64,000 bases of DNA from Candidatus Poribacteria bacterium (GTDB lineage: Bacteria; Poribacteria; WGA-4E; UBA9662): assembly GCA_002709695.1 (NCBI GenBank), contig PAQF01000057.1, forward strand, positions 62,001 through 126,000. Reading direction: 5' to 3'. This document shows, piece after piece, positions 1 through 64,000 of the stretch (within the stretch, counting starts at the first letter, position 1; each line of letters opens with the position of its first letter). A program made the position numbers and the translations under genes. The notes under the pieces were generated by a model. The model was not told the origin of the DNA and ran no database searches. It saw only the letters and a program-made list of their open reading frames with translations.

Positions 1-1278
1 AACTAATATTACTTGCGACATAAATGGCCACTGTTCAAAATCTGTAGTTCCGTAACCCGTTGTGGTAACGATGGCTAAAACCTGAAATCCTACGAAGCGT
101 AATGCTTCGCCAATGGACTTGTAGACAGGGGTTGCGTGGTAAATATCATAAGCGGAGCCGTCAATTACAATTTGTGCAAGGCTTTCGTCAACAAAATAAA
201 TTTGGTCTTTGTATTGGACCTGTTTATTGGTCACTGGATAGGTCTCGCGTCCTATTTTTACAATTTGATTTTGGGTCACTGAGGAGGTAACATCGTTAAT
301 TATAGTAACAGATTGCCACGTGGTATTAATCACTAAAATCACCACTATCAATCCAACCATAAAGGCGTAAAATCGAAATTCCTCATCTTTTAGATAGTTA
401 TGGAAGTCACCCTTGAGTGCCTTATAGTGGTGGGAGAAATTAGTTCCCGCAATGAACATGAAAACCATGATAATTATATCAATATAAAGGCTATTATAGT
501 GACCAATGCTAGAGTTCTTAGGCGAGAAGCCTCCAGTAGCCATGGTTCCAAAGGCGTGACAAAAAGCGTTATACAGTCCTTCGCCAAAGGTTTCACGCAC
601 GTTTTCAGGTACGATCCAAACTGTTCCAACCCACAGAAAAGCTACTTCTACTAGAGTGAATAGAACATAAACCCACCATAAAACTTTTGCTGTTTCTTGG
701 ATTCTTGGAGTCATCCGGTCGCTTTGTGGCCCTGGTGCTTCGGCCCGATACAATTGCATACCACCGACGCCAAGCAAGGGCAAAATTGCGACAACTAGGA
801 CTAAAATACCCATGCCACCAAACCAGTGTGTGAAACTTCTCCAAAACAGAATTCCATGTGGTAAGTGTTCAATATCAGTCAGAATTGTTGCCCCAGTGGT
901 TGAAAAACCTGACATTGACTCAAAGTAGCTATCCGTAAAGCGGGTGAAACTTGAAACTTGCTGGTCTATTCCATTTCCAAGAAAGTCTTGGTAGAAAAAG
1001 TACGGCAATGCGCCTACCATTGCAATTAATAACCAGCCGAAAGTGACAATTGCAAAGCCTTCTTTATTTCCCAATTCCCGGTTAGTACTACGAGTAGCCA
1101 AGTGCAAGAGACCACCTGCAATGACTGTGATCACAATCGTTTTGACAAAAGCCATTAAATCTTGTTCTCCACTACTAGTTGTATTGTAGTAGGCAGCAAT
1201 CGCCAAAGGTACCGACAGTGCCACTGAAGCAGCAAGTAATAAATTACTAAGTATGAATAAGACCTGTTTCAGATTCAT
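1..1278 (-). CDS. trkH: Potassium uptake protein TrkH, C-terminus cut by window edge
   Basis: Membrane subunit of the Trk potassium uptake system, working with the TrkA subunit encoded just upstream. The frame is open from an ATG at 1278 to base 1 (about 426 codons), so the stop lies outside the window. Repeated pore-loop motifs are visible: SGFSTTGATIL, HAFGTMATGGFSP and TTTGYGT, which resemble the selectivity-filter loops of TrkH. The stretch FWRSFTHWFGGMG and the AGTNFSHHY segment match the proteobacterial TrkH type. Its ATG overlaps the trkA stop (ATGA), so the two are translationally coupled. A hydrophilic stretch of about 60 residues between the third and fourth pore regions (about 120-310) is longer than in E. 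coli TrkH. Confidence 0.93.
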   Translation of the reverse strand, partial: MNLKQVLFILSNLLLAASVALSVPLAIAAYYNTTSSGEQDLMAFVKTIVITVIAGGLLHLATRSTNRELGNKEGFAIVTFGWLLIAMVGALPYFFYQDFLGNGIDQQVSSFTRFTDSYFESMSGFSTTGATILTDIEHLPHGILFWRSFTHWFGGMGILVLVVAILPLLGVGGMQLYRAEAPGPQSDRMTPRIQETAKVLWWVYVLFTLVEVAFLWVGTVWIVPENVRETFGEGLYNAFCHAFGTMATGGFSPKNSSIGHYNSLYIDIIIMVFMFIAGTNFSHHYKALKGDFHNYLKDEEFRFYAFMVGLIVVILVINTTWQSVTIINDVTSSVTQNQIVKIGRETYPVTNKQVQYKDQIYFVDESLAQIVIDGSAYDIYHATPVYKSIGEALRFVGFQVLAIVTTTGYGTTDFEQWPFMSQVILV

Positions 1279-2633
1279 TTTGCCAAAAATAACTCTTCAA
1301 TTTCTGGAATAGCATCAGGTAAGCTGAAAACGATGATACGGTCTCCAGGTAAGATGGTTAAACCCCCTGTTGCTACTGTATGTATACCATTACGTACGAC
1401 GGCAGCGATCAAAGCATTACTAGGAAATCGAATTGAGTTGATTGGTTTACCCGTAACCTTTGTTCCCTGGTCGACAATCAACTCCAAGACTTCAGCTTCA
1501 ATTTCGTGTAAAGATACTGCGGAAACAATATGAGCGCGTCTAACGATATGTAGGATTCTGCTAACTGCAATCAAGTGTCGGCTGACAACAGCGTCCAATA
1601 ACGGTATGTCTGCCAATATAGGGAGGTATCTCGGTTGCTGGATGAGTGCAGAAACATACTGGGCCCCATTCTGTTTAGCTGTTACACAAGCCATGATATC
1701 GTCTTCATCATGACCTGTAACAGATATGAATCCATCAACGCCTGTGATACCAATTTCGTCTAGGAAGTGCGGATCAAGGTAGTTACCGCATAGTACAGTT
1801 GTTTTTTTTAAAACTTCTGAAGCTCTTTCTGCGTCGTTCAAATTTTTGTCGATTAATTTGATATCAATTCCACTATTTTCAAGTAATTGTGCAATGTATA
1901 TACCGACTCGATTTGCTCCAACTATAATAACGCGAGTTGGTTTGATATTATGAGAGACATTGCAAAAATCAAGCATTTCATCAATCGACTTACGGCTGCC
2001 GATGACAAAAACTTCGTCGTTTTCTTGAATAGAATCACGTCCGGTTGGAATAACTGTATTTCCATTTGGACGTTTAATTGCTGTAAAACGCAGGTCCGTC
2101 GCCCAATTATAATGTACCAAGTTTTTCAATGATTTTCCAATTAGAGGATTCTTTGAAGAAACATTGAATGCAACAAGTTGAATTTTCCCATCTTCGAATT
2201 CAACAAACTCACGGGTATCAGGGAAACTTAAGAGGCGTACAAATTCATGTGCACTCAGTAGTTCAGGATTAATGATCATGTCTATACCAAAATCAGACGG
2301 TTTTAAAATCTCTGCATTATCAAAATACTCTGTTGATGACACACGAGCAATTTTGGTTTTAACGCCATTTTGGTTTGCTATTGCACAAGCAATAATATTA
2401 GTTTCGTCGGAATCCGTTACTGCTATAAACAAATCCGCTTTGGAAATCTCTGCTTCTGCCAATAGTATGGTGTCAGTTCCAGATCCCTGAAGAGTCATAA
2501 CATCGATGTGCTCTTTAACATGTTGACGTGCACCTTCAGATTGATCAATTAATATTGTGTCTCTCCCTTCAGAGGCTAAGACTTTTGCTAGGTGAAGGCC
2601 AATCTCCCCAGCTCCAACAACAATTGCTTTCAT
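1275..2633 (-). CDS. trkA: Trk potassium uptake regulatory protein TrkA
   Basis: Cytoplasmic nucleotide-binding regulator of the TrkH potassium channel. It has the usual duplicated architecture over 452 residues: an N-terminal Rossmann (RCK_N/TrkA-N) domain with GAGEIG at residues 7-12, a TrkA-C domain near 140-220, a second Rossmann domain with the looser motif VGANRVG near residue 234, and a second TrkA-C domain ending in LPGDRIIVFS. Length is that of family members (about 450). It overlaps trkH by 4 nt and is clearly in the same transcription unit. The second glycine motif lacks one canonical glycine, which is common in the second half of TrkA proteins. Confidence 0.96.
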   Translation of the reverse strand: MKAIVVGAGEIGLHLAKVLASEGRDTILIDQSEGARQHVKEHIDVMTLQGSGTDTILLAEAEISKADLFIAVTDSDETNIIACAIANQNGVKTKIARVSSTEYFDNAEILKPSDFGIDMIINPELLSAHEFVRLLSFPDTREFVEFEDGKIQLVAFNVSSKNPLIGKSLKNLVHYNWATDLRFTAIKRPNGNTVIPTGRDSIQENDEVFVIGSRKSIDEMLDFCNVSHNIKPTRVIIVGANRVGIYIAQLLENSGIDIKLIDKNLNDAERASEVLKKTTVLCGNYLDPHFLDEIGITGVDGFISVTGHDEDDIMACVTAKQNGAQYVSALIQQPRYLPILADIPLLDAVVSRHLIAVSRILHIVRRAHIVSAVSLHEIEAEVLELIVDQGTKVTGKPINSIRFPSNALIAAVVRNGIHTVATGGLTILPGDRIIVFSLPDAIPEIEELFLAK

Positions 2634-2687
2634 TGAAAACCTACCGTTATTTTAAATTAGGTACAACGAATTCATAGAATTTAATCA

Positions 2688-3698
2688 TTAATTATATCTT
2701 GTGTTTTCAATTATCGTATCGTTACCAATCAGCCGAAAAACAAATTCGTTTAACTCAAGATGGCGTTGAAAACGATCGTAGACAGAGTCCACTGTTGATT
2801 TATCATTATAATACATTAAAAAAGCTGTTATTTCATCTGGTGAACGAGATAACCAAGATGGTTTTGATAATGTAACTGAAATAGATTTTGTATCTCTATT
2901 TCCTAGTACATGTTTAGAAAATAGAAGGGATTTATTAGCAAAACCAACGCTTGAAGTGTATATCCTTTCACTGTCTGGTATCCGGTTTATCTCCGGCAAT
3001 AGTTTCAAGATACTTGGTTCATTAGGTGCTTTAATACTTTCAATTATCATCCGTGCGAATGTGATTGAAGTCTGCCTAATACGAGTGGAAAATTCGTATT
3101 CTTCGATTTGGATAAAATATTTTCCCTTTGCAAACGTGATGTTTTCTTCCGATAACAACACACGAGTGCCATGAATTACGTTAATTTGATCCTCTGGGTA
3201 TCGCATAGAACTATAAATGCCAAAAGCATTTTCTGCTGTCCCCATGTCGAAAATCTCAATCATAATCAGTGGATAAGATGCCAGTTTTGGAGATTTGTAT
3301 TCGACATGGGCTTGTTTTATAAAGCCATGTTGATGGAAGAGTTTGGGCTGGGCGTTGATGACATCATTGTAGAGCTTATTCCCAACATAGGTTCGTGGTT
3401 CAGAATATCTTACCCAGTCTGGAATCTCGTTGCTAAGTGGCAACAAATTAATAGGGGGGACTTTTGTGGGAACCGATTGGCTAATTCCAATCTCTTTCTT
3501 ACAGCTTTTAGAGATTTCGTTCAGAAAGTATTGTGCTATTTTTAAGGATCTTGCTCCCAGTACTCCGTAGATACATTTGTCATGGGTGCTTATGGCAATG
3601 TAGTTTTTTGATGAATCTTGGCAAGCAATATTAAGAGCACACAGCAAGAGGAAACCGATTACAATAGGTCGCACGATTTCACCATTTTTTGTTACCAT
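2688..3698 (-). CDS. DUF6599-type lipoprotein, function unknown
   Basis: A 336-residue exported protein. It has a short hydrophobic N-terminal segment with a candidate lipidation cysteine at residue 26 (NIAC, an imperfect lipobox). The body carries features I associate with the DUF6599 family: EPRTYVGNKLY followed by a GF-containing segment, and an 'iydmg...nAfGiYsS' pattern near residues 150-170. No enzymatic motif is visible and no function is known to me. Its start overlaps the 3' end of the LptE-like gene by 7 nt, so the two are coupled, and both are predicted lipoproteins. The family assignment is from memory of its motif pattern; the lipoprotein call is visible in the sequence. Confidence 0.7.
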   Translation of the reverse strand: MVTKNGEIVRPIVIGFLLLCALNIACQDSSKNYIAISTHDKCIYGVLGARSLKIAQYFLNEISKSCKKEIGISQSVPTKVPPINLLPLSNEIPDWVRYSEPRTYVGNKLYNDVINAQPKLFHQHGFIKQAHVEYKSPKLASYPLIMIEIFDMGTAENAFGIYSSMRYPEDQINVIHGTRVLLSEENITFAKGKYFIQIEEYEFSTRIRQTSITFARMIIESIKAPNEPSILKLLPEINRIPDSERIYTSSVGFANKSLLFSKHVLGNRDTKSISVTLSKPSWLSRSPDEITAFLMYYNDKSTVDSVYDRFQRHLELNEFVFRLIGNDTIIENTRYN

Positions 3699-4201
3699 TG
3701 TTCTGCAAGCATACTGTAGAAGTCATCAGACAATTCTTGGATTAATTTTTCTCTTGCTTCTTCAATAGTTTCCGGAGGCTCACCTCTGCCCTGAACAATA
3801 TAAAATTCATAAATCTGGATGTAATTATCTTGACGATCTATTACTTTGTTACGAACTCGATCGGTAAAAGCATAATCTATCGTTAATTTCATCCTCAGTT
3901 GAATTGGCTGATTGTTTGCATTATAGTTTATCGGTAAGAGATCATAGTCAACTATTACAATATCTAACTGGGAGTCATTACCATCCTGCCATTTCTTTTC
4001 AAAACTTTCGGTTATCGACTCGCGAACAATTTCGTCATAAAGCCTCCCTGAATTTCGTTGATAAGTAAAGTCGGGGTCTTCGATAACCACAGGCGAAATG
4101 GTAATAGACTCAATGTGTTTAAGATAGTCGGTTGTTGAAACATACCCACAACCCGATATACAATATAAAAAGCATAGAAAAGCAAATAAAGAGAGTTTCA
4201 T
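3692..4201 (-). CDS. LptE-like outer-membrane lipoprotein
   Basis: A 169-residue lipoprotein with a clear lipobox (CISGC, Cys18) followed by GY, the CGY start typical of LptE (LPS-assembly lipoprotein) proteins. The middle contains a strand-rich pattern (ITISPV..., a conserved aromatic, LYDEIVRESITESF and LDIVIVDYDLLPINY) that fits LptE: an N-terminal strand, a helix, then strands. LptE partners the LptD translocon in lipopolysaccharide export. No lptD is nearby, so the role is inferred from fold-level similarity only. It lies between a small membrane protein and the DUF6599 lipoprotein and overlaps the latter, indicating an operon. Confidence 0.6.
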   Translation of the reverse strand: MKLSLFAFLCFLYCISGCGYVSTTDYLKHIESITISPVVIEDPDFTYQRNSGRLYDEIVRESITESFEKKWQDGNDSQLDIVIVDYDLLPINYNANNQPIQLRMKLTIDYAFTDRVRNKVIDRQDNYIQIYEFYIVQGRGEPPETIEEAREKLIQELSDDFYSMLAEQW

Positions 4202-4208
4202 ACAAGGG

Positions 4209-4532
4209 CTAGGAGTACAAATGATCTAGTTGTGGGAAGGACAGGAGGATAACAGACTCATTTCTAATATTTATCATCATAATGCTTGGACGTGGTTTTG
4301 GGCTTGGACGATGATGTGGGAGATCGTTTCTATATAAATATGCTTTAATAGTCCTTGGTAAGTTCAATACGTAGTAGGCAATCTGATCTGTTTTCCAAAT
4401 AGAAAAACCCAAAATAACAATTTGCAACAGAAGAACCACCGTTAAAGTAGGATTAACCCATTTGCGGTCAAACAAAGACAAACTTTCGACTGAAGACAAT
4501 TGGCGAAACGGATTACGCGTACTCATTTTCAA
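4209..4532 (-). CDS. Small single-pass membrane protein, unknown
   Basis: A 107-residue protein that I do not recognise. It has a basic N-terminus, one hydrophobic helix at about residues 27-47 (PTLTVVLLLQIVILGFSIW), then a proline- and arginine-rich linker (HHRPSPKPRPS near 74-84) and a short hydrophobic tail. It sits 57 nt downstream of pnp and only 7 nt before the LptE-like gene on the same strand, so it is probably co-transcribed with the envelope lipoproteins. No function is assigned. Confidence 0.55.
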   Translation of the reverse strand: MKMSTRNPFRQLSSVESLSLFDRKWVNPTLTVVLLLQIVILGFSIWKTDQIAYYVLNLPRTIKAYLYRNDLPHHRPSPKPRPSIMMINIRNESVILLSFPQLDHLYS

Positions 4533-4589
4533 GCGACAGAAACGATATTAAATTAATTTTTATCAGTTTTGAGAATCACCTAAAGGAAT

Positions 4590-6863
4590 TTAGTCTCTAT
4601 CTTTAGGAATTCTCATTGATCTACTACGCCCACGGCTATCACGATTATCACGATTCTGTGGACGGCGCCTATTACCACCACTGTCTCTCTGGTTACGTGA
4701 GTCGCGTGATGAGCGATTCCTATCAGAGCCAGAGTCGCTATTGCCCTCTGCTGCTTTAGCGATATTAGCTTCTGTCCTTTCTACACTGATCATAATGAGA
4801 TCTACTTGCCCGTTATCATTGACATCAGCAACGCGAACAGTCACTTTGTCCCCAATGTCCATGACTTCTTCAACACGAGCGACGTAACCTTCACCCATTT
4901 TTGAAATGTGTACCAAACCGTCGCAACCAGGTAAAATGTTTATAAACGCTCCAAAGTTCGTTGTTCGTACAACTTCACCAACATATTCTTTGTCAACCTC
5001 AGGTACTGCGGTAATCTCAGCGATCAATTCTTCCGCTTTTTTTGCTGCTTCTCCATCAGTGGAGGCGATTTCTACTTTTCCGTCGTCATTGATAGCTATC
5101 GTAACTCCGGTTTCTTCTTGAATACCTTGTACAACTCTACCTCGCGGACCAATTAGATCCTTAATTTTGGCTGTTGGTATTTGGATGGTGTAGATTCGCG
5201 GCGCATATTCGGATAGATCCGCGCGTGGCTCAACGATAATTTCACGCATCTTGGAAAGCACATGCAAGCGTGCTTCTTTTGCTTGGTGAATAGCTTTTCT
5301 CATCAGGTCCGGTGTGACACCGTCGATTTTAATGTCCATCTGGATTGCAGTTAAGCCTGTTTCTGTTCCAGCAACCTTGAAGTCCATATCGCCTAGGAAG
5401 TCTTCAGTACCAAGCATATCGGTTAAGATGACTTCTTGATCACCTTCTTTTATAAGTCCGACCCCGACCCCAGCTACCATCTTTGAAATTGGTACACCGG
5501 CATCCATCAGAGCCAAAGTTGCTCCGCAAACTGTTGCCATAGAAGACGAGGCATTGGATTCTAGGATTTCTGATACTACACGGATTGTATAATTAAAATC
5601 TTCCTGACTTGGTATTACAGGTGCCACAGCCTTTTCAGCAAGCGACCCATGACCGATATCACGCCGTCCAGGACCCATCATCCGCTTTACTTCTCCAACA
5701 CTATAGGGTGGGAAATTATAATGTAGGAAGAATGCCTGGCTTTGGTCTCCAGCTAAGGTTCTGCGAGTAATCTCATCGGTACTTGAACCGAGCGTTACAG
5801 CGCAAAGTGCTTGTGTTTGCCCGCGTGAAAATAGCGCTGAGCCATGTGTTCGAGGCAGAACAGTAACTTCCCCAATTATTGGACGAACTTCCTTTACACT
5901 TCGTCCGTCTACGCGTTTTCCTTCCTCAAGAATTGAACGGCGCATTTCCTCTTTCTCAATATCACTTAGAATCGCAATCGTATTCGTTGTGACCTCACGA
6001 ATTTCAGCTTCTTCTTCTAACGATTCATCAGCAAGAATTTCTTCAAGTATGCTCTCCTGAACTTTCTCAAGAAATTCGGATCGGCCTTGTTTCTCTTCCA
6101 TGCCAATAGATTGACGTATTTGATCGGTGGCAAGTGTACGAACACGCTCTAAGAGTTCTTGGTCAATCTCTTTTTTTGTATATTCACGTTTGGGTTGTCC
6201 AACAACGGCAACTAATCCCTCTTGTAGTTTAATAATTTCTTTAATCATTCCATGAGCGTGGAAGATGGCATCAATTACCTCGTCTTCTGAGGTTTCGTGA
6301 GCACTTCCTTCCACTGACATAACCGCTTTCTCATTGCCACCAACAAAGAATTCAAAATCACACGTCTCCATTTCTTCAACAGTTGGGTTGATAACAAATT
6401 CATCATTAATTCGGCCGATTACGATAGCTCCAACTGGACCGTTAAATGGGATGTCAGAAACTGATAAGGCTGCGGATGCGCCGATTAACGATGGTACGTC
6501 GGCGGAATGTTTACCATCAAAAGAAAGAACTGTGCATAAAACCTGTATTTCACTTTTAAAATCCTTTGGAAAGAGGGGGCGGATGCAATGATCAATTAAC
6601 CTTGCTGTTAATTGTTCATTGTCACCAGGGCGTGGTTCGCGTCGACCATAAACCGGCGGAATTCTTCCATTTGCGTATCCTCTTTCACGATAATCTACTG
6701 TCAATGGAAAAAAATCAAGGTTGGTAGCTTGCCTTGAGGCAACTACAGTTACCAAAACTACTGTTTCTCCATACTGTACCCACGCAGCTCCATCTGCTTG
6801 CTTAGCAACTTTCCCTGTTTCAATCGATAATTTATCGTTGCCAAGTTGCATTTCCACTTTCAA
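4590..6863 (-). CDS. pnp: Polyribonucleotide nucleotidyltransferase (PNPase)
   Basis: 3'-5' phosphorolytic exoribonuclease of the RNA degradation machinery. All parts are present in order: first RNase PH domain (residues about 10-140), alpha-helical linker, second RNase PH domain (about 320-545, with SRGQTQALCAVTLG and GTETGLTAIQMDIK), a KH domain (about 553-610, with IGPRGRVVQGIQEETG) and an S1 domain (about 622-695). The 757 residues end in a tail of about 55 residues rich in Arg, Asp, Ser and Asn. The start is a TTG at 6863, preceded by GAGGAG at good spacing; an in-frame ATG four codons later is less well placed. It follows rpsO, the common rpsO-pnp order. Confidence 0.97.
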   Translation of the reverse strand: MKVEMQLGNDKLSIETGKVAKQADGAAWVQYGETVVLVTVVASRQATNLDFFPLTVDYRERGYANGRIPPVYGRREPRPGDNEQLTARLIDHCIRPLFPKDFKSEIQVLCTVLSFDGKHSADVPSLIGASAALSVSDIPFNGPVGAIVIGRINDEFVINPTVEEMETCDFEFFVGGNEKAVMSVEGSAHETSEDEVIDAIFHAHGMIKEIIKLQEGLVAVVGQPKREYTKKEIDQELLERVRTLATDQIRQSIGMEEKQGRSEFLEKVQESILEEILADESLEEEAEIREVTTNTIAILSDIEKEEMRRSILEEGKRVDGRSVKEVRPIIGEVTVLPRTHGSALFSRGQTQALCAVTLGSSTDEITRRTLAGDQSQAFFLHYNFPPYSVGEVKRMMGPGRRDIGHGSLAEKAVAPVIPSQEDFNYTIRVVSEILESNASSSMATVCGATLALMDAGVPISKMVAGVGVGLIKEGDQEVILTDMLGTEDFLGDMDFKVAGTETGLTAIQMDIKIDGVTPDLMRKAIHQAKEARLHVLSKMREIIVEPRADLSEYAPRIYTIQIPTAKIKDLIGPRGRVVQGIQEETGVTIAINDDGKVEIASTDGEAAKKAEELIAEITAVPEVDKEYVGEVVRTTNFGAFINILPGCDGLVHISKMGEGYVARVEEVMDIGDKVTVRVADVNDNGQVDLIMISVERTEANIAKAAEGNSDSGSDRNRSSRDSRNQRDSGGNRRRPQNRDNRDSRGRSRSMRIPKDRD

Positions 6864-6890
6864 ATTTTCTTCTCCTCTTTCCTCTTCACA

Positions 6891-7217
6891 TTACTTGTCA
6901 CTGTATGCTGTACCTCTTCTCCCAATGGTGTCCCGTAGGCTAAGCTGATCAATAATCTGACGATATCTCTGAACATCTTTCGAATACAAGTATCGCATCA
7001 AACTACGCTGTTTACCTACTAGCTTAAACAAACCATACCTAGAGTGATGGTCTTTCTGATTATGACGCAAATGTTCTGTTAATCTGACAATTCGACTATT
7101 CAAGAGCGCAATTTGGACTTCTGGTGATCCTGTATCATTATCGTGTTTCTTGTACTGATCCACAATCTCCTTCTTCACACTAGCACTAGACTTCAAAATT
7201 TTCCCGCATCCTTTCAT
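6891..7217 (-). CDS. rpsO: 30S ribosomal protein S15
   Basis: Small-subunit ribosomal protein that binds 16S rRNA. The signature is clear: [16 protein letters not shown] at about residues 28-43 and [23 protein letters not shown]. The 108 residues exceed the usual 89. About seven extra residues lie at the N-terminus if the ATG at 7217 is used, and a short basic tail ([10 protein letters not shown]) follows the normal end. A TTG at 7196 would give the classical N-terminus and has an AAAGGA-type site upstream, so the start is uncertain. It leads the rpsO-pnp unit behind its own promoter. Confidence 0.93.
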
Positions 7218-7248
7218 GAGTTAGGTTATGCTGCTCAGCTATGCTGTT

Positions 7249-7278
7249 AATATAACATAAATATTTGGGTGTTGTAAA
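7249..7278 (-). promoter_or_regulatory. Sigma70-type promoter for rpsO-pnp
   Basis: On the minus strand TTTACA (-35, at 7273-7278) is followed by an 18-bp spacer and TATATT (-10, at 7249-7254). Each element matches the consensus at five of six positions. Transcription would begin near 7242, leaving a leader of about 25 nt before rpsO. Confidence 0.6.
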
Positions 7279-7315
7279 TCAAATCGAAATTTCGGTACAT
7301 GCTATGTTACAATTA

Positions 7316-7368
7316 GATTCTTTTGAGAAGAGACGACCCTCAAAAGGATCCTTTTGATAAAGACGACC
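7316..7368 (-). repeat. Imperfect tandem repeat at the ribF stop codon
   Basis: Copy one (7316-7338) and copy two (7347-7368) share about 20 of 22 positions with one gap. Copy two encodes the last residues of RibF and copy one lies just past its stop. A short duplication of the gene end is the simple explanation. The inverted halves CTTTTGAG and CTCAAAAG at 7320-7327 and 7339-7346 could also form a hairpin across the stop codon, without a T tract. Confidence 0.5.
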
Positions 7369-8269
7369 TTGCGCTATCAATGTCTGCCTTAATTTGGTTT
7401 GTTAATCCATCTAGGTTGGAAAATTTACGTTCTTCTCGGATCTTAGCGGCCAATGTAATCTCAACCTGTTGCCCATAAACAATCTGATTAAAATCAAAAA
7501 GATGAGCCTCAACCTGAAAATTTTGGCCCTTAAAACTTGGCCGTGTACCCATATTTAAGACTCCTTCGAAAGATCTCTTGCCAAAATTAGCATGGATGGC
7601 GTACACACCACTTGGTGGTAATACCAAGTCCCCAGTGTTAATATTGATGGTTGGAAACCCAATTTTCCGGCCTCGTTGATCTCCTTTGATCACTGTGCCC
7701 GTAATTGTGTACTTTCTACCAAGCAAATCAGCGACTAGATTGAGATCACCTTTCTCGACTTCTTTGCGAATCCATGTGCTATGAACAGGTTTCCCTTCAA
7801 TGTATCTTGGGGCTACAATTTCGATATCAACACCATGACGTTTTCCAACTGATTTTAGAAACTGAGGATTACCAGTACGTCCCTTACCAAATTGCCAATC
7901 ATACCCAGAGACAACTGCCTTGGCTTTTAGCTGGTTTATCAAAACTTCTTGTAAAAACTCATCAGCGGACATGCCAACGATGCTGGAAAAAGGTACTATT
8001 ACAAGCAAATCAAGGCCAAGTTGCTCAAAAATCGAGATCTTCTGGTTGAGGTCTGTTAGGCTTGATTTCTGTTGGCTCGATTGAAAGTATTCAACTGGTG
8101 AGGGGTCGAAAATTAAGACAGCAGTTAATAGGTTGTGATTTTTTGCTTTAGATATTAAACACTGAATAACAGCTTGATGACCAATATGTACACCATCAAA
8201 AACACCTACTGTAACAGCAACATTGTTTTTTGTTAACGCAGGAGATCGGAAATCGATAAAAATCTTCAA
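7340..8269 (-). CDS. ribF: Bifunctional riboflavin kinase / FAD synthetase
   Basis: Converts riboflavin to FMN and FMN to FAD in the cytoplasm. The N-terminal adenylyltransferase domain shows VGVFDGVHIGHQAV (about residues 22-35), the nucleotidyl-transferase HxGH-type motif, and FHSTWIRK-like elements (HSTWIRKEVEKGD). The C-terminal riboflavin kinase domain (about 184-300) shows the phosphate-binding KGDQRGRKIGFPTINI. At 309 residues it is normal for the family. The start is TTG at 8269. It lies 19 nt downstream of truB and ends the rimP-to-ribF gene run before the rpsO promoter. Confidence 0.96.
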   Translation of the reverse strand: MKIFIDFRSPALTKNNVAVTVGVFDGVHIGHQAVIQCLISKAKNHNLLTAVLIFDPSPVEYFQSSQQKSSLTDLNQKISIFEQLGLDLLVIVPFSSIVGMSADEFLQEVLINQLKAKAVVSGYDWQFGKGRTGNPQFLKSVGKRHGVDIEIVAPRYIEGKPVHSTWIRKEVEKGDLNLVADLLGRKYTITGTVIKGDQRGRKIGFPTININTGDLVLPPSGVYAIHANFGKRSFEGVLNMGTRPSFKGQNFQVEAHLFDFNQIVYGQQVEITLAAKIREERKFSNLDGLTNQIKADIDSARSSLSKGSF

Positions 8270-8288
8270 TAATGAATCCCTAGGAAAA

Positions 8289-9005
8289 TTACATTACCCG
8301 TTTCAGCGCTTCGATTACTACATTCATTGGGACAACAGATTCGTTAGATGTGATCTTTCCTTCTTCCAAACTATCTAAATTGTAAGCATCCTCAAGTTTA
8401 AAGATGCCAGATCGTGTACGTACCAGTTTTGACAGGATAGCTCCACACTCTAGTCGTTTCCCAGCATCACTAACCAAAGACCGAATGTACGTTCCTTTTG
8501 AGCAATCGACCCTAAATACAAATTTAGGCAGATTTATTGAAGTAATCTCGATGGATTTAATGGTTACTTGTCGAGAAGGTAAATTCTCAATTTGCTTTCC
8601 TTGGCGTGCTATTTTATATAATGGTTGCCCTTGATATTTAACAGCAGAGAATATGGGTACTGTTTGGTCTATCTTTCCAACAAAGTTTTTCAGTACAAAT
8701 TCTATTTGATTTTCACTGATATGTTCTGTGGATGAAGTCATCAAAACTTGTCCACTGGCATCAAAAGTGTCAGTGGTAATACCTAGGGTGGCTGTTGCCT
8801 TGTAACTCTTAGTTCCCTTTTGTAGCGGGTCGAATAACTTGGTTGCCTTGCCTAAGCATATTAGTAAAACCCCAGTTGCGTCAGGATCTAATGTTCCTCC
8901 ATGGCCAGCTTTTTTTACACCCCATAATTTACGAATTCGGTCTAAAGCTTGCCTTGAAGTCATTCCTTGAGGCTTGTTTAAATTCAAAACGCCATCAATG
9001 ATCAT
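8289..9005 (-). CDS. truB: tRNA pseudouridine-55 synthase TruB
   Basis: Makes pseudouridine 55 in the T-loop of tRNAs. The catalytic motif GGTLDPDATG is present, with the nucleophilic aspartate at residue 40, as is the N-terminal GVLNLNKPQGMTS signature. The 238 residues are on the short side; the protein ends shortly after the catalytic fold, without the C-terminal PUA-like part seen in longer TruB proteins. Its ATG overlaps the stop of the upstream nrnA gene by 4 nt. Confidence 0.95.
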   Translation of the reverse strand: MIIDGVLNLNKPQGMTSRQALDRIRKLWGVKKAGHGGTLDPDATGVLLICLGKATKLFDPLQKGTKSYKATATLGITTDTFDASGQVLMTSSTEHISENQIEFVLKNFVGKIDQTVPIFSAVKYQGQPLYKIARQGKQIENLPSRQVTIKSIEITSINLPKFVFRVDCSKGTYIRSLVSDAGKRLECGAILSKLVRTRSGIFKLEDAYNLDSLEEGKITSNESVVPMNVVIEALKRVM

Positions 9006-9973
9006 ATATCAATATACTTTTCCGTTATCTCGATGACCATTTCAAGAGCAGTCTCACAAGATTTATCTATTAGGCAACCTGCAGCGCGAGCATGGCCACC
9101 TCCACCAAATTCAGCACATATCTTGCCCACATCAACATAGTCTTTGCTCCGCATGCTAATCTTAGATTGTTCTTGCGCATTTGACACCGCCATAATTGCA
9201 ACTTCAATTGTATCAATTGAGCGAATCTGGTTAATTATTCCATCTGCATCTTCCAGAGTTGTACCTGTATGATCAAACATTTTTTTGCTTATTATTAGCC
9301 ATGCAATTTTCCCGTCTGGGGAAATTTCGACAGTTTCAAGTGCTTTAGTAAGTAGTCGAAGTCGTCGGACTGGATTAGTTTCATAGACTGCTCTGTAGAT
9401 TTTATCAACTTCGATTCCTTGGTCAATTAAATTGGCTGCAATGTGGTGCACCTGTGATGTGGAATTTGAATATCGGAAGCAACCAGTGTCAAACATGATA
9501 CCAGTATATAAAGCCATTGCTTGTTTGTAACCAATTTTTGTTCCGCTTAGTTGTATGAGTTTATACACTATCTCACATGTTGATGAAGCACCACTTTCTA
9601 CTAGGTTATAATCACCGAATCGATCGGCTGAAGCATGGTGATCGATATTTATAGTTAGTTGTTGTGGCACAAGGTTTTTTGATAGATGATTTCCTATTCT
9701 TACGAGTGTACTAGCATCGAGAACAATTAATACTTCTGGAGAGTAGCCATCAAGATCACAGGGTTGTTCGATTTTCTCGCTAAAAGGAAGAAAATGATAG
9801 TTGGGGGGGATAGGGTCGGTATTAAATATCCGTACATATTTATTTAGGTCAGCCAGAAAGGAATATAATGCCAACTGTGCACCGATTGAATCCCCATCTG
9901 GATTAACATGTGCAGAAATTGCGAAGCTATCGTGTTGATCAATTAGCTCCAAGATCTTATGATAGATGTTCAT
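9002..9973 (-). CDS. nrnA: DHH/DHHA1 phosphoesterase, NrnA-type nanoRNase / pAp phosphatase
   Basis: Manganese-dependent phosphoesterase degrading 2-5 nt RNAs and/or pAp. The DHH domain carries HVNPDGDSIGAQ near residues 21-32, VLDAS near 87-91 and the family-naming NIDHHAS near residue 109. The C-terminal DHHA1 domain has the substrate-binding GGGGHARAAG near residue 290. Length (323) is typical. The position between rbfA and truB is conserved in many phyla and supports the NrnA assignment over other DHH proteins. Confidence 0.92.
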   Translation of the reverse strand: MNIYHKILELIDQHDSFAISAHVNPDGDSIGAQLALYSFLADLNKYVRIFNTDPIPPNYHFLPFSEKIEQPCDLDGYSPEVLIVLDASTLVRIGNHLSKNLVPQQLTINIDHHASADRFGDYNLVESGASSTCEIVYKLIQLSGTKIGYKQAMALYTGIMFDTGCFRYSNSTSQVHHIAANLIDQGIEVDKIYRAVYETNPVRRLRLLTKALETVEISPDGKIAWLIISKKMFDHTGTTLEDADGIINQIRSIDTIEVAIMAVSNAQEQSKISMRSKDYVDVGKICAEFGGGGHARAAGCLIDKSCETALEMVIEITEKYIDI

Positions 9974-9991
9974 GGGCTGGAGTATACTAGC

Positions 9992-10336
9992 TTACTCTCG
10001 ATTTTTTTCAAGTAACTGGTCAATATACATTAACTGCTCAACTGATGCATCGAGTTTAAACCTCAGTTCTGGTGCGGTTCGGAGACCTAGCCGATGGCTA
10101 ATCTCGCGACGAATAAAACCACTTGCACTTTTAAGGCCTGCAAGCCCGTCAGTCTTTTGCTGATCATTTCCTAAGATACTTATTTGAATATTGGCATAAC
10201 TTAGATCGGGGGACATCTCAACGTGGGTTGCACAGCAAAACTTCACGCGTGGATCTTTTACATTATTTAGTAGAACATCGCCTAATTCTCTTTGAATTTG
10301 CGATGCGACACGATTTCTACGCCTTTGTCCGGGCAT
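9992..10336 (-). CDS. rbfA: 30S ribosome-binding factor RbfA
   Basis: Late 30S maturation factor. The N-terminus RRNRVASQIQRELGDVLLNNVKDPRV and the following DLSYANIQISIL match RbfA, a single KH-like domain of about 110-130 residues (114 here). It begins 2 nt after the DUF503 gene and lies in the infB-rbfA-truB order usual in bacteria. Confidence 0.94.
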   Translation of the reverse strand: MPGQRRRNRVASQIQRELGDVLLNNVKDPRVKFCCATHVEMSPDLSYANIQISILGNDQQKTDGLAGLKSASGFIRREISHRLGLRTAPELRFKLDASVEQLMYIDQLLEKNRE

Positions 10337-10338
10337 TT

Positions 10339-10623
10339 TTAATAAGCCAACTCAATCTCATAATCAACTAATTCCACCGAATGCGCTTTCTCAACGAATG
10401 TTACAACATGGGATAAAACTTTATTTAAATGATGTTGGTCACCAGATACAGAGACAACACCGATTACGGCCGATTGATGAGAATTTTGCAATCCAACTTC
10501 CGCAATCGAGACATTGAAACGATTTTTCACACGATCAATAACACTTTTTATCGCACGTCGCTTATCTTTTAATGATTGACTTTGGGGTAGACGCAAGTTG
10601 ATAGTACAAACCCCAACATGCAT
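10339..10623 (-). CDS. DUF503 (YlxP-like) family protein
   Basis: A 94-residue protein of the YlxP/DUF503 family: an N-terminal strand (VGVCTINLRLP), the conserved SLKDKRRAIKSVIDRVKNRF segment, and NVSIAEVGLQNSHQSAVIG. The family is regularly encoded between infB and rbfA, as here (6 nt after infB, 2 nt before rbfA). In Gram-positive bacteria it has been linked to ribosome assembly; its function in this organism is inferred from context. Confidence 0.92.
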   Translation of the reverse strand: MHVGVCTINLRLPQSQSLKDKRRAIKSVIDRVKNRFNVSIAEVGLQNSHQSAVIGVVSVSGDQHHLNKVLSHVVTFVEKAHSVELVDYEIELAY

Positions 10624-10629
10624 AGTATT

Positions 10630-12792
10630 CTATGGACTTAATGTTCGTCTAACACTTTCGAGCGTGTAACACTCCAATGTATCATCGACTCTAACATCGT
10701 CAAAATCGCTGATACCAATACCACACTCATAGTTTGTGGCGACTTGGCTTACATCATCCTTAAATCTTCGAAGAGATTCTATTTTGCCTTCATATATCAA
10801 GACACTATCTCTGAGTACACGAACGGGGTAGTTATAGCTAACAGAACCCCAATTCACATAGCTTCCGGCAATTGTGCCAGCACGAGGAACTTTAAAGGTC
10901 TCTCGGACTACAGCACGGCCGACAATGACCTCTTTCACTTCAGGTTCAAGCAATCCTTCCATTGCGGCTCTCATTTCACTGATTAATTCATAGATGATGG
11001 AATATGTACGAACGTCGATGTTTTCCTGTGTGCTTAACTGCATAGCTTCCGTCGTTGGTCGAACGTTAAACCCAACGACAACTGCATTTGAAGCCACTGC
11101 GAGGAGAACGTCAGCTTCAGTGATCCCGCCAACCGCTGCACGTATTATTTTGATTTCGACTTCACCAACACCCAACTTCACCAACTCGTCACTAATCGCT
11201 TGGACTGAACCTTGAGCATCCCCTTTGACAATCACATTTAATTCTTTAATTTCTGCAGTACGGATTTTATCGAATAAACTGTCAAGAGTAACTGTGCTAT
11301 TTGAACTGAGTTGTGATTGCCTCAGCTCACTTTGTCGCTTTTCGCTGATTTTTCTAGCATCTGCCTCTGAAGATACAACATTAAATCTATCCCCAGCTTC
11401 CGGAACGCCGTTAAAGCCTAGTACTTCAACCGGAGTAGATGGGCCAACTGCTTTAAGATGTTTGTTTTGATCATTGATCATTGCACGAACTCTGCCACTA
11501 TATATGCCCGAAATAAAGGAGTCACCTATTTTCAATGTGCCATCTTGTACTAGGACAGTGGCCGCGACGCCTCTTCCTCGATCTAATTTAGCCTCAAGAA
11601 TTGCCCCTTTAGCGTTCCGATTCGGGTTACCCTGTAACTCAAGGAGTTCTGATTCAAGCAACAGCATTTCTAGAAGATCTTCAACACCTGTGCCTTCTAA
11701 GGCAGAGATTTCAACACAAACAGTTGAACCTCCCCATTCTTCTGGTGAAAGCTCATGTCCCATCAATTGTTGTTTGACGCGATCGGGGTTTGCATTAGTG
11801 ACATCAATCTTGTTGACGGCTACGATAATTGGAACACCTGCAGCCTTTGCGTGGTCAATTGCTTCAATTGTTTGAGGCATTACTCCATCGTCAGCTGCAA
11901 CAACAAGTACAACGATGTCAGTTACTTGTGCTCCGCGAGCTCGCATAGAAGTGAACGCTGCATGGCCCGGAGTGTCGAGAAAAACGAGGTTCCCATTGGC
12001 AGATTCAACATAATACGCTCCAATGTGCTGTGTAATATTTCCAGCTTCGGTATCTATTACATTGGTGTTACGAATCGCGTCGAGGAGAGATGTTTTGCCA
12101 TGGTCTACATGCCCCATAATAGTAACAACCGGAGCACGAGGTGCTAGGTCTTTAGGGTCATCTTCTTCCTCTATTTCGGATAAAATCTTATCTTCGAGTG
12201 TTAACTGACGAATCGGTTCAAAATCAAATTGGTCGGCAAGAGCAACGAGAGTTTCATAATCTAAACTCTCGTTTACGTTCGCCATTACCCCAATTTTCAT
12301 CAAGCTCATGATCACTTCTGTGCTTTTCAGTCCCCCTAGTTGTGAGGCTAGTTTGGCCACAGTTATGCCTTCCTGTATTTGACGGGAGACATTGTCGTCA
12401 GGTATCGTTTTCGTTTCTATAATCTTTTCTTCAACAACTTCGCGTTTACTTTTCTTTTTCTCTTTCTTGGTTGTGTGTTTATGTTGATTGACCTTTGACT
12501 TTTTTTCTGCTTGGGGGGCTTTCTTGGTTTCGGGTTTCTCCGCATCTTCCGTGGTCAATGGTACACTTGTCTCTCTTGATTTCGACTGTAAGTTCCTTTG
12601 TTCTTCGATAAGTTTAACATCTTCTGGTGACAAGGAACTCATATGGGTTTTTACAACAATTCCATATGTTTCTATTTCTGTAATTAAATCCTTGCTTGTC
12701 AAATTATATTGTTTAGCAAGTTCATGGACCCGGATGTTTGTCTTCTCTGCTTTAATTTGTTTTTGGCTTGAGGCTGTTGATTTTTCTTTCAT
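10630..12792 (-). CDS. infB: Translation initiation factor IF-2
   Basis: GTPase that places initiator tRNA on the ribosome. An IF2-N module (residues about 19-70) is followed by a lysine/glutamate-rich linker (70-135), a second IF2-N-like module (about 140-195), the G domain with GHVDHGKT at 227-234 and NKID in the G4 motif, then domains II-IV with [11 protein letters not shown] and the C-terminal ECGI motif. The 720 residues are normal. The start is the ATG at 12792, with AGAGAAAG just upstream. It sits 160 nt after nusA; neither ylxR nor an L7Ae-like gene is present in that gap. Confidence 0.97.
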
Positions 12793-12952
12793 CTTTCTCT
12801 ATCCCCTCAGTTCCCGATAAGCTTTTATAATGAATAGACACAATCTTGCTAGATTAGTGAGATTTCCTCATTGAAATCTTATGCCTGATAATTTAATTCC
12901 CGCTCGTTGTTTTGTTTCCAATGTATTTTCGGGAAGACATATGGAAGCATCA

Positions 12953-14050
12953 TCATTCTTCACTTTCGTCAGACAGATTGGATTTGAATACTTGGGTGAC
13001 CCCTTGCTTCATTTGTTCCATTGCTTCAGTTTCGCCTTTAACATTTAATCTCCAATTGGTGAGTCGACTAGAGAGACGTATGTTTTGTCCACGTCTGCCA
13101 ATGGCTAGGGAAAGCTGATCTTCAGGAACTATGACTTCTGCTGATTGCTCTTCCTGATTGATATTAACGTGTGATACGTTGGCAGGCTGGAGCGAATTTT
13201 TGATGTAGGTTTCAATATTTTCATGCCAACGAATAAGCTCAATCTTTTCACCATCGAGTTCGTCAACAATTGTTCTTACCCGTGAACCTCTGACTCCTAC
13301 ACACGTGCCAACGGGATCAATACTGGAATCATTTGTATAAACAGCAACTTTTGATCTGTCACCTGGGTCTCGAGCAACGGCTCGAATTTCGACCAAACCA
13401 TCCTCGATCTCTGGAACTTCCATCTCAAAGAGCTGAATTACTAAGTCATTATGATTTCGAGAAAGGAGGATTTGCAATCCGCGTTCGTCATTTTCCACAC
13501 CCACGATAATGCATTTTAAAGGATCCCCTCGTCTATAGCCTGCGTTACGGTTAAACTCCCCGTCAATTAAAATCCCTTCTGTTCGGTCTAAGTCGATAAT
13601 TATGGCATTTCGATCAATACGCTGAACATATCCTGTGATAATTTCACCTTCACGTTCCTTGTATTCTTCATAAACCTGTTCTCTTTCAGCTTCTTTGATC
13701 TTTTGTACGAGGACTTGTCTCGCCGTTTGCGCTTCTATACGGCCAAAATCTCCAGTATTAGCTTCAACTTGAATAATGTCATTTACTTTAACATTTGGAT
13801 CAATCTTACGTGCTTCTTCGATGGGGATTTCTCTGGCAAAACTCTGCATAATATCGACCACTTTTTTGGGAACATAGCAGCAAATTTCCCCCGTTTCGGG
13901 ATCAAGCTCAATTGACACTTCCTCAGTTGAACCGTAACGTCTCTTAGCAGCCTGCATCAGTGCAGATTGAATAGCGTCAAGAAAAATTTCTTGAGGAAGA
14001 TCTGTCTGATCCATCATTTGCTGAACAGTTGAGATGAGATCACCTGTCAT
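12953..14050 (-). CDS. nusA: Transcription termination/antitermination factor NusA
   Basis: RNA polymerase-associated factor acting in pausing, termination and antitermination. It has the N-terminal polymerase-binding domain (residues about 1-110), an S1 domain (about 120-190, with GYVQRIDRNAIIIDLDRTEGIL) and two KH domains (GTCVGVRGSRVRTIVDELDG and AIGRRGQNIRLSSRLTNW). The C-terminus ends shortly after KH2, without acidic repeats. The start chosen is the ATG at 14050 (365 residues) because GGAGAAAG precedes it; the frame is open further up to a TTG at 14092 inside the end of rimP. It lies 35 nt after rimP. Confidence 0.96.
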   Translation of the reverse strand: MTGDLISTVQQMMDQTDLPQEIFLDAIQSALMQAAKRRYGSTEEVSIELDPETGEICCYVPKKVVDIMQSFAREIPIEEARKIDPNVKVNDIIQVEANTGDFGRIEAQTARQVLVQKIKEAEREQVYEEYKEREGEIITGYVQRIDRNAIIIDLDRTEGILIDGEFNRNAGYRRGDPLKCIIVGVENDERGLQILLSRNHNDLVIQLFEMEVPEIEDGLVEIRAVARDPGDRSKVAVYTNDSSIDPVGTCVGVRGSRVRTIVDELDGEKIELIRWHENIETYIKNSLQPANVSHVNINQEEQSAEVIVPEDQLSLAIGRRGQNIRLSSRLTNWRLNVKGETEAMEQMKQGVTQVFKSNLSDESEE

Positions 14051-14085
14051 TGTTCTTTCTCCACATATGTCATTAAGGAATTTTT

Positions 14086-14547
14086 CTACCAACTTAGTTT
14101 AGCTGTAGCTCGCTCTATCTGTGAAATGTTGATTTGGAACACTTCACCAGACGAATGCTGAAGCATGATTTTTTTTGAATTAACCCTTTTTAAAACGCCG
14201 TTTACTTTCTTAATCTTTCCTTCTAAGTTTGATTGTAACCTCATCTCAATTGTGCGGCCAAGATTGCGCCGAAAATCTGCTTCGGTTACAATTGGGCGAT
14301 CCAAACCGGGGGATGCCACTTCAAGGTTCCAACTTTGTTTAATTAAACCGTATACATCCAGTATTGGTCTTGTATTTTCTATGACTTGTTGGCAATCGTC
14401 TAATGTCACCCCCTGTGATCCGTGAATTAACAGCCGGATAGTTTTCTCACTCCCAGAATTATCTAATTCAACATCGACTAATTCAAAGCCGAGTTCCTCA
14501 AGTAATGGTGACACCAAATCTGAAACTGAAGCTCCAAACTGATTCAT
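14086..14547 (-). CDS. rimP: Ribosome maturation factor RimP
   Basis: Factor needed for 30S subunit maturation. The RimP pattern is clear: SPLLEELGFELVDVEL, IRLLIHG...VTLDDCQQV, and the signature LEVASPGLDRPI near residue 83. Starting at the ATG at 14547 gives 153 residues, the family's length. The frame is open to an ATG at 14613, but the extra 22 codons would run through the leader hairpin at 14585-14609 and look like leader, not protein. It is the first gene of the rimP-nusA-infB unit. Confidence 0.93.
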   Translation of the reverse strand: MNQFGASVSDLVSPLLEELGFELVDVELDNSGSEKTIRLLIHGSQGVTLDDCQQVIENTRPILDVYGLIKQSWNLEVASPGLDRPIVTEADFRRNLGRTIEMRLQSNLEGKIKKVNGVLKRVNSKKIMLQHSSGEVFQINISQIERATAKLSW

Positions 14548-14584
14548 ATTTTCTAACAGAAAACCTACTTCTAATAAAGAGAAA

Positions 14585-14609
14585 AGAGTGGGAAACCCTG
14601 CCCCACTCT
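14585..14609 (-). terminator. Attenuator-like hairpin in the rimP leader
   Basis: On the minus strand AGAGTGGG, a 9-nt loop and CCCACTCT form a perfect 8-bp stem, followed directly by TTTTCTCTTTA. This is the layout of an intrinsic terminator, placed about 40 nt before the rimP start and downstream of a candidate promoter. GAGTGGG/CCCACTC hairpins ahead of rimP-nusA occur in several bacterial groups and are thought to allow feedback on this operon; that they act so here is inference. Confidence 0.7.
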
Positions 14610-14662
14610 CCATTCAACTGTAAACTAAATCGAAGCTCTTTAGGAGCCAAAAAACCGGATAA

Positions 14663-14691
14663 ATCCTACCACAACAAGCACAAATATGCAA
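14663..14691 (-). promoter_or_regulatory. Candidate promoter for the rimP-nusA-infB operon
   Basis: On the minus strand TTGCAT (14686-14691) is separated by 17 bp from TAGGAT (14663-14668), four of six matches each. Transcription would start near 14656 and give a leader of about 110 nt containing the hairpin. Confidence 0.4.
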
Positions 14692-14749
14692 GAGAAAATT
14701 AACTCTTCTAACATAAGCCTATGCCTTAAATCTAATGGGGTTATCAAAG

Positions 14750-16453
14750 TTAGAATGACGCTCCAAGGTTAACATGTATCTTTCCTTGTGAAAGAGGATT
14801 CCCCTGGGACAAGGCATAATTAATTCGTAGTATTCCTCCTCTGGATTCGATCTTGGCTCCGAGACCATACCCAATTTTAATTGGCTCGAAAGTCATCGAG
14901 GAATTTGATTTAATTACCGAGCCTGTGTCTACAAAACTGAAGACTTGTGAGATGTAGCCTACAAGTAATCTGTATTCAATATTACAGTAAAGGAGGTGTT
15001 GGCCAAAAAATGAGGCCTCGTCATAACCGCGGAGAGAGTTTGCTCCACCAAGTGAGAACATTTCGGTCCAGGGTATATCTCGCCCCCAAGCAGATGCGAC
15101 ATGTACACCTACTAAGATAACTTGATTTTTCCATGTTTTGATATACTGATCTAGATCTAGCCATAATTTTCGCAATTTGAAATCGCCGCGTGAAATTTCA
15201 AGAGCAATATGATCTCTCCTACCTCTAGTTGGAGACAAGAAAAAGTCTCGACTGTCGCGGATCACACTAAAAGCTATTCCATATTTTATTCTGTCCAATT
15301 CCTCTGTTGCGTCAATTTTTAATAAATCGGTCTGTTTTAAAGATGCCGTCAATAACCCTTTCAACATTGGAGTTAAGCGTGCGCTGACTGTTAGGCCTGC
15401 GGATTTTTCTTTTGACATCTTAATTTTGCTTTGATTCTGACGTTTAATGTGTTCATATCTACCTCCTATTGAGATTGGTTTTCCAAACATCCATGGTTCA
15501 GTATATGAAAGCAGAATTGTTTTAATCAAGCCGGATTGCCATCGAAAGTTAAGGCGTCTACCTGTGCCCAATAAATTCGTTTCACTCGCTTCAATTAATC
15601 CGGTTAACCTTGGTATATCATTAGATTCAGAGTTGGCAGGAACATAACCAATTACACCGTTTATCCTACCTGTATGAGCGTCGGTAACTTGAGCGTGTAT
15701 TTTGATTTGGTTGGGTGTATCTGCCGTTTCCAGTAGGTTCGGGTTGATTTTGTAGAAATAGCCCAAATTGATTAATTGGCGAAGGCTTTGGTCAATTTTA
15801 TCTTGGTCAAAGACGTCACCGGCTTTAACTGGCAATTCCCTTAAAATGATTTCTTCCTTTGTTTTTCGGGAACCGCTGGCTTTGACCGATGCGATTTTTA
15901 TCATATCTTTTTCGTCAATTTTTACCCGCAGATCTAATTTGCTATTATTTGGATTCGCGATTATGTCGACCAGCCTTACTTCTACCATTGGGTGCCCCTG
16001 CTTACTGTACAAGTTTAGTATTCTCTTAATTCCTTTCTCTAGTGATGTCATATTGACAGGCTTTCCCCGGCTTAACCCGATTAAGCTTAGTAAATAAGCA
16101 GTAGTGAACTTTGTGTTTCCCACGATGGAAATATTGCCAAACTTTGCTGTTTCCCCTTCATGAATCTGGACACAAATTTGTGCTTGTTTTTCTTTTAGGT
16201 CAATTCGAGGGGAAATCTCGGCGAATATTAATCCATATTGCAAGTATTGTTCAATGATTCGATTTAAGCCGTTCTTCAGCTTCTTCTCATTGTATGGATC
16301 TCCCTTTTTAACAGAGATTAATTTTTCCAAAGTCTGTTGATTTATCCTATGGTTGCCAACAAAGGATACTTCATCAATCAGAACTAGTGATGGGGGCTCA
16401 TTTATCTCAGATTGTATGCAAGAGGGGATAATCGCCAATAGGATAATTAGCAT
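14750..16453 (-). CDS. Omp85/BamA-family outer-membrane protein
   Basis: Outer-membrane protein of the BamA/TamA superfamily. After a short hydrophobic leader there are three POTRA-like domains (about residues 28-100, 101-180 and 181-255), each starting with a strand of the type 'I..V.F.GN...' and containing 'YF.G' or 'G..F.KI'. The remainder (about 256-567) is a barrel with SLGGANSLRGYDE, the L6 loop motif (R/V)RGY-like of Omp85 proteins, and it ends in phenylalanine. At 567 residues it is shorter than BamA (about 800, five POTRAs) and closer to TamA-type proteins. Whether it is the main BamA of this organism cannot be told from here. Confidence 0.85.
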   Translation of the reverse strand: MLIILLAIIPSCIQSEINEPPSLVLIDEVSFVGNHRINQQTLEKLISVKKGDPYNEKKLKNGLNRIIEQYLQYGLIFAEISPRIDLKEKQAQICVQIHEGETAKFGNISIVGNTKFTTAYLLSLIGLSRGKPVNMTSLEKGIKRILNLYSKQGHPMVEVRLVDIIANPNNSKLDLRVKIDEKDMIKIASVKASGSRKTKEEIILRELPVKAGDVFDQDKIDQSLRQLINLGYFYKINPNLLETADTPNQIKIHAQVTDAHTGRINGVIGYVPANSESNDIPRLTGLIEASETNLLGTGRRLNFRWQSGLIKTILLSYTEPWMFGKPISIGGRYEHIKRQNQSKIKMSKEKSAGLTVSARLTPMLKGLLTASLKQTDLLKIDATEELDRIKYGIAFSVIRDSRDFFLSPTRGRRDHIALEISRGDFKLRKLWLDLDQYIKTWKNQVILVGVHVASAWGRDIPWTEMFSLGGANSLRGYDEASFFGQHLLYCNIEYRLLVGYISQVFSFVDTGSVIKSNSSMTFEPIKIGYGLGAKIESRGGILRINYALSQGNPLSQGKIHVNLGASF

Positions 16454-16952
16454 ATTTTGTTGAATTTATATTTGTGTTGAGGCTTTTCAGCTATGAGGTC
16501 TTCTCATCTTGGCTAAGTTTAGATAAAAAAATGGCCGAAATAATTTGGGTCCTTGCTACTACTTTGGTAAAATTTAACGTTTATTTAGATACTGTCAAGA
16601 TTATGTCAAATAGGAACATAATGGCGTCAACTATCATCACGATTTTGGTATGGTCACACTTACCATAAATCCAGCATTTTTCAGGTTTAGCAAGGCTGGA
16701 ACAAATACAGATCATTCCCCTGTAGTCAAACTTAGACACTCCCGAATAATGTTAGAAAAATGACCTTATCTGTTAACATTTAGTTTGGCTGGAACTCGTT
16801 TTATTTGTTATCCTTTGCAATGGTGTTGCTGATTTATCATGATGATGATTATGCACTTATCTATCTTTATTGATCTATGAAAACGTTTTCTGGTTGAATC
16901 TTATCATCTTAAACTATCCCCTGCAAGGAATTGTCCTAACATTGCTAGAAGC
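16454..16952. other. Divergent intergenic region of 499 bp
   Basis: Separates the Omp85 gene (minus) from the ABC ATPase gene (plus). No credible gene, tRNA or terminator was seen. A 64-codon plus-strand frame at 16474-16668 shows no recognisable features. Promoters for both sides are expected here; the only weak candidate is TTGGCT - 18 bp - TATCCT at about 16790-16820 on the plus strand. Confidence 0.4.
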
Positions 16953-18395
16953 ATGTCACAAATCGAAATTTCCAATATCAGTTTTACCTATCTAGGTCGG
17001 GAAGAACCTACTCTCAATGGCATCAGTATTGCGGTTGAGCAAGGTGATTTTATTCTGTTAACAGGGGAGACTTCCTCTGGGAAATCAACATTACTTAAAA
17101 CCATTAATGGTTTAATTCCACATACTTCTAGAGGTAAATTCCAAGGTAATGTGAGGATCGACGGTTTGAGTGTTTCAGATCTCACTTTGTCGGAGATTGG
17201 ACGCAAAGTTGGTCTCCTTTTCCAGAGTCCCGATAATCAACTTTTTTGTACAACTGTTGAAGATGAAATTGGATTCGGGTTGGAAAATATGGGTATGCCG
17301 TTGCATAGCGTAGATCAAGCCATTGATGAAGCTTTGGACCTGGTTCGTTTGGAAGGATTTAGACAACGTGAGACATCGACTCTATCTGGTGGGGAGAAGC
17401 AACTAGTTGCATTGGCCTGTTTGTCCGCGATGCAACCGGAAATATTGCTACTTGATGAACCAACAAGTTATCTCGATGTGAATTTCAGTAGACATGTTTT
17501 ACAGGTTATTAGTGAGTTGAATAAAAAGCTTGAAGTCACAGTGATTTTTGCTACACATCAGGTACAAACAATTGCAGATTTTTGCAATCGTAGTTGGAGT
17601 TTAAGGGATGGGCAGGTAACAGAAGAGAAATCAGTACCTAAACTGCAATTTAAAAAGACACAGGTTTGGGAACGTTCAGTCATTCATGTTCAAAATCGAA
17701 AAAATCTGCTTAAAATGATAAGCTCAAGCTTTAATTGCGGGGGAAATACCGAAATTATAGATAACGTATCACTCCAAGTAGGATATGGTGAAATTGTTGC
17801 GTTGATGGGGCAAAATGGATCTGGTAAAACAACGTTGTTGATGTTGATGGCTAAATTGTTACAACCAACATCCGGTGAGATCATCTTAGATGATTGCGAA
17901 CCCAAACGAAATGGGGAAAGCAAAATTGGTTTCGTTTTTCAAAATGCGGACTTGGTTTTACAAGCTAAGACAGTTGAAGATGAGATAAAGTTTGGCCCTC
18001 TAAATTTTGGGATGAAGTGCGATTTACTGGAAAAGCGATCAAACGAGACAGCCGACATATTTGGAATTTCCTCGTATAAAAATGATCACCCATATGCTCT
18101 GTCTGGTGGTCAACGCCAGCGGGTTGCTGTCGCTGCTAATGTATCGCTAAACCCGGATTTGCTTTTGTTAGATGAGCCAACTACTGGTCAAGATATGAGT
18201 TACCTCAACACTACAATGCAAAAGCTTTGCCACAAAGTTAGTAATGATAATAAGACTCTTATCTTCTCATCCCATAATGTTGATTTAGTATTGAGATACG
18301 CAGATCGTGTGCTAATTTTGAATCGAGGAAAGCTCGCCTTTGATGATTCAATTAATAAATTCATTGATAGTCATGCTGGCACTTTCATAAAGTGA
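16953..18395 (+). CDS. Fused dual ATPase of an ECF-type (cobalt/vitamin) ABC transporter
   Basis: ATP-hydrolysing component of an energy-coupling-factor transporter, with two complete ATPase domains in one 480-residue chain. Domain 1: Walker A GETSSGKST (38-46), signature LSGGEKQ, Walker B ILLLDEPTSY. Domain 2: Walker A GQNGSGKTT, signature LSGGQRQR, Walker B LLLLDEPTTG. Both contain the Q-loop form LLFQSPDNQLF / FVFQNADLVL typical of EcfA/CbiO proteins. In a working transporter it would pair with an EcfT membrane protein and a substrate-binding S component, but neither lies next to it. The following gene is 235 nt away and unrelated, so the substrate is unknown. Confidence 0.9.
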   Translation: MSQIEISNISFTYLGREEPTLNGISIAVEQGDFILLTGETSSGKSTLLKTINGLIPHTSRGKFQGNVRIDGLSVSDLTLSEIGRKVGLLFQSPDNQLFCTTVEDEIGFGLENMGMPLHSVDQAIDEALDLVRLEGFRQRETSTLSGGEKQLVALACLSAMQPEILLLDEPTSYLDVNFSRHVLQVISELNKKLEVTVIFATHQVQTIADFCNRSWSLRDGQVTEEKSVPKLQFKKTQVWERSVIHVQNRKNLLKMISSSFNCGGNTEIIDNVSLQVGYGEIVALMGQNGSGKTTLLMLMAKLLQPTSGEIILDDCEPKRNGESKIGFVFQNADLVLQAKTVEDEIKFGPLNFGMKCDLLEKRSNETADIFGISSYKNDHPYALSGGQRQRVAVAANVSLNPDLLLLDEPTTGQDMSYLNTTMQKLCHKVSNDNKTLIFSSHNVDLVLRYADRVLILNRGKLAFDDSINKFIDSHAGTFIK

Positions 18396-18563
18396 TAAAA
18401 GTGATAAATGATAGGAGTGTGTTGAAATTAAACATTTCGTATCACAATTTCGGGAAATTTAGATTATGGAGCACGAGTGTTAAATGTTTATTCTTGTCTT
18501 GAATATGTTTTGTGGAAACCCTTTTTCTGTCGGATCAGCGAGCATTTTACTGCTGGTTTTGAA

Positions 18564-18593
18564 TTGACGGAGTTTATTTATTTGTGTTACGAT
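18564..18593 (+). promoter_or_regulatory. Candidate promoter of the glycosyltransferase-to-surface-protein operon
   Basis: TTGACG (18564-18569), an 18-bp spacer and TACGAT (18588-18593) lie about 40 nt before the glycosyltransferase start. The -35 element is good (five of six); the -10 is weaker (four of six). Confidence 0.4.
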
Positions 18594-18630
18594 TGGTGTC
18601 CACTTAGGAGTCCAAAAGGATTGGTCGCAA

Positions 18631-19851
18631 ATGCGTTACCTTGTTAGCACGTGCTATTTCCTATTGATTGTGGAGATATTAGTGATACTTCGATCTTTCT
18701 TTTATGCTCGTCGTGAAAAGAGAAAAACATCTCCTGCCTTTTTTCCTAAAGCTGCTGTTATTGCGCCACACTACGGATGGGATTTTAGAACAGCAGAAAA
18801 TGTTAAACGGGTACTTAAACAAGACTATGCTGGTGATCATCTTGTCTATTTAGTAACAAACTATGTTGGGGATGCAGGCTATGATAGTTCATATAGACCG
18901 TTATTAGAATTGGTAGAGGGATATACCAATGTGCAAGTTGTATTAGCGCCTAATATTATTGATGATAATCTGCCTAGATCGCAAAAAATACAGAACTTGA
19001 TGTCAGCTATCGAATTGCTGCCAAATGATGTAGAAGTTATAGCTTTTATCGATGCTGATGCTGAAATACGAAGTGATTGGCTTAGCCAACTTGTGCAGCC
19101 GCTGAAGGATCCGAAAGTTGGTGCGACGGTTGGTGGGCGGTTCTATCTTGTTACGGAGGAAAATGGCTTTTTGAAAGATCTCGCTACAGTAACTGAGGCT
19201 GCATGGGTAAACTTTCAGCTTGCCATTCAGGGGGATCATCCATTAACTATGGTTTGGGGCGGGTCAAATGCGATTAGACGGAAATTGATCAGCCAAGGAA
19301 AAGTTTTAGAACGTTGGGCTCGGGCAGCTATCGAAGATCATAATCTCACGTTTGCAGTCAGATCGCTCAATCAGAAAATTCATTTTGTTCCAGAGGCTAT
19401 CTCGATATGTCACACAAAACATAGATCATGGAAGCAAGTTCTTGAATTTACTAACAGGCAAACTATTATGACATACTGGATGCGACATAAAATACAATGG
19501 GCAATTCTTTTTATGACGGTTGTTCCAAAAACATTAATTCTGTTTTCTGTGCCTTTTCTTGCTTTATCGATGCGTACTACCATGTGGCTGTTTACCCTAA
19601 TTCCTTTTTTGCTTCTGGAAATCTATTTTTATCGACACTCTTTCTTTGTTTTACCAGACGAGATGAAACACAATCAGCAGATTCGAGAAAATATTAAGCG
19701 TACATCTTTCGTTATTTCCATTTCAGGTTTTGTCGCCGCCGTAAATGCTGTGTGGGCAATATTTCAAAATGAGATTGTTTGGGGTAATGTGCGTTATAGA
19801 ATTCTCTCCGACACGGAATGTCAGGTCTTAGGTCGAGTCACTAACGAATAA
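18631..19851 (+). CDS. Membrane glycosyltransferase, family 2 (ceramide-glucosyltransferase/HpnI-like)
   Basis: A 406-residue membrane-bound glycosyltransferase. It has an N-terminal membrane helix (about 3-22), a GT-A catalytic domain with the metal-binding DAD at 141-143, WGGSNAIRR near 209-217, the catalytic-base ED at 235-236, and a C-terminal membrane region (about 298-345 plus a shorter helix near 365-385). The long-range pattern (AVIAPHYGWD, then a 'GASNAMR'-like motif) resembles GT2 enzymes acting on lipid acceptors, such as ceramide glucosyltransferases and the hopanoid protein HpnI. The acceptor is unknown. It heads a six-gene operon; the radical SAM gene follows after 37 nt. Confidence 0.83.
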   Translation: MRYLVSTCYFLLIVEILVILRSFFYARREKRKTSPAFFPKAAVIAPHYGWDFRTAENVKRVLKQDYAGDHLVYLVTNYVGDAGYDSSYRPLLELVEGYTNVQVVLAPNIIDDNLPRSQKIQNLMSAIELLPNDVEVIAFIDADAEIRSDWLSQLVQPLKDPKVGATVGGRFYLVTEENGFLKDLATVTEAAWVNFQLAIQGDHPLTMVWGGSNAIRRKLISQGKVLERWARAAIEDHNLTFAVRSLNQKIHFVPEAISICHTKHRSWKQVLEFTNRQTIMTYWMRHKIQWAILFMTVVPKTLILFSVPFLALSMRTTMWLFTLIPFLLLEIYFYRHSFFVLPDEMKHNQQIRENIKRTSFVISISGFVAAVNAVWAIFQNEIVWGNVRYRILSDTECQVLGRVTNE

Positions 19852-19888
19852 CTGAATTCTAAACTAAATTAATTAGATCGGAAGAAAA

Positions 19889-21109
19889 ATGTCAATTCGA
19901 AGTCGAGTCTCACCACGTTTTTTCATCAAGGAACTTGCGAATGTAGTGTCTGCCGAGTGGCATACATCGTACATTATGGCGCGTTACCAAATGTCTAAAG
20001 AGGTTTTCAATTTTCGGCACCCGTTAGGAGCTAAGCATGGACGGGGTGATAGTGTACAACTTGTTAGCCTTCGGATTACAGATATGTGCAACTTGCGCTG
20101 TCATTCTTGCGGTCAATGGGGAGATAATGGCTATTTAATTGATCAGGATCTAAAAGAATTGAAACAGCGGGAAGTACCAATCGAAGATTATAAGCATTTA
20201 GTCGATCAGATTTTAGATCTTGGATGGTCGCCAGTGTGGTACATCTGGGGTGGAGAGCCAATGATGTATCCTGGTATCGTTGATTTGCTATATTATATTC
20301 ACGAGCGCGGTATGCCGATTTCAATCGTATCGAACGGAACGCGAGTGGCTAAATACGCGAAGGAGATTGCAGAGACATGTGAGGTCCTATATCTGAGTGT
20401 TGATGGGTCAAATGCTGAAATTCACGATAATCAGCGCCCTGCAGTTTCTGGGAAATATAGTAATTTTCAAGATGTCGAAGCGGCACTCCAAAAGGTGAGA
20501 AAAGAAAAAAATAAAAATGATTCGCCTTTTCCATACATAGTTCCTTTAAGTTGCATTACAGCTTATAACATAGATGATGTCGTTGATTTATACAAGTTTA
20601 CTAGTCAGTATGCAGATGCTCAAATCCTTTATCTTACATGGTGGATTGATCAAAAATCTGCAATGGAGCACTCAGATGACTTTGAGCGTCGGTTTGGCAA
20701 AAAACCTCAGACCCACTACGGTTGGATTGGGGAATGGAACCAGTTTGATCATGGTATCATTCTTGAAAAGTATCATGAAATGATACGTATTTCGCAACAG
20801 AGTAATACTTGCCCTCCCATGATGATGCCGGAACTTCAGACAAAAGAGGAAATTAATACATACTATAAGGATCATTCTGAAACTTTTGGTTACAATCAGT
20901 GCGTTTCTATTTACATGACAATGGAAATAGATAGTAATGGCGATGTTAGCCTTTGCCGAGATTACCATGACTATATTATTGGTAATATCCGAAGAGATTC
21001 CGTAGCTGAGATGTGGAACAATGAGAAAGCTGTTCGTTTCCGAAAATCGATTAGTACTGAAGGTCTCATGCCTGTCTGTCGGCGTTGTTGTGGATTGATG
21101 GGTTATTGA
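19889..21109 (+). CDS. Radical SAM protein with SPASM-like C-terminus
   Basis: A 406-residue radical S-adenosylmethionine protein. The 4Fe-4S cluster motif CNLRCHSC (Cys67, Cys71, Cys74) follows LRITDM, and the SAM-binding WGGEPMMYP lies about 50 residues later. The C-terminal part holds further cysteines (QC near 349, LC near 367, CRRCC near 398-402) in the pattern of a SPASM/twitch auxiliary cluster: 'C...I..dGdV..C......iGNI....v.emWnn...'. Such proteins modify peptides, sugars or lipids; the substrate cannot be read from sequence. A GGAAG site precedes the ATG. The gene lies 37 nt after the glycosyltransferase and 17 nt before the kinase homologue, so a surface-polymer or lipid modification role is a reasonable inference. 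Confidence 0.85.
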   Translation: MSIRSRVSPRFFIKELANVVSAEWHTSYIMARYQMSKEVFNFRHPLGAKHGRGDSVQLVSLRITDMCNLRCHSCGQWGDNGYLIDQDLKELKQREVPIEDYKHLVDQILDLGWSPVWYIWGGEPMMYPGIVDLLYYIHERGMPISIVSNGTRVAKYAKEIAETCEVLYLSVDGSNAEIHDNQRPAVSGKYSNFQDVEAALQKVRKEKNKNDSPFPYIVPLSCITAYNIDDVVDLYKFTSQYADAQILYLTWWIDQKSAMEHSDDFERRFGKKPQTHYGWIGEWNQFDHGIILEKYHEMIRISQQSNTCPPMMMPELQTKEEINTYYKDHSETFGYNQCVSIYMTMEIDSNGDVSLCRDYHDYIIGNIRRDSVAEMWNNEKAVRFRKSISTEGLMPVCRRCCGLMGY

Positions 21110-21126
21110 GCTGAATCCAAATTCAA

Positions 21127-22593
21127 ATGCCTCTCATTTTAACCATTAATGCAGATAATGCATCTCTTGAATTCAAATGTTTTGAGATGATAGGTGAAGT
21201 TTGTCTTGCCAGCGGGAAATTTAGTGACATTAATAATTCAAATCCCGAATTGACTTATGAGCGCCATGATGGAGATAGCTATAAGTTAGAGGTTCCTCAG
21301 GTTACCTATGACAACGTTTTCTCATTTGTCTCAGCAACTTTGCTCGATAAAGAACACGGCATTATTGATGATATGTCAGCTATTACTGCTGTTGGGCATT
21401 GCGTTATTCATGGAGGAACCCATTTCACTGAGTCACAACTGATTACACCTTTGACAGAAGGATTAATGGAGCAAAATAATCATCTTGCTCCATTGCATAA
21501 TCCTTTTAATTTAAAAGGAGTTCGGTTGTGCCGTAAGATTATGCCGGATACTCCGCAAGTAGCAGTTTTTGATACGGCTTTTCATCAATCAATTCCTGAT
21601 TATGCTTTGGTTTATCCTATTCCATACGAATTTTACATAGAGCATGGTATTCGTCGTTATGGGTTTCACGGAATATCTCATCGTTATGTTTCACATCGTG
21701 CTGCTGATCTCGTGGGACGTCCTCTTTCTAACCTAAAGCTTATCTCCTGTCATCTTGGAAATAGTTGTAGTATTACAGCGATTGATGGTGGATGTTCTGT
21801 GGACACAAGCATGGGGTTTACACCGTTGGAAGGGTTAATGATGAGTACCTGTAGCGGTAATATTGATCCATCTATTATTTTTCATCTGGCGAGAGAACAT
21901 GGTATGTCGATTGATGATATTGAGGCGTTTTTAACTGAGAACAGTGGCTTACGTGGGATCTCGGGGCTCGAATTAGATTTTCGGGAATTTCTTAATACTA
22001 CCTCAATAGATGATGCGCGTGTAATGCTTGCTTTGAAAATGTTTTGTTATCGTGTCAGTCAGTATATTGGTAAATATGTTGCTTCGCTTGGTGGTCTTGA
22101 TGCGCTTATCTTTACGGGTGAGATAGGGGGGAATATGGCAAGAATTCGGTCGAAAGTCTGTGAAAAACTTGGTTTCTTGGGTATCGAAGTTGATCCGAAT
22201 AAAAATAGTAATAGGGTATGTGAGAAAGAAATTAGTCGTGATGGTGCTACAGTTCAAACGTTCCTAATCCCGACGAATGTAGAATTGATGATTGCACGAG
22301 AGACACTTGATCTTGTCCAAAAACCTCCGGAACGGATTGACCGGGTGACACAATTTTCACGTTTGATGGAGATTGTTGAAAAACGTGACGCATGTCCTGC
22401 TGAGTTCCCTCAATTATTGGAGCAACCTAACCAAAAAGGAAATAGCAAACTACGTAATCAGAATTTACAGTCTGAACAGACGCGAATTTATGGCCGGCAA
22501 CCGGTTGAGTCGCTAGAGTTGGAAGGGACCATGGATATAGAGCCTCCATTCGCGCCCAGTGCATGGTTATCGATCTATAATGAAAAGCCGTGA
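21127..22593 (+). CDS. Acetate kinase homologue with lost catalytic residues
   Basis: Clearly derived from acetate kinase: LAPLHNPFNLKGV, VFDTAFHQSIP, PYEFYIEHGIRRYGFHGISHRYV and SMGFTPLEGL all match. Aligned to Methanosarcina AckA with a constant offset of one residue, three catalytic positions are changed. Arg91 (in GHRVVHGG) is Cys92 (codon TGC at 21400), Arg241 (in MGTR) is Cys242 (codon TGT at 21850), and the Mg-binding Glu384 (PTNEE) is Val385. The glycine motif GIGEN is GEIGGN. It is also longer (488 versus about 400), with a polar C-terminal extension of about 90 residues. No phosphotransacetylase gene is near. It is probably not an acetate kinase; a binding, regulatory or altered phosphotransfer role is possible. 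The Methanosarcina numbering is recalled from memory. Confidence 0.85.
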   Translation: MPLILTINADNASLEFKCFEMIGEVCLASGKFSDINNSNPELTYERHDGDSYKLEVPQVTYDNVFSFVSATLLDKEHGIIDDMSAITAVGHCVIHGGTHFTESQLITPLTEGLMEQNNHLAPLHNPFNLKGVRLCRKIMPDTPQVAVFDTAFHQSIPDYALVYPIPYEFYIEHGIRRYGFHGISHRYVSHRAADLVGRPLSNLKLISCHLGNSCSITAIDGGCSVDTSMGFTPLEGLMMSTCSGNIDPSIIFHLAREHGMSIDDIEAFLTENSGLRGISGLELDFREFLNTTSIDDARVMLALKMFCYRVSQYIGKYVASLGGLDALIFTGEIGGNMARIRSKVCEKLGFLGIEVDPNKNSNRVCEKEISRDGATVQTFLIPTNVELMIARETLDLVQKPPERIDRVTQFSRLMEIVEKRDACPAEFPQLLEQPNQKGNSKLRNQNLQSEQTRIYGRQPVESLELEGTMDIEPPFAPSAWLSIYNEKP

Positions 22594-25237
22594 ATTTTTC
22601 GAGAAATTGCCAATTTGGATTGAAAGGAAATCCCTCGTTTTTGGCCTTTTTTTAATGTCTATTTTCATCTTTTCGGCTAGTCGAACATATGCTCAGATTA
22701 CTGACATTGAATATCTTGTCGATCGACTTGATGCGGATGAAATATTTACTCGACAAGTAGCGATAGAAAAATTGGCTGAAATTGGAGAACCAGCATTTCC
22801 TTACCTTGCAGCTACTCTCAGACAGGATAGGCCTATTGCTAGAAGTTCCGCAATCCGTGTGTTGCAAAAAATTGGTCATTCTGCAATTCCGATTCTCTCA
22901 CTTGCAGTCAAAGATCCTGTCCTCAAAGAACAGAAGGATTCTGTCCTTGGGATATGGACAGATTCTGTACCGGATACACAGAAAGAAGCAATTGAGAGCC
23001 TCCGAGACTTTGGTTTTTCTGTCATAATTGTTCCACTGTTGACGCATGAAAATTCAAATGTTCGGCGAAATTTGGTTTATGCTTTAGGTGAGATGTCAAA
23101 GTCGACCTCTTCCCGTACTGAAGGTTTTCGTGACGTTGTTCCAGCGTTGGTACAGGCCTTAGGTGATCAAAACGTAGAAGTTCAACTTCATGCGATTGGT
23201 GCATTAGGAAAGATGGGGGCTTCTGCAAGAGTGTATAAAGACATTTTGCAGAAAATGTACAGCAAATTCCAATTCAATATCCCTGTGGAATTTGGAGGAG
23301 AATTGGAAGAAGGTAGTGAGTTTATGCTTCCTTTTGCGATTCCACTGGATTTGGTGGCAGACCTTGATCTAGGTTCGGCTATACCACCGGTACTTCTTGA
23401 GCAATTTACATTATTGGGTATCCCAATTTCTAACCAAGCAACTTTAGCAACACAAAAGAAGTACAAAAGTTGGAAGATTCGTGATGACAGAAATAAACAG
23501 ATTTATACTTTGAAACGCAATAATGAGATTATTGAGATTCATCGTGTTAGCATTTCCCGAAATTTACAAATAGCACTTGAAGAAAAAGGACTCTATGTTT
23601 CTAGAAAAGCGAGAATTGATCGGGTGGTTCCCAAAAATGTTTGGCTGTTGGTTGATCGGAATCAAATATATACGATAGAAAGGAAGTCGAATCCTCAACG
23701 AATTGATTTTTCATTAAATCATGAAGATCCAGAAATACGGGCTGCAATAGTCAAAGCACTAGCGCAGATATTAGACCCATCTGAAATCGGAGAGTATCTG
23801 CTAAAAATGTTGGATGACCCCAATAGGTCTGTGATTGGTGCGGCTGCTGCGAGTCTGCCCAAAGCTAGAGGTGAAGATAGAGAGAAAATCATCAGGAAAC
23901 TTATTGCTCGGCTTGGTTCAAAAATGCCTAGGTCTCGATTCTATGCTGCTGTTGCACTGGGAAAAATGAAGGCTCATTCCGCAACCGATGAACTCTTGAA
24001 GATGCTCCAGGAAGGTGGTAATCACGTTGCTGTAGCCGCGGATGCGTTGGGAAACATTCTAGGTCAAGAGCTCGATGAAACAGGCCGTGATAAAATCGTA
24101 GGAATACTGGTAGATGCGCTTACACATGAGAATTTTCTTATTCGGTTAAGTGTGGTTGAGGCTCTGAAGAAAATAGGAAGTTCAGCAGGAAATAAGAGTA
24201 AACTTCTTATTACAAAGAATCTCATTGGGTTGCTTAATGATAGCAATTTACAGGTTCGTCAGAACGCGGCATTGACTTTAGGGAAGATCAGAGAGCCTGT
24301 AGATTTGATTGTATCACAGCTTATAGTTGTTGCTTTGAAGGATCCTAATGTACGTTCAGTTGCTATCGCTGCTCTTGGTGAAATCGGTTATGAGGCTGAA
24401 AAAGCGATACCAACTGTTAAAGATGCATTGTATGATTTGTCTGGGAAGGTTAGAGCAAGCGCTGTCCAGACAATTGTCAGGATTTCACCACAGAGTTCGG
24501 CTGAGGATGATGTTTTGAGCCAAGTTAGGCGGATTCTCGATCAAGATACCAATGAGGATGCCAAAGCGGCCGCAGCCCTAGCATTAGCTGATTTTCATAG
24601 ACTCAACATCCGAGCTATGAATCAAAAAAGAATTAATATAATTTTTTCAGCTCTGGTTCGTTCTTTAGGCGATCCTAGTCAAAAAGTACAAGTAGGTGCT
24701 ATAGAAGCTATTAAAAAGCTTGGTCCTACCGTGACTCCGACATTGCTTGATGCTCAGCAAAGTACTAACCATAGAATTGTCAGAAATTCTGCTATTGTGC
24801 TAGCTTATATTGGTACTCGACACTCATTGGAATGGGGGAGAACAGTTTTACAGGCACTTTTCAGGTTATCTGCGGATAAAAAAGCTGAATATCATCGTAA
24901 GATAATTGATTTGTTAAAAGGTTTTGATGAACTTGCAAAGTTAAATTTCCTAAAAGAAAAATTAGGTGATGAAATCATCGATGTACGAATCCATGCTACA
25001 TATCTTCTCGGTCAAGTGAAAGAACCATCTAATGAAATTATTCCAATATTGGTTCAGGTATTGAAGAATGCCGATCCATATTCAGTAGAAGACTCCAGAG
25101 TTTTTGCGGAAACACATCGAGCGTTGTTAAATTTCAAAATGGCAGAGGCTGATGAGGCCTTAATCAAGGAGAGGGTTAGAGCGTGGCAAAGGCGAAAAAC
25201 CCAGAGGCAACAGAAAGCAGTAGCAGAAGTGCCTTAA
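22580..25237 (+). CDS. Secreted HEAT-repeat protein
   Basis: A protein of about 885 residues with an N-terminal signal peptide (basic stretch, then hydrophobic LVFGLFLMSIFIFSA and a cleavage-like TYAQ) and many HEAT/PBS-lyase-type helical repeats. Units such as 'R..A..aLgeiG.eA...ip.L...L.D.n..VR..A' recur over about residues 45-225 and 370-880. Between the two arrays lie about 140 residues of a different, strand-rich composition. HEAT solenoids serve as protein-binding scaffolds; the signal suggests an extracytoplasmic one. The ATG at 22580 overlaps the kinase homologue by 14 nt; a GTG at 22559 in the same frame is also possible. The protein keeps no catalytic motif that I can see. Confidence 0.85.
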   Translation: MKSREFFEKLPIWIERKSLVFGLFLMSIFIFSASRTYAQITDIEYLVDRLDADEIFTRQVAIEKLAEIGEPAFPYLAATLRQDRPIARSSAIRVLQKIGHSAIPILSLAVKDPVLKEQKDSVLGIWTDSVPDTQKEAIESLRDFGFSVIIVPLLTHENSNVRRNLVYALGEMSKSTSSRTEGFRDVVPALVQALGDQNVEVQLHAIGALGKMGASARVYKDILQKMYSKFQFNIPVEFGGELEEGSEFMLPFAIPLDLVADLDLGSAIPPVLLEQFTLLGIPISNQATLATQKKYKSWKIRDDRNKQIYTLKRNNEIIEIHRVSISRNLQIALEEKGLYVSRKARIDRVVPKNVWLLVDRNQIYTIERKSNPQRIDFSLNHEDPEIRAAIVKALAQILDPSEIGEYLLKMLDDPNRSVIGAAAASLPKARGEDREKIIRKLIARLGSKMPRSRFYAAVALGKMKAHSATDELLKMLQEGGNHVAVAADALGNILGQELDETGRDKIVGILVDALTHENFLIRLSVVEALKKIGSSAGNKSKLLITKNLIGLLNDSNLQVRQNAALTLGKIREPVDLIVSQLIVVALKDPNVRSVAIAALGEIGYEAEKAIPTVKDALYDLSGKVRASAVQTIVRISPQSSAEDDVLSQVRRILDQDTNEDAKAAAALALADFHRLNIRAMNQKRINIIFSALVRSLGDPSQKVQVGAIEAIKKLGPTVTPTLLDAQQSTNHRIVRNSAIVLAYIGTRHSLEWGRTVLQALFRLSADKKAEYHRKIIDLLKGFDELAKLNFLKEKLGDEIIDVRIHATYLLGQVKEPSNEIIPILVQVLKNADPYSVEDSRVFAETHRALLNFKMAEADEALIKERVRAWQRRKTQRQQKAVAEVP

Positions 25238-26541
25238 ATGCATATACATATAAAAAAATTATAATTGAGTTTCTGATTCTGCTGTTTTTTAGTCCGTTTT
25301 TGGCCGCTCAGTGGATTGTTGTACCAATGGACAAATCGCAGACGAATCATCTCAAAGCATATGGTCTCACCTACTGGTCTCTTGAAACCCCACGCGAATA
25401 TAGTGCGAAATGGTTGCTGAATTATCGTGGAGGAGCGTTTTTGTTGTTAGATGCTCCGGATGTTCGAAAAAAATCATCTGAAATGGGGGTGATTTTCGAG
25501 CTATTGTCCAATGTAGATTATATCGCAATGCAGTCTGAAATTGAAAATAGAAATATGGATGAGATCTCGCTTGAAAAAGCTCCAAAGATTGCTGTTTACC
25601 GACCTAGTGACAACAGTCCTTATCAAGATCCGTGGGATGACGCAGTTAAAATTGTCTTGGATTATGCGGATATACCCTATGAAACTGTTTGGGATGAAGA
25701 AGTGATGCAAGGGGCGTTATTGGCAGAGGAATACGATTGGTTACACCTTCATCATGAGGATTTTACAGGGCAATATGGCAAATTTTATGCTTCTTTTCGA
25801 GATCAGGTTTGGTATCAGCAACGTGTACGAATATACCAAGATGTCGCGCGGAAATCAGGGTTCGATAGTGTTGCTCGCCAAAAAGGTCATATTGCCGAAC
25901 TCATTCGGGATTATATTGTGAAGGGGGGATTTTTATTTGCAATGTGTTCTGCACCTGAAACGCTTGATATTGCTTTGGCTACCGATGGTGGCCGTATTGA
26001 CATTGTGGCTCCTGAGATCGATGGAACGCCAGTTCAAACCAACTACCACTCACAGCTTAAATTCGATCGAACATTTGCCTTCAAGGATTTTGAACTTTAT
26101 CCTGACCCGAACCGATACGAGTTTTCAAATATCGATAACCCAAAACCAGAGCTTAATCCTCTTACTGGAATTGAGGACTTTATACTTTTTGAATTCGCGG
26201 CGAAGCATGATCCAATTCCAGCAATGTTAACGCAGAATCATAACGGTCGAGTTTTCGGTTACCTGGGTCAGACAACCTCCTTCAACAAGAACACTATCCG
26301 TCAATCTACGACGATTCTTGGGGAAATCGAGGGTACTAAGTATGCAAAGTATATTCATGGGAATTTGGGAAAAGGTACCTTCACTTTTTTGGCTGGACAT
26401 GATCCAGAAGATTATCGGCATCTTGTTGGTGAGGGACGAATTCCTACCAATCTTAATCTGCATAAACATTCGTCTGGCTACCGATTGATTCTAAACAATA
26501 TTTTGTTTCCTGCTGCTAAAAAGAAACCACAAAAGACATGA
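25183..26541 (+). CDS. Exported protein of the family often labelled 'asparagine synthetase B'; start uncertain
   Basis: The body (PMDKSQTNHLKAYG, WLLNYRGGAF, EYDWLHLHHEDFTGQYGKFY, LTQNHNGRV, GGHDPEDY-like, and the C-terminus GYRLILNNILFPAAKKK) closely resembles a family conserved in Bacteroidota and labelled asparagine synthetase B, although it has no asparagine-synthetase domain. A CSAPE segment near residue 265 suggests a class I glutamine-amidotransferase-like fold. The open frame starts at a GTG at 25183, inside the HEAT gene. An ATG at 25238, directly after the HEAT stop, would give a neat signal peptide (MHIHIKKIIIEFLILL...) but is one base out of frame at an A7 tract (25252-25258). 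Function unknown; role near the surface inferred from its signal. Confidence 0.75.
   Translation: MAKAKNPEATESSSRSALNAYTYKKIIIEFLILLFFSPFLAAQWIVVPMDKSQTNHLKAYGLTYWSLETPREYSAKWLLNYRGGAFLLLDAPDVRKKSSEMGVIFELLSNVDYIAMQSEIENRNMDEISLEKAPKIAVYRPSDNSPYQDPWDDAVKIVLDYADIPYETVWDEEVMQGALLAEEYDWLHLHHEDFTGQYGKFYASFRDQVWYQQRVRIYQDVARKSGFDSVARQKGHIAELIRDYIVKGGFLFAMCSAPETLDIALATDGGRIDIVAPEIDGTPVQTNYHSQLKFDRTFAFKDFELYPDPNRYEFSNIDNPKPELNPLTGIEDFILFEFAAKHDPIPAMLTQNHNGRVFGYLGQTTSFNKNTIRQSTTILGEIEGTKYAKYIHGNLGKGTFTFLAGHDPEDYRHLVGEGRIPTNLNLHKHSSGYRLILNNILFPAAKKKPQKT
25252..25258 (+). repeat. A7 homopolymer in the signal-peptide region
   Basis: Seven adenines fourteen bases after the ATG at 25238. With eight adenines the ATG would be in frame with the downstream coding region. 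Confidence 0.6.
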
Positions 26542-29500
26542 TGTTCAAGGACAAATTCAACCTCTTAGGCTTTATCTTTCTTATCTTCGTTTTTTTTTTA
26601 GCTCTGTAGCTAAATCTGAATTAATAGTAACTGTCCTTGATCAAACTGGAAATCCAATTTCTCCGGTTCGTGTTCAAGTTTTCCCCGGTAAACTGACCCC
26701 AGATAGTGAAGTCGAGCCTATTTCGCCTCCTAGCCCACGTGCTGATGGGTTCATTGGTTTTGTCACGGATTTAAGTGGTGTGGTGGAAGTTGATCTTGTG
26801 GATGGTGATTATAGTGTAGTTGCGTCACCTGATCTTGATTCTGGAAATATTCGCCAGAGTTTTTTGATTGTAAAGAGTGTTTTAGCCCCGGGAAAGACAA
26901 CACTTTTTGCCAATCGGACGGCACCAGTAACTGTTTCAGCTATTGGTATAGATCGACATGCAGGTGCTTTAGGGCCTCTGATTGCTGCTCGGGTGTACTT
27001 TAGAGCTGGAAGACGTGCGGTTGGGTATGTTGGTAATTTGAATAACGACGGTCAGTTGCTGACCTCAATTTCGCCGGGAAACTACCATATTATCATAAAG
27101 GGCTCAATTTCCTTACATTATATTGTGTTACAGAATAAACGAATTACGGATACGCAAAATTCAGTTTCTTTTGATGGTTCACAAATGCCAACCGCCAGTT
27201 TGGCATTTAGACTTCCTGAGAATACTGAACTGGTTCTGAACGAGGTGTTGTCAACCAATTACTCTTATGAGTTCGTCGATATTATTGAGAGTCAGATTGG
27301 TTATGATGCCGCTTATACTGATTCTTTTTCGCTGGCTTTTAGTAATTCCTCGCCAACAATGCAGCTTATGCCTAACTTAATTTATCAATTTAACTTGAGC
27401 TATGTTGTTGATCTTGACGGAGAACTTTATGCTTATGAACTGCGCATTGATGATTTTCAGATTGATCATCCTCAAACCTATACACTTGGTAATTCTGGAA
27501 ATTCGCCATTTAGCTTGTATGCATCGACACCTTCTCAGACCTATTATCCAGGTGATGAGGTTCAAGTTGGGTTTGATATTAGAGACAAACTTGGCAATCA
27601 ATTATGGAGGCTTTTTAACTATTCGTCAGCGCGGCTTGTTTTTCCTTTCGTAGTTGTGAAAGATCCGAACGGAATTATTATTGCTAGCAACCGGATTACT
27701 GACGAGTCGCCAGAAAATTTCTTTCATTTTGCTTTTCTACTTCCACAAACAGCCCAACTTGGTATGTATCGTGTAGATGTGAATTTAGACGGGAAATTTT
27801 ATGGTCAAATAAGCGATGAGTTTCGCTTTTCTGTGATTCCATTGCCCGCATCAAAACCACCGATTATTTCTGATTTGAGTGTTCCAGCTCAGATTCAATT
27901 GGGTGATACTATTCAACTGGCTGCCAGTATTCAGGCAGAGAGCTTGAACAACGTTTCTCTCAAGTTATCTAACCGATTTGGTGCGATGCATTTCTTTCCT
28001 ATCGATGTACTTCAAAATCGGTATTTTTGGCAAATTAGTCCAATTATTTATCAGAATTATGATGAGAATATTAATTGGCAAGTTACAGCTATTAATTCGC
28101 ATGGCCTAAAATCAAGCAAAGATGGTTCAATTACAATAGTCCAAGTTGATTCTCCAAGTATGCCACCTTCTGTCACAGGAGGAAAGGTTCAGCTTACAGT
28201 CGATGAAACGCAAGTTGACCCGATATTTGTTCCTGTGGGTTCTGTGCAAGAGTTCCACGTTGACGATGAAATGCCGATTTGGAATGTGAGTAATGGCATT
28301 GGTTCAATTGATTCCGAGGGTAAGTTTTATTCACATACGGAAGCCGGGAGATCTGGGTTGGTATCAGCAATATTACTCGTGTCATCTAATAAATTTGAAA
28401 GGCTTATCCAAGCCTCAAGAAATATCACCCTTGTTGCGACTGATGTCGATCAGTTGCTGATGGATCCACATTCTAAAATTATGCTTCTCGCTGGTGCCGA
28501 ACAAGATTTTCGGGTAACTCTTACGGATACCTTTGGCAACCAAATAGAAATGTTGGAGAATCGGCTTCGTTGGGAGACTGATGGTGACATCGGGGAGATG
28601 ATTAATAATGTGTTCTTTGCTCAGCAAATTGGGAATGGGCGAGTTACTGCATTTTATGAAAATTTGACAGTTTCAACGGAAATCAGGGTTGTTTTTGGAG
28701 ATTTAAAGTCGATTGAAATCTTTCCAAAGAACATTAACTTGCGTGCGGGTGAAGTTCAAAATTTAACGGCAACGGCCGAGGATATGCTAGGGAATCAGGT
28801 GGAAGTTAATCCGATATGGTCAGTTGGTGGCGGCCTAGGAAGTATTCGCAATAGTACATTCATCGCCAAAGGTGTGGGTGAAGGGGAAATTTCGGCTGCA
28901 CTTTTCAATCTAGTGACAAAAACTCGGGCCATAGTTGTGCGGAATAATCTGCACAATATTACGATTGATCCGTTCATTTCTTATCTTCCAGTATCGAATG
29001 ATAAAATGACATATGCTTATAAGTTTGTAGCGAAAGGTTGGGATGTCATCGGTAACCCAGTACCAATTCAAAATAGTAGTTGGAGTGTTGATACAGCTGC
29101 AGGGATTATCAATTCTAGTGGGTTGATGACATCAATTAACCAAGCTAATTCCCAGACTCTTGGAAACATTGTCATCAATGGTACTATATGGTCTTATGGT
29201 CAAACAATACGTGGACAAGAAGCTATAGCAGGTAAAGGCGTTGTTGTGATACAGAATACTGTCTCGGGTGTGGTGCGTAGCCTTGACATTACACTAAATA
29301 ATTTTGATCAAATTTTAGAACGTTATACTGTTGCTATCAATGAATTTCGGGATTTTGAAATTATTGGTCGTGATCAACAAAATCAACGGGTTCAGATTTA
29401 TCCCAAATGGTCAGTAAATGGAGACATAGGTGTCATCAATTCCAGTGGGGGCTTCACTGCCAAAAGTCTAGGATTAGGGGCTGTCATCGCTACAAGTGCT

Positions 29501-32500
29501 GGTTTAACAACTCAGGTTGAGGTTGAGGTTACACCTGGGGTTTTGGACCGGCTTTTTATTGACCCACCTTATCTATCTTTGCAAGTAGGAGAAAGTCATA
29601 ATTTGTCAATATCTGGTTTTGATGCATTGGGGAATTCTGTTCCTGTTGATCAACATCAATTGACATGGTCAATTAATCCCCAAGTAATTAGCATCGATCA
29701 GAATGGACGCTTGACTGCAAATAATCCTCAACTTACACAAGTCAAAGCAGAGATAGGTGATCGAAGTGCTATTGCACAAATCTTTATTAGACCAGGTTCT
29801 TTACCTAGCGTAGTAACTCCTATGCTAATGTCGGCAGGGAAAGTTGCTCTTCCTGATTTCCCTACTGTGAAGTTTTCAATGCCAACTAATTCGGATTTGC
29901 AAGTCGAAAAATTGAGTATCATTCCGCAAAAGTCAGTGGAGTTAGGGGTCGGTGACACGCAGGATTTTTATCTAATTGCGACTTATTGGAATAAAGGATT
30001 AGCGAGAAAAGAAATTTATCCAATTCCCGCTTTTTGGTGGTGTCCAATAGAATTAGGAATTATAGATGCCAGTGGACGTTTTGTGGCCCAACGCCCCGGA
30101 GTTGGTGAAGTCCGAGCTACCAATGGGAACATAAGTGTTGTTCGATTAGTAACAGTTACTGGAGATAGAGTCTCTCCGAATAGGTCTATGCTGATAGCCT
30201 CAGACCTTGTTAGCTGGAAAATTGTTAGTGATACCCGTGTACGTGCGGGGGAGACATTACAGTTGATAGCATTTGGGCAAACAGCTAGTGGAAATATTCA
30301 ATACATCCGTCCGTTTTATGAAATATTTTCAGATGAGAATGTTGGTCATATTTCAACAGATGGAATTTTTTACGCTAACCAAGCTGGAACAGGGCAAATT
30401 ATCGCGAAGATACTTGGAAATCCTATTTTATTACCTCAGCGTATTCCAATCGAGGTCGTTCCAAATCATTCGAATTCTATTCAACTGGAACCTCGTCAAG
30501 TTGTTATCGACGAAGGAAATGAAACTAGTAATATCAAATTTAGGTTGGTAGCATTTGACCTGTATGGTAACCACACTAATTTGCCCGAAATTCCGGTAAC
30601 TTGGGATGTAGTTGGAGATGTTGGTACCATTTTAGCTAATGGGATCTTTATGCCCCAGACAGATGTTGAATTCAACCTGAGCGGGGAAGTAATTGCAACT
30701 ATTGATGAGGCTAACTTAGTAGCAAGGGCACAGGTTCGTTATTATGCTTCTACGAATCAGGTGGCTCAAGTTCGGGTTGAACCAGACCAAATCGATTTGT
30801 TTCCTGGTGCAAGTTTCCAATTTCATTTGGTTGCCCAAAGCCTTAAGGGAGAACAGGTCAAGACAGGATCGGCATGGGAAATAATCGGCGAAGGGCTGAT
30901 TAGCAGTGATGGTTGGCTGACAGTTAATCAAGATGCAAAAACTGGCAACGCCATTCAAGTTATTGGTGTGGCAAATGAGCTTGATTGGAAATATTCATCT
31001 ACCGCACAGGTTATTGTAAAAGCCCTGCCACTTACGAGATTAGAGATTCAGAATCTTGATGAGGAGTTCGAAGTTGATATTAAGGAGGTTGTTCGGCTTA
31101 AAGCTTTAGGTTTTGATAAAAATGGTAATTCGGTTATAGTGACTCCGAGGTGGTTTGTTCAACCCGCATTCGGTAGTTTTGAAGTTAATGGTGATTTAGC
31201 TACGTTCACGCCAGTGTCCACAGGGAATTTCCAAATTCAGGCTCTAGAAAAGGGGCTTGCTAGTATCATTAATATTCATGTTCTTTCGCCAAGAATGCGT
31301 GGTGATCTTCAAATCGAGTTTAGGGATTTTAGTCTACATCAATCGATGGAGGGACTTGGGACAAATGAAGCGCCATTGTTTCTGAAAGCTGGAGCGAAGC
31401 TTCTCCTCGCTACTGTAATAGATGGAGTAGCGGTTACCGCTAGTTGGAAAGTGAATGGCCAAGGAAGCGTTTACTCTGATAGTGAGAATGTATTTTGGTT
31501 CCGTTCAAATATAGTAGATCGCAATCCAGTTGAGATTATTGCCTCAACGGGTAGTGCTTCTTCATCAATTTTCGTGCGTATTGTTAATGAGGATCTTGCT
31601 ATGTTGCGGTTAGTACCGGAAACAATTTCGATTTTGTTAGATTCTAGTGGTATATCCGAATCTCGACAGTTCACTTGTGTTGGTTTTGATACTTATGGAA
31701 ATATCATTCCTGATAATCAGATGAGTTCACCTGATTGGTCGATAGATGGTGAAATTGGAAAAATCTCCAACTTTGGAATCTTTACTCCGATTAAGTTTCA
31801 TTCCGGGACATCGATCTCTGGGTTGATTATAGCTGAGATTAATGGAGTCTCTGCTAGTGCTAATGTTGTGATTCTTTCTGAGGTTGGAGATTTAGCTTCT
31901 CTCGAAACTATGTTGTCAGCAAAACACGTATCAGCAGGGGAGTCAATCCAAATTACAGTGGTTGGGAGAGACGTTGAAGGAAACCGATTACCGGGAACCG
32001 ACAGAAACCTAACAATATCAGCTATACCAAGGATTGGGCATTTAGAAAAATTAGAAAAGATTTGGGTATATCACGCTCCTGAAATATTACCAGCTGATCG
32101 CATGGTAAATATATTGGCAAAATCCGATAACAATATATCTTCATCTAAGATTAGTATTGAATTGTTGACAGGAGATTTTGCTAATATAAATCTGAATCCA
32201 ACAAGTGTAATACTACGTTCAGGTGACACGCAAGACTTCGAATTCACGGCATTTGATATGTTTGGAAATGTTATTGAGCCATTGGATTTGACTAACCGGC
32301 CACAGTGGGCATTGGCAAAACCAATTGGTATTGTGTCACAAACTGGAACTTATACCGCGACTCAGGTTGGTACCGTACAAATCACTGTTGAATCTGAGGG
32401 TGTTAGTGCTGAAGCAGAAGTCACAGTTATAGCTGGTGATATTGCGTCGATAAAAATTGTGCCTGAAAATTTGTTTGTTTCTGCTGGTGAAGTAACTGAA

Positions 32501-33706
32501 TTTCAACTCCTTGGTTTTGATCGGTATAAAAATCCTGTTGTGGACCCTTTGGTTGATTGGAAGGTTAATGGTCTCGAGAAACTTGGGAATCTATTATCAG
32601 TCAACCAGCACACATTTTTGTGGAAAGCCACAATAGTTGGTGAGGGCGAAATTTTAGCTTCTCTAAATGTTAATCTTAATAGTATTGCGAAGGTCAGGGT
32701 GATCCCGGGAAAGCTTGAGAAACTTGATATTCAGATTCATAGCGGTGGAACTTTGCTTGAGCCACCATATGTTTTAATCTCGGGTGGTGAGTATCAGCTT
32801 TCTGCCATTGGATCCGATGCATTCAAAAATGAAATTCCCGCTCAAATGAGATGGAGCTTGCTTGGCGATTTAGGTTATATAACTAACAATCAGACATTTG
32901 AAGCAACTCTTGTTGGACAGGGGAAAATCAAGGCTGAGGTGGGGCAGGTCAGTTCGCTCGTACGGATTTCGGTTGTATCAAAGTCTAAAACGATTGATGA
33001 TTCTGGTGGTATTCTTGAAAGCCCCACTGGATTTGCCCTTGAAGTTCCAAGACAATCGTTTGACGAAGCATACACAGTCGAGATTGCTGTAATACAATCG
33101 CCTGGCACTGCAATGGACGCGCGACGTATATCAGATGTTATTGCTATACAACCTTATGAATTTACATTCCAGAAGTCGGCGAAAATCATTTTTCGCTACG
33201 ACCATATAGTTGATGTCGAGTTCGATCCGTCAAAACTTCACTTGCATTTCTGGGATTTCTTTCAAGAGACGTGGGTTTGGGTTAGCAGTTACGCTAATTT
33301 AGATATGCAAACTGTTTCTGCCAGTGTCAATCATTTTGGCGTTTTCACTGTAATGGAAGTCGATCGAAAAATAGATTGGGCGAGCAAGTTTCGAGTTGAA
33401 AAAGTTGAGATCAACCCGCCGATTTATTACTCCCCAGAAACAAATCGGTTGTCAATTAAATACGTCATTAACACCTCTAGAAATGCTATTGCAAAGGTCA
33501 CAATTGAGATTTTTGACATGCGTGATCAACATATCAAAACTTTGCTTATTGAGGCAGAACGTTGGAAAGGAAGTAATGTAGAGCAGTGGGATGGTCGCAA
33601 TACAAAAGGGAAAGTTGTCAAAAATGGACGATATGTGATTGTAATCGTTGCTAAGGTAGACGATGAAATAGCCATAGCAAAAAAACTGCTAGTGGTTTTG
33701 AAGTAG
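26538..33706 (+). CDS. Giant Ig-like repeat surface protein, frame broken at T10 in the signal peptide
   Basis: About 2,380 residues. I count about sixteen repeats of 85-100 residues with the pattern 'L.I.P....L..Ge...F...a.D..GN......W...G..G.I...G.F.A...G.g.I.A', resembling bacterial Ig-like (Big) adhesin domains. Near the end come a ZU5-like segment and a FlgD-type Ig domain (FDMRDQHIKTL, EQWDGRNTKG, NGRYVI). The uninterrupted frame begins near 26600, with its first conventional start (GTG) at about 26777. An ATG at 26538, overlapping the previous stop (ATGA), starts a signal peptide MMFKDKFNLLGFIFLIFVFF that runs into a stop unless one T is added to a T10 tract (26590-26599); it then continues SSVAKSELIV. 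Either a sequence error or slippage is involved. Probably a surface or secreted adhesin. Confidence 0.82.
26590..26599 (+). repeat. T10 homopolymer, possible slippage site
   Basis: Ten thymines inside the hydrophobic core of the signal peptide of the giant surface protein. Eleven thymines would restore a continuous frame from the ATG at 26538 to the stop at 33706. Confidence 0.75.
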
Positions 33707-33707
33707 A

Positions 33708-36700
33708 CTAGCGGAGAACGGCTAAACGCTTAATTTCTTCGAGGTGTTGATTTTCTATCTGGACTTGGATTTTGTAAAAGTATGTTCCGTTAGCAAGTCG
33801 TATACCGTCTTCGTCTCGGACGTTCCAGTGTTGTTCGTTATAACCACGTTTAGCCGACGCATCAGAAATCGTACGAATTAAACGTCCTGCAACAGTATAA
33901 ATTTTAATTTCTACTGAGTAGGGAGATTGCGTCAATTCATAAGTAAAAAAGGTCTCATTTTTGATTGGATTAGGTATATTGAGTATCTTAGCGACTTTAA
34001 CGGTTTCATCAATCTGAAAAACAATGTCAGATGATTCAGCTAGGTTGCCGCTTTTGTCTTGAGCTGTGACACGGATTTGATAGTTTGCGTTTGGTATATC
34101 TGGAGCGAAGTATATATTTGCTTGTGTTGGATTCGCAGGATCAAACGTAATATCAAAACTTTTGAGAGTGAGTTCTTCAAGTTGATTTCCCTCAACATTA
34201 AAAAATAGCTTTATTGTTTTTGCATCGATTTCTTTATCATCATTGATTGTTATATCAAACTTTGGTTGTTCGCGTAGAATCATTCTATCTACAACGGGGC
34301 TATCATTAACATACATGTCAATTTTTGGCGGGTAAAGATCTGGGTTTTTATTCACTTGGTATAGAAACTCAGAAAAATCTCCACCAAGTTTATTTCCGTT
34401 AAGATCTTGGGCTCGGACGCGAAATAAATAACGTCCAATAAACAAGATAGGTTCGTATTCAATTGAAATAATAGCTGGGTTGTCTTTATTGGCAACCTTG
34501 AAATCGTTGACTTCAGCAAATGGTCCTTCGTCCTTGCTAAGTTGGATTGAAAAAGAATCGATGTCAATCCCATTTACATCTTGAAGTAACATTGCGATTT
34601 CGGGACGTGGTTCGATTTGGCTCTGTGGCTCTCTTTCTTTGCCATCTACCCACAATTTCATTTTTGGCGGGACTTTATCGGTATTATATGACAATGTAAG
34701 TGGTGCTAGTTCGGTCACTTTGGTTGAGAACACTCCTACCATGGAAGTACTAAACTTCATCTTATCACCAAATTGGAACGGTCTATCTCCTGAGTTAATT
34801 AACAGATCAATACCTATAGCTTTTAGAGTGAGCGGCTGATTAACCCGGCCAACAACTGGACTTCCATGCAGATACCGAATAGGTGTGTTAAGGCTATCAT
34901 GTATTTCAAACCGATCATGCTGAATGAAAAAAAGCAGCCAGTCTCCAGGCTGAAATTCTTCAGGGTAGTCCTTGCTGACATTTGCGTACCCTATGCCGTT
35001 ACCTGCGTTCGCTTTCCGTAATGAATCAACTTGCACTTGTCCATTAGCGTTAACTGCAGTTTCAAAAACGAGAACATCTCCGAATTCAAATTCTTGGTCG
35101 CTACCAACATCATTGAGGTTTAGTTCGAGGCCAAGAATCTCGTCCTTGAATGTTCTGTTTACATAACCATTTTGTCCAAGTTTTTCGATAACACTCGATC
35201 CTTTTGGTTTAATCAAAACTTCGTACGAATGTTTATTTAAGAAGAGAATTACCCACTGGCCAATTGGCGTCAAGTTTGGGTCTATATGGATTTGTGACTT
35301 ACTCAGTTTAGATAGGTTTCTGTTTTCTGCTTGCGTGGGAGTCACAAATTTCTCCTTGAAAATGGGGAAATTTCCATGCTCGTCAGGGATATCCATATCT
35401 CGTTTGACTTTGGAATCTATACGTTTCCATGCTTTAATGTTCTCCTTCCACTTATACACAGAAATGGCTTCTACTTCCCGATTCAACGCAGCCTTGAACT
35501 TCTCATATTGGTCTGGCTGACCAGGGTACAATCCATATTTATTCTGGATTTTTTGTTGCAGTTGATCTAAGCTTAATAATAAATCAATTTGTGTGGGTTT
35601 AGTCAAGTGTGCCTTATCAGACAATAAACCAATTTTGTAGGCACTATAATTTGGGTTCGATACAGCTTTGACCAAATTGGTTAATCGAGGTGTTGGTGCG
35701 GGAAACAAATCTGGTTGGAACGATTTTGGCAGCATGACCTCATCCACAGATATTGTGATTGCAGGGACACCGGCAAGTGTTCCTGCCTCAAAGTTAGCTC
35801 TAAAAACGTGATCTATACTTCTAGCGATTAAGGGCTCATCAACTTTAAGTGTAAACTCGTTCACAATTAAAATTGCGAATGATCTATTGTCAAAAGAACG
35901 TGGTTCATCAAGCTTACCTGTAATAAAATCCCCATGGTCGTCTTCAGGCCCTTCTGGATCGGCAAACACGTATATTTTGTGCAAGCCAGTCGATAAAGGT
36001 GTATTTAGCACTAAGATGGCAGTGGTTTCTTGGAGGCTTCTTGCGCCAGATTTCCAATCGCTTGGCAATATGTCTACATGTCCTAATGTTAAGGCATCTC
36101 GATCAATTTGTTGATCGGCATTCTTATCAGCATCTCCTTCTGAAAACCAGACTTCAATTGCTGAATTAACTGGTCTACCCCCATCGTTAACAATATCAGC
36201 AATTAGTGTGTGTTTTTTTAGCTTAGGGGAATAGCGATAACGGATTGGTGCGATTTGGTTCGCAGAAGATGCGATGGCGAGGTTTGCTCCTTCCGGCACT
36301 TCTACTACTTTGCGTTCTGAACTAATTATGTAGTTAGACACGTCCCTGGCGTGAATTGTATATCGAACAACCCTTCCCCCTTTTGGTAGTGGAATTGGTT
36401 TTTCAATTCGATACCACGTTCCATTCTTGATTGTTGGTCCAGGAGGATTTTGGTCGGGAATCATTCGATAAGTATTGTCTACGAAATTCTGGGTGTCACT
36501 CCAAACTACTTTTACAGATGCAATGCCATCGAGTCCCTTATTATCAACGATTTGGGCTTGTAGATCGAGTGTGTTGGTAACAAGATGATCCATGTTTTCA
36601 CGGATATCGTAAATAAGTGGCTGATGAATCCAAAAACGACTACCTCCTACGGCTGTGTAGTTCTCGTCGTATGCAATTGCCCGAACAGTTCCTTCTCCAA

Positions 36701-39700
36701 ACGAAACTCCTCTCGGGGTTGAAATTCGGACATCACCAAACTCTCCCTGCCAGACAGTAATATTGTTTCGTTCCCGAATAAGTAGCTGAGTTTTAGAACT
36801 AGCTGGGAAGTTCGCTGCCACTTTCAGGTTTTCAGTATTAAAACCTGACTCAATTTGGAAATCGAGTTTTCCTGAGGAATTTAAAGTACTTCGACCAATT
36901 GAATTTCGATGAATTACCAACTCTTTATTAGGATCAACTACTAACTCTTTTAATTCGACATTAATCTTTAATTCTGGTATTGCAAGTCGTGTTGCCGGAT
37001 CACCAAAAAGCGTATACTGCTCCGCACCAGGAATCCATCGTGTTGAAGCGTTACTAATGAATCGAGTCTTAGCTGTAGCAATGATTGATCCTAGTGTTTC
37101 ATGGCTTTCGCTAAGCATGGCCCGAAAAATTTCTTTGTCAAATTCGGCATTTGCACTTCCGTAAGTAAGTCTAGTTGCACTAAGACAAGCAACAGATCCA
37201 TATTCACTAAATGTGAACTGATCGACCAAGCAATATTGGCCAAACTGAAGGGGTTTATCAAACTGACCATTGAGGCAAGTGGTAGCAAGGATAAATGGAA
37301 GATGTTTGTTTCGAAGTGCTCGGGCATCTTCTATCCGAAAGATAGATTCATCTGCCCAAGTCTGAGCACTGCCATGACCAGCGTATTCCACAACAAGTAC
37401 ACCTTCATTGATTGAATCCATAATAATTTTGTTTGTTCGCAATGGGCTTACGATTTCTCGAAGGTAAACTTTCTTCGTATCATAGGCAGGAGGGATCACG
37501 TTTTTGATTAGCTCTTCGCGTGTTTTTTCGAAGATATCATCTTGTCCTGGGTTATCGATTTCATTGTCGGCAATCTCAACTATTCGTCCTTGCCATGGAC
37601 CGCGTTGCAAATTCTTTTCATAGTTAATGATTTTTTTAACAACTATGTCCAATTCATGAGGGTATTGTGCAGGTAAACGTCCTATGTACATGTCTGGCAA
37701 TGAATCGTCACCACTTAGTGTAACAAAGCGATGGTCCATAGCAGTTTCACCACTTTCTGGTGACCAGCCGTGAAAAGTTGGTACAAAGATGGGATATAGA
37801 TTATATTTTTTATCGTAGTCCTTACGGTAGACTTGAACAATTGACCCTTTATAATCATAGTGAGCGTCTCCGACCAGTAGTACAAACGTCGGAGCAGGTT
37901 TTCGCCAGTTTACGTATGCATATCGTAGAAATTTCTGAATAGCGTTTGGATTAAACACGCCATGGCTGAATTGATCATATATTATATCTATATCCACGAT
38001 TTTAACTTCCATCCCTTGGGATTCACGGTATTTAACTAGGGGTTGGATGCTGTCGAAGAAAGTGCTGTGGCTAATGACGATGTAGTCTGCTTGGTTAGTT
38101 GGATTTTTTAAGTCTGACGTTTTTGCTGGTATCAGTTGATCAATGTATGAATAACTAATGCGTTCTGTCGCAAAATAGGTTGTGGGTTGATTCACTTGGT
38201 CTTCGAAGGTAACACGGTATTTTCCCTCAAGTTCGTCAATCCACATATTATGGAGTTTTGCGACTATACTTCCCTTGCGAATTCGGTATAAATCAATTTC
38301 TTTTCCGGAAAAACCATCAATTTTAAACCTTGTTGCTCCTCCTATCGTTGGTGGTTCGGTATCGGAATTAAACTGGAGTTTGCCATTATCGGCATTGAAG
38401 GAATGCCAATAATCCAGTTCTGCCCAATCTAGGTAGAAGTCTACTCTACTTAACGGGGTATGGTTATTATCCCCAGCTAGAATGTTTAGGAAGTTTGGCG
38501 AATCGTGGTGCAAAACAGCATTTTGATCGAATTGGCGAATTAAGAGTGGGGCGCCCTGTTTCCTCCATTCAACAGCCGGTGCTAAGGCTTTTCCGCTCAA
38601 TCGTATCCATGCTCGATGCTGGGCGTTGCTTCTAGTAGATATGCCTTGAAACTTAACCCGTAGCTCACCACGTCTGGAGATTTTGGCTCTGGGAATAGCA
38701 AACGGTAGATCGATTCGAACGCTTTTTTCACGTGCTACTGGATCTGCACCTCCAGTAAAGCGCATCCAAAAATAGTGATCGACAAACTCGGATTTTACTT
38801 CTATGAGTGGATCGTGGTAATAATCTTTTTCAAAATGTTCTGTTTTCTTAAACGCGATTGGTGCTTTGGCATTTCTATCTTTGGGGATTGCATCAATCAA
38901 ATCTATTAGGATGGATGGATCATCACTATTCCAACTCAGCCAGTAAACGTTTTCATCAGTAAACTTATTGTTAATAAGTTTTTCCCCGTAGAATACAATA
39001 CCATCTTTAGTATCCAAGTAGTCATTATGGTTGTTATCAATAGCAAATGCACCTACTTTGAGGCCGCGATTCTCGATTCTGATTGAACTTAGGTCCACAG
39101 TTTTCAGATCAATGCCAAGATTAGTCAAATCGTAAGATTCAATTTTATATAGTCCTGTTTTTTTAACAAAAATTTTGTATCTTGGAGACTCGGCTAATGT
39201 CTTCGCTGGAGCTGTATGGGTCTGCTGTGGGTTTATACGCCAATTAAGGGCTTGATGGTAGTTAAGTAAGTTCGATTGAAAAAAATCTTCAAAATATGGG
39301 GAGTTTCTATCCGTGGTAGCAATAGCTGTTGGTGAATCAAAATCGATCTGAAATTGTAAGGTTTCATAGATTTGATTTGCTTGAACTGGTTGTACTTCAA
39401 TTCGTGCAATATGTTGATCACGAATCATTCCGATAGGGGTGATTCTCACAGAATTCGATGAGGAGTTAGCATTAGTATCAGGTGTGCCAACCAGTTTTAA
39501 GGAGTTGATTGTAACTCTGGGTTTGGATCCAACTGGGATACCTATGAGTTGTGAGAATGAAGCTTGCCGATTGTGTTTTGGAAGTCGAAACTCAATTGTC
39601 AAAGTGTGAGAGTTGGAGTGGAGTAATTGAAACGGTGGAGTATCACAAAGCACATTGGAAATCAAGAAGAAAGAGAGAAAAATTTGGGCAACAGGAAACC

Positions 39701-39731
39701 GTAGGGAGCGAAAGTGCCCGGGCCTAATCAT
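33708..39731 (-). CDS. Giant gingipain-type (C25) cysteine peptidase, PorU-like
   Basis: A 2,007-residue exported protein with a signal peptide (about residues 10-29, VAQIFLSFFLISNVLC). The C25 catalytic region lies around residues 555-940: DYIVISHSTF, LLVGDAHYDY, VVEYAGHGSAQTW with catalytic His786, and ATTCLNGQF with catalytic Cys819. The 33-residue spacing equals that of gingipain RgpB. The N-terminal region resembles the propeptide-like part of PorU. After the peptidase come about 1,000 residues of strand-rich modules, and a FlgD-type Ig domain closes the protein (TVAGRLIRTI, GYNEQHWNVRDEDG, NGTYFYKI). No type IX sorting-domain gene cluster is nearby. It converges with the repeat protein gene, with a single base between the stops. 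Confidence 0.9.
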   Translation of the reverse strand: MIRPGHFRSLRFPVAQIFLSFFLISNVLCDTPPFQLLHSNSHTLTIEFRLPKHNRQASFSQLIGIPVGSKPRVTINSLKLVGTPDTNANSSSNSVRITPIGMIRDQHIARIEVQPVQANQIYETLQFQIDFDSPTAIATTDRNSPYFEDFFQSNLLNYHQALNWRINPQQTHTAPAKTLAESPRYKIFVKKTGLYKIESYDLTNLGIDLKTVDLSSIRIENRGLKVGAFAIDNNHNDYLDTKDGIVFYGEKLINNKFTDENVYWLSWNSDDPSILIDLIDAIPKDRNAKAPIAFKKTEHFEKDYYHDPLIEVKSEFVDHYFWMRFTGGADPVAREKSVRIDLPFAIPRAKISRRGELRVKFQGISTRSNAQHRAWIRLSGKALAPAVEWRKQGAPLLIRQFDQNAVLHHDSPNFLNILAGDNNHTPLSRVDFYLDWAELDYWHSFNADNGKLQFNSDTEPPTIGGATRFKIDGFSGKEIDLYRIRKGSIVAKLHNMWIDELEGKYRVTFEDQVNQPTTYFATERISYSYIDQLIPAKTSDLKNPTNQADYIVISHSTFFDSIQPLVKYRESQGMEVKIVDIDIIYDQFSHGVFNPNAIQKFLRYAYVNWRKPAPTFVLLVGDAHYDYKGSIVQVYRKDYDKKYNLYPIFVPTFHGWSPESGETAMDHRFVTLSGDDSLPDMYIGRLPAQYPHELDIVVKKIINYEKNLQRGPWQGRIVEIADNEIDNPGQDDIFEKTREELIKNVIPPAYDTKKVYLREIVSPLRTNKIIMDSINEGVLVVEYAGHGSAQTWADESIFRIEDARALRNKHLPFILATTCLNGQFDKPLQFGQYCLVDQFTFSEYGSVACLSATRLTYGSANAEFDKEIFRAMLSESHETLGSIIATAKTRFISNASTRWIPGAEQYTLFGDPATRLAIPELKINVELKELVVDPNKELVIHRNSIGRSTLNSSGKLDFQIESGFNTENLKVAANFPASSKTQLLIRERNNITVWQGEFGDVRISTPRGVSFGEGTVRAIAYDENYTAVGGSRFWIHQPLIYDIRENMDHLVTNTLDLQAQIVDNKGLDGIASVKVVWSDTQNFVDNTYRMIPDQNPPGPTIKNGTWYRIEKPIPLPKGGRVVRYTIHARDVSNYIISSERKVVEVPEGANLAIASSANQIAPIRYRYSPKLKKHTLIADIVNDGGRPVNSAIEVWFSEGDADKNADQQIDRDALTLGHVDILPSDWKSGARSLQETTAILVLNTPLSTGLHKIYVFADPEGPEDDHGDFITGKLDEPRSFDNRSFAILIVNEFTLKVDEPLIARSIDHVFRANFEAGTLAGVPAITISVDEVMLPKSFQPDLFPAPTPRLTNLVKAVSNPNYSAYKIGLLSDKAHLTKPTQIDLLLSLDQLQQKIQNKYGLYPGQPDQYEKFKAALNREVEAISVYKWKENIKAWKRIDSKVKRDMDIPDEHGNFPIFKEKFVTPTQAENRNLSKLSKSQIHIDPNLTPIGQWVILFLNKHSYEVLIKPKGSSVIEKLGQNGYVNRTFKDEILGLELNLNDVGSDQEFEFGDVLVFETAVNANGQVQVDSLRKANAGNGIGYANVSKDYPEEFQPGDWLLFFIQHDRFEIHDSLNTPIRYLHGSPVVGRVNQPLTLKAIGIDLLINSGDRPFQFGDKMKFSTSMVGVFSTKVTELAPLTLSYNTDKVPPKMKLWVDGKEREPQSQIEPRPEIAMLLQDVNGIDIDSFSIQLSKDEGPFAEVNDFKVANKDNPAIISIEYEPILFIGRYLFRVRAQDLNGNKLGGDFSEFLYQVNKNPDLYPPKIDMYVNDSPVVDRMILREQPKFDITINDDKEIDAKTIKLFFNVEGNQLEELTLKSFDITFDPANPTQANIYFAPDIPNANYQIRVTAQDKSGNLAESSDIVFQIDETVKVAKILNIPNPIKNETFFTYELTQSPYSVEIKIYTVAGRLIRTISDASAKRGYNEQHWNVRDEDGIRLANGTYFYKIQVQIENQHLEEIKRLAVLR

Positions 39732-39770
39732 AAAATAATACTAGGATCAAGAGCTCTAGATAGGACTTGG

Positions 39771-40025
39771 CTAGCTCGTAGAGATCTTCCGATAGCAGAA
39801 CGTTGCCTTACTTTTTGGAACATTATGGGAGGGAACTTCCAGTATTTCATAACTTAATATTTCATTTTCCCCAAGATCGATATCCAGCCGGTCCCCTAAC
39901 GAAATTTTCTTGCCGGCTTTTGCTATTTGGCCGTTAACTGTAACATTTCCTCGGTTACAAATTTCGTTTGCTAGAATTCGCCGCTTAATGATTCTGCTAA
40001 TTTGAAGAAACTTGTCTAGGCGCAT
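39771..40025 (-). CDS. rqcP: S4-domain RNA-binding protein, RqcP-like
   Basis: An 84-residue S4 RNA-binding domain protein: MRLDKFLQISRIIKRR at the start, then CNRGNVTVNGQIAKAGKKISLGD. This matches RqcP (YabO) of Bacillus, which stabilises peptidyl-tRNA on stalled 60S/50S subunits during ribosome quality control, and the related Hsp15. The size (84 versus 86) favours RqcP. It overlaps the end of lon by 29 nt, so a quality-control RNA-binding protein is coupled to a quality-control protease. A relative of Hsp15 is the main alternative. Confidence 0.85.
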   Translation of the reverse strand: MRLDKFLQISRIIKRRILANEICNRGNVTVNGQIAKAGKKISLGDRLDIDLGENEILSYEILEVPSHNVPKSKATFCYRKISTS

Positions 40026-42375
40026 TGCTTTTTTTGAAGGCTAGATCGAGCACTTGGGCCATGTCCTCGACTTTATGGAAATGTAATCCACCTCGGATTT
40101 CTTCTGGAATCTCAGATAAATCTTTGTCGTTTTCTTCTGGGATAATTACGTTTCCAATATTATTTCGGTGAGCAGCAAGCACCTTTTCTTTTAAACCTCC
40201 GATTGGGAGAACTCGACCACGTAGGGTGATTTCCCCTGTCATAGCGATGTCACTTCGTACTTCCTTTCCTGTTAGTGCAGAAATCATCGCTGTTGCAATA
40301 GTAATGCCTGCAGATGGCCCTTCTTTGGGGACAGCTCCTTCAGGAACATGGATGTGGATTGAGTTATCACTAAAGTTGAAATCATCAGGCAAATCGAGGG
40401 CTTCGGAGCGAGACTGGATGTAAGCAAGCGCTGTCTGTGCAGATTCTTTCATCACGTCCCCGAGCTGTCCTGTTAGAGTTAAATCGCCCTTACCGCGCAT
40501 TGTTGTTGCCTCAATTGCAATAATGTCACCTCCTACTTGAGTGTATACCATGCCAGTTGCAACTCCAATTTCGTCACTCTCTTCTGCTTTTCTCCGAGTG
40601 AATTTCTCTGGGCCAAGATAGTCGGTTAGATTATCCAGGTCAATCTGAAATTGTTCAGATTCATTATCGCCCACTGCAATTTTTTTTGCTACTCGCCTAC
40701 AAATGGTTGTGACTTCACGTTCCAGATTTCGCACTCCAGCTTCGCGCGTATATTTATTAATAATTTGGCTGATAGTCTCATCAGACAAACTAAGGGAATT
40801 TTGTTTAAGACCATGTGATTCAATTTGCTTTGGAATCAAAAACTGATTCGCGATTCTACTTTTCTCGTATTCAGTGTAACCGGCTAATTCAATGACTTCC
40901 ATTCTGTCGAGTAACGGTGGAGGAATTGACATCTTCGTATTTGCAGTTGTGATAAACATAACTTCTGACAAATCAAAGGCTACATCAAGATAGTGGTCAC
41001 GAAAAGTATCGTTTTGTTCAGGATCAAGTACCTCAAGCAGCGCAGATGCAGGATCTCCTCGAAAATCGCTCCCCATCTTATCGATTTCGTCGAGCAAAAA
41101 GAGTGGATTTTTTGATTTTGCGTCACATATACCTTGGATTACTCTCCCGGGCATCGATCCGATATAAGTTCGGCGGTGACCTCGGATTTCTGATTCGTCA
41201 CGAACGCCGCCGAGTGACATACGGATAAAGTTCCGATCCGTTGATCGTGCAACCGATTTCCCAAGTGATGTCTTACCAACTCCGGGAGGGCCAACAAAGC
41301 ACAAAATTGGTCCCTTTACCTTTTCAACAAGCTTCATTACCGCTAAGTATTCAAGAATTCGCTCTTTAGGCTTTTCTAAACCGTAGTGATCTTCATTAAG
41401 AATTTCTTCAGCCTGCTGGATATTAAATTTTGAAGTTGTACGTTCATTCCACGGAAGGGAAAGAATCCAATCAAGGTAGGTGCGGATGACACCAAACTCA
41501 GCTGACATAGGCGGCATTTGCTGAAGACGATTAAGCTCTTTTTCAGCTTTTTCTTTTGCTTCTTCTGATGCGTTGAGCTTCTCGATTTTTTCCCGTAGCT
41601 CGTCTATTTCAGATGGGTTGTCTCCTCTTCCAAGTTCTTTTTGAATCTCTTTCATTTTTTCTTGAAGATAGAATTCTTTATGCGTTTTCTCGATTGATTT
41701 TCGAACTTTTGAATCGATTTTCCGATCTAGCTCAAGTACATCAAGTTCATCATCAAGAAATTGGTTGACTAACTTGATGCGCTCAATTGGATCAATCGTA
41801 TCGAGGATTTGTTGTAGCCTTTCATTCTGACCACTGATTATTGAATTTGCAATGTAGTCTGCTAATTTGCCAGGGTCTACTTCTTTTCGCACAACAACGA
41901 GCGTTTCTGAAGATGATTGTTTGCCTGTACGAATATATCTTTCAAGTAGCTTAATAGCTTTGCGCATAAGTGGGCTTGCATCGTCAGGAGATGATGATTC
42001 TTCATTGGGAATCCGAACTTCTGCTAAGAAAACCCCTCCATCTTCAACTAGTTTTAATACTTCCCCACGGCTGCTGCCTTCAACAGCAATTCGAATTGAG
42101 TCATCTCCCGGATCATATGAATCAACAATATCAGCAATTGTACCAACAGTATAAAAATCCTCCATGCTGGGACTGTCCGCATCTTTATTATTCTTCTGAT
42201 TCAATAAGAGAACAACTTGATTTTTTTCTAAGGCATACTTGACAGCCAAGACTCCAGATTCCCTCACTACATTGAGTGGTGTATTTGAGCCTGGAAATAT
42301 AACTTTCCCAGGTAATGGGATAACTGGTAACATATAATTGGCATCACGAACTTCAGTCGTTGAATCAGGTTTCAT
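39997..42375 (-). CDS. lon: ATP-dependent protease Lon
   Basis: Cytoplasmic ATP-dependent serine protease that removes misfolded and regulatory proteins. The 792 residues contain the N-terminal substrate-binding LON domain (about 14-205, LPVIPLPGKVIFPG), a coiled helical region, an AAA+ module with Walker A GPPGVGKTS near residue 362 and Walker B LFLLDEID, and the protease domain with catalytic Ser688 in EGPSAGI and the lysine in GGLKEKVLAAHR near 731. It follows clpX by 26 nt. Nothing unusual was seen. Confidence 0.97.
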   Translation of the reverse strand: MKPDSTTEVRDANYMLPVIPLPGKVIFPGSNTPLNVVRESGVLAVKYALEKNQVVLLLNQKNNKDADSPSMEDFYTVGTIADIVDSYDPGDDSIRIAVEGSSRGEVLKLVEDGGVFLAEVRIPNEESSSPDDASPLMRKAIKLLERYIRTGKQSSSETLVVVRKEVDPGKLADYIANSIISGQNERLQQILDTIDPIERIKLVNQFLDDELDVLELDRKIDSKVRKSIEKTHKEFYLQEKMKEIQKELGRGDNPSEIDELREKIEKLNASEEAKEKAEKELNRLQQMPPMSAEFGVIRTYLDWILSLPWNERTTSKFNIQQAEEILNEDHYGLEKPKERILEYLAVMKLVEKVKGPILCFVGPPGVGKTSLGKSVARSTDRNFIRMSLGGVRDESEIRGHRRTYIGSMPGRVIQGICDAKSKNPLFLLDEIDKMGSDFRGDPASALLEVLDPEQNDTFRDHYLDVAFDLSEVMFITTANTKMSIPPPLLDRMEVIELAGYTEYEKSRIANQFLIPKQIESHGLKQNSLSLSDETISQIINKYTREAGVRNLEREVTTICRRVAKKIAVGDNESEQFQIDLDNLTDYLGPEKFTRRKAEESDEIGVATGMVYTQVGGDIIAIEATTMRGKGDLTLTGQLGDVMKESAQTALAYIQSRSEALDLPDDFNFSDNSIHIHVPEGAVPKEGPSAGITIATAMISALTGKEVRSDIAMTGEITLRGRVLPIGGLKEKVLAAHRNNIGNVIIPEENDKDLSEIPEEIRGGLHFHKVEDMAQVLDLAFKKSNAPRQVSSN

Positions 42376-42401
42376 TTTGCATGAACTCCTTGCTCCACAT
42401 T

Positions 42402-43646
42402 TTATGCGCTTTTTACTTCATCGTGACTAATTAGTTGAGGTTGTTCGCCTTTTACAACAGAATCGTGAGTAATCACACACTCACTAATACCTTCTAAAGA
42501 GGGGATTTCAAACATAGTATCCAACATCAGGTTTTCTAGAACGGAACGTAACCCACGGGCGCCTGTTTCATGCTCGAGTACTTCCTGAACGATTGCCGTT
42601 TTCGCATCGTCTGTAATACGGAGTTTAATGTCATCGTATTCCAGAAGTTGTGTATATTGTTTCACAAGTGCATTTTTGGGTTGCGTCAAAATCCGAACCA
42701 AAGCCGATTCATCTAATTCATGAAGCGATGCAATAACTGGTAAACGCCCCACAAATTCAGGAATAAAGCCGTATTTAATTAAGTCTCTTGCTGTTGCTTT
42801 CTCAAGGAAATCGTCAAGTTTTACATTCTCATCGCTTTTAACCTGAGCGCCGAATCCCATTGTTTTCTTCCCCATTCTCTCTTCCACAATCTTTTCCAGT
42901 CCAATAAAGGCACCACCACAAACAAACAAGATTTTACTAGTGTCTATCTCGATGAACTCTTGGTGGGGATGTTTCCGACCACCTTGGGGAGGAATGTTAG
43001 CAACTGTTCCTTCAAGAATTTTCAGCAATGCCTGCTGAACACCTTCACCTGATACATCCCTTGTAATAGAGGGATTATCAGATTTTCGAGTAATCTTATC
43101 GATCTCATCAACATATATTATCCCTCTTTCAGCGCGTTCAACGTTTCCATCTGCTGCTTGTAGAAGCTTTAATATAATGTTTTCAACATCCTCACCAACA
43201 TAACCTGCTTCTGTAAGAGTTGTGGCATCTGTGATAGCAAATGGAACATTTAAAATTCTAGCGAGCGTTTGGGCTAACAGGGTTTTACCAGTGCCAGTTG
43301 GGCCTATTAACAGGATGTTGCTTTTTTCAAGTTCAACACTAGATTGGTCCTGATATTTGATCTTTTTGTAATGATTGTAGACTGCTACTGACAGAATTCG
43401 CTTAGCTGTGTCTTGGCCGATAACATATTCGTCTAATTGTGCTTTCAATTCGGCAGGTGAATGAAGATGAAACTCTTCTTCTGGGATAGAATCTGGTTTA
43501 TCTTCCACTCGATACTCGTCGAGTACTTCAATACAGACACTGATGCATTCGTTGCAGATGAAGACACCTGGTTTACCTGCTATCAATTTAAAGACTTCTT
43601 CTCTTACTTTAGCGCAAAATGAGCATGCAACAGTATCATCACTCAT
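42402..43646 (-). CDS. clpX: ATP-dependent Clp protease ATP-binding subunit ClpX
   Basis: Unfoldase of the ClpXP protease. It has the N-terminal zinc-binding domain with Cys8, Cys11, Cys31 and Cys34 (CSFC and CNEC), Walker A GPTGTGKT near residue 115, Walker [10 protein letters not shown], and the family's sensor and pore segments ([22 protein letters not shown]). At 414 residues it is standard. It lies 48 nt after clpP. Confidence 0.97.
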
Positions 43647-43694
43647 AGCAACCTCATGTAATTTGATTTATGGATACAATAATAATTGTCGTTA

Positions 43695-44291
43695 TTATTC
43701 ATTATCGGTAGGTCGATGCGAGACCACATGGTCAATCAAGCCATATTCATATGCCTCTTCCGCGTTCATGAAGAAATCACGGTCAGCATCATTTTCTATT
43801 CTTTCTGTATCTTGATTACTATGTTGAGCTAATATTGAATACAGTTCCTTCCGAATTCTGAGTATTTCTTGCGCGTGGATGCTAATGTCTGAGGCTTGTC
43901 CACTAACTCCTCCCATAGGTTGATGGATGAGGACGGTGGAGTGTGGCAGAGCATAACGTTTTTCGGATGCCCCACCAGCGAGTAGAACTGCTCCCATACT
44001 ATAGGCTTGGCCAACACACCAGGTTTGAATGTCTGGGTTAATATATTGCATCGTATCGTAAATAGCAAGTCCTGCGCTGACAGAGCCACCCGGAGTATTT
44101 AGGTATAGGACGACATCTGTATCCGCATTCTCGCTCTCGAGGAAAAGCAATTGGGCAATTACACTGTTTGCAACCATATCATCTATCGGCGAACCGATCA
44201 TCACAATTCTTTCCCTTAGGAGCCGGGAATAAATGTCATAAGAACGCTCCCCACGACTCGTTTGCTCAATGACAATAGGAGCTAGATTCAT
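43695..44291 (-). CDS. clpP: ATP-dependent Clp protease proteolytic subunit ClpP
   Basis: Serine peptidase core of ClpXP. The chosen start is the ATG at 44291, preceded by AAGGTGGG, giving 198 residues. The open frame extends to 44369 inside the trigger-factor gene, but that extension is not typical of ClpP. The triad is Ser98 (in QAYSMGA), His123 (LIHQPMGG) and Asp172 (ADRDFFM). The residue before the catalytic serine is Tyr, where E. coli has Ala (GQAASMG). It starts 25 nt after tig. Confidence 0.96.
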
Positions 44292-44316
44292 CCCACCTTT
44301 TTCCTTGTTTGAGGTC

Positions 44317-45612
44317 TCATGTGATAATAAGTTTTTCCTTTTCTGAGGCTGACTCAATGAGCAAATCACAAATCTTCTGATATCTCAATTCGTTTCTGTA
44401 ACTGTCCAAACGATTACTTGCCCGCAACAAGCTGAGGTACTTGTCTGGGTCACGATCTTGTTGCCGTGCCACGGTGCGTACGTTGAGATCCAATTCATCA
44501 TCGGTAATTGCGATATTTTCATTCTCAGCAATCTTATCAAATATCCAGTTTAGTTTAGTTTGTTTGATGGTTGATTCTCGAAGTTCCTGTGGTAGGGTCT
44601 CAAAGTTAATATTAGCTTCTTCTGCTGTTTGGCCATCTCGTTTCAGTTGCTGATTGATGTTTTCGATTGATTGTTCAACGTATTGGTCAATCATCGATGA
44701 TGGGACATCAATATTGATTGCTTCTATGAGTTGGTCTGTAACTTGTTGTTGTTGTTCCAACCGTCGAAGCCTCTTTTTCTCTTCGACGAGGTCATTCCAA
44801 ATTTCAGCATACATTTGATCATAGTTATCATACTCATGATTTTGGGCAAAAGAGTCATCAAGTTCAGGTAGCTGCTTTTCCGTGATGGACTTAAGGGTGA
44901 AATTGAAGGTCGCGAGAGTTGTTCCATCCTCATCATTTTGCTCATTTTCAAATGTAACTTCTGTCGTTTTCGATTCACCAATATTCATTCCAACGATCGC
45001 ACTTTCAATGTCTGGATGAAAGGATTCTTTTCCAAGTTCAATATCACTATCTTTCCCAGATCCATTTTCGATGGGTTCACCATCGATTGAACTTTCCCAG
45101 TCGATTTGCACACAATCATTCTCATGAACGGGACGATCTGCCTCAACGGGAACGAAACTAGCTTCCCGATTTCTGAGTTGCTCGATGTATTTATCAACCT
45201 CATCTCGTTCTACATTTGCAGGTGACTTGTCGATTTCAATTGTACTGTAATCCGGTATCTCAATCTGAGGTTTTACATTGATCACAGTTGCAAAATTGAG
45301 CGGCATTCCTTCTTCTAGTTTGGCATTGTCTAACTCGAAATCTGGGTCGCCAACCGGGGCCAAGCTTTCTTGGACAATTGCTTCTTCTAGAGCATTAGGA
45401 ATGAGCTTTTGAATGGCTTCAGCCTTCGCATGATCAGCAAAGCGGGATTTGATCATACTGATTGGCATCTTCCCTTTACGGAAACCAGGAACCGAGAGGT
45501 TTTTTCTTAATTCTTGGTAATTACGGTTGAGTTCTTGGTCAACTTTTTCAGGTGGGATCTCGATTTGCAATCGAACGCTACTGGAAGTTAAATGTTCGAC
45601 TTCAACCTTCAA
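44317..45612 (-). CDS. tig: Trigger factor
   Basis: Ribosome-bound chaperone and peptidyl-prolyl isomerase. The N-terminal ribosome-docking loop GFRKGKMP (residues 43-50) is present, followed by the FKBP-type PPIase domain (about 155-240) and the long helical C-terminal domain. 431 residues, as usual. The start is a TTG at 45612 supported by a strong GGAGGAG site four bases upstream. It lies 46 nt downstream of tRNA-Leu on the same strand and heads tig-clpP-clpX-lon-rqcP. Confidence 0.96.
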
Positions 45613-45658
45613 TGTCTCCTCCGATGTTTAAAATATATTCAGTACTCAATTATAATGA

Positions 45659-45741
45659 TGGGCGTGAAGGGACTCGAACCCCCACGGGGAAACCCCAACA
45701 GATCCTAAATCTGCCTTGTCTACCAATTCCAACACACGCCC
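45659..45741 (-). tRNA. tRNA-Leu (UAG)
   Basis: An 83-nt class II tRNA with an acceptor stem GGGCGTG/CACGCCC, anticodon loop TTTAGGA (anticodon TAG) on a GCAGA/TCTGT stem, a long variable arm (TGGGG...CCCCG) and T-arm TTCGAGT. The CCA end is not encoded. It is the last tRNA before tig. Confidence 0.95.
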
Positions 45742-45795
45742 AAGCAAGCTTACCTCAACAACCCGAATCTTAATCTCAAGGTAAGCTTAAATAAC

Positions 45796-45868
45796 ACGTC
45801 CGGAGGGACTCGAACCCCCAACCTACAGATCCGAAGTCTGTTGCTCTATCCAGTTGAGCCACGGACGC
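45796..45868 (-). tRNA. tRNA-Arg (UCG)
   Basis: A 73-nt cloverleaf. Acceptor stem GCGTCCG pairs with CGGACGT; anticodon stem ACAGA/TCTGT around CTTCGGA gives anticodon TCG. T-arm GGGGG-TTCGAGT-CCCTC. CCA is not encoded. Confidence 0.95.
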
Positions 45869-45879
45869 TCATTAAAAAG

Positions 45880-45952
45880 GGTGGATGATGGGATTTGAAC
45901 CCACGACCACCTGATCCACAGTCAGGCGCTCTACCCCTGAGCTACATCCACC
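45880..45952 (-). tRNA. tRNA-His (GUG)
   Basis: A 73-nt tRNA counting the histidine-specific extra G at -1 (45952), which faces C73 (45880). Acceptor stem GTGGATG/CATCCAC; anticodon stem CCTGA/TCAGG with loop CTGTGGA gives anticodon GTG. Confidence 0.95.
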
Positions 45953-45965
45953 AAGATAAAAATGG

Positions 45966-46038
45966 CACGCCCGGCAGGATTCAAACCTGCGACCTACTGA
46001 TTAGAAGTCAGTTGCTCTATTCACTGAGCTACGGGCGC
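45966..46038 (-). tRNA. tRNA-Arg (UCU)
   Basis: A 73-nt cloverleaf. Acceptor stem GCGCCCG/CGGGCGT; anticodon stem ACTGA/TCAGT with loop CTTCTAA gives anticodon TCT. Discriminator G; CCA not encoded. Confidence 0.95.
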
Positions 46039-46048
46039 AGACCCAAAA

Positions 46049-46123
46049 TCGGGGTGAGAGGATTTGAACCTCCGACCCTCTGCTCCCAAAGCAGATGCGC
46101 TAACCGGACTGCGCTACACCCCG
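46049..46123 (-). tRNA. tRNA-Pro (UGG)
   Basis: A 75-nt tRNA, the first of the cluster after the promoter. Acceptor stem CGGGGTG/CACCCCG; anticodon stem TCTGC/GCAGA with loop TTTGGGA gives anticodon TGG. Discriminator A; CCA not encoded. Confidence 0.95.
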
Positions 46124-46139
46124 TCCGATTTGACGCCAA

Positions 46140-46168
46140 AATATAACACATTTAGGAATTAGATTCAA
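46140..46168 (-). promoter_or_regulatory. Promoter of the tRNA cluster
   Basis: On the minus strand TTGAAT (46163-46168), a 17-bp spacer and TATATT (46140-46145) lie about 10 nt before the likely start of transcription and 17 nt before tRNA-Pro. No terminator was seen between the tRNAs and tig, so read-through into the protease block is possible. Confidence 0.6.
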
Positions 46169-46266
46169 GAGAAAATTGGCACACATTTTTTCTCGTGAAT
46201 CCTACGAATCGCGACTTTCTATTAACATATCTCAAGTGTTACATTTAAAACTTCCATTGGTATGAC

Positions 46267-46296
46267 TTGACACTTGTGTGGATCCTGTGCTAACAT
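46267..46296 (+). promoter_or_regulatory. Promoter of the NuoI-like gene
   Basis: A perfect TTGACA (46267-46272), an 18-bp spacer and TAACAT (46291-46296). Transcription would begin near 46303, which rules out the GTG at 46274 as a start and supports the ATG at 46346. Confidence 0.55.
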
Positions 46297-46345
46297 GACA
46301 ATCACTGACAATTGGAACAGAATTTTAAGACACAAAAAACATATT

Positions 46346-46903
46346 ATGAAAAACTTGTATGAAGAAATGTCATTCTGGGATAGACTCTATATTCCAGCAC
46401 TCATTAAGGGCTTATTTACCACTCTAAAGCATATTCCGCGGGCTAAACGGAATACTTCTTATCAGTATCCGGAGGATCAAAGAAGCGTTGATGAACGGAA
46501 TGAGCGTTATAGAGGTATACATAAGTTAACTGTTGATGATCAAGGAAATGAGAAGTGTGTTGCTTGTTTTCTTTGCTCAACGGCGTGTCCTGCTAATTGT
46601 ATTGCTATTGAGGCTGAACCCGCCCCAGAAGGCTGGCAAACGTTGGAAGGTTACCAGCGGGAGAAACGTCCCAAGTCGTTTGAAATTAATATGCTCCGAT
46701 GCATTTTCTGTGGTTATTGTGTTGAAGCGTGTCCGGAAGATGCCATTCAGATGACAGGCCTTACCTTGCCTCAGTATTTCCGTGAAACCCAGCAAGATGA
46801 GGAAATTCTCGGGAGGAAGCGAAGTGATTTCATTTTTAATAAGGAAAAACTGATTGGCAACAATTCGATATCGCAGCCAGGCCTAAATATTTACTCAGAA
46901 TAG
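46346..46903 (+). CDS. NuoI-like ferredoxin (two 4Fe-4S clusters)
   Basis: A 185-residue iron-sulfur protein. Two cluster motifs CVACFLCSTACP and CIFCGYCVEACP match NuoI, the quinone-reductase-module ferredoxin of complex I, as do the N-terminal QYPEDQRSVDERNERYRGIHKL and the C-terminal region. The ATG at 46346 is used because the open frame further upstream overlaps the promoter. Complex I genes normally come in a nuoA-N cluster; here NuoI stands alone with its own promoter and terminator. It may serve a split complex I or another membrane redox enzyme. The general ferredoxin call is secure; the NuoI role is inferred. Confidence 0.85.
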   Translation: MKNLYEEMSFWDRLYIPALIKGLFTTLKHIPRAKRNTSYQYPEDQRSVDERNERYRGIHKLTVDDQGNEKCVACFLCSTACPANCIAIEAEPAPEGWQTLEGYQREKRPKSFEINMLRCIFCGYCVEACPEDAIQMTGLTLPQYFRETQQDEEILGRKRSDFIFNKEKLIGNNSISQPGLNIYSE

Positions 46904-46945
46904 AGAAGTTCTGAATAGTCCGAAAATGAAGATCTTACGGGTAGT

Positions 46946-46972
46946 TAATCCTCTACGACGTAGGATTTTTTT
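46946..46972 (+). terminator. Intrinsic terminator after the NuoI-like gene
   Basis: AATCCT and AGGATT form a 6-bp stem around a loop of 9 nt, followed by a run of seven thymines including those of the stem end. It lies about 45 nt past the stop codon. Confidence 0.65.
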
Positions 46973-47017
46973 ATTGAATACATGTAGTTAAAAGTGATAT
47001 TAGAGTAGGCTGGAAAT

Positions 47018-47917
47018 ATGAAAGTCAGCATCATTGGACAAAAAAATACCGTATTGCTAATTGCTCAGCATATATGTCGATTGAAAGAGGTTAAGGAATT
47101 AGTATTGGTTGACGATGTGCATCGCATTTCAAGTTTAGCCCTTGCTGAATTGAAGAGAGTTGCATGCATTGGTCGATCTGATGTGCATCTAATAACTAGT
47201 CGAAATCCATCTGTTGTGACTGGTTCTGAAGTTTTAGTGTATTGTCCTTTTGACTTTAGTCAACTGTCAGAATCCCCTCAAGCTGGGTATTTAAGATCTT
47301 TCGAATTCGAAAATAAAGATCAATTTGGAAGTGTTTTTCAACATGCTCCAGAAGCTAAAATTGTGGTTGCTGCTTATCCGTCAGCTAATATTGTTCAGTC
47401 TGTTCATCAAAATAACAATATGAATTTAGGACAAGTAATTGGGGTTTCAGGACACTTGGTGAATACAGATCTAAAAATAGGGATTTCAGAAGCTGTTGAA
47501 GTCTCAGTAGAAGATGTTGTGTCAATGATTATTGGGAACGATGATGAATACTATATGCTATCCCAGTATTGTTGTGCAGGAGGGATCCCAATTGACCAAC
47601 TGTTAAGCCAAAGCCAAGTTGTGAAATTGGATTCGGCTGTGAGAAATCAGCCCAAAAAACTCATCTTTCCCGATTTTGTGCATACAATTTCGATCTTAAC
47701 TGCACAAGTTGTAAACACGATTCTCCTTGACAAAAAACGGATTATTGTAGCCGCGACAGTAGTTGAGGCGGATGATATGGAAGTGTGCCTGAATTTGCCT
47801 GTGAAGGTTGGACGCAATGGTGCAGAAAAGCTTACTTCGCTGCCTCTCACAAACAAACAGTTTGAACAATTCGTGGAGTTAATCAAAAAAACGGCCACTC
47901 AACGAAGCAATTTATGA
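47018..47917 (+). CDS. Degenerate lactate/malate dehydrogenase homologue
   Basis: A 299-residue protein with the overall LDH/MDH layout: MKVSIIG then LVLVDD at the Rossmann start, a central GVSGHLVNTDL segment where the enzymes have 'GsGtvLDSaR', a segment ending IIGNDDE where they have ViGEHG, and a C-terminus (LPVKVGRNGAEKLTSLPLTNKQ) very like malate dehydrogenase. The key residues are gone. The glycine-rich GxGxxG is GQKNTV, the catalytic His of GEHG is Asp, and the substrate-binding Arg of LDSaR is not conserved. It is therefore unlikely to be a dehydrogenase and may be a pseudoenzyme. Its stop overlaps the start of the XdhC-like gene (ATGA), implying a joint role. Confidence is high for the fold and lower for inactivity. 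Confidence 0.65.
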   Translation: MKVSIIGQKNTVLLIAQHICRLKEVKELVLVDDVHRISSLALAELKRVACIGRSDVHLITSRNPSVVTGSEVLVYCPFDFSQLSESPQAGYLRSFEFENKDQFGSVFQHAPEAKIVVAAYPSANIVQSVHQNNNMNLGQVIGVSGHLVNTDLKIGISEAVEVSVEDVVSMIIGNDDEYYMLSQYCCAGGIPIDQLLSQSQVVKLDSAVRNQPKKLIFPDFVHTISILTAQVVNTILLDKKRIIVAATVVEADDMEVCLNLPVKVGRNGAEKLTSLPLTNKQFEQFVELIKKTATQRSNL

Positions 47918-49017
47918 AAGAAATTTACGATAAAATCGTTGATTTAATCGAAGCTGATAAAATTGGTGCTTATTGTACTGTTGTAGACACTAAAGGATCA
48001 ACTCCCCAAAAACCTGGATCGAAACTCTTGATCTTACCCGATTTGCAGAATATTGGGACGCTCGGTGGTGGTTGTGTTGAAGCAGAAGCGCGTCAGCAAG
48101 CAATACAGCTTCTGCAAGGTGGAAGTCCGCGTTTGCTTGAGTTCCAACTCAATAGTGATTATGGTTGGGATGATGGTCTGATTTGTGGTGGTAGCATGAG
48201 GATCTTTATTGATATACCACAGTCAGCATTAGAATTAGAAATCTTTGCATCTCTTCGAGAACTTTCCGATCAGAAAACCCCACTCTTGTTTGCTACCATA
48301 ATAGAGAGCGAGACGAAACATGAAATTGGTGCTAAATTACTGGTTTCGCCATGTGGTCAGAAATTTGGGTCTCTTGGAGATTGGAGTTTGGAAACCCAAG
48401 TCGAAGAGCAGTTAGAAAGGCTGCTTGGAAATAATACACCTGCAATCATCAGGGCTGATAATGATACTGTAAGTGTTTTTGTTGAGCCTATTCAACCTCG
48501 CCATACTCTTTTGATTGCTGGGGCAGGCCACATTGGTCAAGCATTATGTCACCTAAGTAGCTGGCTTGGTTTTAATGTGGTTGTTGTTGATGACCGCGTT
48601 GATTTTGCTTCTCAGGATCGTTTGCCTGATGCTGACCAGATTATCGTTGGAGATATTTTTGAAGAGTTACGAAATTACCCAATTGATCCTTGCACCTACG
48701 TTGTAATTGTAACTCGTGGTCACAATCACGATGAGGAAGCTTTGCACGCGACGATTAATTCAGATGCTCGCTACATTGGATTAATTGGCAGTCGACGCAA
48801 GGTGAAATTAATCTACGAGGATCTGATGGAACTCGGAATTTCAACTGAGAGGTTAGATCGAGTATACGCGCCAATTGGGTTGGATATCAACTCGAAAACT
48901 GTTCCTGAGATAGCTGTCTCAATCGCAAGCCAATTGATTCAGGTACGTAACAACCCAAAGGTCGGTTCTCGTTTTGACTCATCTCCCTCTAAGATGCCAA
49001 CAGTTAAGTTGGACTAG
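47914..49017 (+). CDS. XdhC/CoxI-family protein
   Basis: A 367-residue protein of the XdhC/CoxI family, which handles molybdenum-cofactor sulfuration and insertion for xanthine dehydrogenase or CO dehydrogenase. The N-terminal XdhC part shows CTVVDTKGSTPQKPGSKLLI, GTLGGGCVEAEA and LICGGSM. The C-terminal Rossmann part shows LIAGAGHIGQAL and VTRGHNHDEEAL, then YIGLIGSRRKV. No molybdenum hydroxylase genes are nearby, and the coupled upstream gene is a malate-dehydrogenase-like protein. The target enzyme is therefore unknown. Confidence 0.9.
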   Translation: MKEIYDKIVDLIEADKIGAYCTVVDTKGSTPQKPGSKLLILPDLQNIGTLGGGCVEAEARQQAIQLLQGGSPRLLEFQLNSDYGWDDGLICGGSMRIFIDIPQSALELEIFASLRELSDQKTPLLFATIIESETKHEIGAKLLVSPCGQKFGSLGDWSLETQVEEQLERLLGNNTPAIIRADNDTVSVFVEPIQPRHTLLIAGAGHIGQALCHLSSWLGFNVVVVDDRVDFASQDRLPDADQIIVGDIFEELRNYPIDPCTYVVIVTRGHNHDEEALHATINSDARYIGLIGSRRKVKLIYEDLMELGISTERLDRVYAPIGLDINSKTVPEIAVSIASQLIQVRNNPKVGSRFDSSPSKMPTVKLD

Positions 49018-49023
49018 ACCGAA

Positions 49024-49812
49024 TCAATAGCTTTCCCCTTCTTTTGGCACTGGATTTGGATGGACACCGCGCACGATTATACCTTGTCCAGTGCTTCCAC
49101 TTGGTTCAGTCGTTCGGCAATCCAGTGGAGATCGAAACTCAAATAATAACATACGCCGCCAGTGTTCGGAGATATTTGGTGAGGATCCATGAATTGTATA
49201 GTAACTAAAGATAAGCAGATCGCCTGCTCTCATTGGTATTGGTGTGGCACGTTCTATTGGGTATTCATTCACTGGCAAATGGTGTGAGCCGTCATGAACA
49301 TGATCTACGTAACCTTCTTTATGACTGCCAGGAATAATGTGTAGGCATCCATTATCAGTTCCTGAATCATCCAAATAAAGCGTTGCTGCAACCATAGTAT
49401 CCAGTTTGTGTGGGAAGTAGTCATAATCTTGATGAAGGGGAAACGCTGCTCCTATTTGGGGAGGTTTAGCGTGCATCAAAGTATGATGTAGTTGTAGATT
49501 CTCAGATCCTACGACTGCTGCTACAGGGTCAGTGATATTCGGATCAAACATCAGCTGAGCCAATGCAGCTGAGTGGTCTTGAATTCGATGAATTGAGAGA
49601 ACACTCCTTGCTTGCTTATCCCCATCTACGTTGATATTCTCACGCCACTTCCCTCCCCAATGTGCTTCTAACCTTCTACCCGCTTTATGGGATCTTTTGA
49701 TCATTAAATCAACTTCATCTTGAATTTTCTGAAGTCGTTTTCCTGCAAGCACCTGATCAATTTTTATGTAGCCATTTTTGTCGAAAAGTGATTTAATCTC
49801 TTTGGTGGTCAT
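49024..49812 (-). CDS. Phytanoyl-CoA dioxygenase family protein
   Basis: A 262-residue Fe(II)/2-oxoglutarate-dependent oxygenase of the PhyH family. The metal site is visible: HQD with His127 and Asp129, and His208 in TIHGSSP. RSPLDCR near residue 232 may include the 2-oxoglutarate-binding arginine. The substrate is unknown; such enzymes are strongly amplified in marine sponge symbionts and Poribacteria, where most remain unassigned. It converges with the XdhC-like gene (6 nt between the stops) and has its own promoter. Confidence 0.9.
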   Translation of the reverse strand: MTTKEIKSLFDKNGYIKIDQVLAGKRLQKIQDEVDLMIKRSHKAGRRLEAHWGGKWRENINVDGDKQARSVLSIHRIQDHSAALAQLMFDPNITDPVAAVVGSENLQLHHTLMHAKPPQIGAAFPLHQDYDYFPHKLDTMVAATLYLDDSGTDNGCLHIIPGSHKEGYVDHVHDGSHHLPVNEYPIERATPIPMRAGDLLIFSYYTIHGSSPNISEHWRRMLLFEFRSPLDCRTTEPSGSTGQGIIVRGVHPNPVPKEGESY

Positions 49813-49861
49813 ACCCTGTTCCGTTTTCTTTTACTCGGTTTGTATTTCTCAACTTAAACAA

Positions 49862-49870
49862 ATTATACCA
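49862..49870 (-). promoter_or_regulatory. Extended -10 promoter of the PhyH gene
   Basis: TGGTATAAT on the minus strand is a perfect -10 box with the TGn extension, about 50 nt before the ATG. No convincing -35 is present, as expected for this promoter type. Confidence 0.45.
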
Positions 49871-49934
49871 AACCGAAGAAATCGTATCATGGTTATTTAA
49901 TAGTTTTGAAGGAACGAGTTAGGGGGTATCGAGT

Positions 49935-50306
49935 ATGTCAAATACTAATACAGAGAAAAAGGTTTCGGCTTGCTCGGTCACAATTGAGGATAGAACCTAT
50001 ACGGTTTCGGAAGTCTCACAGATTATTATTGATATCTTGAGTTATACTAGTGGCCAGTCCGAGTTTAATAACCTTAAATACTCAGCAGCTGATGTTTATT
50101 GGGTGTTGAACGATTTGCTACGTTACATAAACAATAGAATGGAGGGAGAATTTAGATTGCAAAACCTCAAAAAAGGGACTTGGCAGGTTCGATATGAAAA
50201 TCAGAAGAAAGCAGAACGCTTATCAGCCCAACAGCAGGGAAAAAAGAAACGGGAAACAGCGAATTATATTGAAAAGCTAACAGGAAAACGACCTCCGTGG
50301 GCCTAG
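49935..50306 (+). CDS. Small hypothetical protein
   Basis: A 123-residue protein that I do not recognise. It has a strong AGGGGGT site seven bases before the ATG, so it is likely translated. The N-terminal half contains CSVTIEDRTYTVSEVSQIIIDIL and LKYSAADVYWVLNDLLRYINN, which looks like a helical bundle of 60-70 residues. The C-terminal half is basic and helical (KKAERLSAQQQGKKKRETANYIEKLTG). No signal peptide or metal motif is visible. It stands alone between a divergent PhyH gene and a convergent NAD synthetase. Confidence 0.6.
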   Translation: MSNTNTEKKVSACSVTIEDRTYTVSEVSQIIIDILSYTSGQSEFNNLKYSAADVYWVLNDLLRYINNRMEGEFRLQNLKKGTWQVRYENQKKAERLSAQQQGKKKRETANYIEKLTGKRPPWA

Positions 50307-50520
50307 TTTCTCCAGAGATGAGTCTCATTTAGAATATGTTGTCAGATGATGCGTGGGGCAAAGCCGAATTTCTTGGGGAAGCCAAAGCTGATTTTCTTCA
50401 ATTTTCATTGGGATTGTTAGTGAAATGACAGTTTTCAATCAAACGAAATCAGAACTGCGTTATGTTGTGATTGCAACCATAAGTGAAATTTTCCTTGTTG
50501 TCTGTTTGTCCAAAATCTTA

Positions 50521-52611
50521 CTAGTTTTTTTCCTCGCTATTCAATTCTTGGACCAACTGGTCAATTTTTTTGAATTGCCATGTCCAACGTGCATTATATA
50601 AAAATTGTCGCAGATCAAATCGGTTATCGTCTGGTGAGTAAGATTCAGCATGGTATGCGGGTGTCAGTGTTGTCATTTTGTGCCGATTAATGGAGTAATA
50701 GAAAAAGAAGCGCTTCACTTTCTTTGCTACCTCAGATGGTGCTAGGTGGTTCCATTCATAAACCAATTTTTCAAACATGCTGACTGGGCCGCATCGATAA
50801 ATTTTCCGTAGTATCCCAAAGCGACTAAGTTCTTCATAGGTCATTCCCATGTCGGCTTCGTCTTCTTGGGTATAATCTTTCGTGACAGGCTCAAGTTCGG
50901 CTGTAGGTAGGGCGGCAATCACATCGACCAGGGAAGTATAACCGAGGTAATCAACTGCCCAGTTTAAAAAACGTCGAAGATCCGTTTTGCTGATCCCTCC
51001 AATCGGATTAATATCTGCACTACTGCAATCATACTTGGTAACATAACCACGCAGGCTTTCATCAACATTAGCACTTCCAAGTACTAACAAACTGCCTTTG
51101 CCACCACGTACCCATAACAAAAGCTGAGCGAGGAAATATGATAGAACCATTCGTATTCTTGCTTGAATGTTTTGTAGGGCTGTATTCTCTATGTCATTAC
51201 CACCTTTAACTCGGAATTTCGGTGTTTTACCGGTCAATGTAACAAAAGTGGAAAGTAACGCTGATACCACCAAGTCAATATTGAGGTTTAGATGGTATGC
51301 GCCTATCTGCGAAGCGATAGCTTTAGCCCTCTTTCGAGTAGCTTTTGAACTGTTTTCTGATTCCATGTAACAGGTATGAAAAATGCGATTAGCGAACTCT
51401 CGTGGATTTGTTGGTAAGTAACTATGGTCTTCCCCTAGAATACGTTGTGCATCAGCAATTACTTGTTGATTACCAGATGCAACTGCTTTAATTACCATTT
51501 TGCACATTGATCCTACAATAGCCGCTGTAGATGAACTATCCGCGCCCCCTGACAAAGGCAGGAAAAAACCCCCAGAACCAGATCTACGTAGATAGTCCCA
51601 TAACCAGCATGCGGGACCATAAGCAATTTCCTCTTCCGGAGTATGATATGGTATAATCTCTAGGTTGGATGGAGGAATACGACGAGCTGTTGTCAGCTCA
51701 AAGTTCACCGGAATGCGGGGAATGGGGTTTGCTTGACTTGCTTGGACGCTCCGACTACCAATTGCACCTCTGTATGATCTAACTTCTTCAAGATCAACCG
51801 TTCCGGTTATGACTTCGACATCCTCAATTGAAAATTGAGCTCCTCGTTTTACGATTTCCCCATTGATTGCAATGAGCGCGCACCCATCGAAATATAGTCG
51901 CCCACCATCACAACCTTGTTGATTTGCATAAAGATAGACGCCACCACTTTTTGTGGTTGCACTTCGGATAAGATCTAGTCTTTGGTCGAGTTTACGGAGT
52001 TGATGGTGCGAAGCTGAACCATTAGTAATGATTTCAATTCCATCTAGGCCAAGATGGATGTGTGGGCTATTTGGGGTGAAAAGTTCTTCACATGTTTCGG
52101 TAGCAATGACAGTTTCGCGTGTAGAAATCGATGCCAAGCCAATTGGTACAGTTTGTTGGTTCGTGATTTTACGAATTATATGAGGTAAATGATAGTCTTC
52201 AACTGGCCTTTTCTGGTTCCATGCAGTGAACCAACGAGATTCACGGTAGTTCCCATCATTTGCGAGGAAAAGCTTAGGACGAATTAATAGGATTTTGCGA
52301 TTGAGCACGAAAATGCGACAATTGTAGCGCACATTTTTATGCATTATCGGAATACCTATATCACATAAGATATCTTCCGTTAAATCATTATCAATAATCT
52401 CAGCAAAACTTTCCCATGCGTGTAAAAATGTGTCTTCTTCAAGAAATGCATCCTCACAACCATAACCGGTGATTTCAAGCTCAGGCCCAAGTCGATAACG
52501 TGCTCCCTTATTCTTAGCCTCTGTAATCGATTCAAGGATGCGTTCAAGATTGCCTTGGAAATCTAAGGCCCACTGGTTGAGATTACAAGTTGCAAGAGTT
52601 ACTAGTTTCAT
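50521..52611 (-). CDS. nadE: Glutamine-dependent NAD+ synthetase (long, eukaryote-like type)
   Basis: Last step of NAD+ synthesis, making NAD+ from nicotinate adenine dinucleotide with ammonia taken from glutamine. The N-terminal nitrilase-type amidase has the triad Glu44 ([12 protein letters not shown]), Lys113 ([15 protein letters not shown]) and Cys174 ([11 protein letters not shown]). The C-terminal synthetase has the P-loop [15 protein letters not shown] near residue 357 and [21 protein letters not shown]. The 696 residues and the order of insertions match the yeast/human-type enzyme (about 710), not the shorter bacterial form. This type occurs in some bacteria. It stands behind a terminator on its 5' side, so its promoter is expected at about 52612-52630. 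Confidence 0.93.
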
Positions 52612-52628
52612 GATTAAAAGTGAGGAAT

Positions 52629-52661
52629 AAAAAAAGCAGGGAAAAAACTCTCCCTGCTTTA
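52629..52661 (-). terminator. Intrinsic terminator of the envelope operon
   Basis: On the minus strand AAAGCAGGGA and TCCCTGCTTT form a perfect 10-bp stem around an 8-nt loop, followed by seven thymines. It lies 24 nt past the stop of the TPR lipoprotein gene. Confidence 0.9.
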
Positions 52662-52684
52662 GAAACTGGTTTTATGGTAGCCTC

Positions 52685-54166
52685 TTATGCTTGAGGTGCA
52701 CTTTCCTTTTTAGTGTCTGGATTATCATCTGGATCTCGATCCGATGTTCCAGACTCTTGCTCTTGATAGAACATAAAGCCATCTTCATCTTGATCTTGTT
52801 CCATTTGTCGTACTTGCTGATCTGCTTCTCGGTAGTATCTTAGTTTTTCAATACTATTACTTCCAGCCAAACTCATGTATGTCTTAAAACCTTCGTAGGC
52901 TAGCTCAAACTCCCGGATACCACGATAGCAAACTGCTTGTTGGTACACACATTCGTCACGCCATATTGATTGAGGTGCTATTTCAAACAGAGTATCATAA
53001 CCCGAAATTGCGTTTTCAAGTTGTCCATCCAACTGGTACAAACGACCAATTTGATACAACGCATCTGAGACGGCGAATGCGTTACCTCGCAAATTATAAG
53101 CAAGCTCCTTATAGCAGAAAACTGCGTTCGGGAAATTTTCCATCTTTTGCCAGCCCGCAGCAATGTTCTGATAGTTCTGAACAATTCTATCGCGGAACCC
53201 CATCTGGTAGAGTTTATCTGGTGTTACATAACGACCCATTTTCCTCATAGCCATGGCTTTTTTGTTGGTGTATTTGTTTATGTCATCTTGGTCCTGCTTG
53301 ATGCCTGTTAAGGTGTGTGCCGATTTTTTTAGCAAAGTTTCAGCTTGCTTAGATTCAAATGAACCTTCGAAATCTTGTGCTACCTTGACAAACGCGCCCC
53401 AGCCACCTTTATTTGAATAATCGTACAACTTATAAAAGTAGACATTGCCAACTTTAAATTGTGAACGAGGTGCAAGCTCATGATCAGGGTATTCAGCAGC
53501 CAATTTCTCATATGATTCGATAGCTTCTCTATAGTTTCCAAGCTTCATGTAGGATTCACCAATATTGTACAAAGCTTGCGCGGCAGAATCTTGGGTTTGC
53601 CTCGCCCTGTCATCATCTCCTGAAAGTTGGTTACGATAGATTCTAAGGTTCTCTTGAATGTCACTTCTGCCTTTTCGAATATCTGATATGCTACTTTTTG
53701 AACGACTACCAAGATAACCAGTTGGTGCTAAATCAACAGCAATTTGGTAATGTTCTACTGCTAAATCCCACAATTCGTCTGATGATCTAGGTGGAAATCT
53801 AGTAGACTCTGCTTTATCTCCGGACTCAGAGAGTACTAGCTTTACTTCATGGTACGGGCTCTTATAAATCTGCGCTATTTGGAAATGTGCCCTTTGATTG
53901 TACTTATTACTCGTGGCGCATTCTATATAAAGCGCTATTGCTTCATCATAAAGGGTACGCTTATTTGCAAGCAACTCCCTTTTCTTTTCGGGTTTAAGAT
54001 CATTACTAATAACCACCATTGCAGCCGCTTCCACTTTACGATCTGCGTTTTGTACTTTTACACTCAGGGGCACAACTGATATACCACCCGCACACCCAAT
54101 CAACATGACTACAGCGTAGACCATTAAAACGTTAAGTATACCGACGGTTGAAAGCTTCTTTGCCAC
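52685..54166 (-). CDS. TPR lipoprotein
   Basis: A 493-residue lipoprotein with a lipobox LIGC (Cys25) and tetratricopeptide repeats: ALYNIGESYMKLGNYREAIESYEKLAAEYPDHE near 195-230, and a further array at about 335-440 (ALYQIGRLYQLDGQLENAI). The tail is rich in Asp, Gln, Glu and Ser. The start is a GTG at 54166 with GGAGG seven bases upstream. TPR lipoproteins of this kind serve as periplasmic scaffolds, for example next to Bam or Tol systems; the partner here is unknown but is likely one of the co-directional ExbB/TonB proteins. A promoter in the gap from tonB suggests separate expression as well. Confidence 0.85.
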   Translation of the reverse strand: MAKKLSTVGILNVLMVYAVVMLIGCAGGISVVPLSVKVQNADRKVEAAAMVVISNDLKPEKKRELLANKRTLYDEAIALYIECATSNKYNQRAHFQIAQIYKSPYHEVKLVLSESGDKAESTRFPPRSSDELWDLAVEHYQIAVDLAPTGYLGSRSKSSISDIRKGRSDIQENLRIYRNQLSGDDDRARQTQDSAAQALYNIGESYMKLGNYREAIESYEKLAAEYPDHELAPRSQFKVGNVYFYKLYDYSNKGGWGAFVKVAQDFEGSFESKQAETLLKKSAHTLTGIKQDQDDINKYTNKKAMAMRKMGRYVTPDKLYQMGFRDRIVQNYQNIAAGWQKMENFPNAVFCYKELAYNLRGNAFAVSDALYQIGRLYQLDGQLENAISGYDTLFEIAPQSIWRDECVYQQAVCYRGIREFELAYEGFKTYMSLAGSNSIEKLRYYREADQQVRQMEQDQDEDGFMFYQEQESGTSDRDPDDNPDTKKESAPQA

Positions 54167-54198
54167 AATATAGCCTCCCTTATTTATATAATTTTCAT

Positions 54199-54226
54199 AT
54201 TATATCGCATTACGGCAAAATCGCAA
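54199..54226 (-). promoter_or_regulatory. Promoter of the TPR lipoprotein gene
   Basis: On the minus strand TTGCGA (54221-54226), a 16-bp spacer and a perfect TATAAT (54199-54204), about 30 nt before the GTG start. Confidence 0.55.
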
Positions 54227-54239
54227 GAAAAATCCATAT

Positions 54240-55130
54240 TTATTTTAAAACGCGTTCAAAATTAACGTGAATTTCTCCTGATTGATTGGTCTGAGTTTGA
54301 TTTTTAGGTAGTGATGCAAACATAAATTTTGAAATATACTCGATGGCGACCTGCTTCAATGCACCTGTTCTGTTTTCGATGATTCGGACTTGAAAAACAG
54401 AACCATCTGGTCGAACGCTGAAACTAAGTTTGATAAAGCCTCCTTGTAATTCCTTTCTTATTTCTGGTTGTCGTGGTTTGTAAACAATTGTACGGCCTTC
54501 CACTTGACCGCTAATTTGAAAACCTTGTCCACTTGATACACGGTTTTTTCTAGAGGTGATGTTGCCGCCAGTAGCTAGTTTCCCTAAGAATTTTCGCCCG
54601 CCGCTTCCTTGTTTGTTTCTTTTGATGTTTGAATCTGATTCTCCAAGACGAGTCAGTGAAGCTTGATAGGTTCCGACTTTCGTTACTGACCGAGATCGGA
54701 TTGGTGCATCGGCATTGATGTCAGAACTTCCCTGTTTATGTCCTGATGCGGCTGCGGCATCAAGGGAAGTTCGATCCAAGTTCGATTGAAAAGGTTGCCT
54801 TTTCTGTGGAAGGTCAGGCAGTCCAACTGAATCATCTGAATTGGTAAGATAACTCTGTACATTTTGAGAAGAATGGAGTACTGGCAACTCAAGTGGAGTT
54901 ATAAATTCTTGCGAGACAGGATTTATGATAGGCAATTCCTCAATATTCTCTTCCTTATCTTTCTCCCTTTCCGGATTAACAAGGATTTCCACATTGATAG
55001 GAGTTCTGTCCACTTTTAACTGTGGTTCTTGGTAAATGAAAATTGCGAAAAGTAAAATAATAACAATGTGTTCGGCAACGGCAAGCGCCAAAAATTTCTT
55101 TAAACTTTCTCTTTCTTTAAACTTAATCAT
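54240..55130 (-). CDS. TonB-like energy transducer
   Basis: A 296-residue inner-membrane anchored periplasmic protein. One membrane helix (about 13-32, LALAVAEHIVIILLFAIFIY) with a histidine in it is followed by a long Pro/Ser/Gln-rich region (40-195) and a C-terminal TonB-like domain (about 205-296: GFIKLSFSVRPDGSVFQVRIIENRTG...). TonB proteins carry proton-motive energy from ExbB/ExbD to outer-membrane receptors. Its ATG overlaps the stop of exbB by 4 nt. No exbD gene is present in the operon. Confidence 0.85.
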   Translation of the reverse strand: MIKFKERESLKKFLALAVAEHIVIILLFAIFIYQEPQLKVDRTPINVEILVNPEREKDKEENIEELPIINPVSQEFITPLELPVLHSSQNVQSYLTNSDDSVGLPDLPQKRQPFQSNLDRTSLDAAAASGHKQGSSDINADAPIRSRSVTKVGTYQASLTRLGESDSNIKRNKQGSGGRKFLGKLATGGNITSRKNRVSSGQGFQISGQVEGRTIVYKPRQPEIRKELQGGFIKLSFSVRPDGSVFQVRIIENRTGALKQVAIEYISKFMFASLPKNQTQTNQSGEIHVNFERVLK

Positions 55131-55843
55131 GATGAACCAATCTCATCAGATTCTTCTGTGGTCCAATGACGGACGTTCTCTAGTTCATCATCAAACATCC
55201 CTCTGTCTTCAGCCGATAAGAAACGAATAAGAGACATTGCATATCTCTCAAGCTCGATTGTGAAAACCCGGGCTTGGTCAGTAAAATAATGATAAGCGAT
55301 GTAAGTTGGTAAAGCGACAATTAGTCCGGCCGCTGTTGTCAGTAGCGCTTCTGATATACCGTTTGCTATTTCAGATAGTTTGCCAATTTGGCTGTCGTCT
55401 CTCCATAATGCATTGAATGATGCTGTCATGCCGACAATCGTGCCGAGAAGGCCTGTATACATCGAGACCAATGCCAACATGCTGAGAGTACTCAGGTATC
55501 TATGTAATATTGGTTTTTCGTTATTGATGGCTACTTTCAGAACTATCTTTAATGCCTCTTCACTTTTTCCCTGATTTTGAATTCCAGCTTTGAAAATATT
55601 GGTCAGTGGGCTAGGGCGTTTATCACAGATGCTAACTGCTGCGTCTGGATTACCCTGCACTAACTCATCATAGATGCTGCGTGTAACAAGATGTGATGGG
55701 ATAATTTGTTTACGTCGTAATCGAAACATCCTTTCGAAAATTATAGTGTGCGACCAGACGGAATAGATGATAAGTGGGATTAAAATGACGCCTCCCTTAC
55801 TTAGTTGAGCAAGCCCTATTTCAATCATTTCAAGTAGGTTCAA
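55127..55843 (-). CDS. exbB: ExbB/TolQ/MotA-family proton channel protein
   Basis: A 238-residue inner-membrane protein. It has an N-terminal helix (about 18-35), a cytoplasmic region with IYDELVQGNPDAAVSICDKR, and two further helices. The second contains the family motif GLLGTIVGMTASF near residue 130-142 and the third ends with ALLTTAAGLIVALPTYIAYHYF. It powers TonB- or Tol-type machines together with an ExbD/TolR partner. The start is a TTG at 55843 overlapping the barrel gene's stop (TTGA); an ATG at 55828 is the alternative. Confidence 0.9.
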   Translation of the reverse strand: MNLLEMIEIGLAQLSKGGVILIPLIIYSVWSHTIIFERMFRLRRKQIIPSHLVTRSIYDELVQGNPDAAVSICDKRPSPLTNIFKAGIQNQGKSEEALKIVLKVAINNEKPILHRYLSTLSMLALVSMYTGLLGTIVGMTASFNALWRDDSQIGKLSEIANGISEALLTTAAGLIVALPTYIAYHYFTDQARVFTIELERYAMSLIRFLSAEDRGMFDDELENVRHWTTEESDEIGSS

Positions 55844-57591
55844 AACTCTAACTCCATTCCAAAGTCGACAGTATTTGGCGTAAACGGGTAATCAGTCAAT
55901 TGCATATACTGGCCAATGGCAAATTTCCCGCCAATAAAACCATTCATATAATTTCCAAATTGCTTAGTGAGTTTTGGTTTTATTAAAACGTAGTCTTCGA
56001 GGTCTGAATTTTGGCTACTTGTTTCTGTGGTTCTACCACCACGAAATTCACCAATTAATTTTACTTGAAAACCTGAGGGCAGATAATATACCAGGTTCAT
56101 GTCGATCCAATTAGTTGCTCGATATGGAATGCTTTTATGAAATTCGTGTTTGAGTTTTAGATTCAGGCTGAGCTGGTTGAGGAGGTTTGCTCGCACTAGA
56201 AGCTGTCCCCCGGAGATGAGTCTATTTTGATCAAAATTGTATGGGATCCATGCAATCTCGAATGTTCTCGGGGCTCTTTGGTCTCTTTTTAGAATAACAA
56301 GGTCGTTTGCTAGTTTTGAGAATCCGGAGAGATTGACCTCAACTTTTTTAAAATAGTAATGTTTCAGTGTGATTTGGCTACACCAAATTTTCTCGGATCT
56401 TAGTGCGGGAGATACGTTGATATAATCCTGATCAAAATAGAGGGCAGATAATTGGGGGATTTTTGTTGCTCCATATAATTCAACTTGTAGTTTCCATTGA
56501 CTATTTAAATTCACTACTGTGTTCAAAGAAGGATTGAATCGAAATCTGGTAGGTGCCTCATCTATCTCAGTGGGGTTTGAATCCAGTTTCTTACTGCTTT
56601 CTAAGAAACTGACAAACTCTCCGCCTAAGTCAAAAAGCATTGGCCCGAGGGTGCTATATTGGTCACGTATATATAAGCGAAAGGTTGTAGAACGTGTGTC
56701 TGTCGAACTCACATAAGCTGCAGTGGAGCGGTATTCAAGAACTCCTCCAAAATGCATTGGATTGAGTATATGTCTTAAGCGGTTCGGGGGGAAATCTGTG
56801 AAAAAGTCCAAGTTAATTCTTAGATCTTTTCCATTGTCAATGTGGTTATTTGAATCCAGTTCATAAGATTCAAATTTCACACTCAAATCTGCCTTTGTTT
56901 TTTCTGTGACTTTTTGGCTTAGGTTGAGATTTGTCCACATTAATTTGGGTGTTTTAGAATCTAATATGAATCCCATTGGACGTTGCGACGTTTTCGTTTT
57001 CCAATTCAGTTCTTTGAGGTTCATGCCGAGATTGATCGCCAAAGAAGAATGTGTAGTATATCGGTGGCCAAAGCCTCCATGAAATAGATCAAGGCTATAG
57101 TTCCCACGATTATCTGTGTTTTCTGTGCCAATTTGGTTTCGTGTTATGCTAACAAAACCATTAGTTTGATTTGTTTGCCCAATCAATGTCAATTTATAGA
57201 AAAGTGATTCTGGAAGACTTGGATAGACAGTCAAATTGAAATGATAGTCTTTTAAACGTTGGTTATTGAGATAGACTGATTTGCTAGGGGAAATGTTGGG
57301 TGGTAAGTTCCAGAGTCTTTCTTTTGCGTATAAGGCTAGGGAATGTATCAATTCTGGTTTTGATTGATCATTAAATCTATCCCTTGGTTCAAGTACAATT
57401 TTAGTTGTATCAATGATCTGGATTTTTTCCTCTTCAAGTTGTATTTCCGCTGATTTCTCGTCAATTTTTTGTGCCTCTGTTTGTGCCTCTGTATATAAAG
57501 GTATGAACGGAGAACAAACAAGGGTAGAGTGTACTAGTACGAAAACCCAAAATTGATAATAAAAACTTAATTGGAGTTGGGGGATTTTCAC
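55840..57591 (-). CDS. Outer-membrane beta-barrel protein without a plug domain
   Basis: A 583-residue exported protein, started by GTG at 57591, with a signal peptide (about 1-36). After a polar linker (about 37-100) it consists of alternating amphipathic strands with aromatic girdle residues and ends VDFGMELEF, a typical outer-membrane C-terminal phenylalanine. The strand pattern (YYLPSGFQVKLIGEFRGGR) recalls TonB-dependent receptors, but I see no plug domain and no clear TonB box. The stop overlaps exbB, so the barrel is probably the client or partner of ExbB-TonB. Alternative: a porin unrelated to TonB. Confidence 0.75.
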   Translation of the reverse strand: MKIPQLQLSFYYQFWVFVLVHSTLVCSPFIPLYTEAQTEAQKIDEKSAEIQLEEEKIQIIDTTKIVLEPRDRFNDQSKPELIHSLALYAKERLWNLPPNISPSKSVYLNNQRLKDYHFNLTVYPSLPESLFYKLTLIGQTNQTNGFVSITRNQIGTENTDNRGNYSLDLFHGGFGHRYTTHSSLAINLGMNLKELNWKTKTSQRPMGFILDSKTPKLMWTNLNLSQKVTEKTKADLSVKFESYELDSNNHIDNGKDLRINLDFFTDFPPNRLRHILNPMHFGGVLEYRSTAAYVSSTDTRSTTFRLYIRDQYSTLGPMLFDLGGEFVSFLESSKKLDSNPTEIDEAPTRFRFNPSLNTVVNLNSQWKLQVELYGATKIPQLSALYFDQDYINVSPALRSEKIWCSQITLKHYYFKKVEVNLSGFSKLANDLVILKRDQRAPRTFEIAWIPYNFDQNRLISGGQLLVRANLLNQLSLNLKLKHEFHKSIPYRATNWIDMNLVYYLPSGFQVKLIGEFRGGRTTETSSQNSDLEDYVLIKPKLTKQFGNYMNGFIGGKFAIGQYMQLTDYPFTPNTVDFGMELEF

Positions 57592-57777
57592 GGATTGTAA
57601 CTATCGTAGTAGTTAATTTACTAAGTAATATGCTGAAATTATATTAATTGGGGAACCGTTTAGTGTCCACATAGTGTTATGCATACCCAATTTCTAGCTG
57701 ATGTGAGACGAGGTATTGATATTAACATAATAGGGCCAAGCGTTCCATATTAGCAGTGATTGTTGTTACTGAAGTTA

Positions 57778-60700
57778 TTATTGTTGTTCGATTCGGCTCA
57801 AAATTTGTTTATATTGGTTTTGCGCATAGTCGTGAAGTTGATTCCACTCTTCTATTTTTCGAGCATCGGCGTTTGCAACCTTAGCTTCAAACAAATTGAG
57901 TGCGTCCTCGCAGGTGTCTTTTGCCATATATATATCGTTGGCTTTGATAAAAGCATCTGAGGCACGTACCGCAGCATGGAAGGCTGTAAGACTGTCATGT
58001 TGCTCACGGAGATGTCGTACACGAAGATAGGTTACACCTGAATCGTAATGTCTGCCTAGAATTGCCTGAGTTTTTGCTAGGTGGAGTTCGGCTTCAACAA
58101 CTATCTCTATACGGTAACGATCTGTTCCCTTTTGGCGAATGATATCGTAGGCTTCAATTGCTTGAAGAAAGTTTTTTTGTGCTTTATAGGAGTGTCCCAA
58201 TGAGATTTGTGCGTATTCTGCTTGGTCTGATTGAGGGTAATGCGATATAACTTGGTTGTACAGATCTATTGCTTTTTGCCATTGAACCATTTCTTGGTGA
58301 CATTCACCTGCGAGAACGAGGGCTTTTGCCGCAAAGGGACTTTTCGGGTGCTTTTCAGGGATATCGATTAATATATTAATCGCATTGGTTAGATTACGGC
58401 GCGAGTTTTTTTTGTTATACCATGCATTTCCGATTTCGAACATTGCGCTGGCAGAGAATTCGCTTTTCGGCTCAACTTGACTAAATGCTTCAATTGATTG
58501 CTTATATGATCCAAGCATCAGGTAGGATTTGCCTATATTATATTTAGCTAACCAGGCAGATGAAGTGTTTGGATATTGTTTAACGACTTTTTGAAATTCT
58601 GAGATTGCTCGTTTGTAATCTGTCTCAACATAGTAAAATCGGCCAATTTGAAGCTGTACATCTGGTGCAAGGCTACTAGATCGATAGTCTTTTATCAGTG
58701 TACGGTACGCTTGTAGAGATTTTGCCTTTTGTCCTAAGTTTTCATGCGCTGTAGCGATGCTATATTGGGCATCGTCAGCCCAGTTGCTTTTGGGATAGTG
58801 CTGAATAACTTTTTCAAATGCGTTGATGGCTTTACTATAATTTTTGAGATTCATGTGACTTTCAGCAATATAGTATTGAGCTTCTGGGCGGAGATTGACC
58901 GCTTTCTCCGCGCCACTTTCACGTGATTGGACCTTTAGGTTTGGATAGTTTTCGACAACTTTTTTGTATTCGTTAATTGCGTTTGTATAACGCCCTTGTT
59001 TGAAATAGCAATTTGCTATGCCAAAAATCGCGTTAGGTTGGAGTCGAGATGAAGGGAATTTGCGTATAACCTCTGAGAAAGCATCGATAGCGTTGCCATA
59101 TTCTTCCAGTTTGTAAAAGGCCCACCCAATTTGGTATTGAGAGTTATCTTGCCAGCTACTACTAGTATATGAAGTTATCACACGCTTAAATGATTGAATT
59201 GCTTCCGAATATTTTTTGAGATTACTTTGAGAAACACCAATTTGATATAATGATTGGTCTAGTAGTTTACTCTCAGGATACTTCTGACTCATTGTTTTCC
59301 AAGCAATAATAGCTTTGTTGTAGCCATCTTGATGGTCTTTAGCTTCAGAAATCGCGGCTTCCGAGAAATAAGTCCAAGCAATACTAAATTGTGATTTCTC
59401 CGCCCATTTGCTGCTAGGTTGTTGTTCAATTATTTTCTGATATTTTTGGCGTGCAGATTGATAAGATTCTTTAGTTGGACTTTGCCAGTATGTACTTTCC
59501 GCGACAAAGTAGTGGGATTGGAATAAACGTTCACTTTGTGGGTATTTCTGTATTAGTAGATTACATGCCTTAATAGTTTCGGCATAGTCTTCTGCTTCAT
59601 ACAGAGCTCTTGCTTTCCAAAAAAGAGCTTCATCTGCTGGTGCACTTTCAAGGTTCTGATCCTGAACTTCAGCAAAGTAGAGGTCAAAGGTTTGTGAACT
59701 TTCTAAGTATTTTTCCGAATTAAAATAAGCGAGACCAAGATGGTAAAGTGCGTAAGGTCTAAGGTCTGTTTCGGGATATATTTCGACGAGTTTACTTAGC
59801 TCGTTGATTGAGCCTTGATAGTCGCGCAATTGAAAGTAGCAAATTCCAATTTGGTAGGAGGCATCATCAATATAAGGGGATGAAGAAACCAATATTTTTT
59901 TATAGTTAAGGATGGCAGTGTTAAACTCTCGAAGCATTCGAAAGCATTCTCCCATTCGGAACCGGGCAGCGGTTGATAATTCCGATTGCAGATTGGCTGA
60001 TACCAATTTAAATGTGCTGAGTGCTTTAGCATACTCACCTTGTTCAAAGTAAACTATTCCAATTCCGTACCATGCATTGTCAGATACAGAACTGTCTGGA
60101 TACAAATCGATTACTTTTTGATATTCATAAATAGCTTCAGCTGCCTTCTTTTCTTCAGCCAGAATCTCTGCAATCCAATATTGCGCTTCAGCTGAAATGA
60201 GGGAACTAACTCCCTCATTGAGAAGTAGGCTGAATTCTTGTCTGGCTTCTTTCATCATTTGTTGTTGAAAATAACATTCGCCAAGTCTGAATCGAGCATC
60301 GGTAACCATTTGCTCCTGGTTTGGGGAAGTTGTGTAAGTTTGAATGAAATTTCTGAACCCTATTTGTGCGTTCGTCCATTTACCCATTTTGAAAAGTGAC
60401 TCGGCAGCACGATAATTAGCTTCAGGAACAGCGTAATGCTCAGGGTGTTTTTGACCAAAACCAGAAAGAAGTTCATATGCTGATTGGTAGTTCTTAAGTC
60501 GGTAGAATGTCCATCCTTTGGAATAAAGTGCGTCTGCTGCTTCATTCGATGTCGAATATTTCGATATCACTTGGTCGTAATATTCACCTGCTTTTTGGTA
60601 TAAACCGAGGTTATCAAATGATTCGCCAATAAAATAGAGGCTATGAGAGATAGTTTCTGCTTCACTTGCGACTTCCAATACCTCTTCGTAACCCTTGATT

Positions 60701-61089
60701 GCTTCTTCATATTTTCCTTGTTTATACCATGAGATTGCTACACCTTGTAGCGCATCTAGGGAAAGGTTAGTTTCTGGATAATCAATTAACAGTTGTTTGT
60801 AATTTTGGATTGCTTCATCGAAGTTCTTTAGTTGCAATGCGCATTCAGCTGCTAAAAGCTTGGCGTCGTCTGCGTTATCGCTACGGGGATACTTTTTGAT
60901 AAATTGGTCGAATTGATTCTGGGCAACTGGATATGCTTTGTTTTCATAAAGTTTGTAGGCGAAAGTATAGTCTTCTTGCTCCCCACCAGATGCATGCTGG
61001 AAAACACCTAAAAAAAACACAATAATGGTGGCCTTTCGGCATAAAAAAAGTAATCTAGTAAACAACTTAAACACCTTCATGGTATGCAT
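57778..61089 (-). CDS. Large periplasmic TPR-repeat protein
   Basis: A 1,103-residue exported protein. A signal peptide (residues about 12-34) is followed by some 25 tetratricopeptide-like units of about 34-37 residues filling nearly the whole chain, with the pattern 'A.y.iG.ayf..g.y.eAi..y..vi..yP.S..a'. The pairing of long TPR proteins with YbgF/BamD-like repeat spacing and 'YP.S' ends is typical of envelope scaffolds. The ATG at 61089 is used; a second ATG at 61080 is equally plausible. It lies upstream of the barrel-exbB-tonB genes by 187 nt. Confidence 0.88.
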   Translation of the reverse strand: MHTMKVFKLFTRLLFLCRKATIIVFFLGVFQHASGGEQEDYTFAYKLYENKAYPVAQNQFDQFIKKYPRSDNADDAKLLAAECALQLKNFDEAIQNYKQLLIDYPETNLSLDALQGVAISWYKQGKYEEAIKGYEEVLEVASEAETISHSLYFIGESFDNLGLYQKAGEYYDQVISKYSTSNEAADALYSKGWTFYRLKNYQSAYELLSGFGQKHPEHYAVPEANYRAAESLFKMGKWTNAQIGFRNFIQTYTTSPNQEQMVTDARFRLGECYFQQQMMKEARQEFSLLLNEGVSSLISAEAQYWIAEILAEEKKAAEAIYEYQKVIDLYPDSSVSDNAWYGIGIVYFEQGEYAKALSTFKLVSANLQSELSTAARFRMGECFRMLREFNTAILNYKKILVSSSPYIDDASYQIGICYFQLRDYQGSINELSKLVEIYPETDLRPYALYHLGLAYFNSEKYLESSQTFDLYFAEVQDQNLESAPADEALFWKARALYEAEDYAETIKACNLLIQKYPQSERLFQSHYFVAESTYWQSPTKESYQSARQKYQKIIEQQPSSKWAEKSQFSIAWTYFSEAAISEAKDHQDGYNKAIIAWKTMSQKYPESKLLDQSLYQIGVSQSNLKKYSEAIQSFKRVITSYTSSSWQDNSQYQIGWAFYKLEEYGNAIDAFSEVIRKFPSSRLQPNAIFGIANCYFKQGRYTNAINEYKKVVENYPNLKVQSRESGAEKAVNLRPEAQYYIAESHMNLKNYSKAINAFEKVIQHYPKSNWADDAQYSIATAHENLGQKAKSLQAYRTLIKDYRSSSLAPDVQLQIGRFYYVETDYKRAISEFQKVVKQYPNTSSAWLAKYNIGKSYLMLGSYKQSIEAFSQVEPKSEFSASAMFEIGNAWYNKKNSRRNLTNAINILIDIPEKHPKSPFAAKALVLAGECHQEMVQWQKAIDLYNQVISHYPQSDQAEYAQISLGHSYKAQKNFLQAIEAYDIIRQKGTDRYRIEIVVEAELHLAKTQAILGRHYDSGVTYLRVRHLREQHDSLTAFHAAVRASDAFIKANDIYMAKDTCEDALNLFEAKVANADARKIEEWNQLHDYAQNQYKQILSRIEQQ

Positions 61090-61710
61090 TCTGCCTATTA
61101 GGATTCCATTCTTAGCTACAGAATCACAAAACAGAATGCTGTTTCCTTCATCTGAATAGTATTTCGATCAATTATAGTGTGTACTGCCAAACATAGCTGA
61201 AAATTTCGATGGTATCAAATACCATGTAGCAGCGGTTTTAAAAAAGTATCGTTCAAAACTCTGCTCCTCTTGTTATGGCATCAAGAGTTGAGTTAATATC
61301 TTAATTTGTAAGGTTGATGATCGGGAGTTTCTATTCTGTATCTAAAGAAGGCTATAACTATAGAGTCCAAATCAAAATAGTATTTTTAGTAGGAATACTG
61401 TTTTGTTGGAATCTAAATGCTATTGGGGTTGTGTTTTTCCTACTAGGTCAAAGTTCAACTAGTTGGCCAAATTGAGCTAAAGAAGTGATTGAATCAACCT
61501 CCATTGAGATGGGATAGTCTGATATTTCCATAGAGAAGATCTCGCTGTCAAAACTAAGCAGGTATGATTCCCAAACGTAACTGCTCCATATAGCTATCAA
61601 AAACAACGATGTTGACTGGAACATCACCAAGAATCCCGATTAGACAAGTTGTTTAAGATGCGGAATTATTATAACATTGAGAAAAAACGCTTTTCAAGTT
61701 CGAGGTTCCA
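61090..61710. other. Intergenic region of 621 bp
   Basis: No convincing gene. One 60-codon minus-strand frame (61448-61630) with no recognisable homology or ribosome-binding site was seen and not called. No clear terminator or tRNA. The promoter of the large TPR gene is expected at its left end. Confidence 0.4.
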
Positions 61711-62442
61711 TTAAGGGTTTATTTGTTCTTTCAGTTCGGTGATCTTTTTGCTGTATGCTTCGCGTGATTTTGCCCATTCTACTTTGTTCTGATTGCCGCT
61801 TTGTAGATAATCGAGTATATATCCTTCTGCGTCAACGAAATGAGCTGCAGATTGTGCTACTTGATCTGCGATTTCATTTGGTACTGTGGTCACACCGTTT
61901 GCATCACCATGTAATAGATCTCCTGGATATATGGTGATGCCCCCCACATGTACGGGAACGTTAATGTCAATGATATGACAATAACCGTGGGCGCATATTG
62001 TACCATTCGTAAAAACGGGAAAGTCGATAGCACGAACCTGATCCAAATCACGTCCTGTACCAGAGGTAATTAAGCCTGCGCAACCAAAGGTTTTGTATGT
62101 TGTACACATGACTTCACCGAAAGTTGCGGCTACAGATGGGCTATCTAAGTCTTGAAAAACGACAATACGTGGTTCAGGAATATCTCCAAATTGATCAATT
62201 TGCTCTTCAAGTCCCGAATATACATCGTTTTCGCGTGGTGGAGAATTGGAACGAAATGTAGCCGTTGTTGCGTAACCTACCATGGGGGGCATTTCAGGAA
62301 AATTTGATTTGATCCGCTGATCCATATAACCGGTATTACGCGAACGGATCTCGAAGAGTTCAATAACATTACATATGGTTGGTGTGTCGAATTGCTTGAG
62401 TAGTTCTAAATCTTCGTTTGATACAGTTTGAATTTGGTTCAT
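61711..62442 (-). CDS. RraA-like family protein (aldolase/decarboxylase fold)
   Basis: A 243-residue protein of the RraA/HMG-aldolase superfamily, formerly named dimethylmenaquinone methyltransferase-like. Visible features are DTPTICNVIELF at the start, GLITSGTGRDLDQVRAIDFPVF (the GxxRD-type metal/substrate loop) and the signature PGDLLHGDANGVTTVP. The start chosen is the ATG at 62442 with GGCAGGT upstream; the frame continues to 62475. Members include 4-hydroxy-4-methyl-2-oxoglutarate aldolases and RNase E inhibitors; the substrate here cannot be read. It has no operon partner. Confidence 0.87.
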   Translation of the reverse strand: MNQIQTVSNEDLELLKQFDTPTICNVIELFEIRSRNTGYMDQRIKSNFPEMPPMVGYATTATFRSNSPPRENDVYSGLEEQIDQFGDIPEPRIVVFQDLDSPSVAATFGEVMCTTYKTFGCAGLITSGTGRDLDQVRAIDFPVFTNGTICAHGYCHIIDINVPVHVGGITIYPGDLLHGDANGVTTVPNEIADQVAQSAAHFVDAEGYILDYLQSGNQNKVEWAKSREAYSKKITELKEQINP

Positions 62443-62625
62443 TATAATTTTACCTGCCTGTAGGTTGTTATACAAAATATCATTATAAAGCCAAGATTAT
62501 AGCATGGGCTGGCGAAAAATACGGAGATAATTTGAGGTTAACAGAACGCAGATTCTATCTTGATTCGAAGAAATTGGTATGCTAGACTCTAGAGACGAGA
62601 AAATCGAAGGTTCAGGATTACCAAT

Positions 62626-63213
62626 TTGGAACGAAAAGCGGAAGTTCATCGCCAAACAAATGAAACCGAGATCTCGCTCAAACTGGATATTGATGGATCT
62701 GGTTCGTCTGATATACAAACAGGGGTGGGGTTCTTAGATCACATGCTTGAATTATTTGCCAAGCATGGTTTTTTCGATCTTGAGCTGAAAGCAGTTGGGG
62801 ATTTGCAGGTGGATGACCATCATACTGTTGAAGATGTGGGAATTTGTTTGGGTGATGCGTTTCGACAAGCAGTTCAAGACAAATCTGGAATACGGCGTTT
62901 CGGAAATTTCGATATGCCAATGTATGAAGCACTAGCAAGAGTTACTCTAGATTTTTGTGGTCGACCCTTTTTGGTTTACAATACCTCCCTAACCAATGAA
63001 AAAATTGGTACTTTTGATGTTGAACTAGTAGAGGAATTTTTCCATGGGTTCGTTAATCATAGTGGTATGACACTTCACATTAACGTTGTTTATGGTGCTA
63101 ATCGTCACCATATCGTGGAAGCGATCTTTAAAGGGATTGCCAAGGCGTTGGATGTTGCAACTAGTATGGATGAACGTATCATCGGAGTTCTTTCCACCAA
63201 GGGAAAATTGTGA
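62626..63213 (+). CDS. hisB: Imidazoleglycerol-phosphate dehydratase
   Basis: Manganese-dependent dehydratase of histidine biosynthesis. It is a typical 195-residue HisB: GVGFLDHMLELFAKH, VDDHHTVEDVGICLGDAF, the HINVVYGANRHHIVEAIFKG duplicate His motif. The start is a TTG at 62626, because no in-frame ATG lies upstream and the N-terminus RKAEVHRQTNET fits the family start exactly. No other his gene is in the window. Confidence 0.96.
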   Translation: MERKAEVHRQTNETEISLKLDIDGSGSSDIQTGVGFLDHMLELFAKHGFFDLELKAVGDLQVDDHHTVEDVGICLGDAFRQAVQDKSGIRRFGNFDMPMYEALARVTLDFCGRPFLVYNTSLTNEKIGTFDVELVEEFFHGFVNHSGMTLHINVVYGANRHHIVEAIFKGIAKALDVATSMDERIIGVLSTKGKL

Positions 63214-63744
63214 TGTCCAACTTGATAATGTATAGAGAATTATTGTGTTTTCTGGTCTGACTGCTTGGGGACTATCGAAAAGTCCCCGATTATGTAGGTT
63301 GTATTACGAACGAAGTTTCTAGGCATAATTAGCAAAGCGGTCGTATCGTTTGTTTATTGGCTTATTACCTACCTTAAAACTTAGCTGCACTGGGGTTTCT
63401 AATATGCGGAGTGTTGCGATTGCATACTCTGAAATCGATTGTTATCGCCGTTTTTTTCTTCGGTGTTAAGTAATACTGGAATTAGAAATGATTCCAAGTC
63501 AATTGTGTGGTTTTAGAACAACCTTTTATTTTGAGCCTACAGCAAATACGAGCTGATTCTATCCTAAGAAAACCCGTGGAGTTATTGTCTCACTAGCTAA
63601 TTCTGATATAATTGGGCCGATTAGCTGTAAAGTTAATCGAAAATCAAAAAATTAAAGGTTTTGTGATCAACAGTTCTCCGTGGCAAATGAGTGGGCTTTC
63701 GTGGTAAAATTCTCTACAGAAGCTGTATAGGATAATAGTCTAGG
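63214..63744. other. Intergenic region of 531 bp with a hairpin
   Basis: No gene seen. A perfect 7-bp stem GGGGACT/AGTCCCC with a 7-nt loop at 63266-63286 lies 53 nt past hisB. It lacks a T tract and may be a weak terminator or an RNA structure. The promoter of the next gene should lie at the right end; no clear elements were found. Confidence 0.45.
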
Positions 63745-64000
63745 ATGCTTATGTTAAATTGCGAAAAAAACGTAATTATATTTTTACTGTGTTTGTTGGT
63801 AATGCTTTTTAGCTGTGCAGATGAAAGTAGCGATAACGTGTTGAGTTCGGTTACTAAAGAGAATCTGAGCCTGCCTAAACTTGGATTACACGGTAGCGAA
63901 TATCGAAACCAAAGGTACCTGTTTAAGCTTCTTGGTTTACCTGTCAATAATTGGACTGTTCAGGAAATTAGCAATAAGAATACCAGTGATGCGTTTCTTG
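63745..64000 (+). CDS. Lipoprotein, cut by window edge
   Basis: Partial gene with at least 85 codons, running off the right edge. It starts MLMLNCEKNVIIFLLCLLVM with a lipobox LFSC (Cys24 from the first ATG; a second ATG at 63751 with AGGA five bases upstream may be the true start). The part seen beyond the signal is polar (SLPKLGLHGSEYRNQ) and not recognised. No function is assigned. Confidence 0.65.
   Translation, partial: MLMLNCEKNVIIFLLCLLVMLFSCADESSDNVLSSVTKENLSLPKLGLHGSEYRNQRYLFKLLGLPVNNWTVQEISNKNTSDAFL

Follow-up and report, generated by a model that had tools for sequence, protein, structure and literature searches.

Can a protein that has kept the body of acetate kinase (AckA) but lost the residues that make it an enzyme still be of use to the cell, and in what capacity? 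This question is raised by an open reading frame (ORF) at positions 21127..22593 (+ strand) of a 64,000-nucleotide stretch of DNA, referred to here as the window (G000:C57:62001-126000), which belongs to a host assembly of 5.2 Mb in 87 contigs. The ORF encodes a 488-amino-acid protein of the acetokinase family with a degenerate active site. Its residues 4-391 match the Pfam acetokinase family PF00871 with 418.7 bits (curated cut-off 22), a full-length match to TIGR00016 scores 410.3 bits (curated cut-off 293.4), and AckA of M. thermophila (1g99) matches residues 4-399 (E value of 4e-112). On the extents of the Pfam and PDB matches, the kinase domain comprises residues 1-398 (21127..22320, + strand). 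The AlphaFold2 model, built with 13 rows and of moderate confidence (mean pLDDT of 68), predicts the ASKHA acetate kinase fold, with TMt values of 0.84-0.89 to the best solved acetate kinases in the PDB. Homology to AckA (M. thermophila 1g99/1tuy, T. maritima 2iir) thus extends over the full length and the predicted folds are alike. The coordinates given in the preliminary description of this DNA, and the constant one-residue offset to acetate kinase that it had reported, proved correct against M. thermophila AckA.

The active site was examined in a motif alignment of the ORF, M. thermophila AckA, and homologous ORFs of the host and related genomes. As had been claimed, Arg91, Arg241, and Glu384 are replaced by Cys92 (codon TGC, 21400..21402), Cys242 (codon TGT, 21850..21852), and Val385 (codon GTA, 22279..22281), all on the + strand. 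The suggestion that each arginine was lost through a single C-to-T change is plausible, because homologues mostly use CGC or CGT at these positions. The adenosine motif, GIGEN in the relatives, is indeed altered and reads EIGGN (residues 332-336, 22120..22134, + strand). The alignment also revealed changes not previously noted, namely, Gly9 to Asp10, Ser10 to Asn11, Lys14 to Glu15, Gly212 to Ser213, Gly331 to Glu332, and Glu334 to Gly335. Residues 9-15 of the phosphate-1 loop region (21151..21171, + strand) are consequently ADNASLE instead of AGSSS(I/L)K, so that the loop reads NADNASLE where an active acetate kinase is expected to have NAGSSSxK. In contrast to the 1g99, 1tuy, and 2iir proteins, the ORF product therefore has no equivalents of Arg91, Arg241, Glu384, Lys14, Gly331, and Glu334. 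On the other hand, Asn8, His124, Asp149, His181, His209, Asn212, Asp284, and Arg286 are kept (M. thermophila numbers are one lower), and these include the counterparts of Asn7, His123, Asp148, His180, His208, and Arg285 of the archetypal enzyme. Ligand positions had changed more often than other conserved positions, a difference that was nonsignificant and suggestive only (p = 0.06-0.10).

Substitutions at these positions are known to be severe: in P. gingivalis Ack, activity was 0.6% for R91A and 3.9% for R241A and was not detectable for E385A, while R91A and R241A of the M. thermophila enzyme retained a kcat of 0.3 and 0.4% of the wild type, respectively (PMC6461089). Given that changes at the arginines, the loops, and the metal-site glutamate are combined in one protein, ordinary acetate kinase activity is, judged from its sequence, very unlikely. 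What the alignment describes is a homologue without conserved catalytic residues, which is one mark of a pseudoenzyme. Since Asn8, His124, Asp149, His181, His209, and Asn212 are kept, however, residual chemistry or some ligand binding is possible.

The gene lies in an operon on the + strand. A family-2 glycosyltransferase gene (GT2; 18631..19851), HpnI-like but far below the HpnI cut-off, is followed by a gene for a radical SAM/SPASM protein (19889..21109; PF04055, PF13186) located 17 bases upstream of the AckA gene. Downstream, the ATG of a HEAT-repeat protein gene (22580..25237; PF13646) overlaps the AckA stop codon by 14 bases, and next come a 452-residue protein without Pfam or NCBIfam family (25183..26541; 85% identical in G001, a separate metagenome-assembled genome [MAG] of the same genus) and a large surface-type protein with MG2, Big_2, and FlgD-Ig domain matches (26780..33706). 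The term "surface-protein operon" used in the preliminary description fits these three downstream proteins but not the upstream part, as the GT2-radical SAM pair is widespread. Matches to the radical SAM protein came from 70 of the 73 genomes of the order, and GT2 usually lies close to it, the two being paired in most relatives and in nearly all genomes of the order, while AckA is usually absent there. The pair also occurs in some genomes of other phyla (among loci L080-L159), and in two genomes outside the phylum (L136, L139) it adjoins an RND protein that is HpnN-like, although below the HpnN cut-off. Because HpnN is the nearest family of this neighbor, the pair may hint at lipid glycosylation or transport, which we offer as a lead only. 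On the strand opposite the operon, positions 33708-39731 encode a 2007-residue Peptidase_C25 protein with an FlgD-Ig end and a weak match to the Por secretion tail.

The named relatives carrying the window neighborhood were Candidatus Poribacteria MAGs. The G001 protein (DTUY01000363.1) is 80% identical to the ORF product and has both cysteines and the C-terminal tail; as this assembly is independent, a sequencing or assembly error is ruled out. It had been proposed that double-cysteine homologues be inspected for radical SAM and HEAT neighbors, and the G001 copy does stand in the order radical SAM-AckA-HEAT. Indeed, the order GT2-radical SAM-AckA-HEAT-unnamed protein-Big_2 protein is common to the window and G001, and GT2-radical SAM-AckA-HEAT is also found in G002, a member of the same family. 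Since both cysteines are common to the window and G001, the arginines were lost in their common ancestor. The G001 copy also has the adenosine changes of the ORF and part of its phosphate-1 changes; Glu384 and Gly212 are still in place, however, and the position of Lys14 is occupied by Arg. Among the polarized changes, the loss of Glu384 was restricted to the window lineage. The G002 operon copy (L036:10116-11663) combines the tail with both arginines, GIGEN, and Glu384, and the copy in G021, from another family, lies in the order GT2-radical SAM-AckA, is tailless, and has a canonical site. A DNA pattern for GHC(V/I/M)(V/I/M)HGG was matched in 2 of the 85 genomes of the phylum, and a protein search of genome contigs for a wider spread of the cysteine form gave no match. 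As the G002 copy has the tail together with both arginines, the tail would predate the catalytic loss, and the simplest order of events by parsimony would be placement of AckA beside the radical SAM gene, gain of the tail, catalytic loss in the ancestor of the genus, and further loss in the window lineage. In a separate observation, the G002 copy carries Lys14 to Arg, Gly210 to Asp, and Asn211 to Ser changes, a possible early erosion at the locus.

The tail comprises residues 399-488 (22321..22590, + strand), ends with APSAWLSIYNEKP, and accounts for the approximately 90 extra residues that had been noted. It was present in all three operon copies of family f1 (G000, the host; G001; and G002) and absent from G021 and from the second copy of the host genome on contig C20, where no tail remnant was seen 3′ of the stop codon in one reading frame of the downstream DNA. 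In the AlphaFold2 model, the pLDDT of the tail was low save for a short helix at residues 409-422. An APSAWLS-type DNA motif was matched in the three AckA tails and at a single G021 site that lies away from ackA, but nowhere else, so the motif is not common to other proteins; in the control, backward patterns were matched once each in two genomes. AckA proteins of Treponema (TP0476, TV0924) likewise have a C-terminal extension, of almost 50 residues (PMC11717252). However, those enzymes are active and, alongside His180, have the Arg91, Arg241, and Glu384 counterparts that the ORF has lost, and their extension forms folded helices, whereas the tail of the ORF is mostly of low confidence in the model.

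The preliminary description had also stressed that no phosphotransacetylase is near. This holds beyond the window in that PF01515 was not found in the whole host genome, but a PduL-type phosphotransacylase is encoded on contig C14. The statement weighs little, because this enzyme and a conventional AckA are present on other contigs, and an origin of the catalytic loss in absent acetyl phosphate metabolism is unsupported for the same reason. A phosphoketolase, as a source of acetyl phosphate, was looked for and not found. The conventional AckA is the tailless copy on contig C20, which has a canonical site, lies outside the operon, and groups with the G002 operon copy (tree support of 100/99); a C20-like copy was not found in G001. 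The host has, in addition, a divergent AckA on contig C45 (L047:9057-10241). It belongs to a separate Poribacteria acetokinase clade (C45 copy; L013-L033) that occurs throughout the order and supplies the sole acetokinase match in most f3 genomes. This clade shows Arg91 to Lys, Asp148 to Glu, and Asn211 to Gly changes and a GIGEK motif; it differs from the ORF in being only about 36% identical to it, in having different neighbors, and in keeping Arg241, Lys14, and Glu384.

Is the ORF then simply a decaying gene? For the kinase domain, comparison of the window with G001 gave a dN of 0.080 and a dS of 1.10, i.e., a dN/dS of 0.073, with the caveat that the double-cysteine form is carried by two species only and that their dS is near saturation. 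The neighboring genes had values of 0.04-0.16 and the tail 0.244, and residues 301-398 formed the most constrained segment (93% identical, dN/dS of 0.03). We also fitted a purpose-written codon model to six sequences on one fixed tree, in which deep branches are near saturation. The omega of the window branch was 0.10 against a background of 0.06, a nonsignificant difference (2 delta lnL of 3.2), and that of the G001 branch was about 0.04. Fixing the window-branch omega at 1 worsened the fit by 9.5 lnL (2 delta lnL of 19), and neutrality was rejected. In simulations of neutral change at 0.2 per site, the frame stayed open in 0.3% of trials. The catalytic loss is thus common to two species separated by about 1.1 synonymous substitutions per site, in which the ORFs are intact and the adjoining genes conserved, and the kinase domain has stayed under strong purifying selection since the arginines were lost, a second mark of a pseudoenzyme. 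A frame left open under neutrality merely for coupling to the HEAT gene is ruled out by an omega of about 0.1. The earlier supposition that the protein is "probably under selection for another job" is borne out as to selection (dN/dS of about 0.07-0.10) but not as to the job.

Decay would mean that the operon copy became redundant to the C20 acetate kinase in the window lineage and that its frame is open since the decay is recent. Consistent with this, the C20 copy appears, from its sequence, fully functional, and 32 derived changes in AckA fall in the window lineage, including Glu385Val, Lys/Arg15Glu, and Gly213Ser, compared with 6 in G001. The imbalance was 12 versus 5 for the radical SAM protein and 24 versus 16 for GT2, and the excess in the window lineage makes some relaxation there possible. 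Nevertheless, the omega of the window branch and the constraint on residues 301-398 argue against decay, as does the fact that the arginines had already gone when the lineage separated from G001, a genome that yielded no C20-like copy and has an omega of about 0.04. We consider decay unlikely; if it has begun, it may be confined to the final part of the window branch.

The retained residues raise another option, that of an enzyme with altered chemistry or an altered substrate, in which Asp149, His181, His209, and Asn212 would serve another phosphoryl transfer or a hydrolysis in a pocket enlarged at the former arginines. The catalytic Asp and His are kept, the phosphate-2 motif is largely kept, and the constraint is strong. 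Yet the phosphate-1 loop and the adenosine motif are changed, as is the metal-site Glu of the window protein, and the Glu that replaces Gly331 brings an acidic side chain to a site where nucleotide contact has been reported, so that we regard such an enzyme as quite improbable. Even less credit can be given to a metal or thiol-redox site formed by Cys92 and Cys242 with the nearby histidines and Asp149. Both cysteines are common to the window species and G001, and they probably face one cavity, because Arg91 and Arg241 of PgAck share a sulfate contact (PMC6461089); still, Cys is far shorter than Arg, so the two may be too far apart, and a gain of other metal ligands was not noted. That a site rebuilt from Cys92, Cys242, His124, His181, His209, and Asp149, with a metal or thiol function, senses or modifies something for the radical SAM-glycosyltransferase pathway is just as far-fetched.

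We favor as probable the reading that the ORF encodes an acetate-kinase pseudoenzyme specific to this lineage, whose folded and probably dimeric body has been retained as a scaffold or regulator. A dimeric noncatalytic role is preferred because the residues that make up the StAckA dimer-interface pocket (PMC3475010) are intact (Arg177, Asp226-Met229, Arg309, and Tyr313 in ORF numbering) and because residues 301-398 are the most constrained. A former acetate kinase in a GT2-radical SAM-AckA-HEAT operon would thus have turned into a pseudoenzyme in one Poribacteria genus. In the first step, the operon copy would have acquired the C-terminal tail with its conserved end; in the second, the ancestor shared by the window species and its sister would have acquired the changes at the two catalytic arginines, in the phosphate-1 loop, and in the adenosine motif; and in the third, the Glu384, Lys14, and Gly212 positions would have changed as well in the window lineage. 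The protein most likely works by binding, scaffolding or regulating an operon partner through its body and tail, and the tail is a likely contact. As the tail would predate the arginine loss, a binding role may have come first and existed before catalysis was lost.

Alternatively, the pseudoenzyme might pair with an active acetate kinase in a heterodimer. The T. brucei AdoMetDC prozyme (PMC5201418) offers a parallel: it is described as a catalytically impaired paralogue that, like the ORF, occurs beside an active paralogue in one genome and that regulates it. The candidate partner of the ORF, however, is the C20 enzyme, which lies outside the operon and has no counterpart found in G001. A literature search, with most subscription papers outside its scope, retrieved no description of an acetate-kinase pseudoenzyme.

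Collectively, the operon copies capture steps on the way from enzyme to pseudoenzyme, from canonical and tailless in G021 through near-canonical and tailed in G002 to partly degenerate in G001 and more so in the window. Family models nevertheless label the ORF product an acetate/propionate family kinase, an annotation that would mislead metabolic models of Poribacteria.

Follow-up and report, generated by a model that had tools for sequence, protein, structure and literature searches.

The window (the whole stretch of 64,000 nucleotides analysed here, lying on contig C57 of a genome of 5.2 Mb in 87 contigs that its relatives place in Candidatus Poribacteria) encodes a protein of the malate dehydrogenase (MDH) family, hereafter MDHL, which by its sequence is catalytically degenerate and which is under purifying selection in the five genome pairs compared. 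The closest genetic linkage of MDHL is to P950, a protein of about 950 amino acids, and the second closest is to XdhC. The explanation that we favour, and to which we give about an even chance, is that MDHL is a pseudo-dehydrogenase specific to the order, that it serves together with P950 as a binding, scaffold or ligand-sensing subunit, and that it was kept without P950 in the lineage of the window. The locus comprises the following features:

46274-46903, plus strand: NuoI-like 2x[4Fe-4S] protein, from profile matches and its place as a conserved cluster neighbour; likely subunit I of complex I
46904-47017, no strand: gap of 114 bp between the NuoI-like gene and MDHL, where the order's other families have the P950 gene
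47018-47917, plus strand: MDHL, degenerate malate-dehydrogenase-family protein of 299 amino acids, from the ORF, NCBIfam and solved-structure matches, and alignments
47914-47917, plus strand: ATGA stop/start overlap of 4 nt between MDHL and XdhC, from the sequence
47914-49017, plus strand: XdhC of 367 amino acids with intact N-terminal XdhC_CoxI and C-terminal Rossmann domains, from Pfam and motifs
49024-49812, minus strand: PhyH-family dioxygenase, convergent between XdhC and O123, from the ORF and Pfam
49935-50306, plus strand: O123, small protein with no named relative, conserved 3' of XdhC in relatives

Whole-length homology places MDHL in the malate/lactate dehydrogenase family. Searches against Pfam gave no match at E<=1, and the NCBIfam MDH models matched the protein over its whole length with an E value of 7e-27 and 94 bits, where the cut-off is 283. 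Solved MDHs were matched by the single sequence with an E value of 8e-20, and a profile built from 20 MDHLs matched 7aob, an MDH, with an E value of 7e-47. The AlphaFold model of MDHL is weak (mean pLDDT 50, pTM 0.56) and serves as support for the fold only; when it was used as the query in Foldseek, all 50 matches listed were MDH or LDH structures. MDHL thus resembles the LDH-like MDHs (NCBIfam PRK06223 and TIGR01763; solved structures 7aob and 1guy) in length and in whole-length homology, but differs from them in that the catalytic His and Asp and the substrate Arg are missing, the NAD loop is broken, one residue is deleted at the GGHGD motif, and D175 and C185 have become invariant.

Active-site residues were counted after the 68 MDHLs had been aligned by MAFFT to 14 intact MDHs of this phylum, with residue roles assigned from general knowledge of MDH and LDH. 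Compared with the intact MDHs, the MDHL of the window has lost the second and third glycines of GxGxxG, the catalytic His, the catalytic Asp, the substrate Arg and the R87-like loop Arg. The catalytic His of GGHGD is present in 0/68 MDHLs, its site being occupied by S, N or D with the adjoining residue deleted, and neither the catalytic Asp nor the R87-like loop Arg was found in any of them (0/68 each); an R81-like Arg is present in nine of the 68. The substrate Arg of DSAR was observed in only 1/68 proteins, most likely that of genome G002, whose alignment is gapped beside the site, and not in that of the window. As for the cofactor site, the first glycine of GxGxxG is kept in 67/68 MDHLs, the second in 15/68 and the third in none (0/68), and the beta-2 acidic residue (D or E) occurs in 13/68. 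Judged by these alignments, MDHL lacks the His-Asp pair, the substrate Args, and the NAD loop with the beta-2 acid that are expected of a malate or lactate dehydrogenase, which supports catalytic degeneracy and suggests that enzymatic activity has been lost. The preliminary description, made from the window alone, had already portrayed an MDH-like protein of MDH length without the GxGxxG loop, the catalytic His or the substrate Arg; the alignment to the 14 intact MDHs agrees on all three losses, and the 299 residues match the MDH models from end to end.

That MDHL nevertheless remains active, as a divergent malate or lactate dehydrogenase, is barely credible. Its family membership by sequence would fit such an enzyme, but His, Asp, Arg, loop Arg and NAD loop are lost in all or nearly all of the 68 proteins, an HMMER profile alignment puts the lost residues at the same places as MAFFT, and the same genome holds a separate intact MDH. 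An intact MDHL active site in another register was also considered and ruled out, as none appeared in the MAFFT or the HMMER profile alignment.

The MDHLs share a set of residues of their own. D175 and C185 are present in 68/68, Q183 in 67/68 and R186 in 66/68, and none of the four was found at these places in the intact MDHs (0/14). R186 is replaced by C in the MDHLs of the window and of G005; the sister of the window's genome, G001, has kept it. D175 adjoins the site where the catalytic His was lost, and D175 and C185 both lie near that site in sequence. These residues could serve a new catalysis, which counts against the explanation that we favour, and MDHL would then be a neofunctionalised enzyme performing new chemistry in the old cleft via the invariant Asp175, Tyr184 and Cys185. 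The strict retention of D175 and C185 and the place of D175 beside the lost His agree with such an enzyme; the residues of the cofactor site, however, vary within MDHL (loss of the third glycine, beta-2 acid in a minority of proteins), and its dN/dS is about 3-fold that of XdhC. We regard this alternative as quite unlikely.

Within the order, MDHL was detected in 68 of 72 genomes; none of the 12 genomes searched from the rest of the phylum had it, and the five clear MDH-type matches fetched from outside the order were all intact, ordinary MDHs. The order genomes in which MDHL was not found were G023, G051, G054 and G062 (completeness 90, 86, 73 and 81%, respectively); the counts leave out a further, partial MDHL on contig C155 of G056. 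One single-sequence scan of genome contigs, the only search to reach beyond the phylum, returned one relative, itself from the phylum (Poribacteria RHO2_bin_7), and MDHL may yet occur elsewhere. In most of the genomes covered by one MDHL search, a separate intact MDH was the second match; that of the window's genome lies at C30:27850, beside a gene that we named by eye as isocitrate dehydrogenase-like. A tree built from the 14 intact MDHs and 19 of the 68 MDHLs split the two groups at a branch with 100/100 support, the positions of the long branches (G002, G000/G001, G005) inside MDHL being unsure.

Over five genome pairs, the dN/dS of MDHL was 0.14-0.22, compared to 0.05-0.07 for XdhC in the same five pairs and 0.04 for the intact MDH in the window pair. 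MDHL is thus constrained but fast-evolving, and not decaying. A pseudogene or frameshift artefact was ruled out by the loss of His and Asp in 68/68 proteins together with a dN/dS of about 0.2.

The genes in relatives run guaB (named by eye), nuoI, P950, MDHL, xdhC and O123, often followed by PhyH. Of 28 MDHL neighbourhoods that were fetched, 25 contained nuoI, 25 xdhC and 23 O123. A comparison of 11 loci from four families showed that the core cluster is kept and that the flanking genes mostly differ; in this comparison automatic clustering missed O123 in G005, where it is present, and genus g10 had no locus. In the window, an inverted PhyH gene splits O123 from XdhC. P950 was found in 66 of the 84 genomes of the phylum, all of them within the order (66/72). 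It shares the strand of MDHL in 65/65 genomes with both, and lies directly upstream, within 600 bp, in 63/65. The genes in two relatives are given as examples; the corresponding place in the window, 46904-47017, lacks P950:

L040, 10446-13283, minus strand: P950
L043, 6558-9440, plus strand: P950

In the window's family, P950 is missing from each of the three genomes (0/3) and MDHL is retained, with its reading frame kept in the window's genus. Because MDHL stays there without it, P950 cannot be the sole reason for MDHL to exist. Searches with P950 against Pfam, NCBIfam, PHROGs, PADLOC and solved structures gave no convincing match (best PDB match, E 0.27), and its predicted structure, mostly helical, was of such low confidence (mean pLDDT 37) that it was set aside. 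In genomes of family f3, a further gene (L046:13725-14273, minus strand) lies between nuoI and P950; its product carries a DPPW motif, which to us recalls MT-A70 adenine methyltransferases, and had no match in NCBIfam.

The order of the genes in the cluster may reflect co-regulation and not contact between the products, which also weighs against the explanation that we favour. Taken further, the cluster would be no more than a conserved gene order, and MDHL would have a binding role unrelated to its neighbours. The plain housekeeping genes guaB and nuoI do share the cluster, and MDHL persists without P950 and, in five genomes, away from XdhC; yet over four families it is the core and mostly not the flanks that is conserved, and the link between P950 and MDHL is nearly unbroken. 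We consider this reading very unlikely.

The XdhC of the window scored above the cut-offs of both Pfam domains (PF02625, XdhC_CoxI, 103.2 bits; PF13478, XdhC_C, 143.5 bits) and has six of the six motifs searched. The Cys of its ICGG motif (residues 90-93), which is also found in 25/25 XdhCs of relatives, may be the equivalent of C82 in R. capsulatus XdhC. The nearest NCBIfam model, NF045664 (XdhC_rel_AOR), gave 303.7 bits, below its cut-off of 350. The protein is therefore like the XdhC family (PF02625 and PF13478; NF045664) in both domains and in the ICGG Cys, and differs in scoring below that cut-off and in the location of its gene, which lies apart from Mo enzymes and adjoins MDHL. No second XdhC was found in the window's genome, the gene at 47914-49017 being the only one. 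The same genome encodes two Mo large subunits of the xanthine dehydrogenase (XDH) type (PF02738, MoCoBD_1), both on other contigs, one of them in a set of three genes that also encodes FAD and 2Fe-2S subunits, the other alone. As the sole XdhC of a genome with two XDH-type enzymes elsewhere, it probably acts in trans as an ordinary Mo-cofactor chaperone serving both. L056:8517-10769 (minus strand) encodes a lone Mo large subunit of the XDH type, with no FAD or 2Fe-2S gene among the adjoining listed ORFs.

XdhC was found in 67 of the 68 genomes with MDHL and in none of the four order genomes without it; in G067, where MDHL is close to the end of a contig, XdhC gave no match, and the XdhC of G068, in two pieces, was counted as present. 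In 62 of the 67 genomes with both, the two genes share a strand and at most 1 kb separates them; in the other five they lie apart. Mo hydroxylases were detected in 39/39 genomes tested, and exactly one match to the window's XdhC in 38 of these. Outside the order, XdhC was present in 7/12 genomes and MDHL in none of the 12, so XdhC needs no MDHL in general.

In the preliminary description, XdhC was an orphan that overlapped the MDH-like gene by 4 nt, with no molybdenum hydroxylase nearby, and the two genes formed a possible new accessory module. The ATGA overlap is present at 47914-47917 and suggests translational coupling of MDHL and XdhC, and no Mo hydroxylase large subunit lies within the window, the two PF02738 matches of the genome being on other contigs. 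The proposed check for hydroxylases in the same genome turned up precisely these two XDH-type large subunits, and the sole XdhC of a genome that encodes them is not an orphan. As regards the module, the adjacency that had been proposed as a check was borne out in the order by the 62 of 67 genomes; the five genomes where the genes are apart, and the seven outside the order with XdhC and without MDHL, weaken the pair as a working unit, and the closest linkage of MDHL is to P950, a gene missing from the window's lineage.

A related alternative, which we hold to be unlikely, is that MDHL serves XdhC as a dedicated partner in the maturation of the Mo cofactor, either as a scaffold or as a docking point for the sulfurating enzyme. 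Same-strand adjacency, the overlap in the window, the co-occurrence with Mo hydroxylases, and the shared presence and absence of both genes all speak for such a partner, though the joint absence in four genomes may reflect assembly gaps (completeness 73-90%). Their separation in five genomes, the XdhCs outside the order that have no MDHL, and the full set of motifs in the window's XdhC speak against it. According to the published model, Mo-MPT is bound and protected by XdhC, which hands it on to the XDH apoenzyme; as far as the accessible part of that source goes, the model includes MoeA/MogA, MobA, NifS4 and XdhB, and MDH is not among the XdhC partners (PMC2997495).

Returning to the pseudo-dehydrogenase that we favour, MDHL probably works by binding and not by catalysis, because its active site is lost and it is yet kept order-wide beside P950 and the sole XdhC. 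MDHL would be an old MDH paralogue that still has the MDH fold but no longer binds NAD or catalyses a reaction, and that nearly every member of the order retains for a binding role. It would most likely dock, as a structural or ligand-sensing subunit, on the P950 encoded directly upstream, and both would belong to an assembly whose genes (guaB, nuoI, P950, MDHL, xdhC and O123) stay together. In the window's family P950 would have been lost, with MDHL surviving and, in the window's genus, still adjoining XdhC. The binding role and any physical contact with P950 or XdhC are what we infer from these patterns. A more specific version, in our view distinctly doubtful, would make P950 and the pseudo-MDH a complex peculiar to the order and linking purine with redox metabolism, given guaB, nuoI and XdhC in the cluster; the dead MDH fold would be a ligand sensor or assembly hub by way of its invariant Asp/Cys site, and after the loss of P950 in the window's family the pseudo-MDH would have been reassigned to XdhC in its genus.

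MDH is a textbook enzyme, and both the MDH fold family and the concept of pseudoenzymes are already known. To our knowledge, there are few inactive paralogues of it that an entire bacterial order retains for a non-catalytic task. Neither a link between XdhC and an MDH-like protein nor an inactive MDH in Poribacteria appeared among the papers listed by our searches of the open-licence literature. MDH-family matches in Poribacteria include proteins that are not MDHs, and automated annotation may label MDHL as malate dehydrogenase. With a nearly strict genetic partner, itself of unknown family, MDHL lends itself to a test of its role by co-expressing the two proteins. A precedent for an MDH with a role in a complex comes from plants, where, in the part of the source available, the plastid NAD-MDH of Arabidopsis has a moonlighting function in the FtsH12-FtsHi complex (PMC8042743). 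This is an analogy only; according to the same partial source the plastid MDH has, in addition, a major function in metabolism, whereas the active site of MDHL is lost.

Upstream of MDHL, the NuoI-like ORF has a better start near 46346. The gene, at 46274-46903 on the plus strand, encodes the only close NuoI of the genome and stands alone. Further upstream of the locus, a cluster of five tRNAs (Leu, Arg, His, Arg, Pro) occupies 45657-46123 on the minus strand; the ORF that overlaps this cluster, at 45895-46146, is probably spurious.
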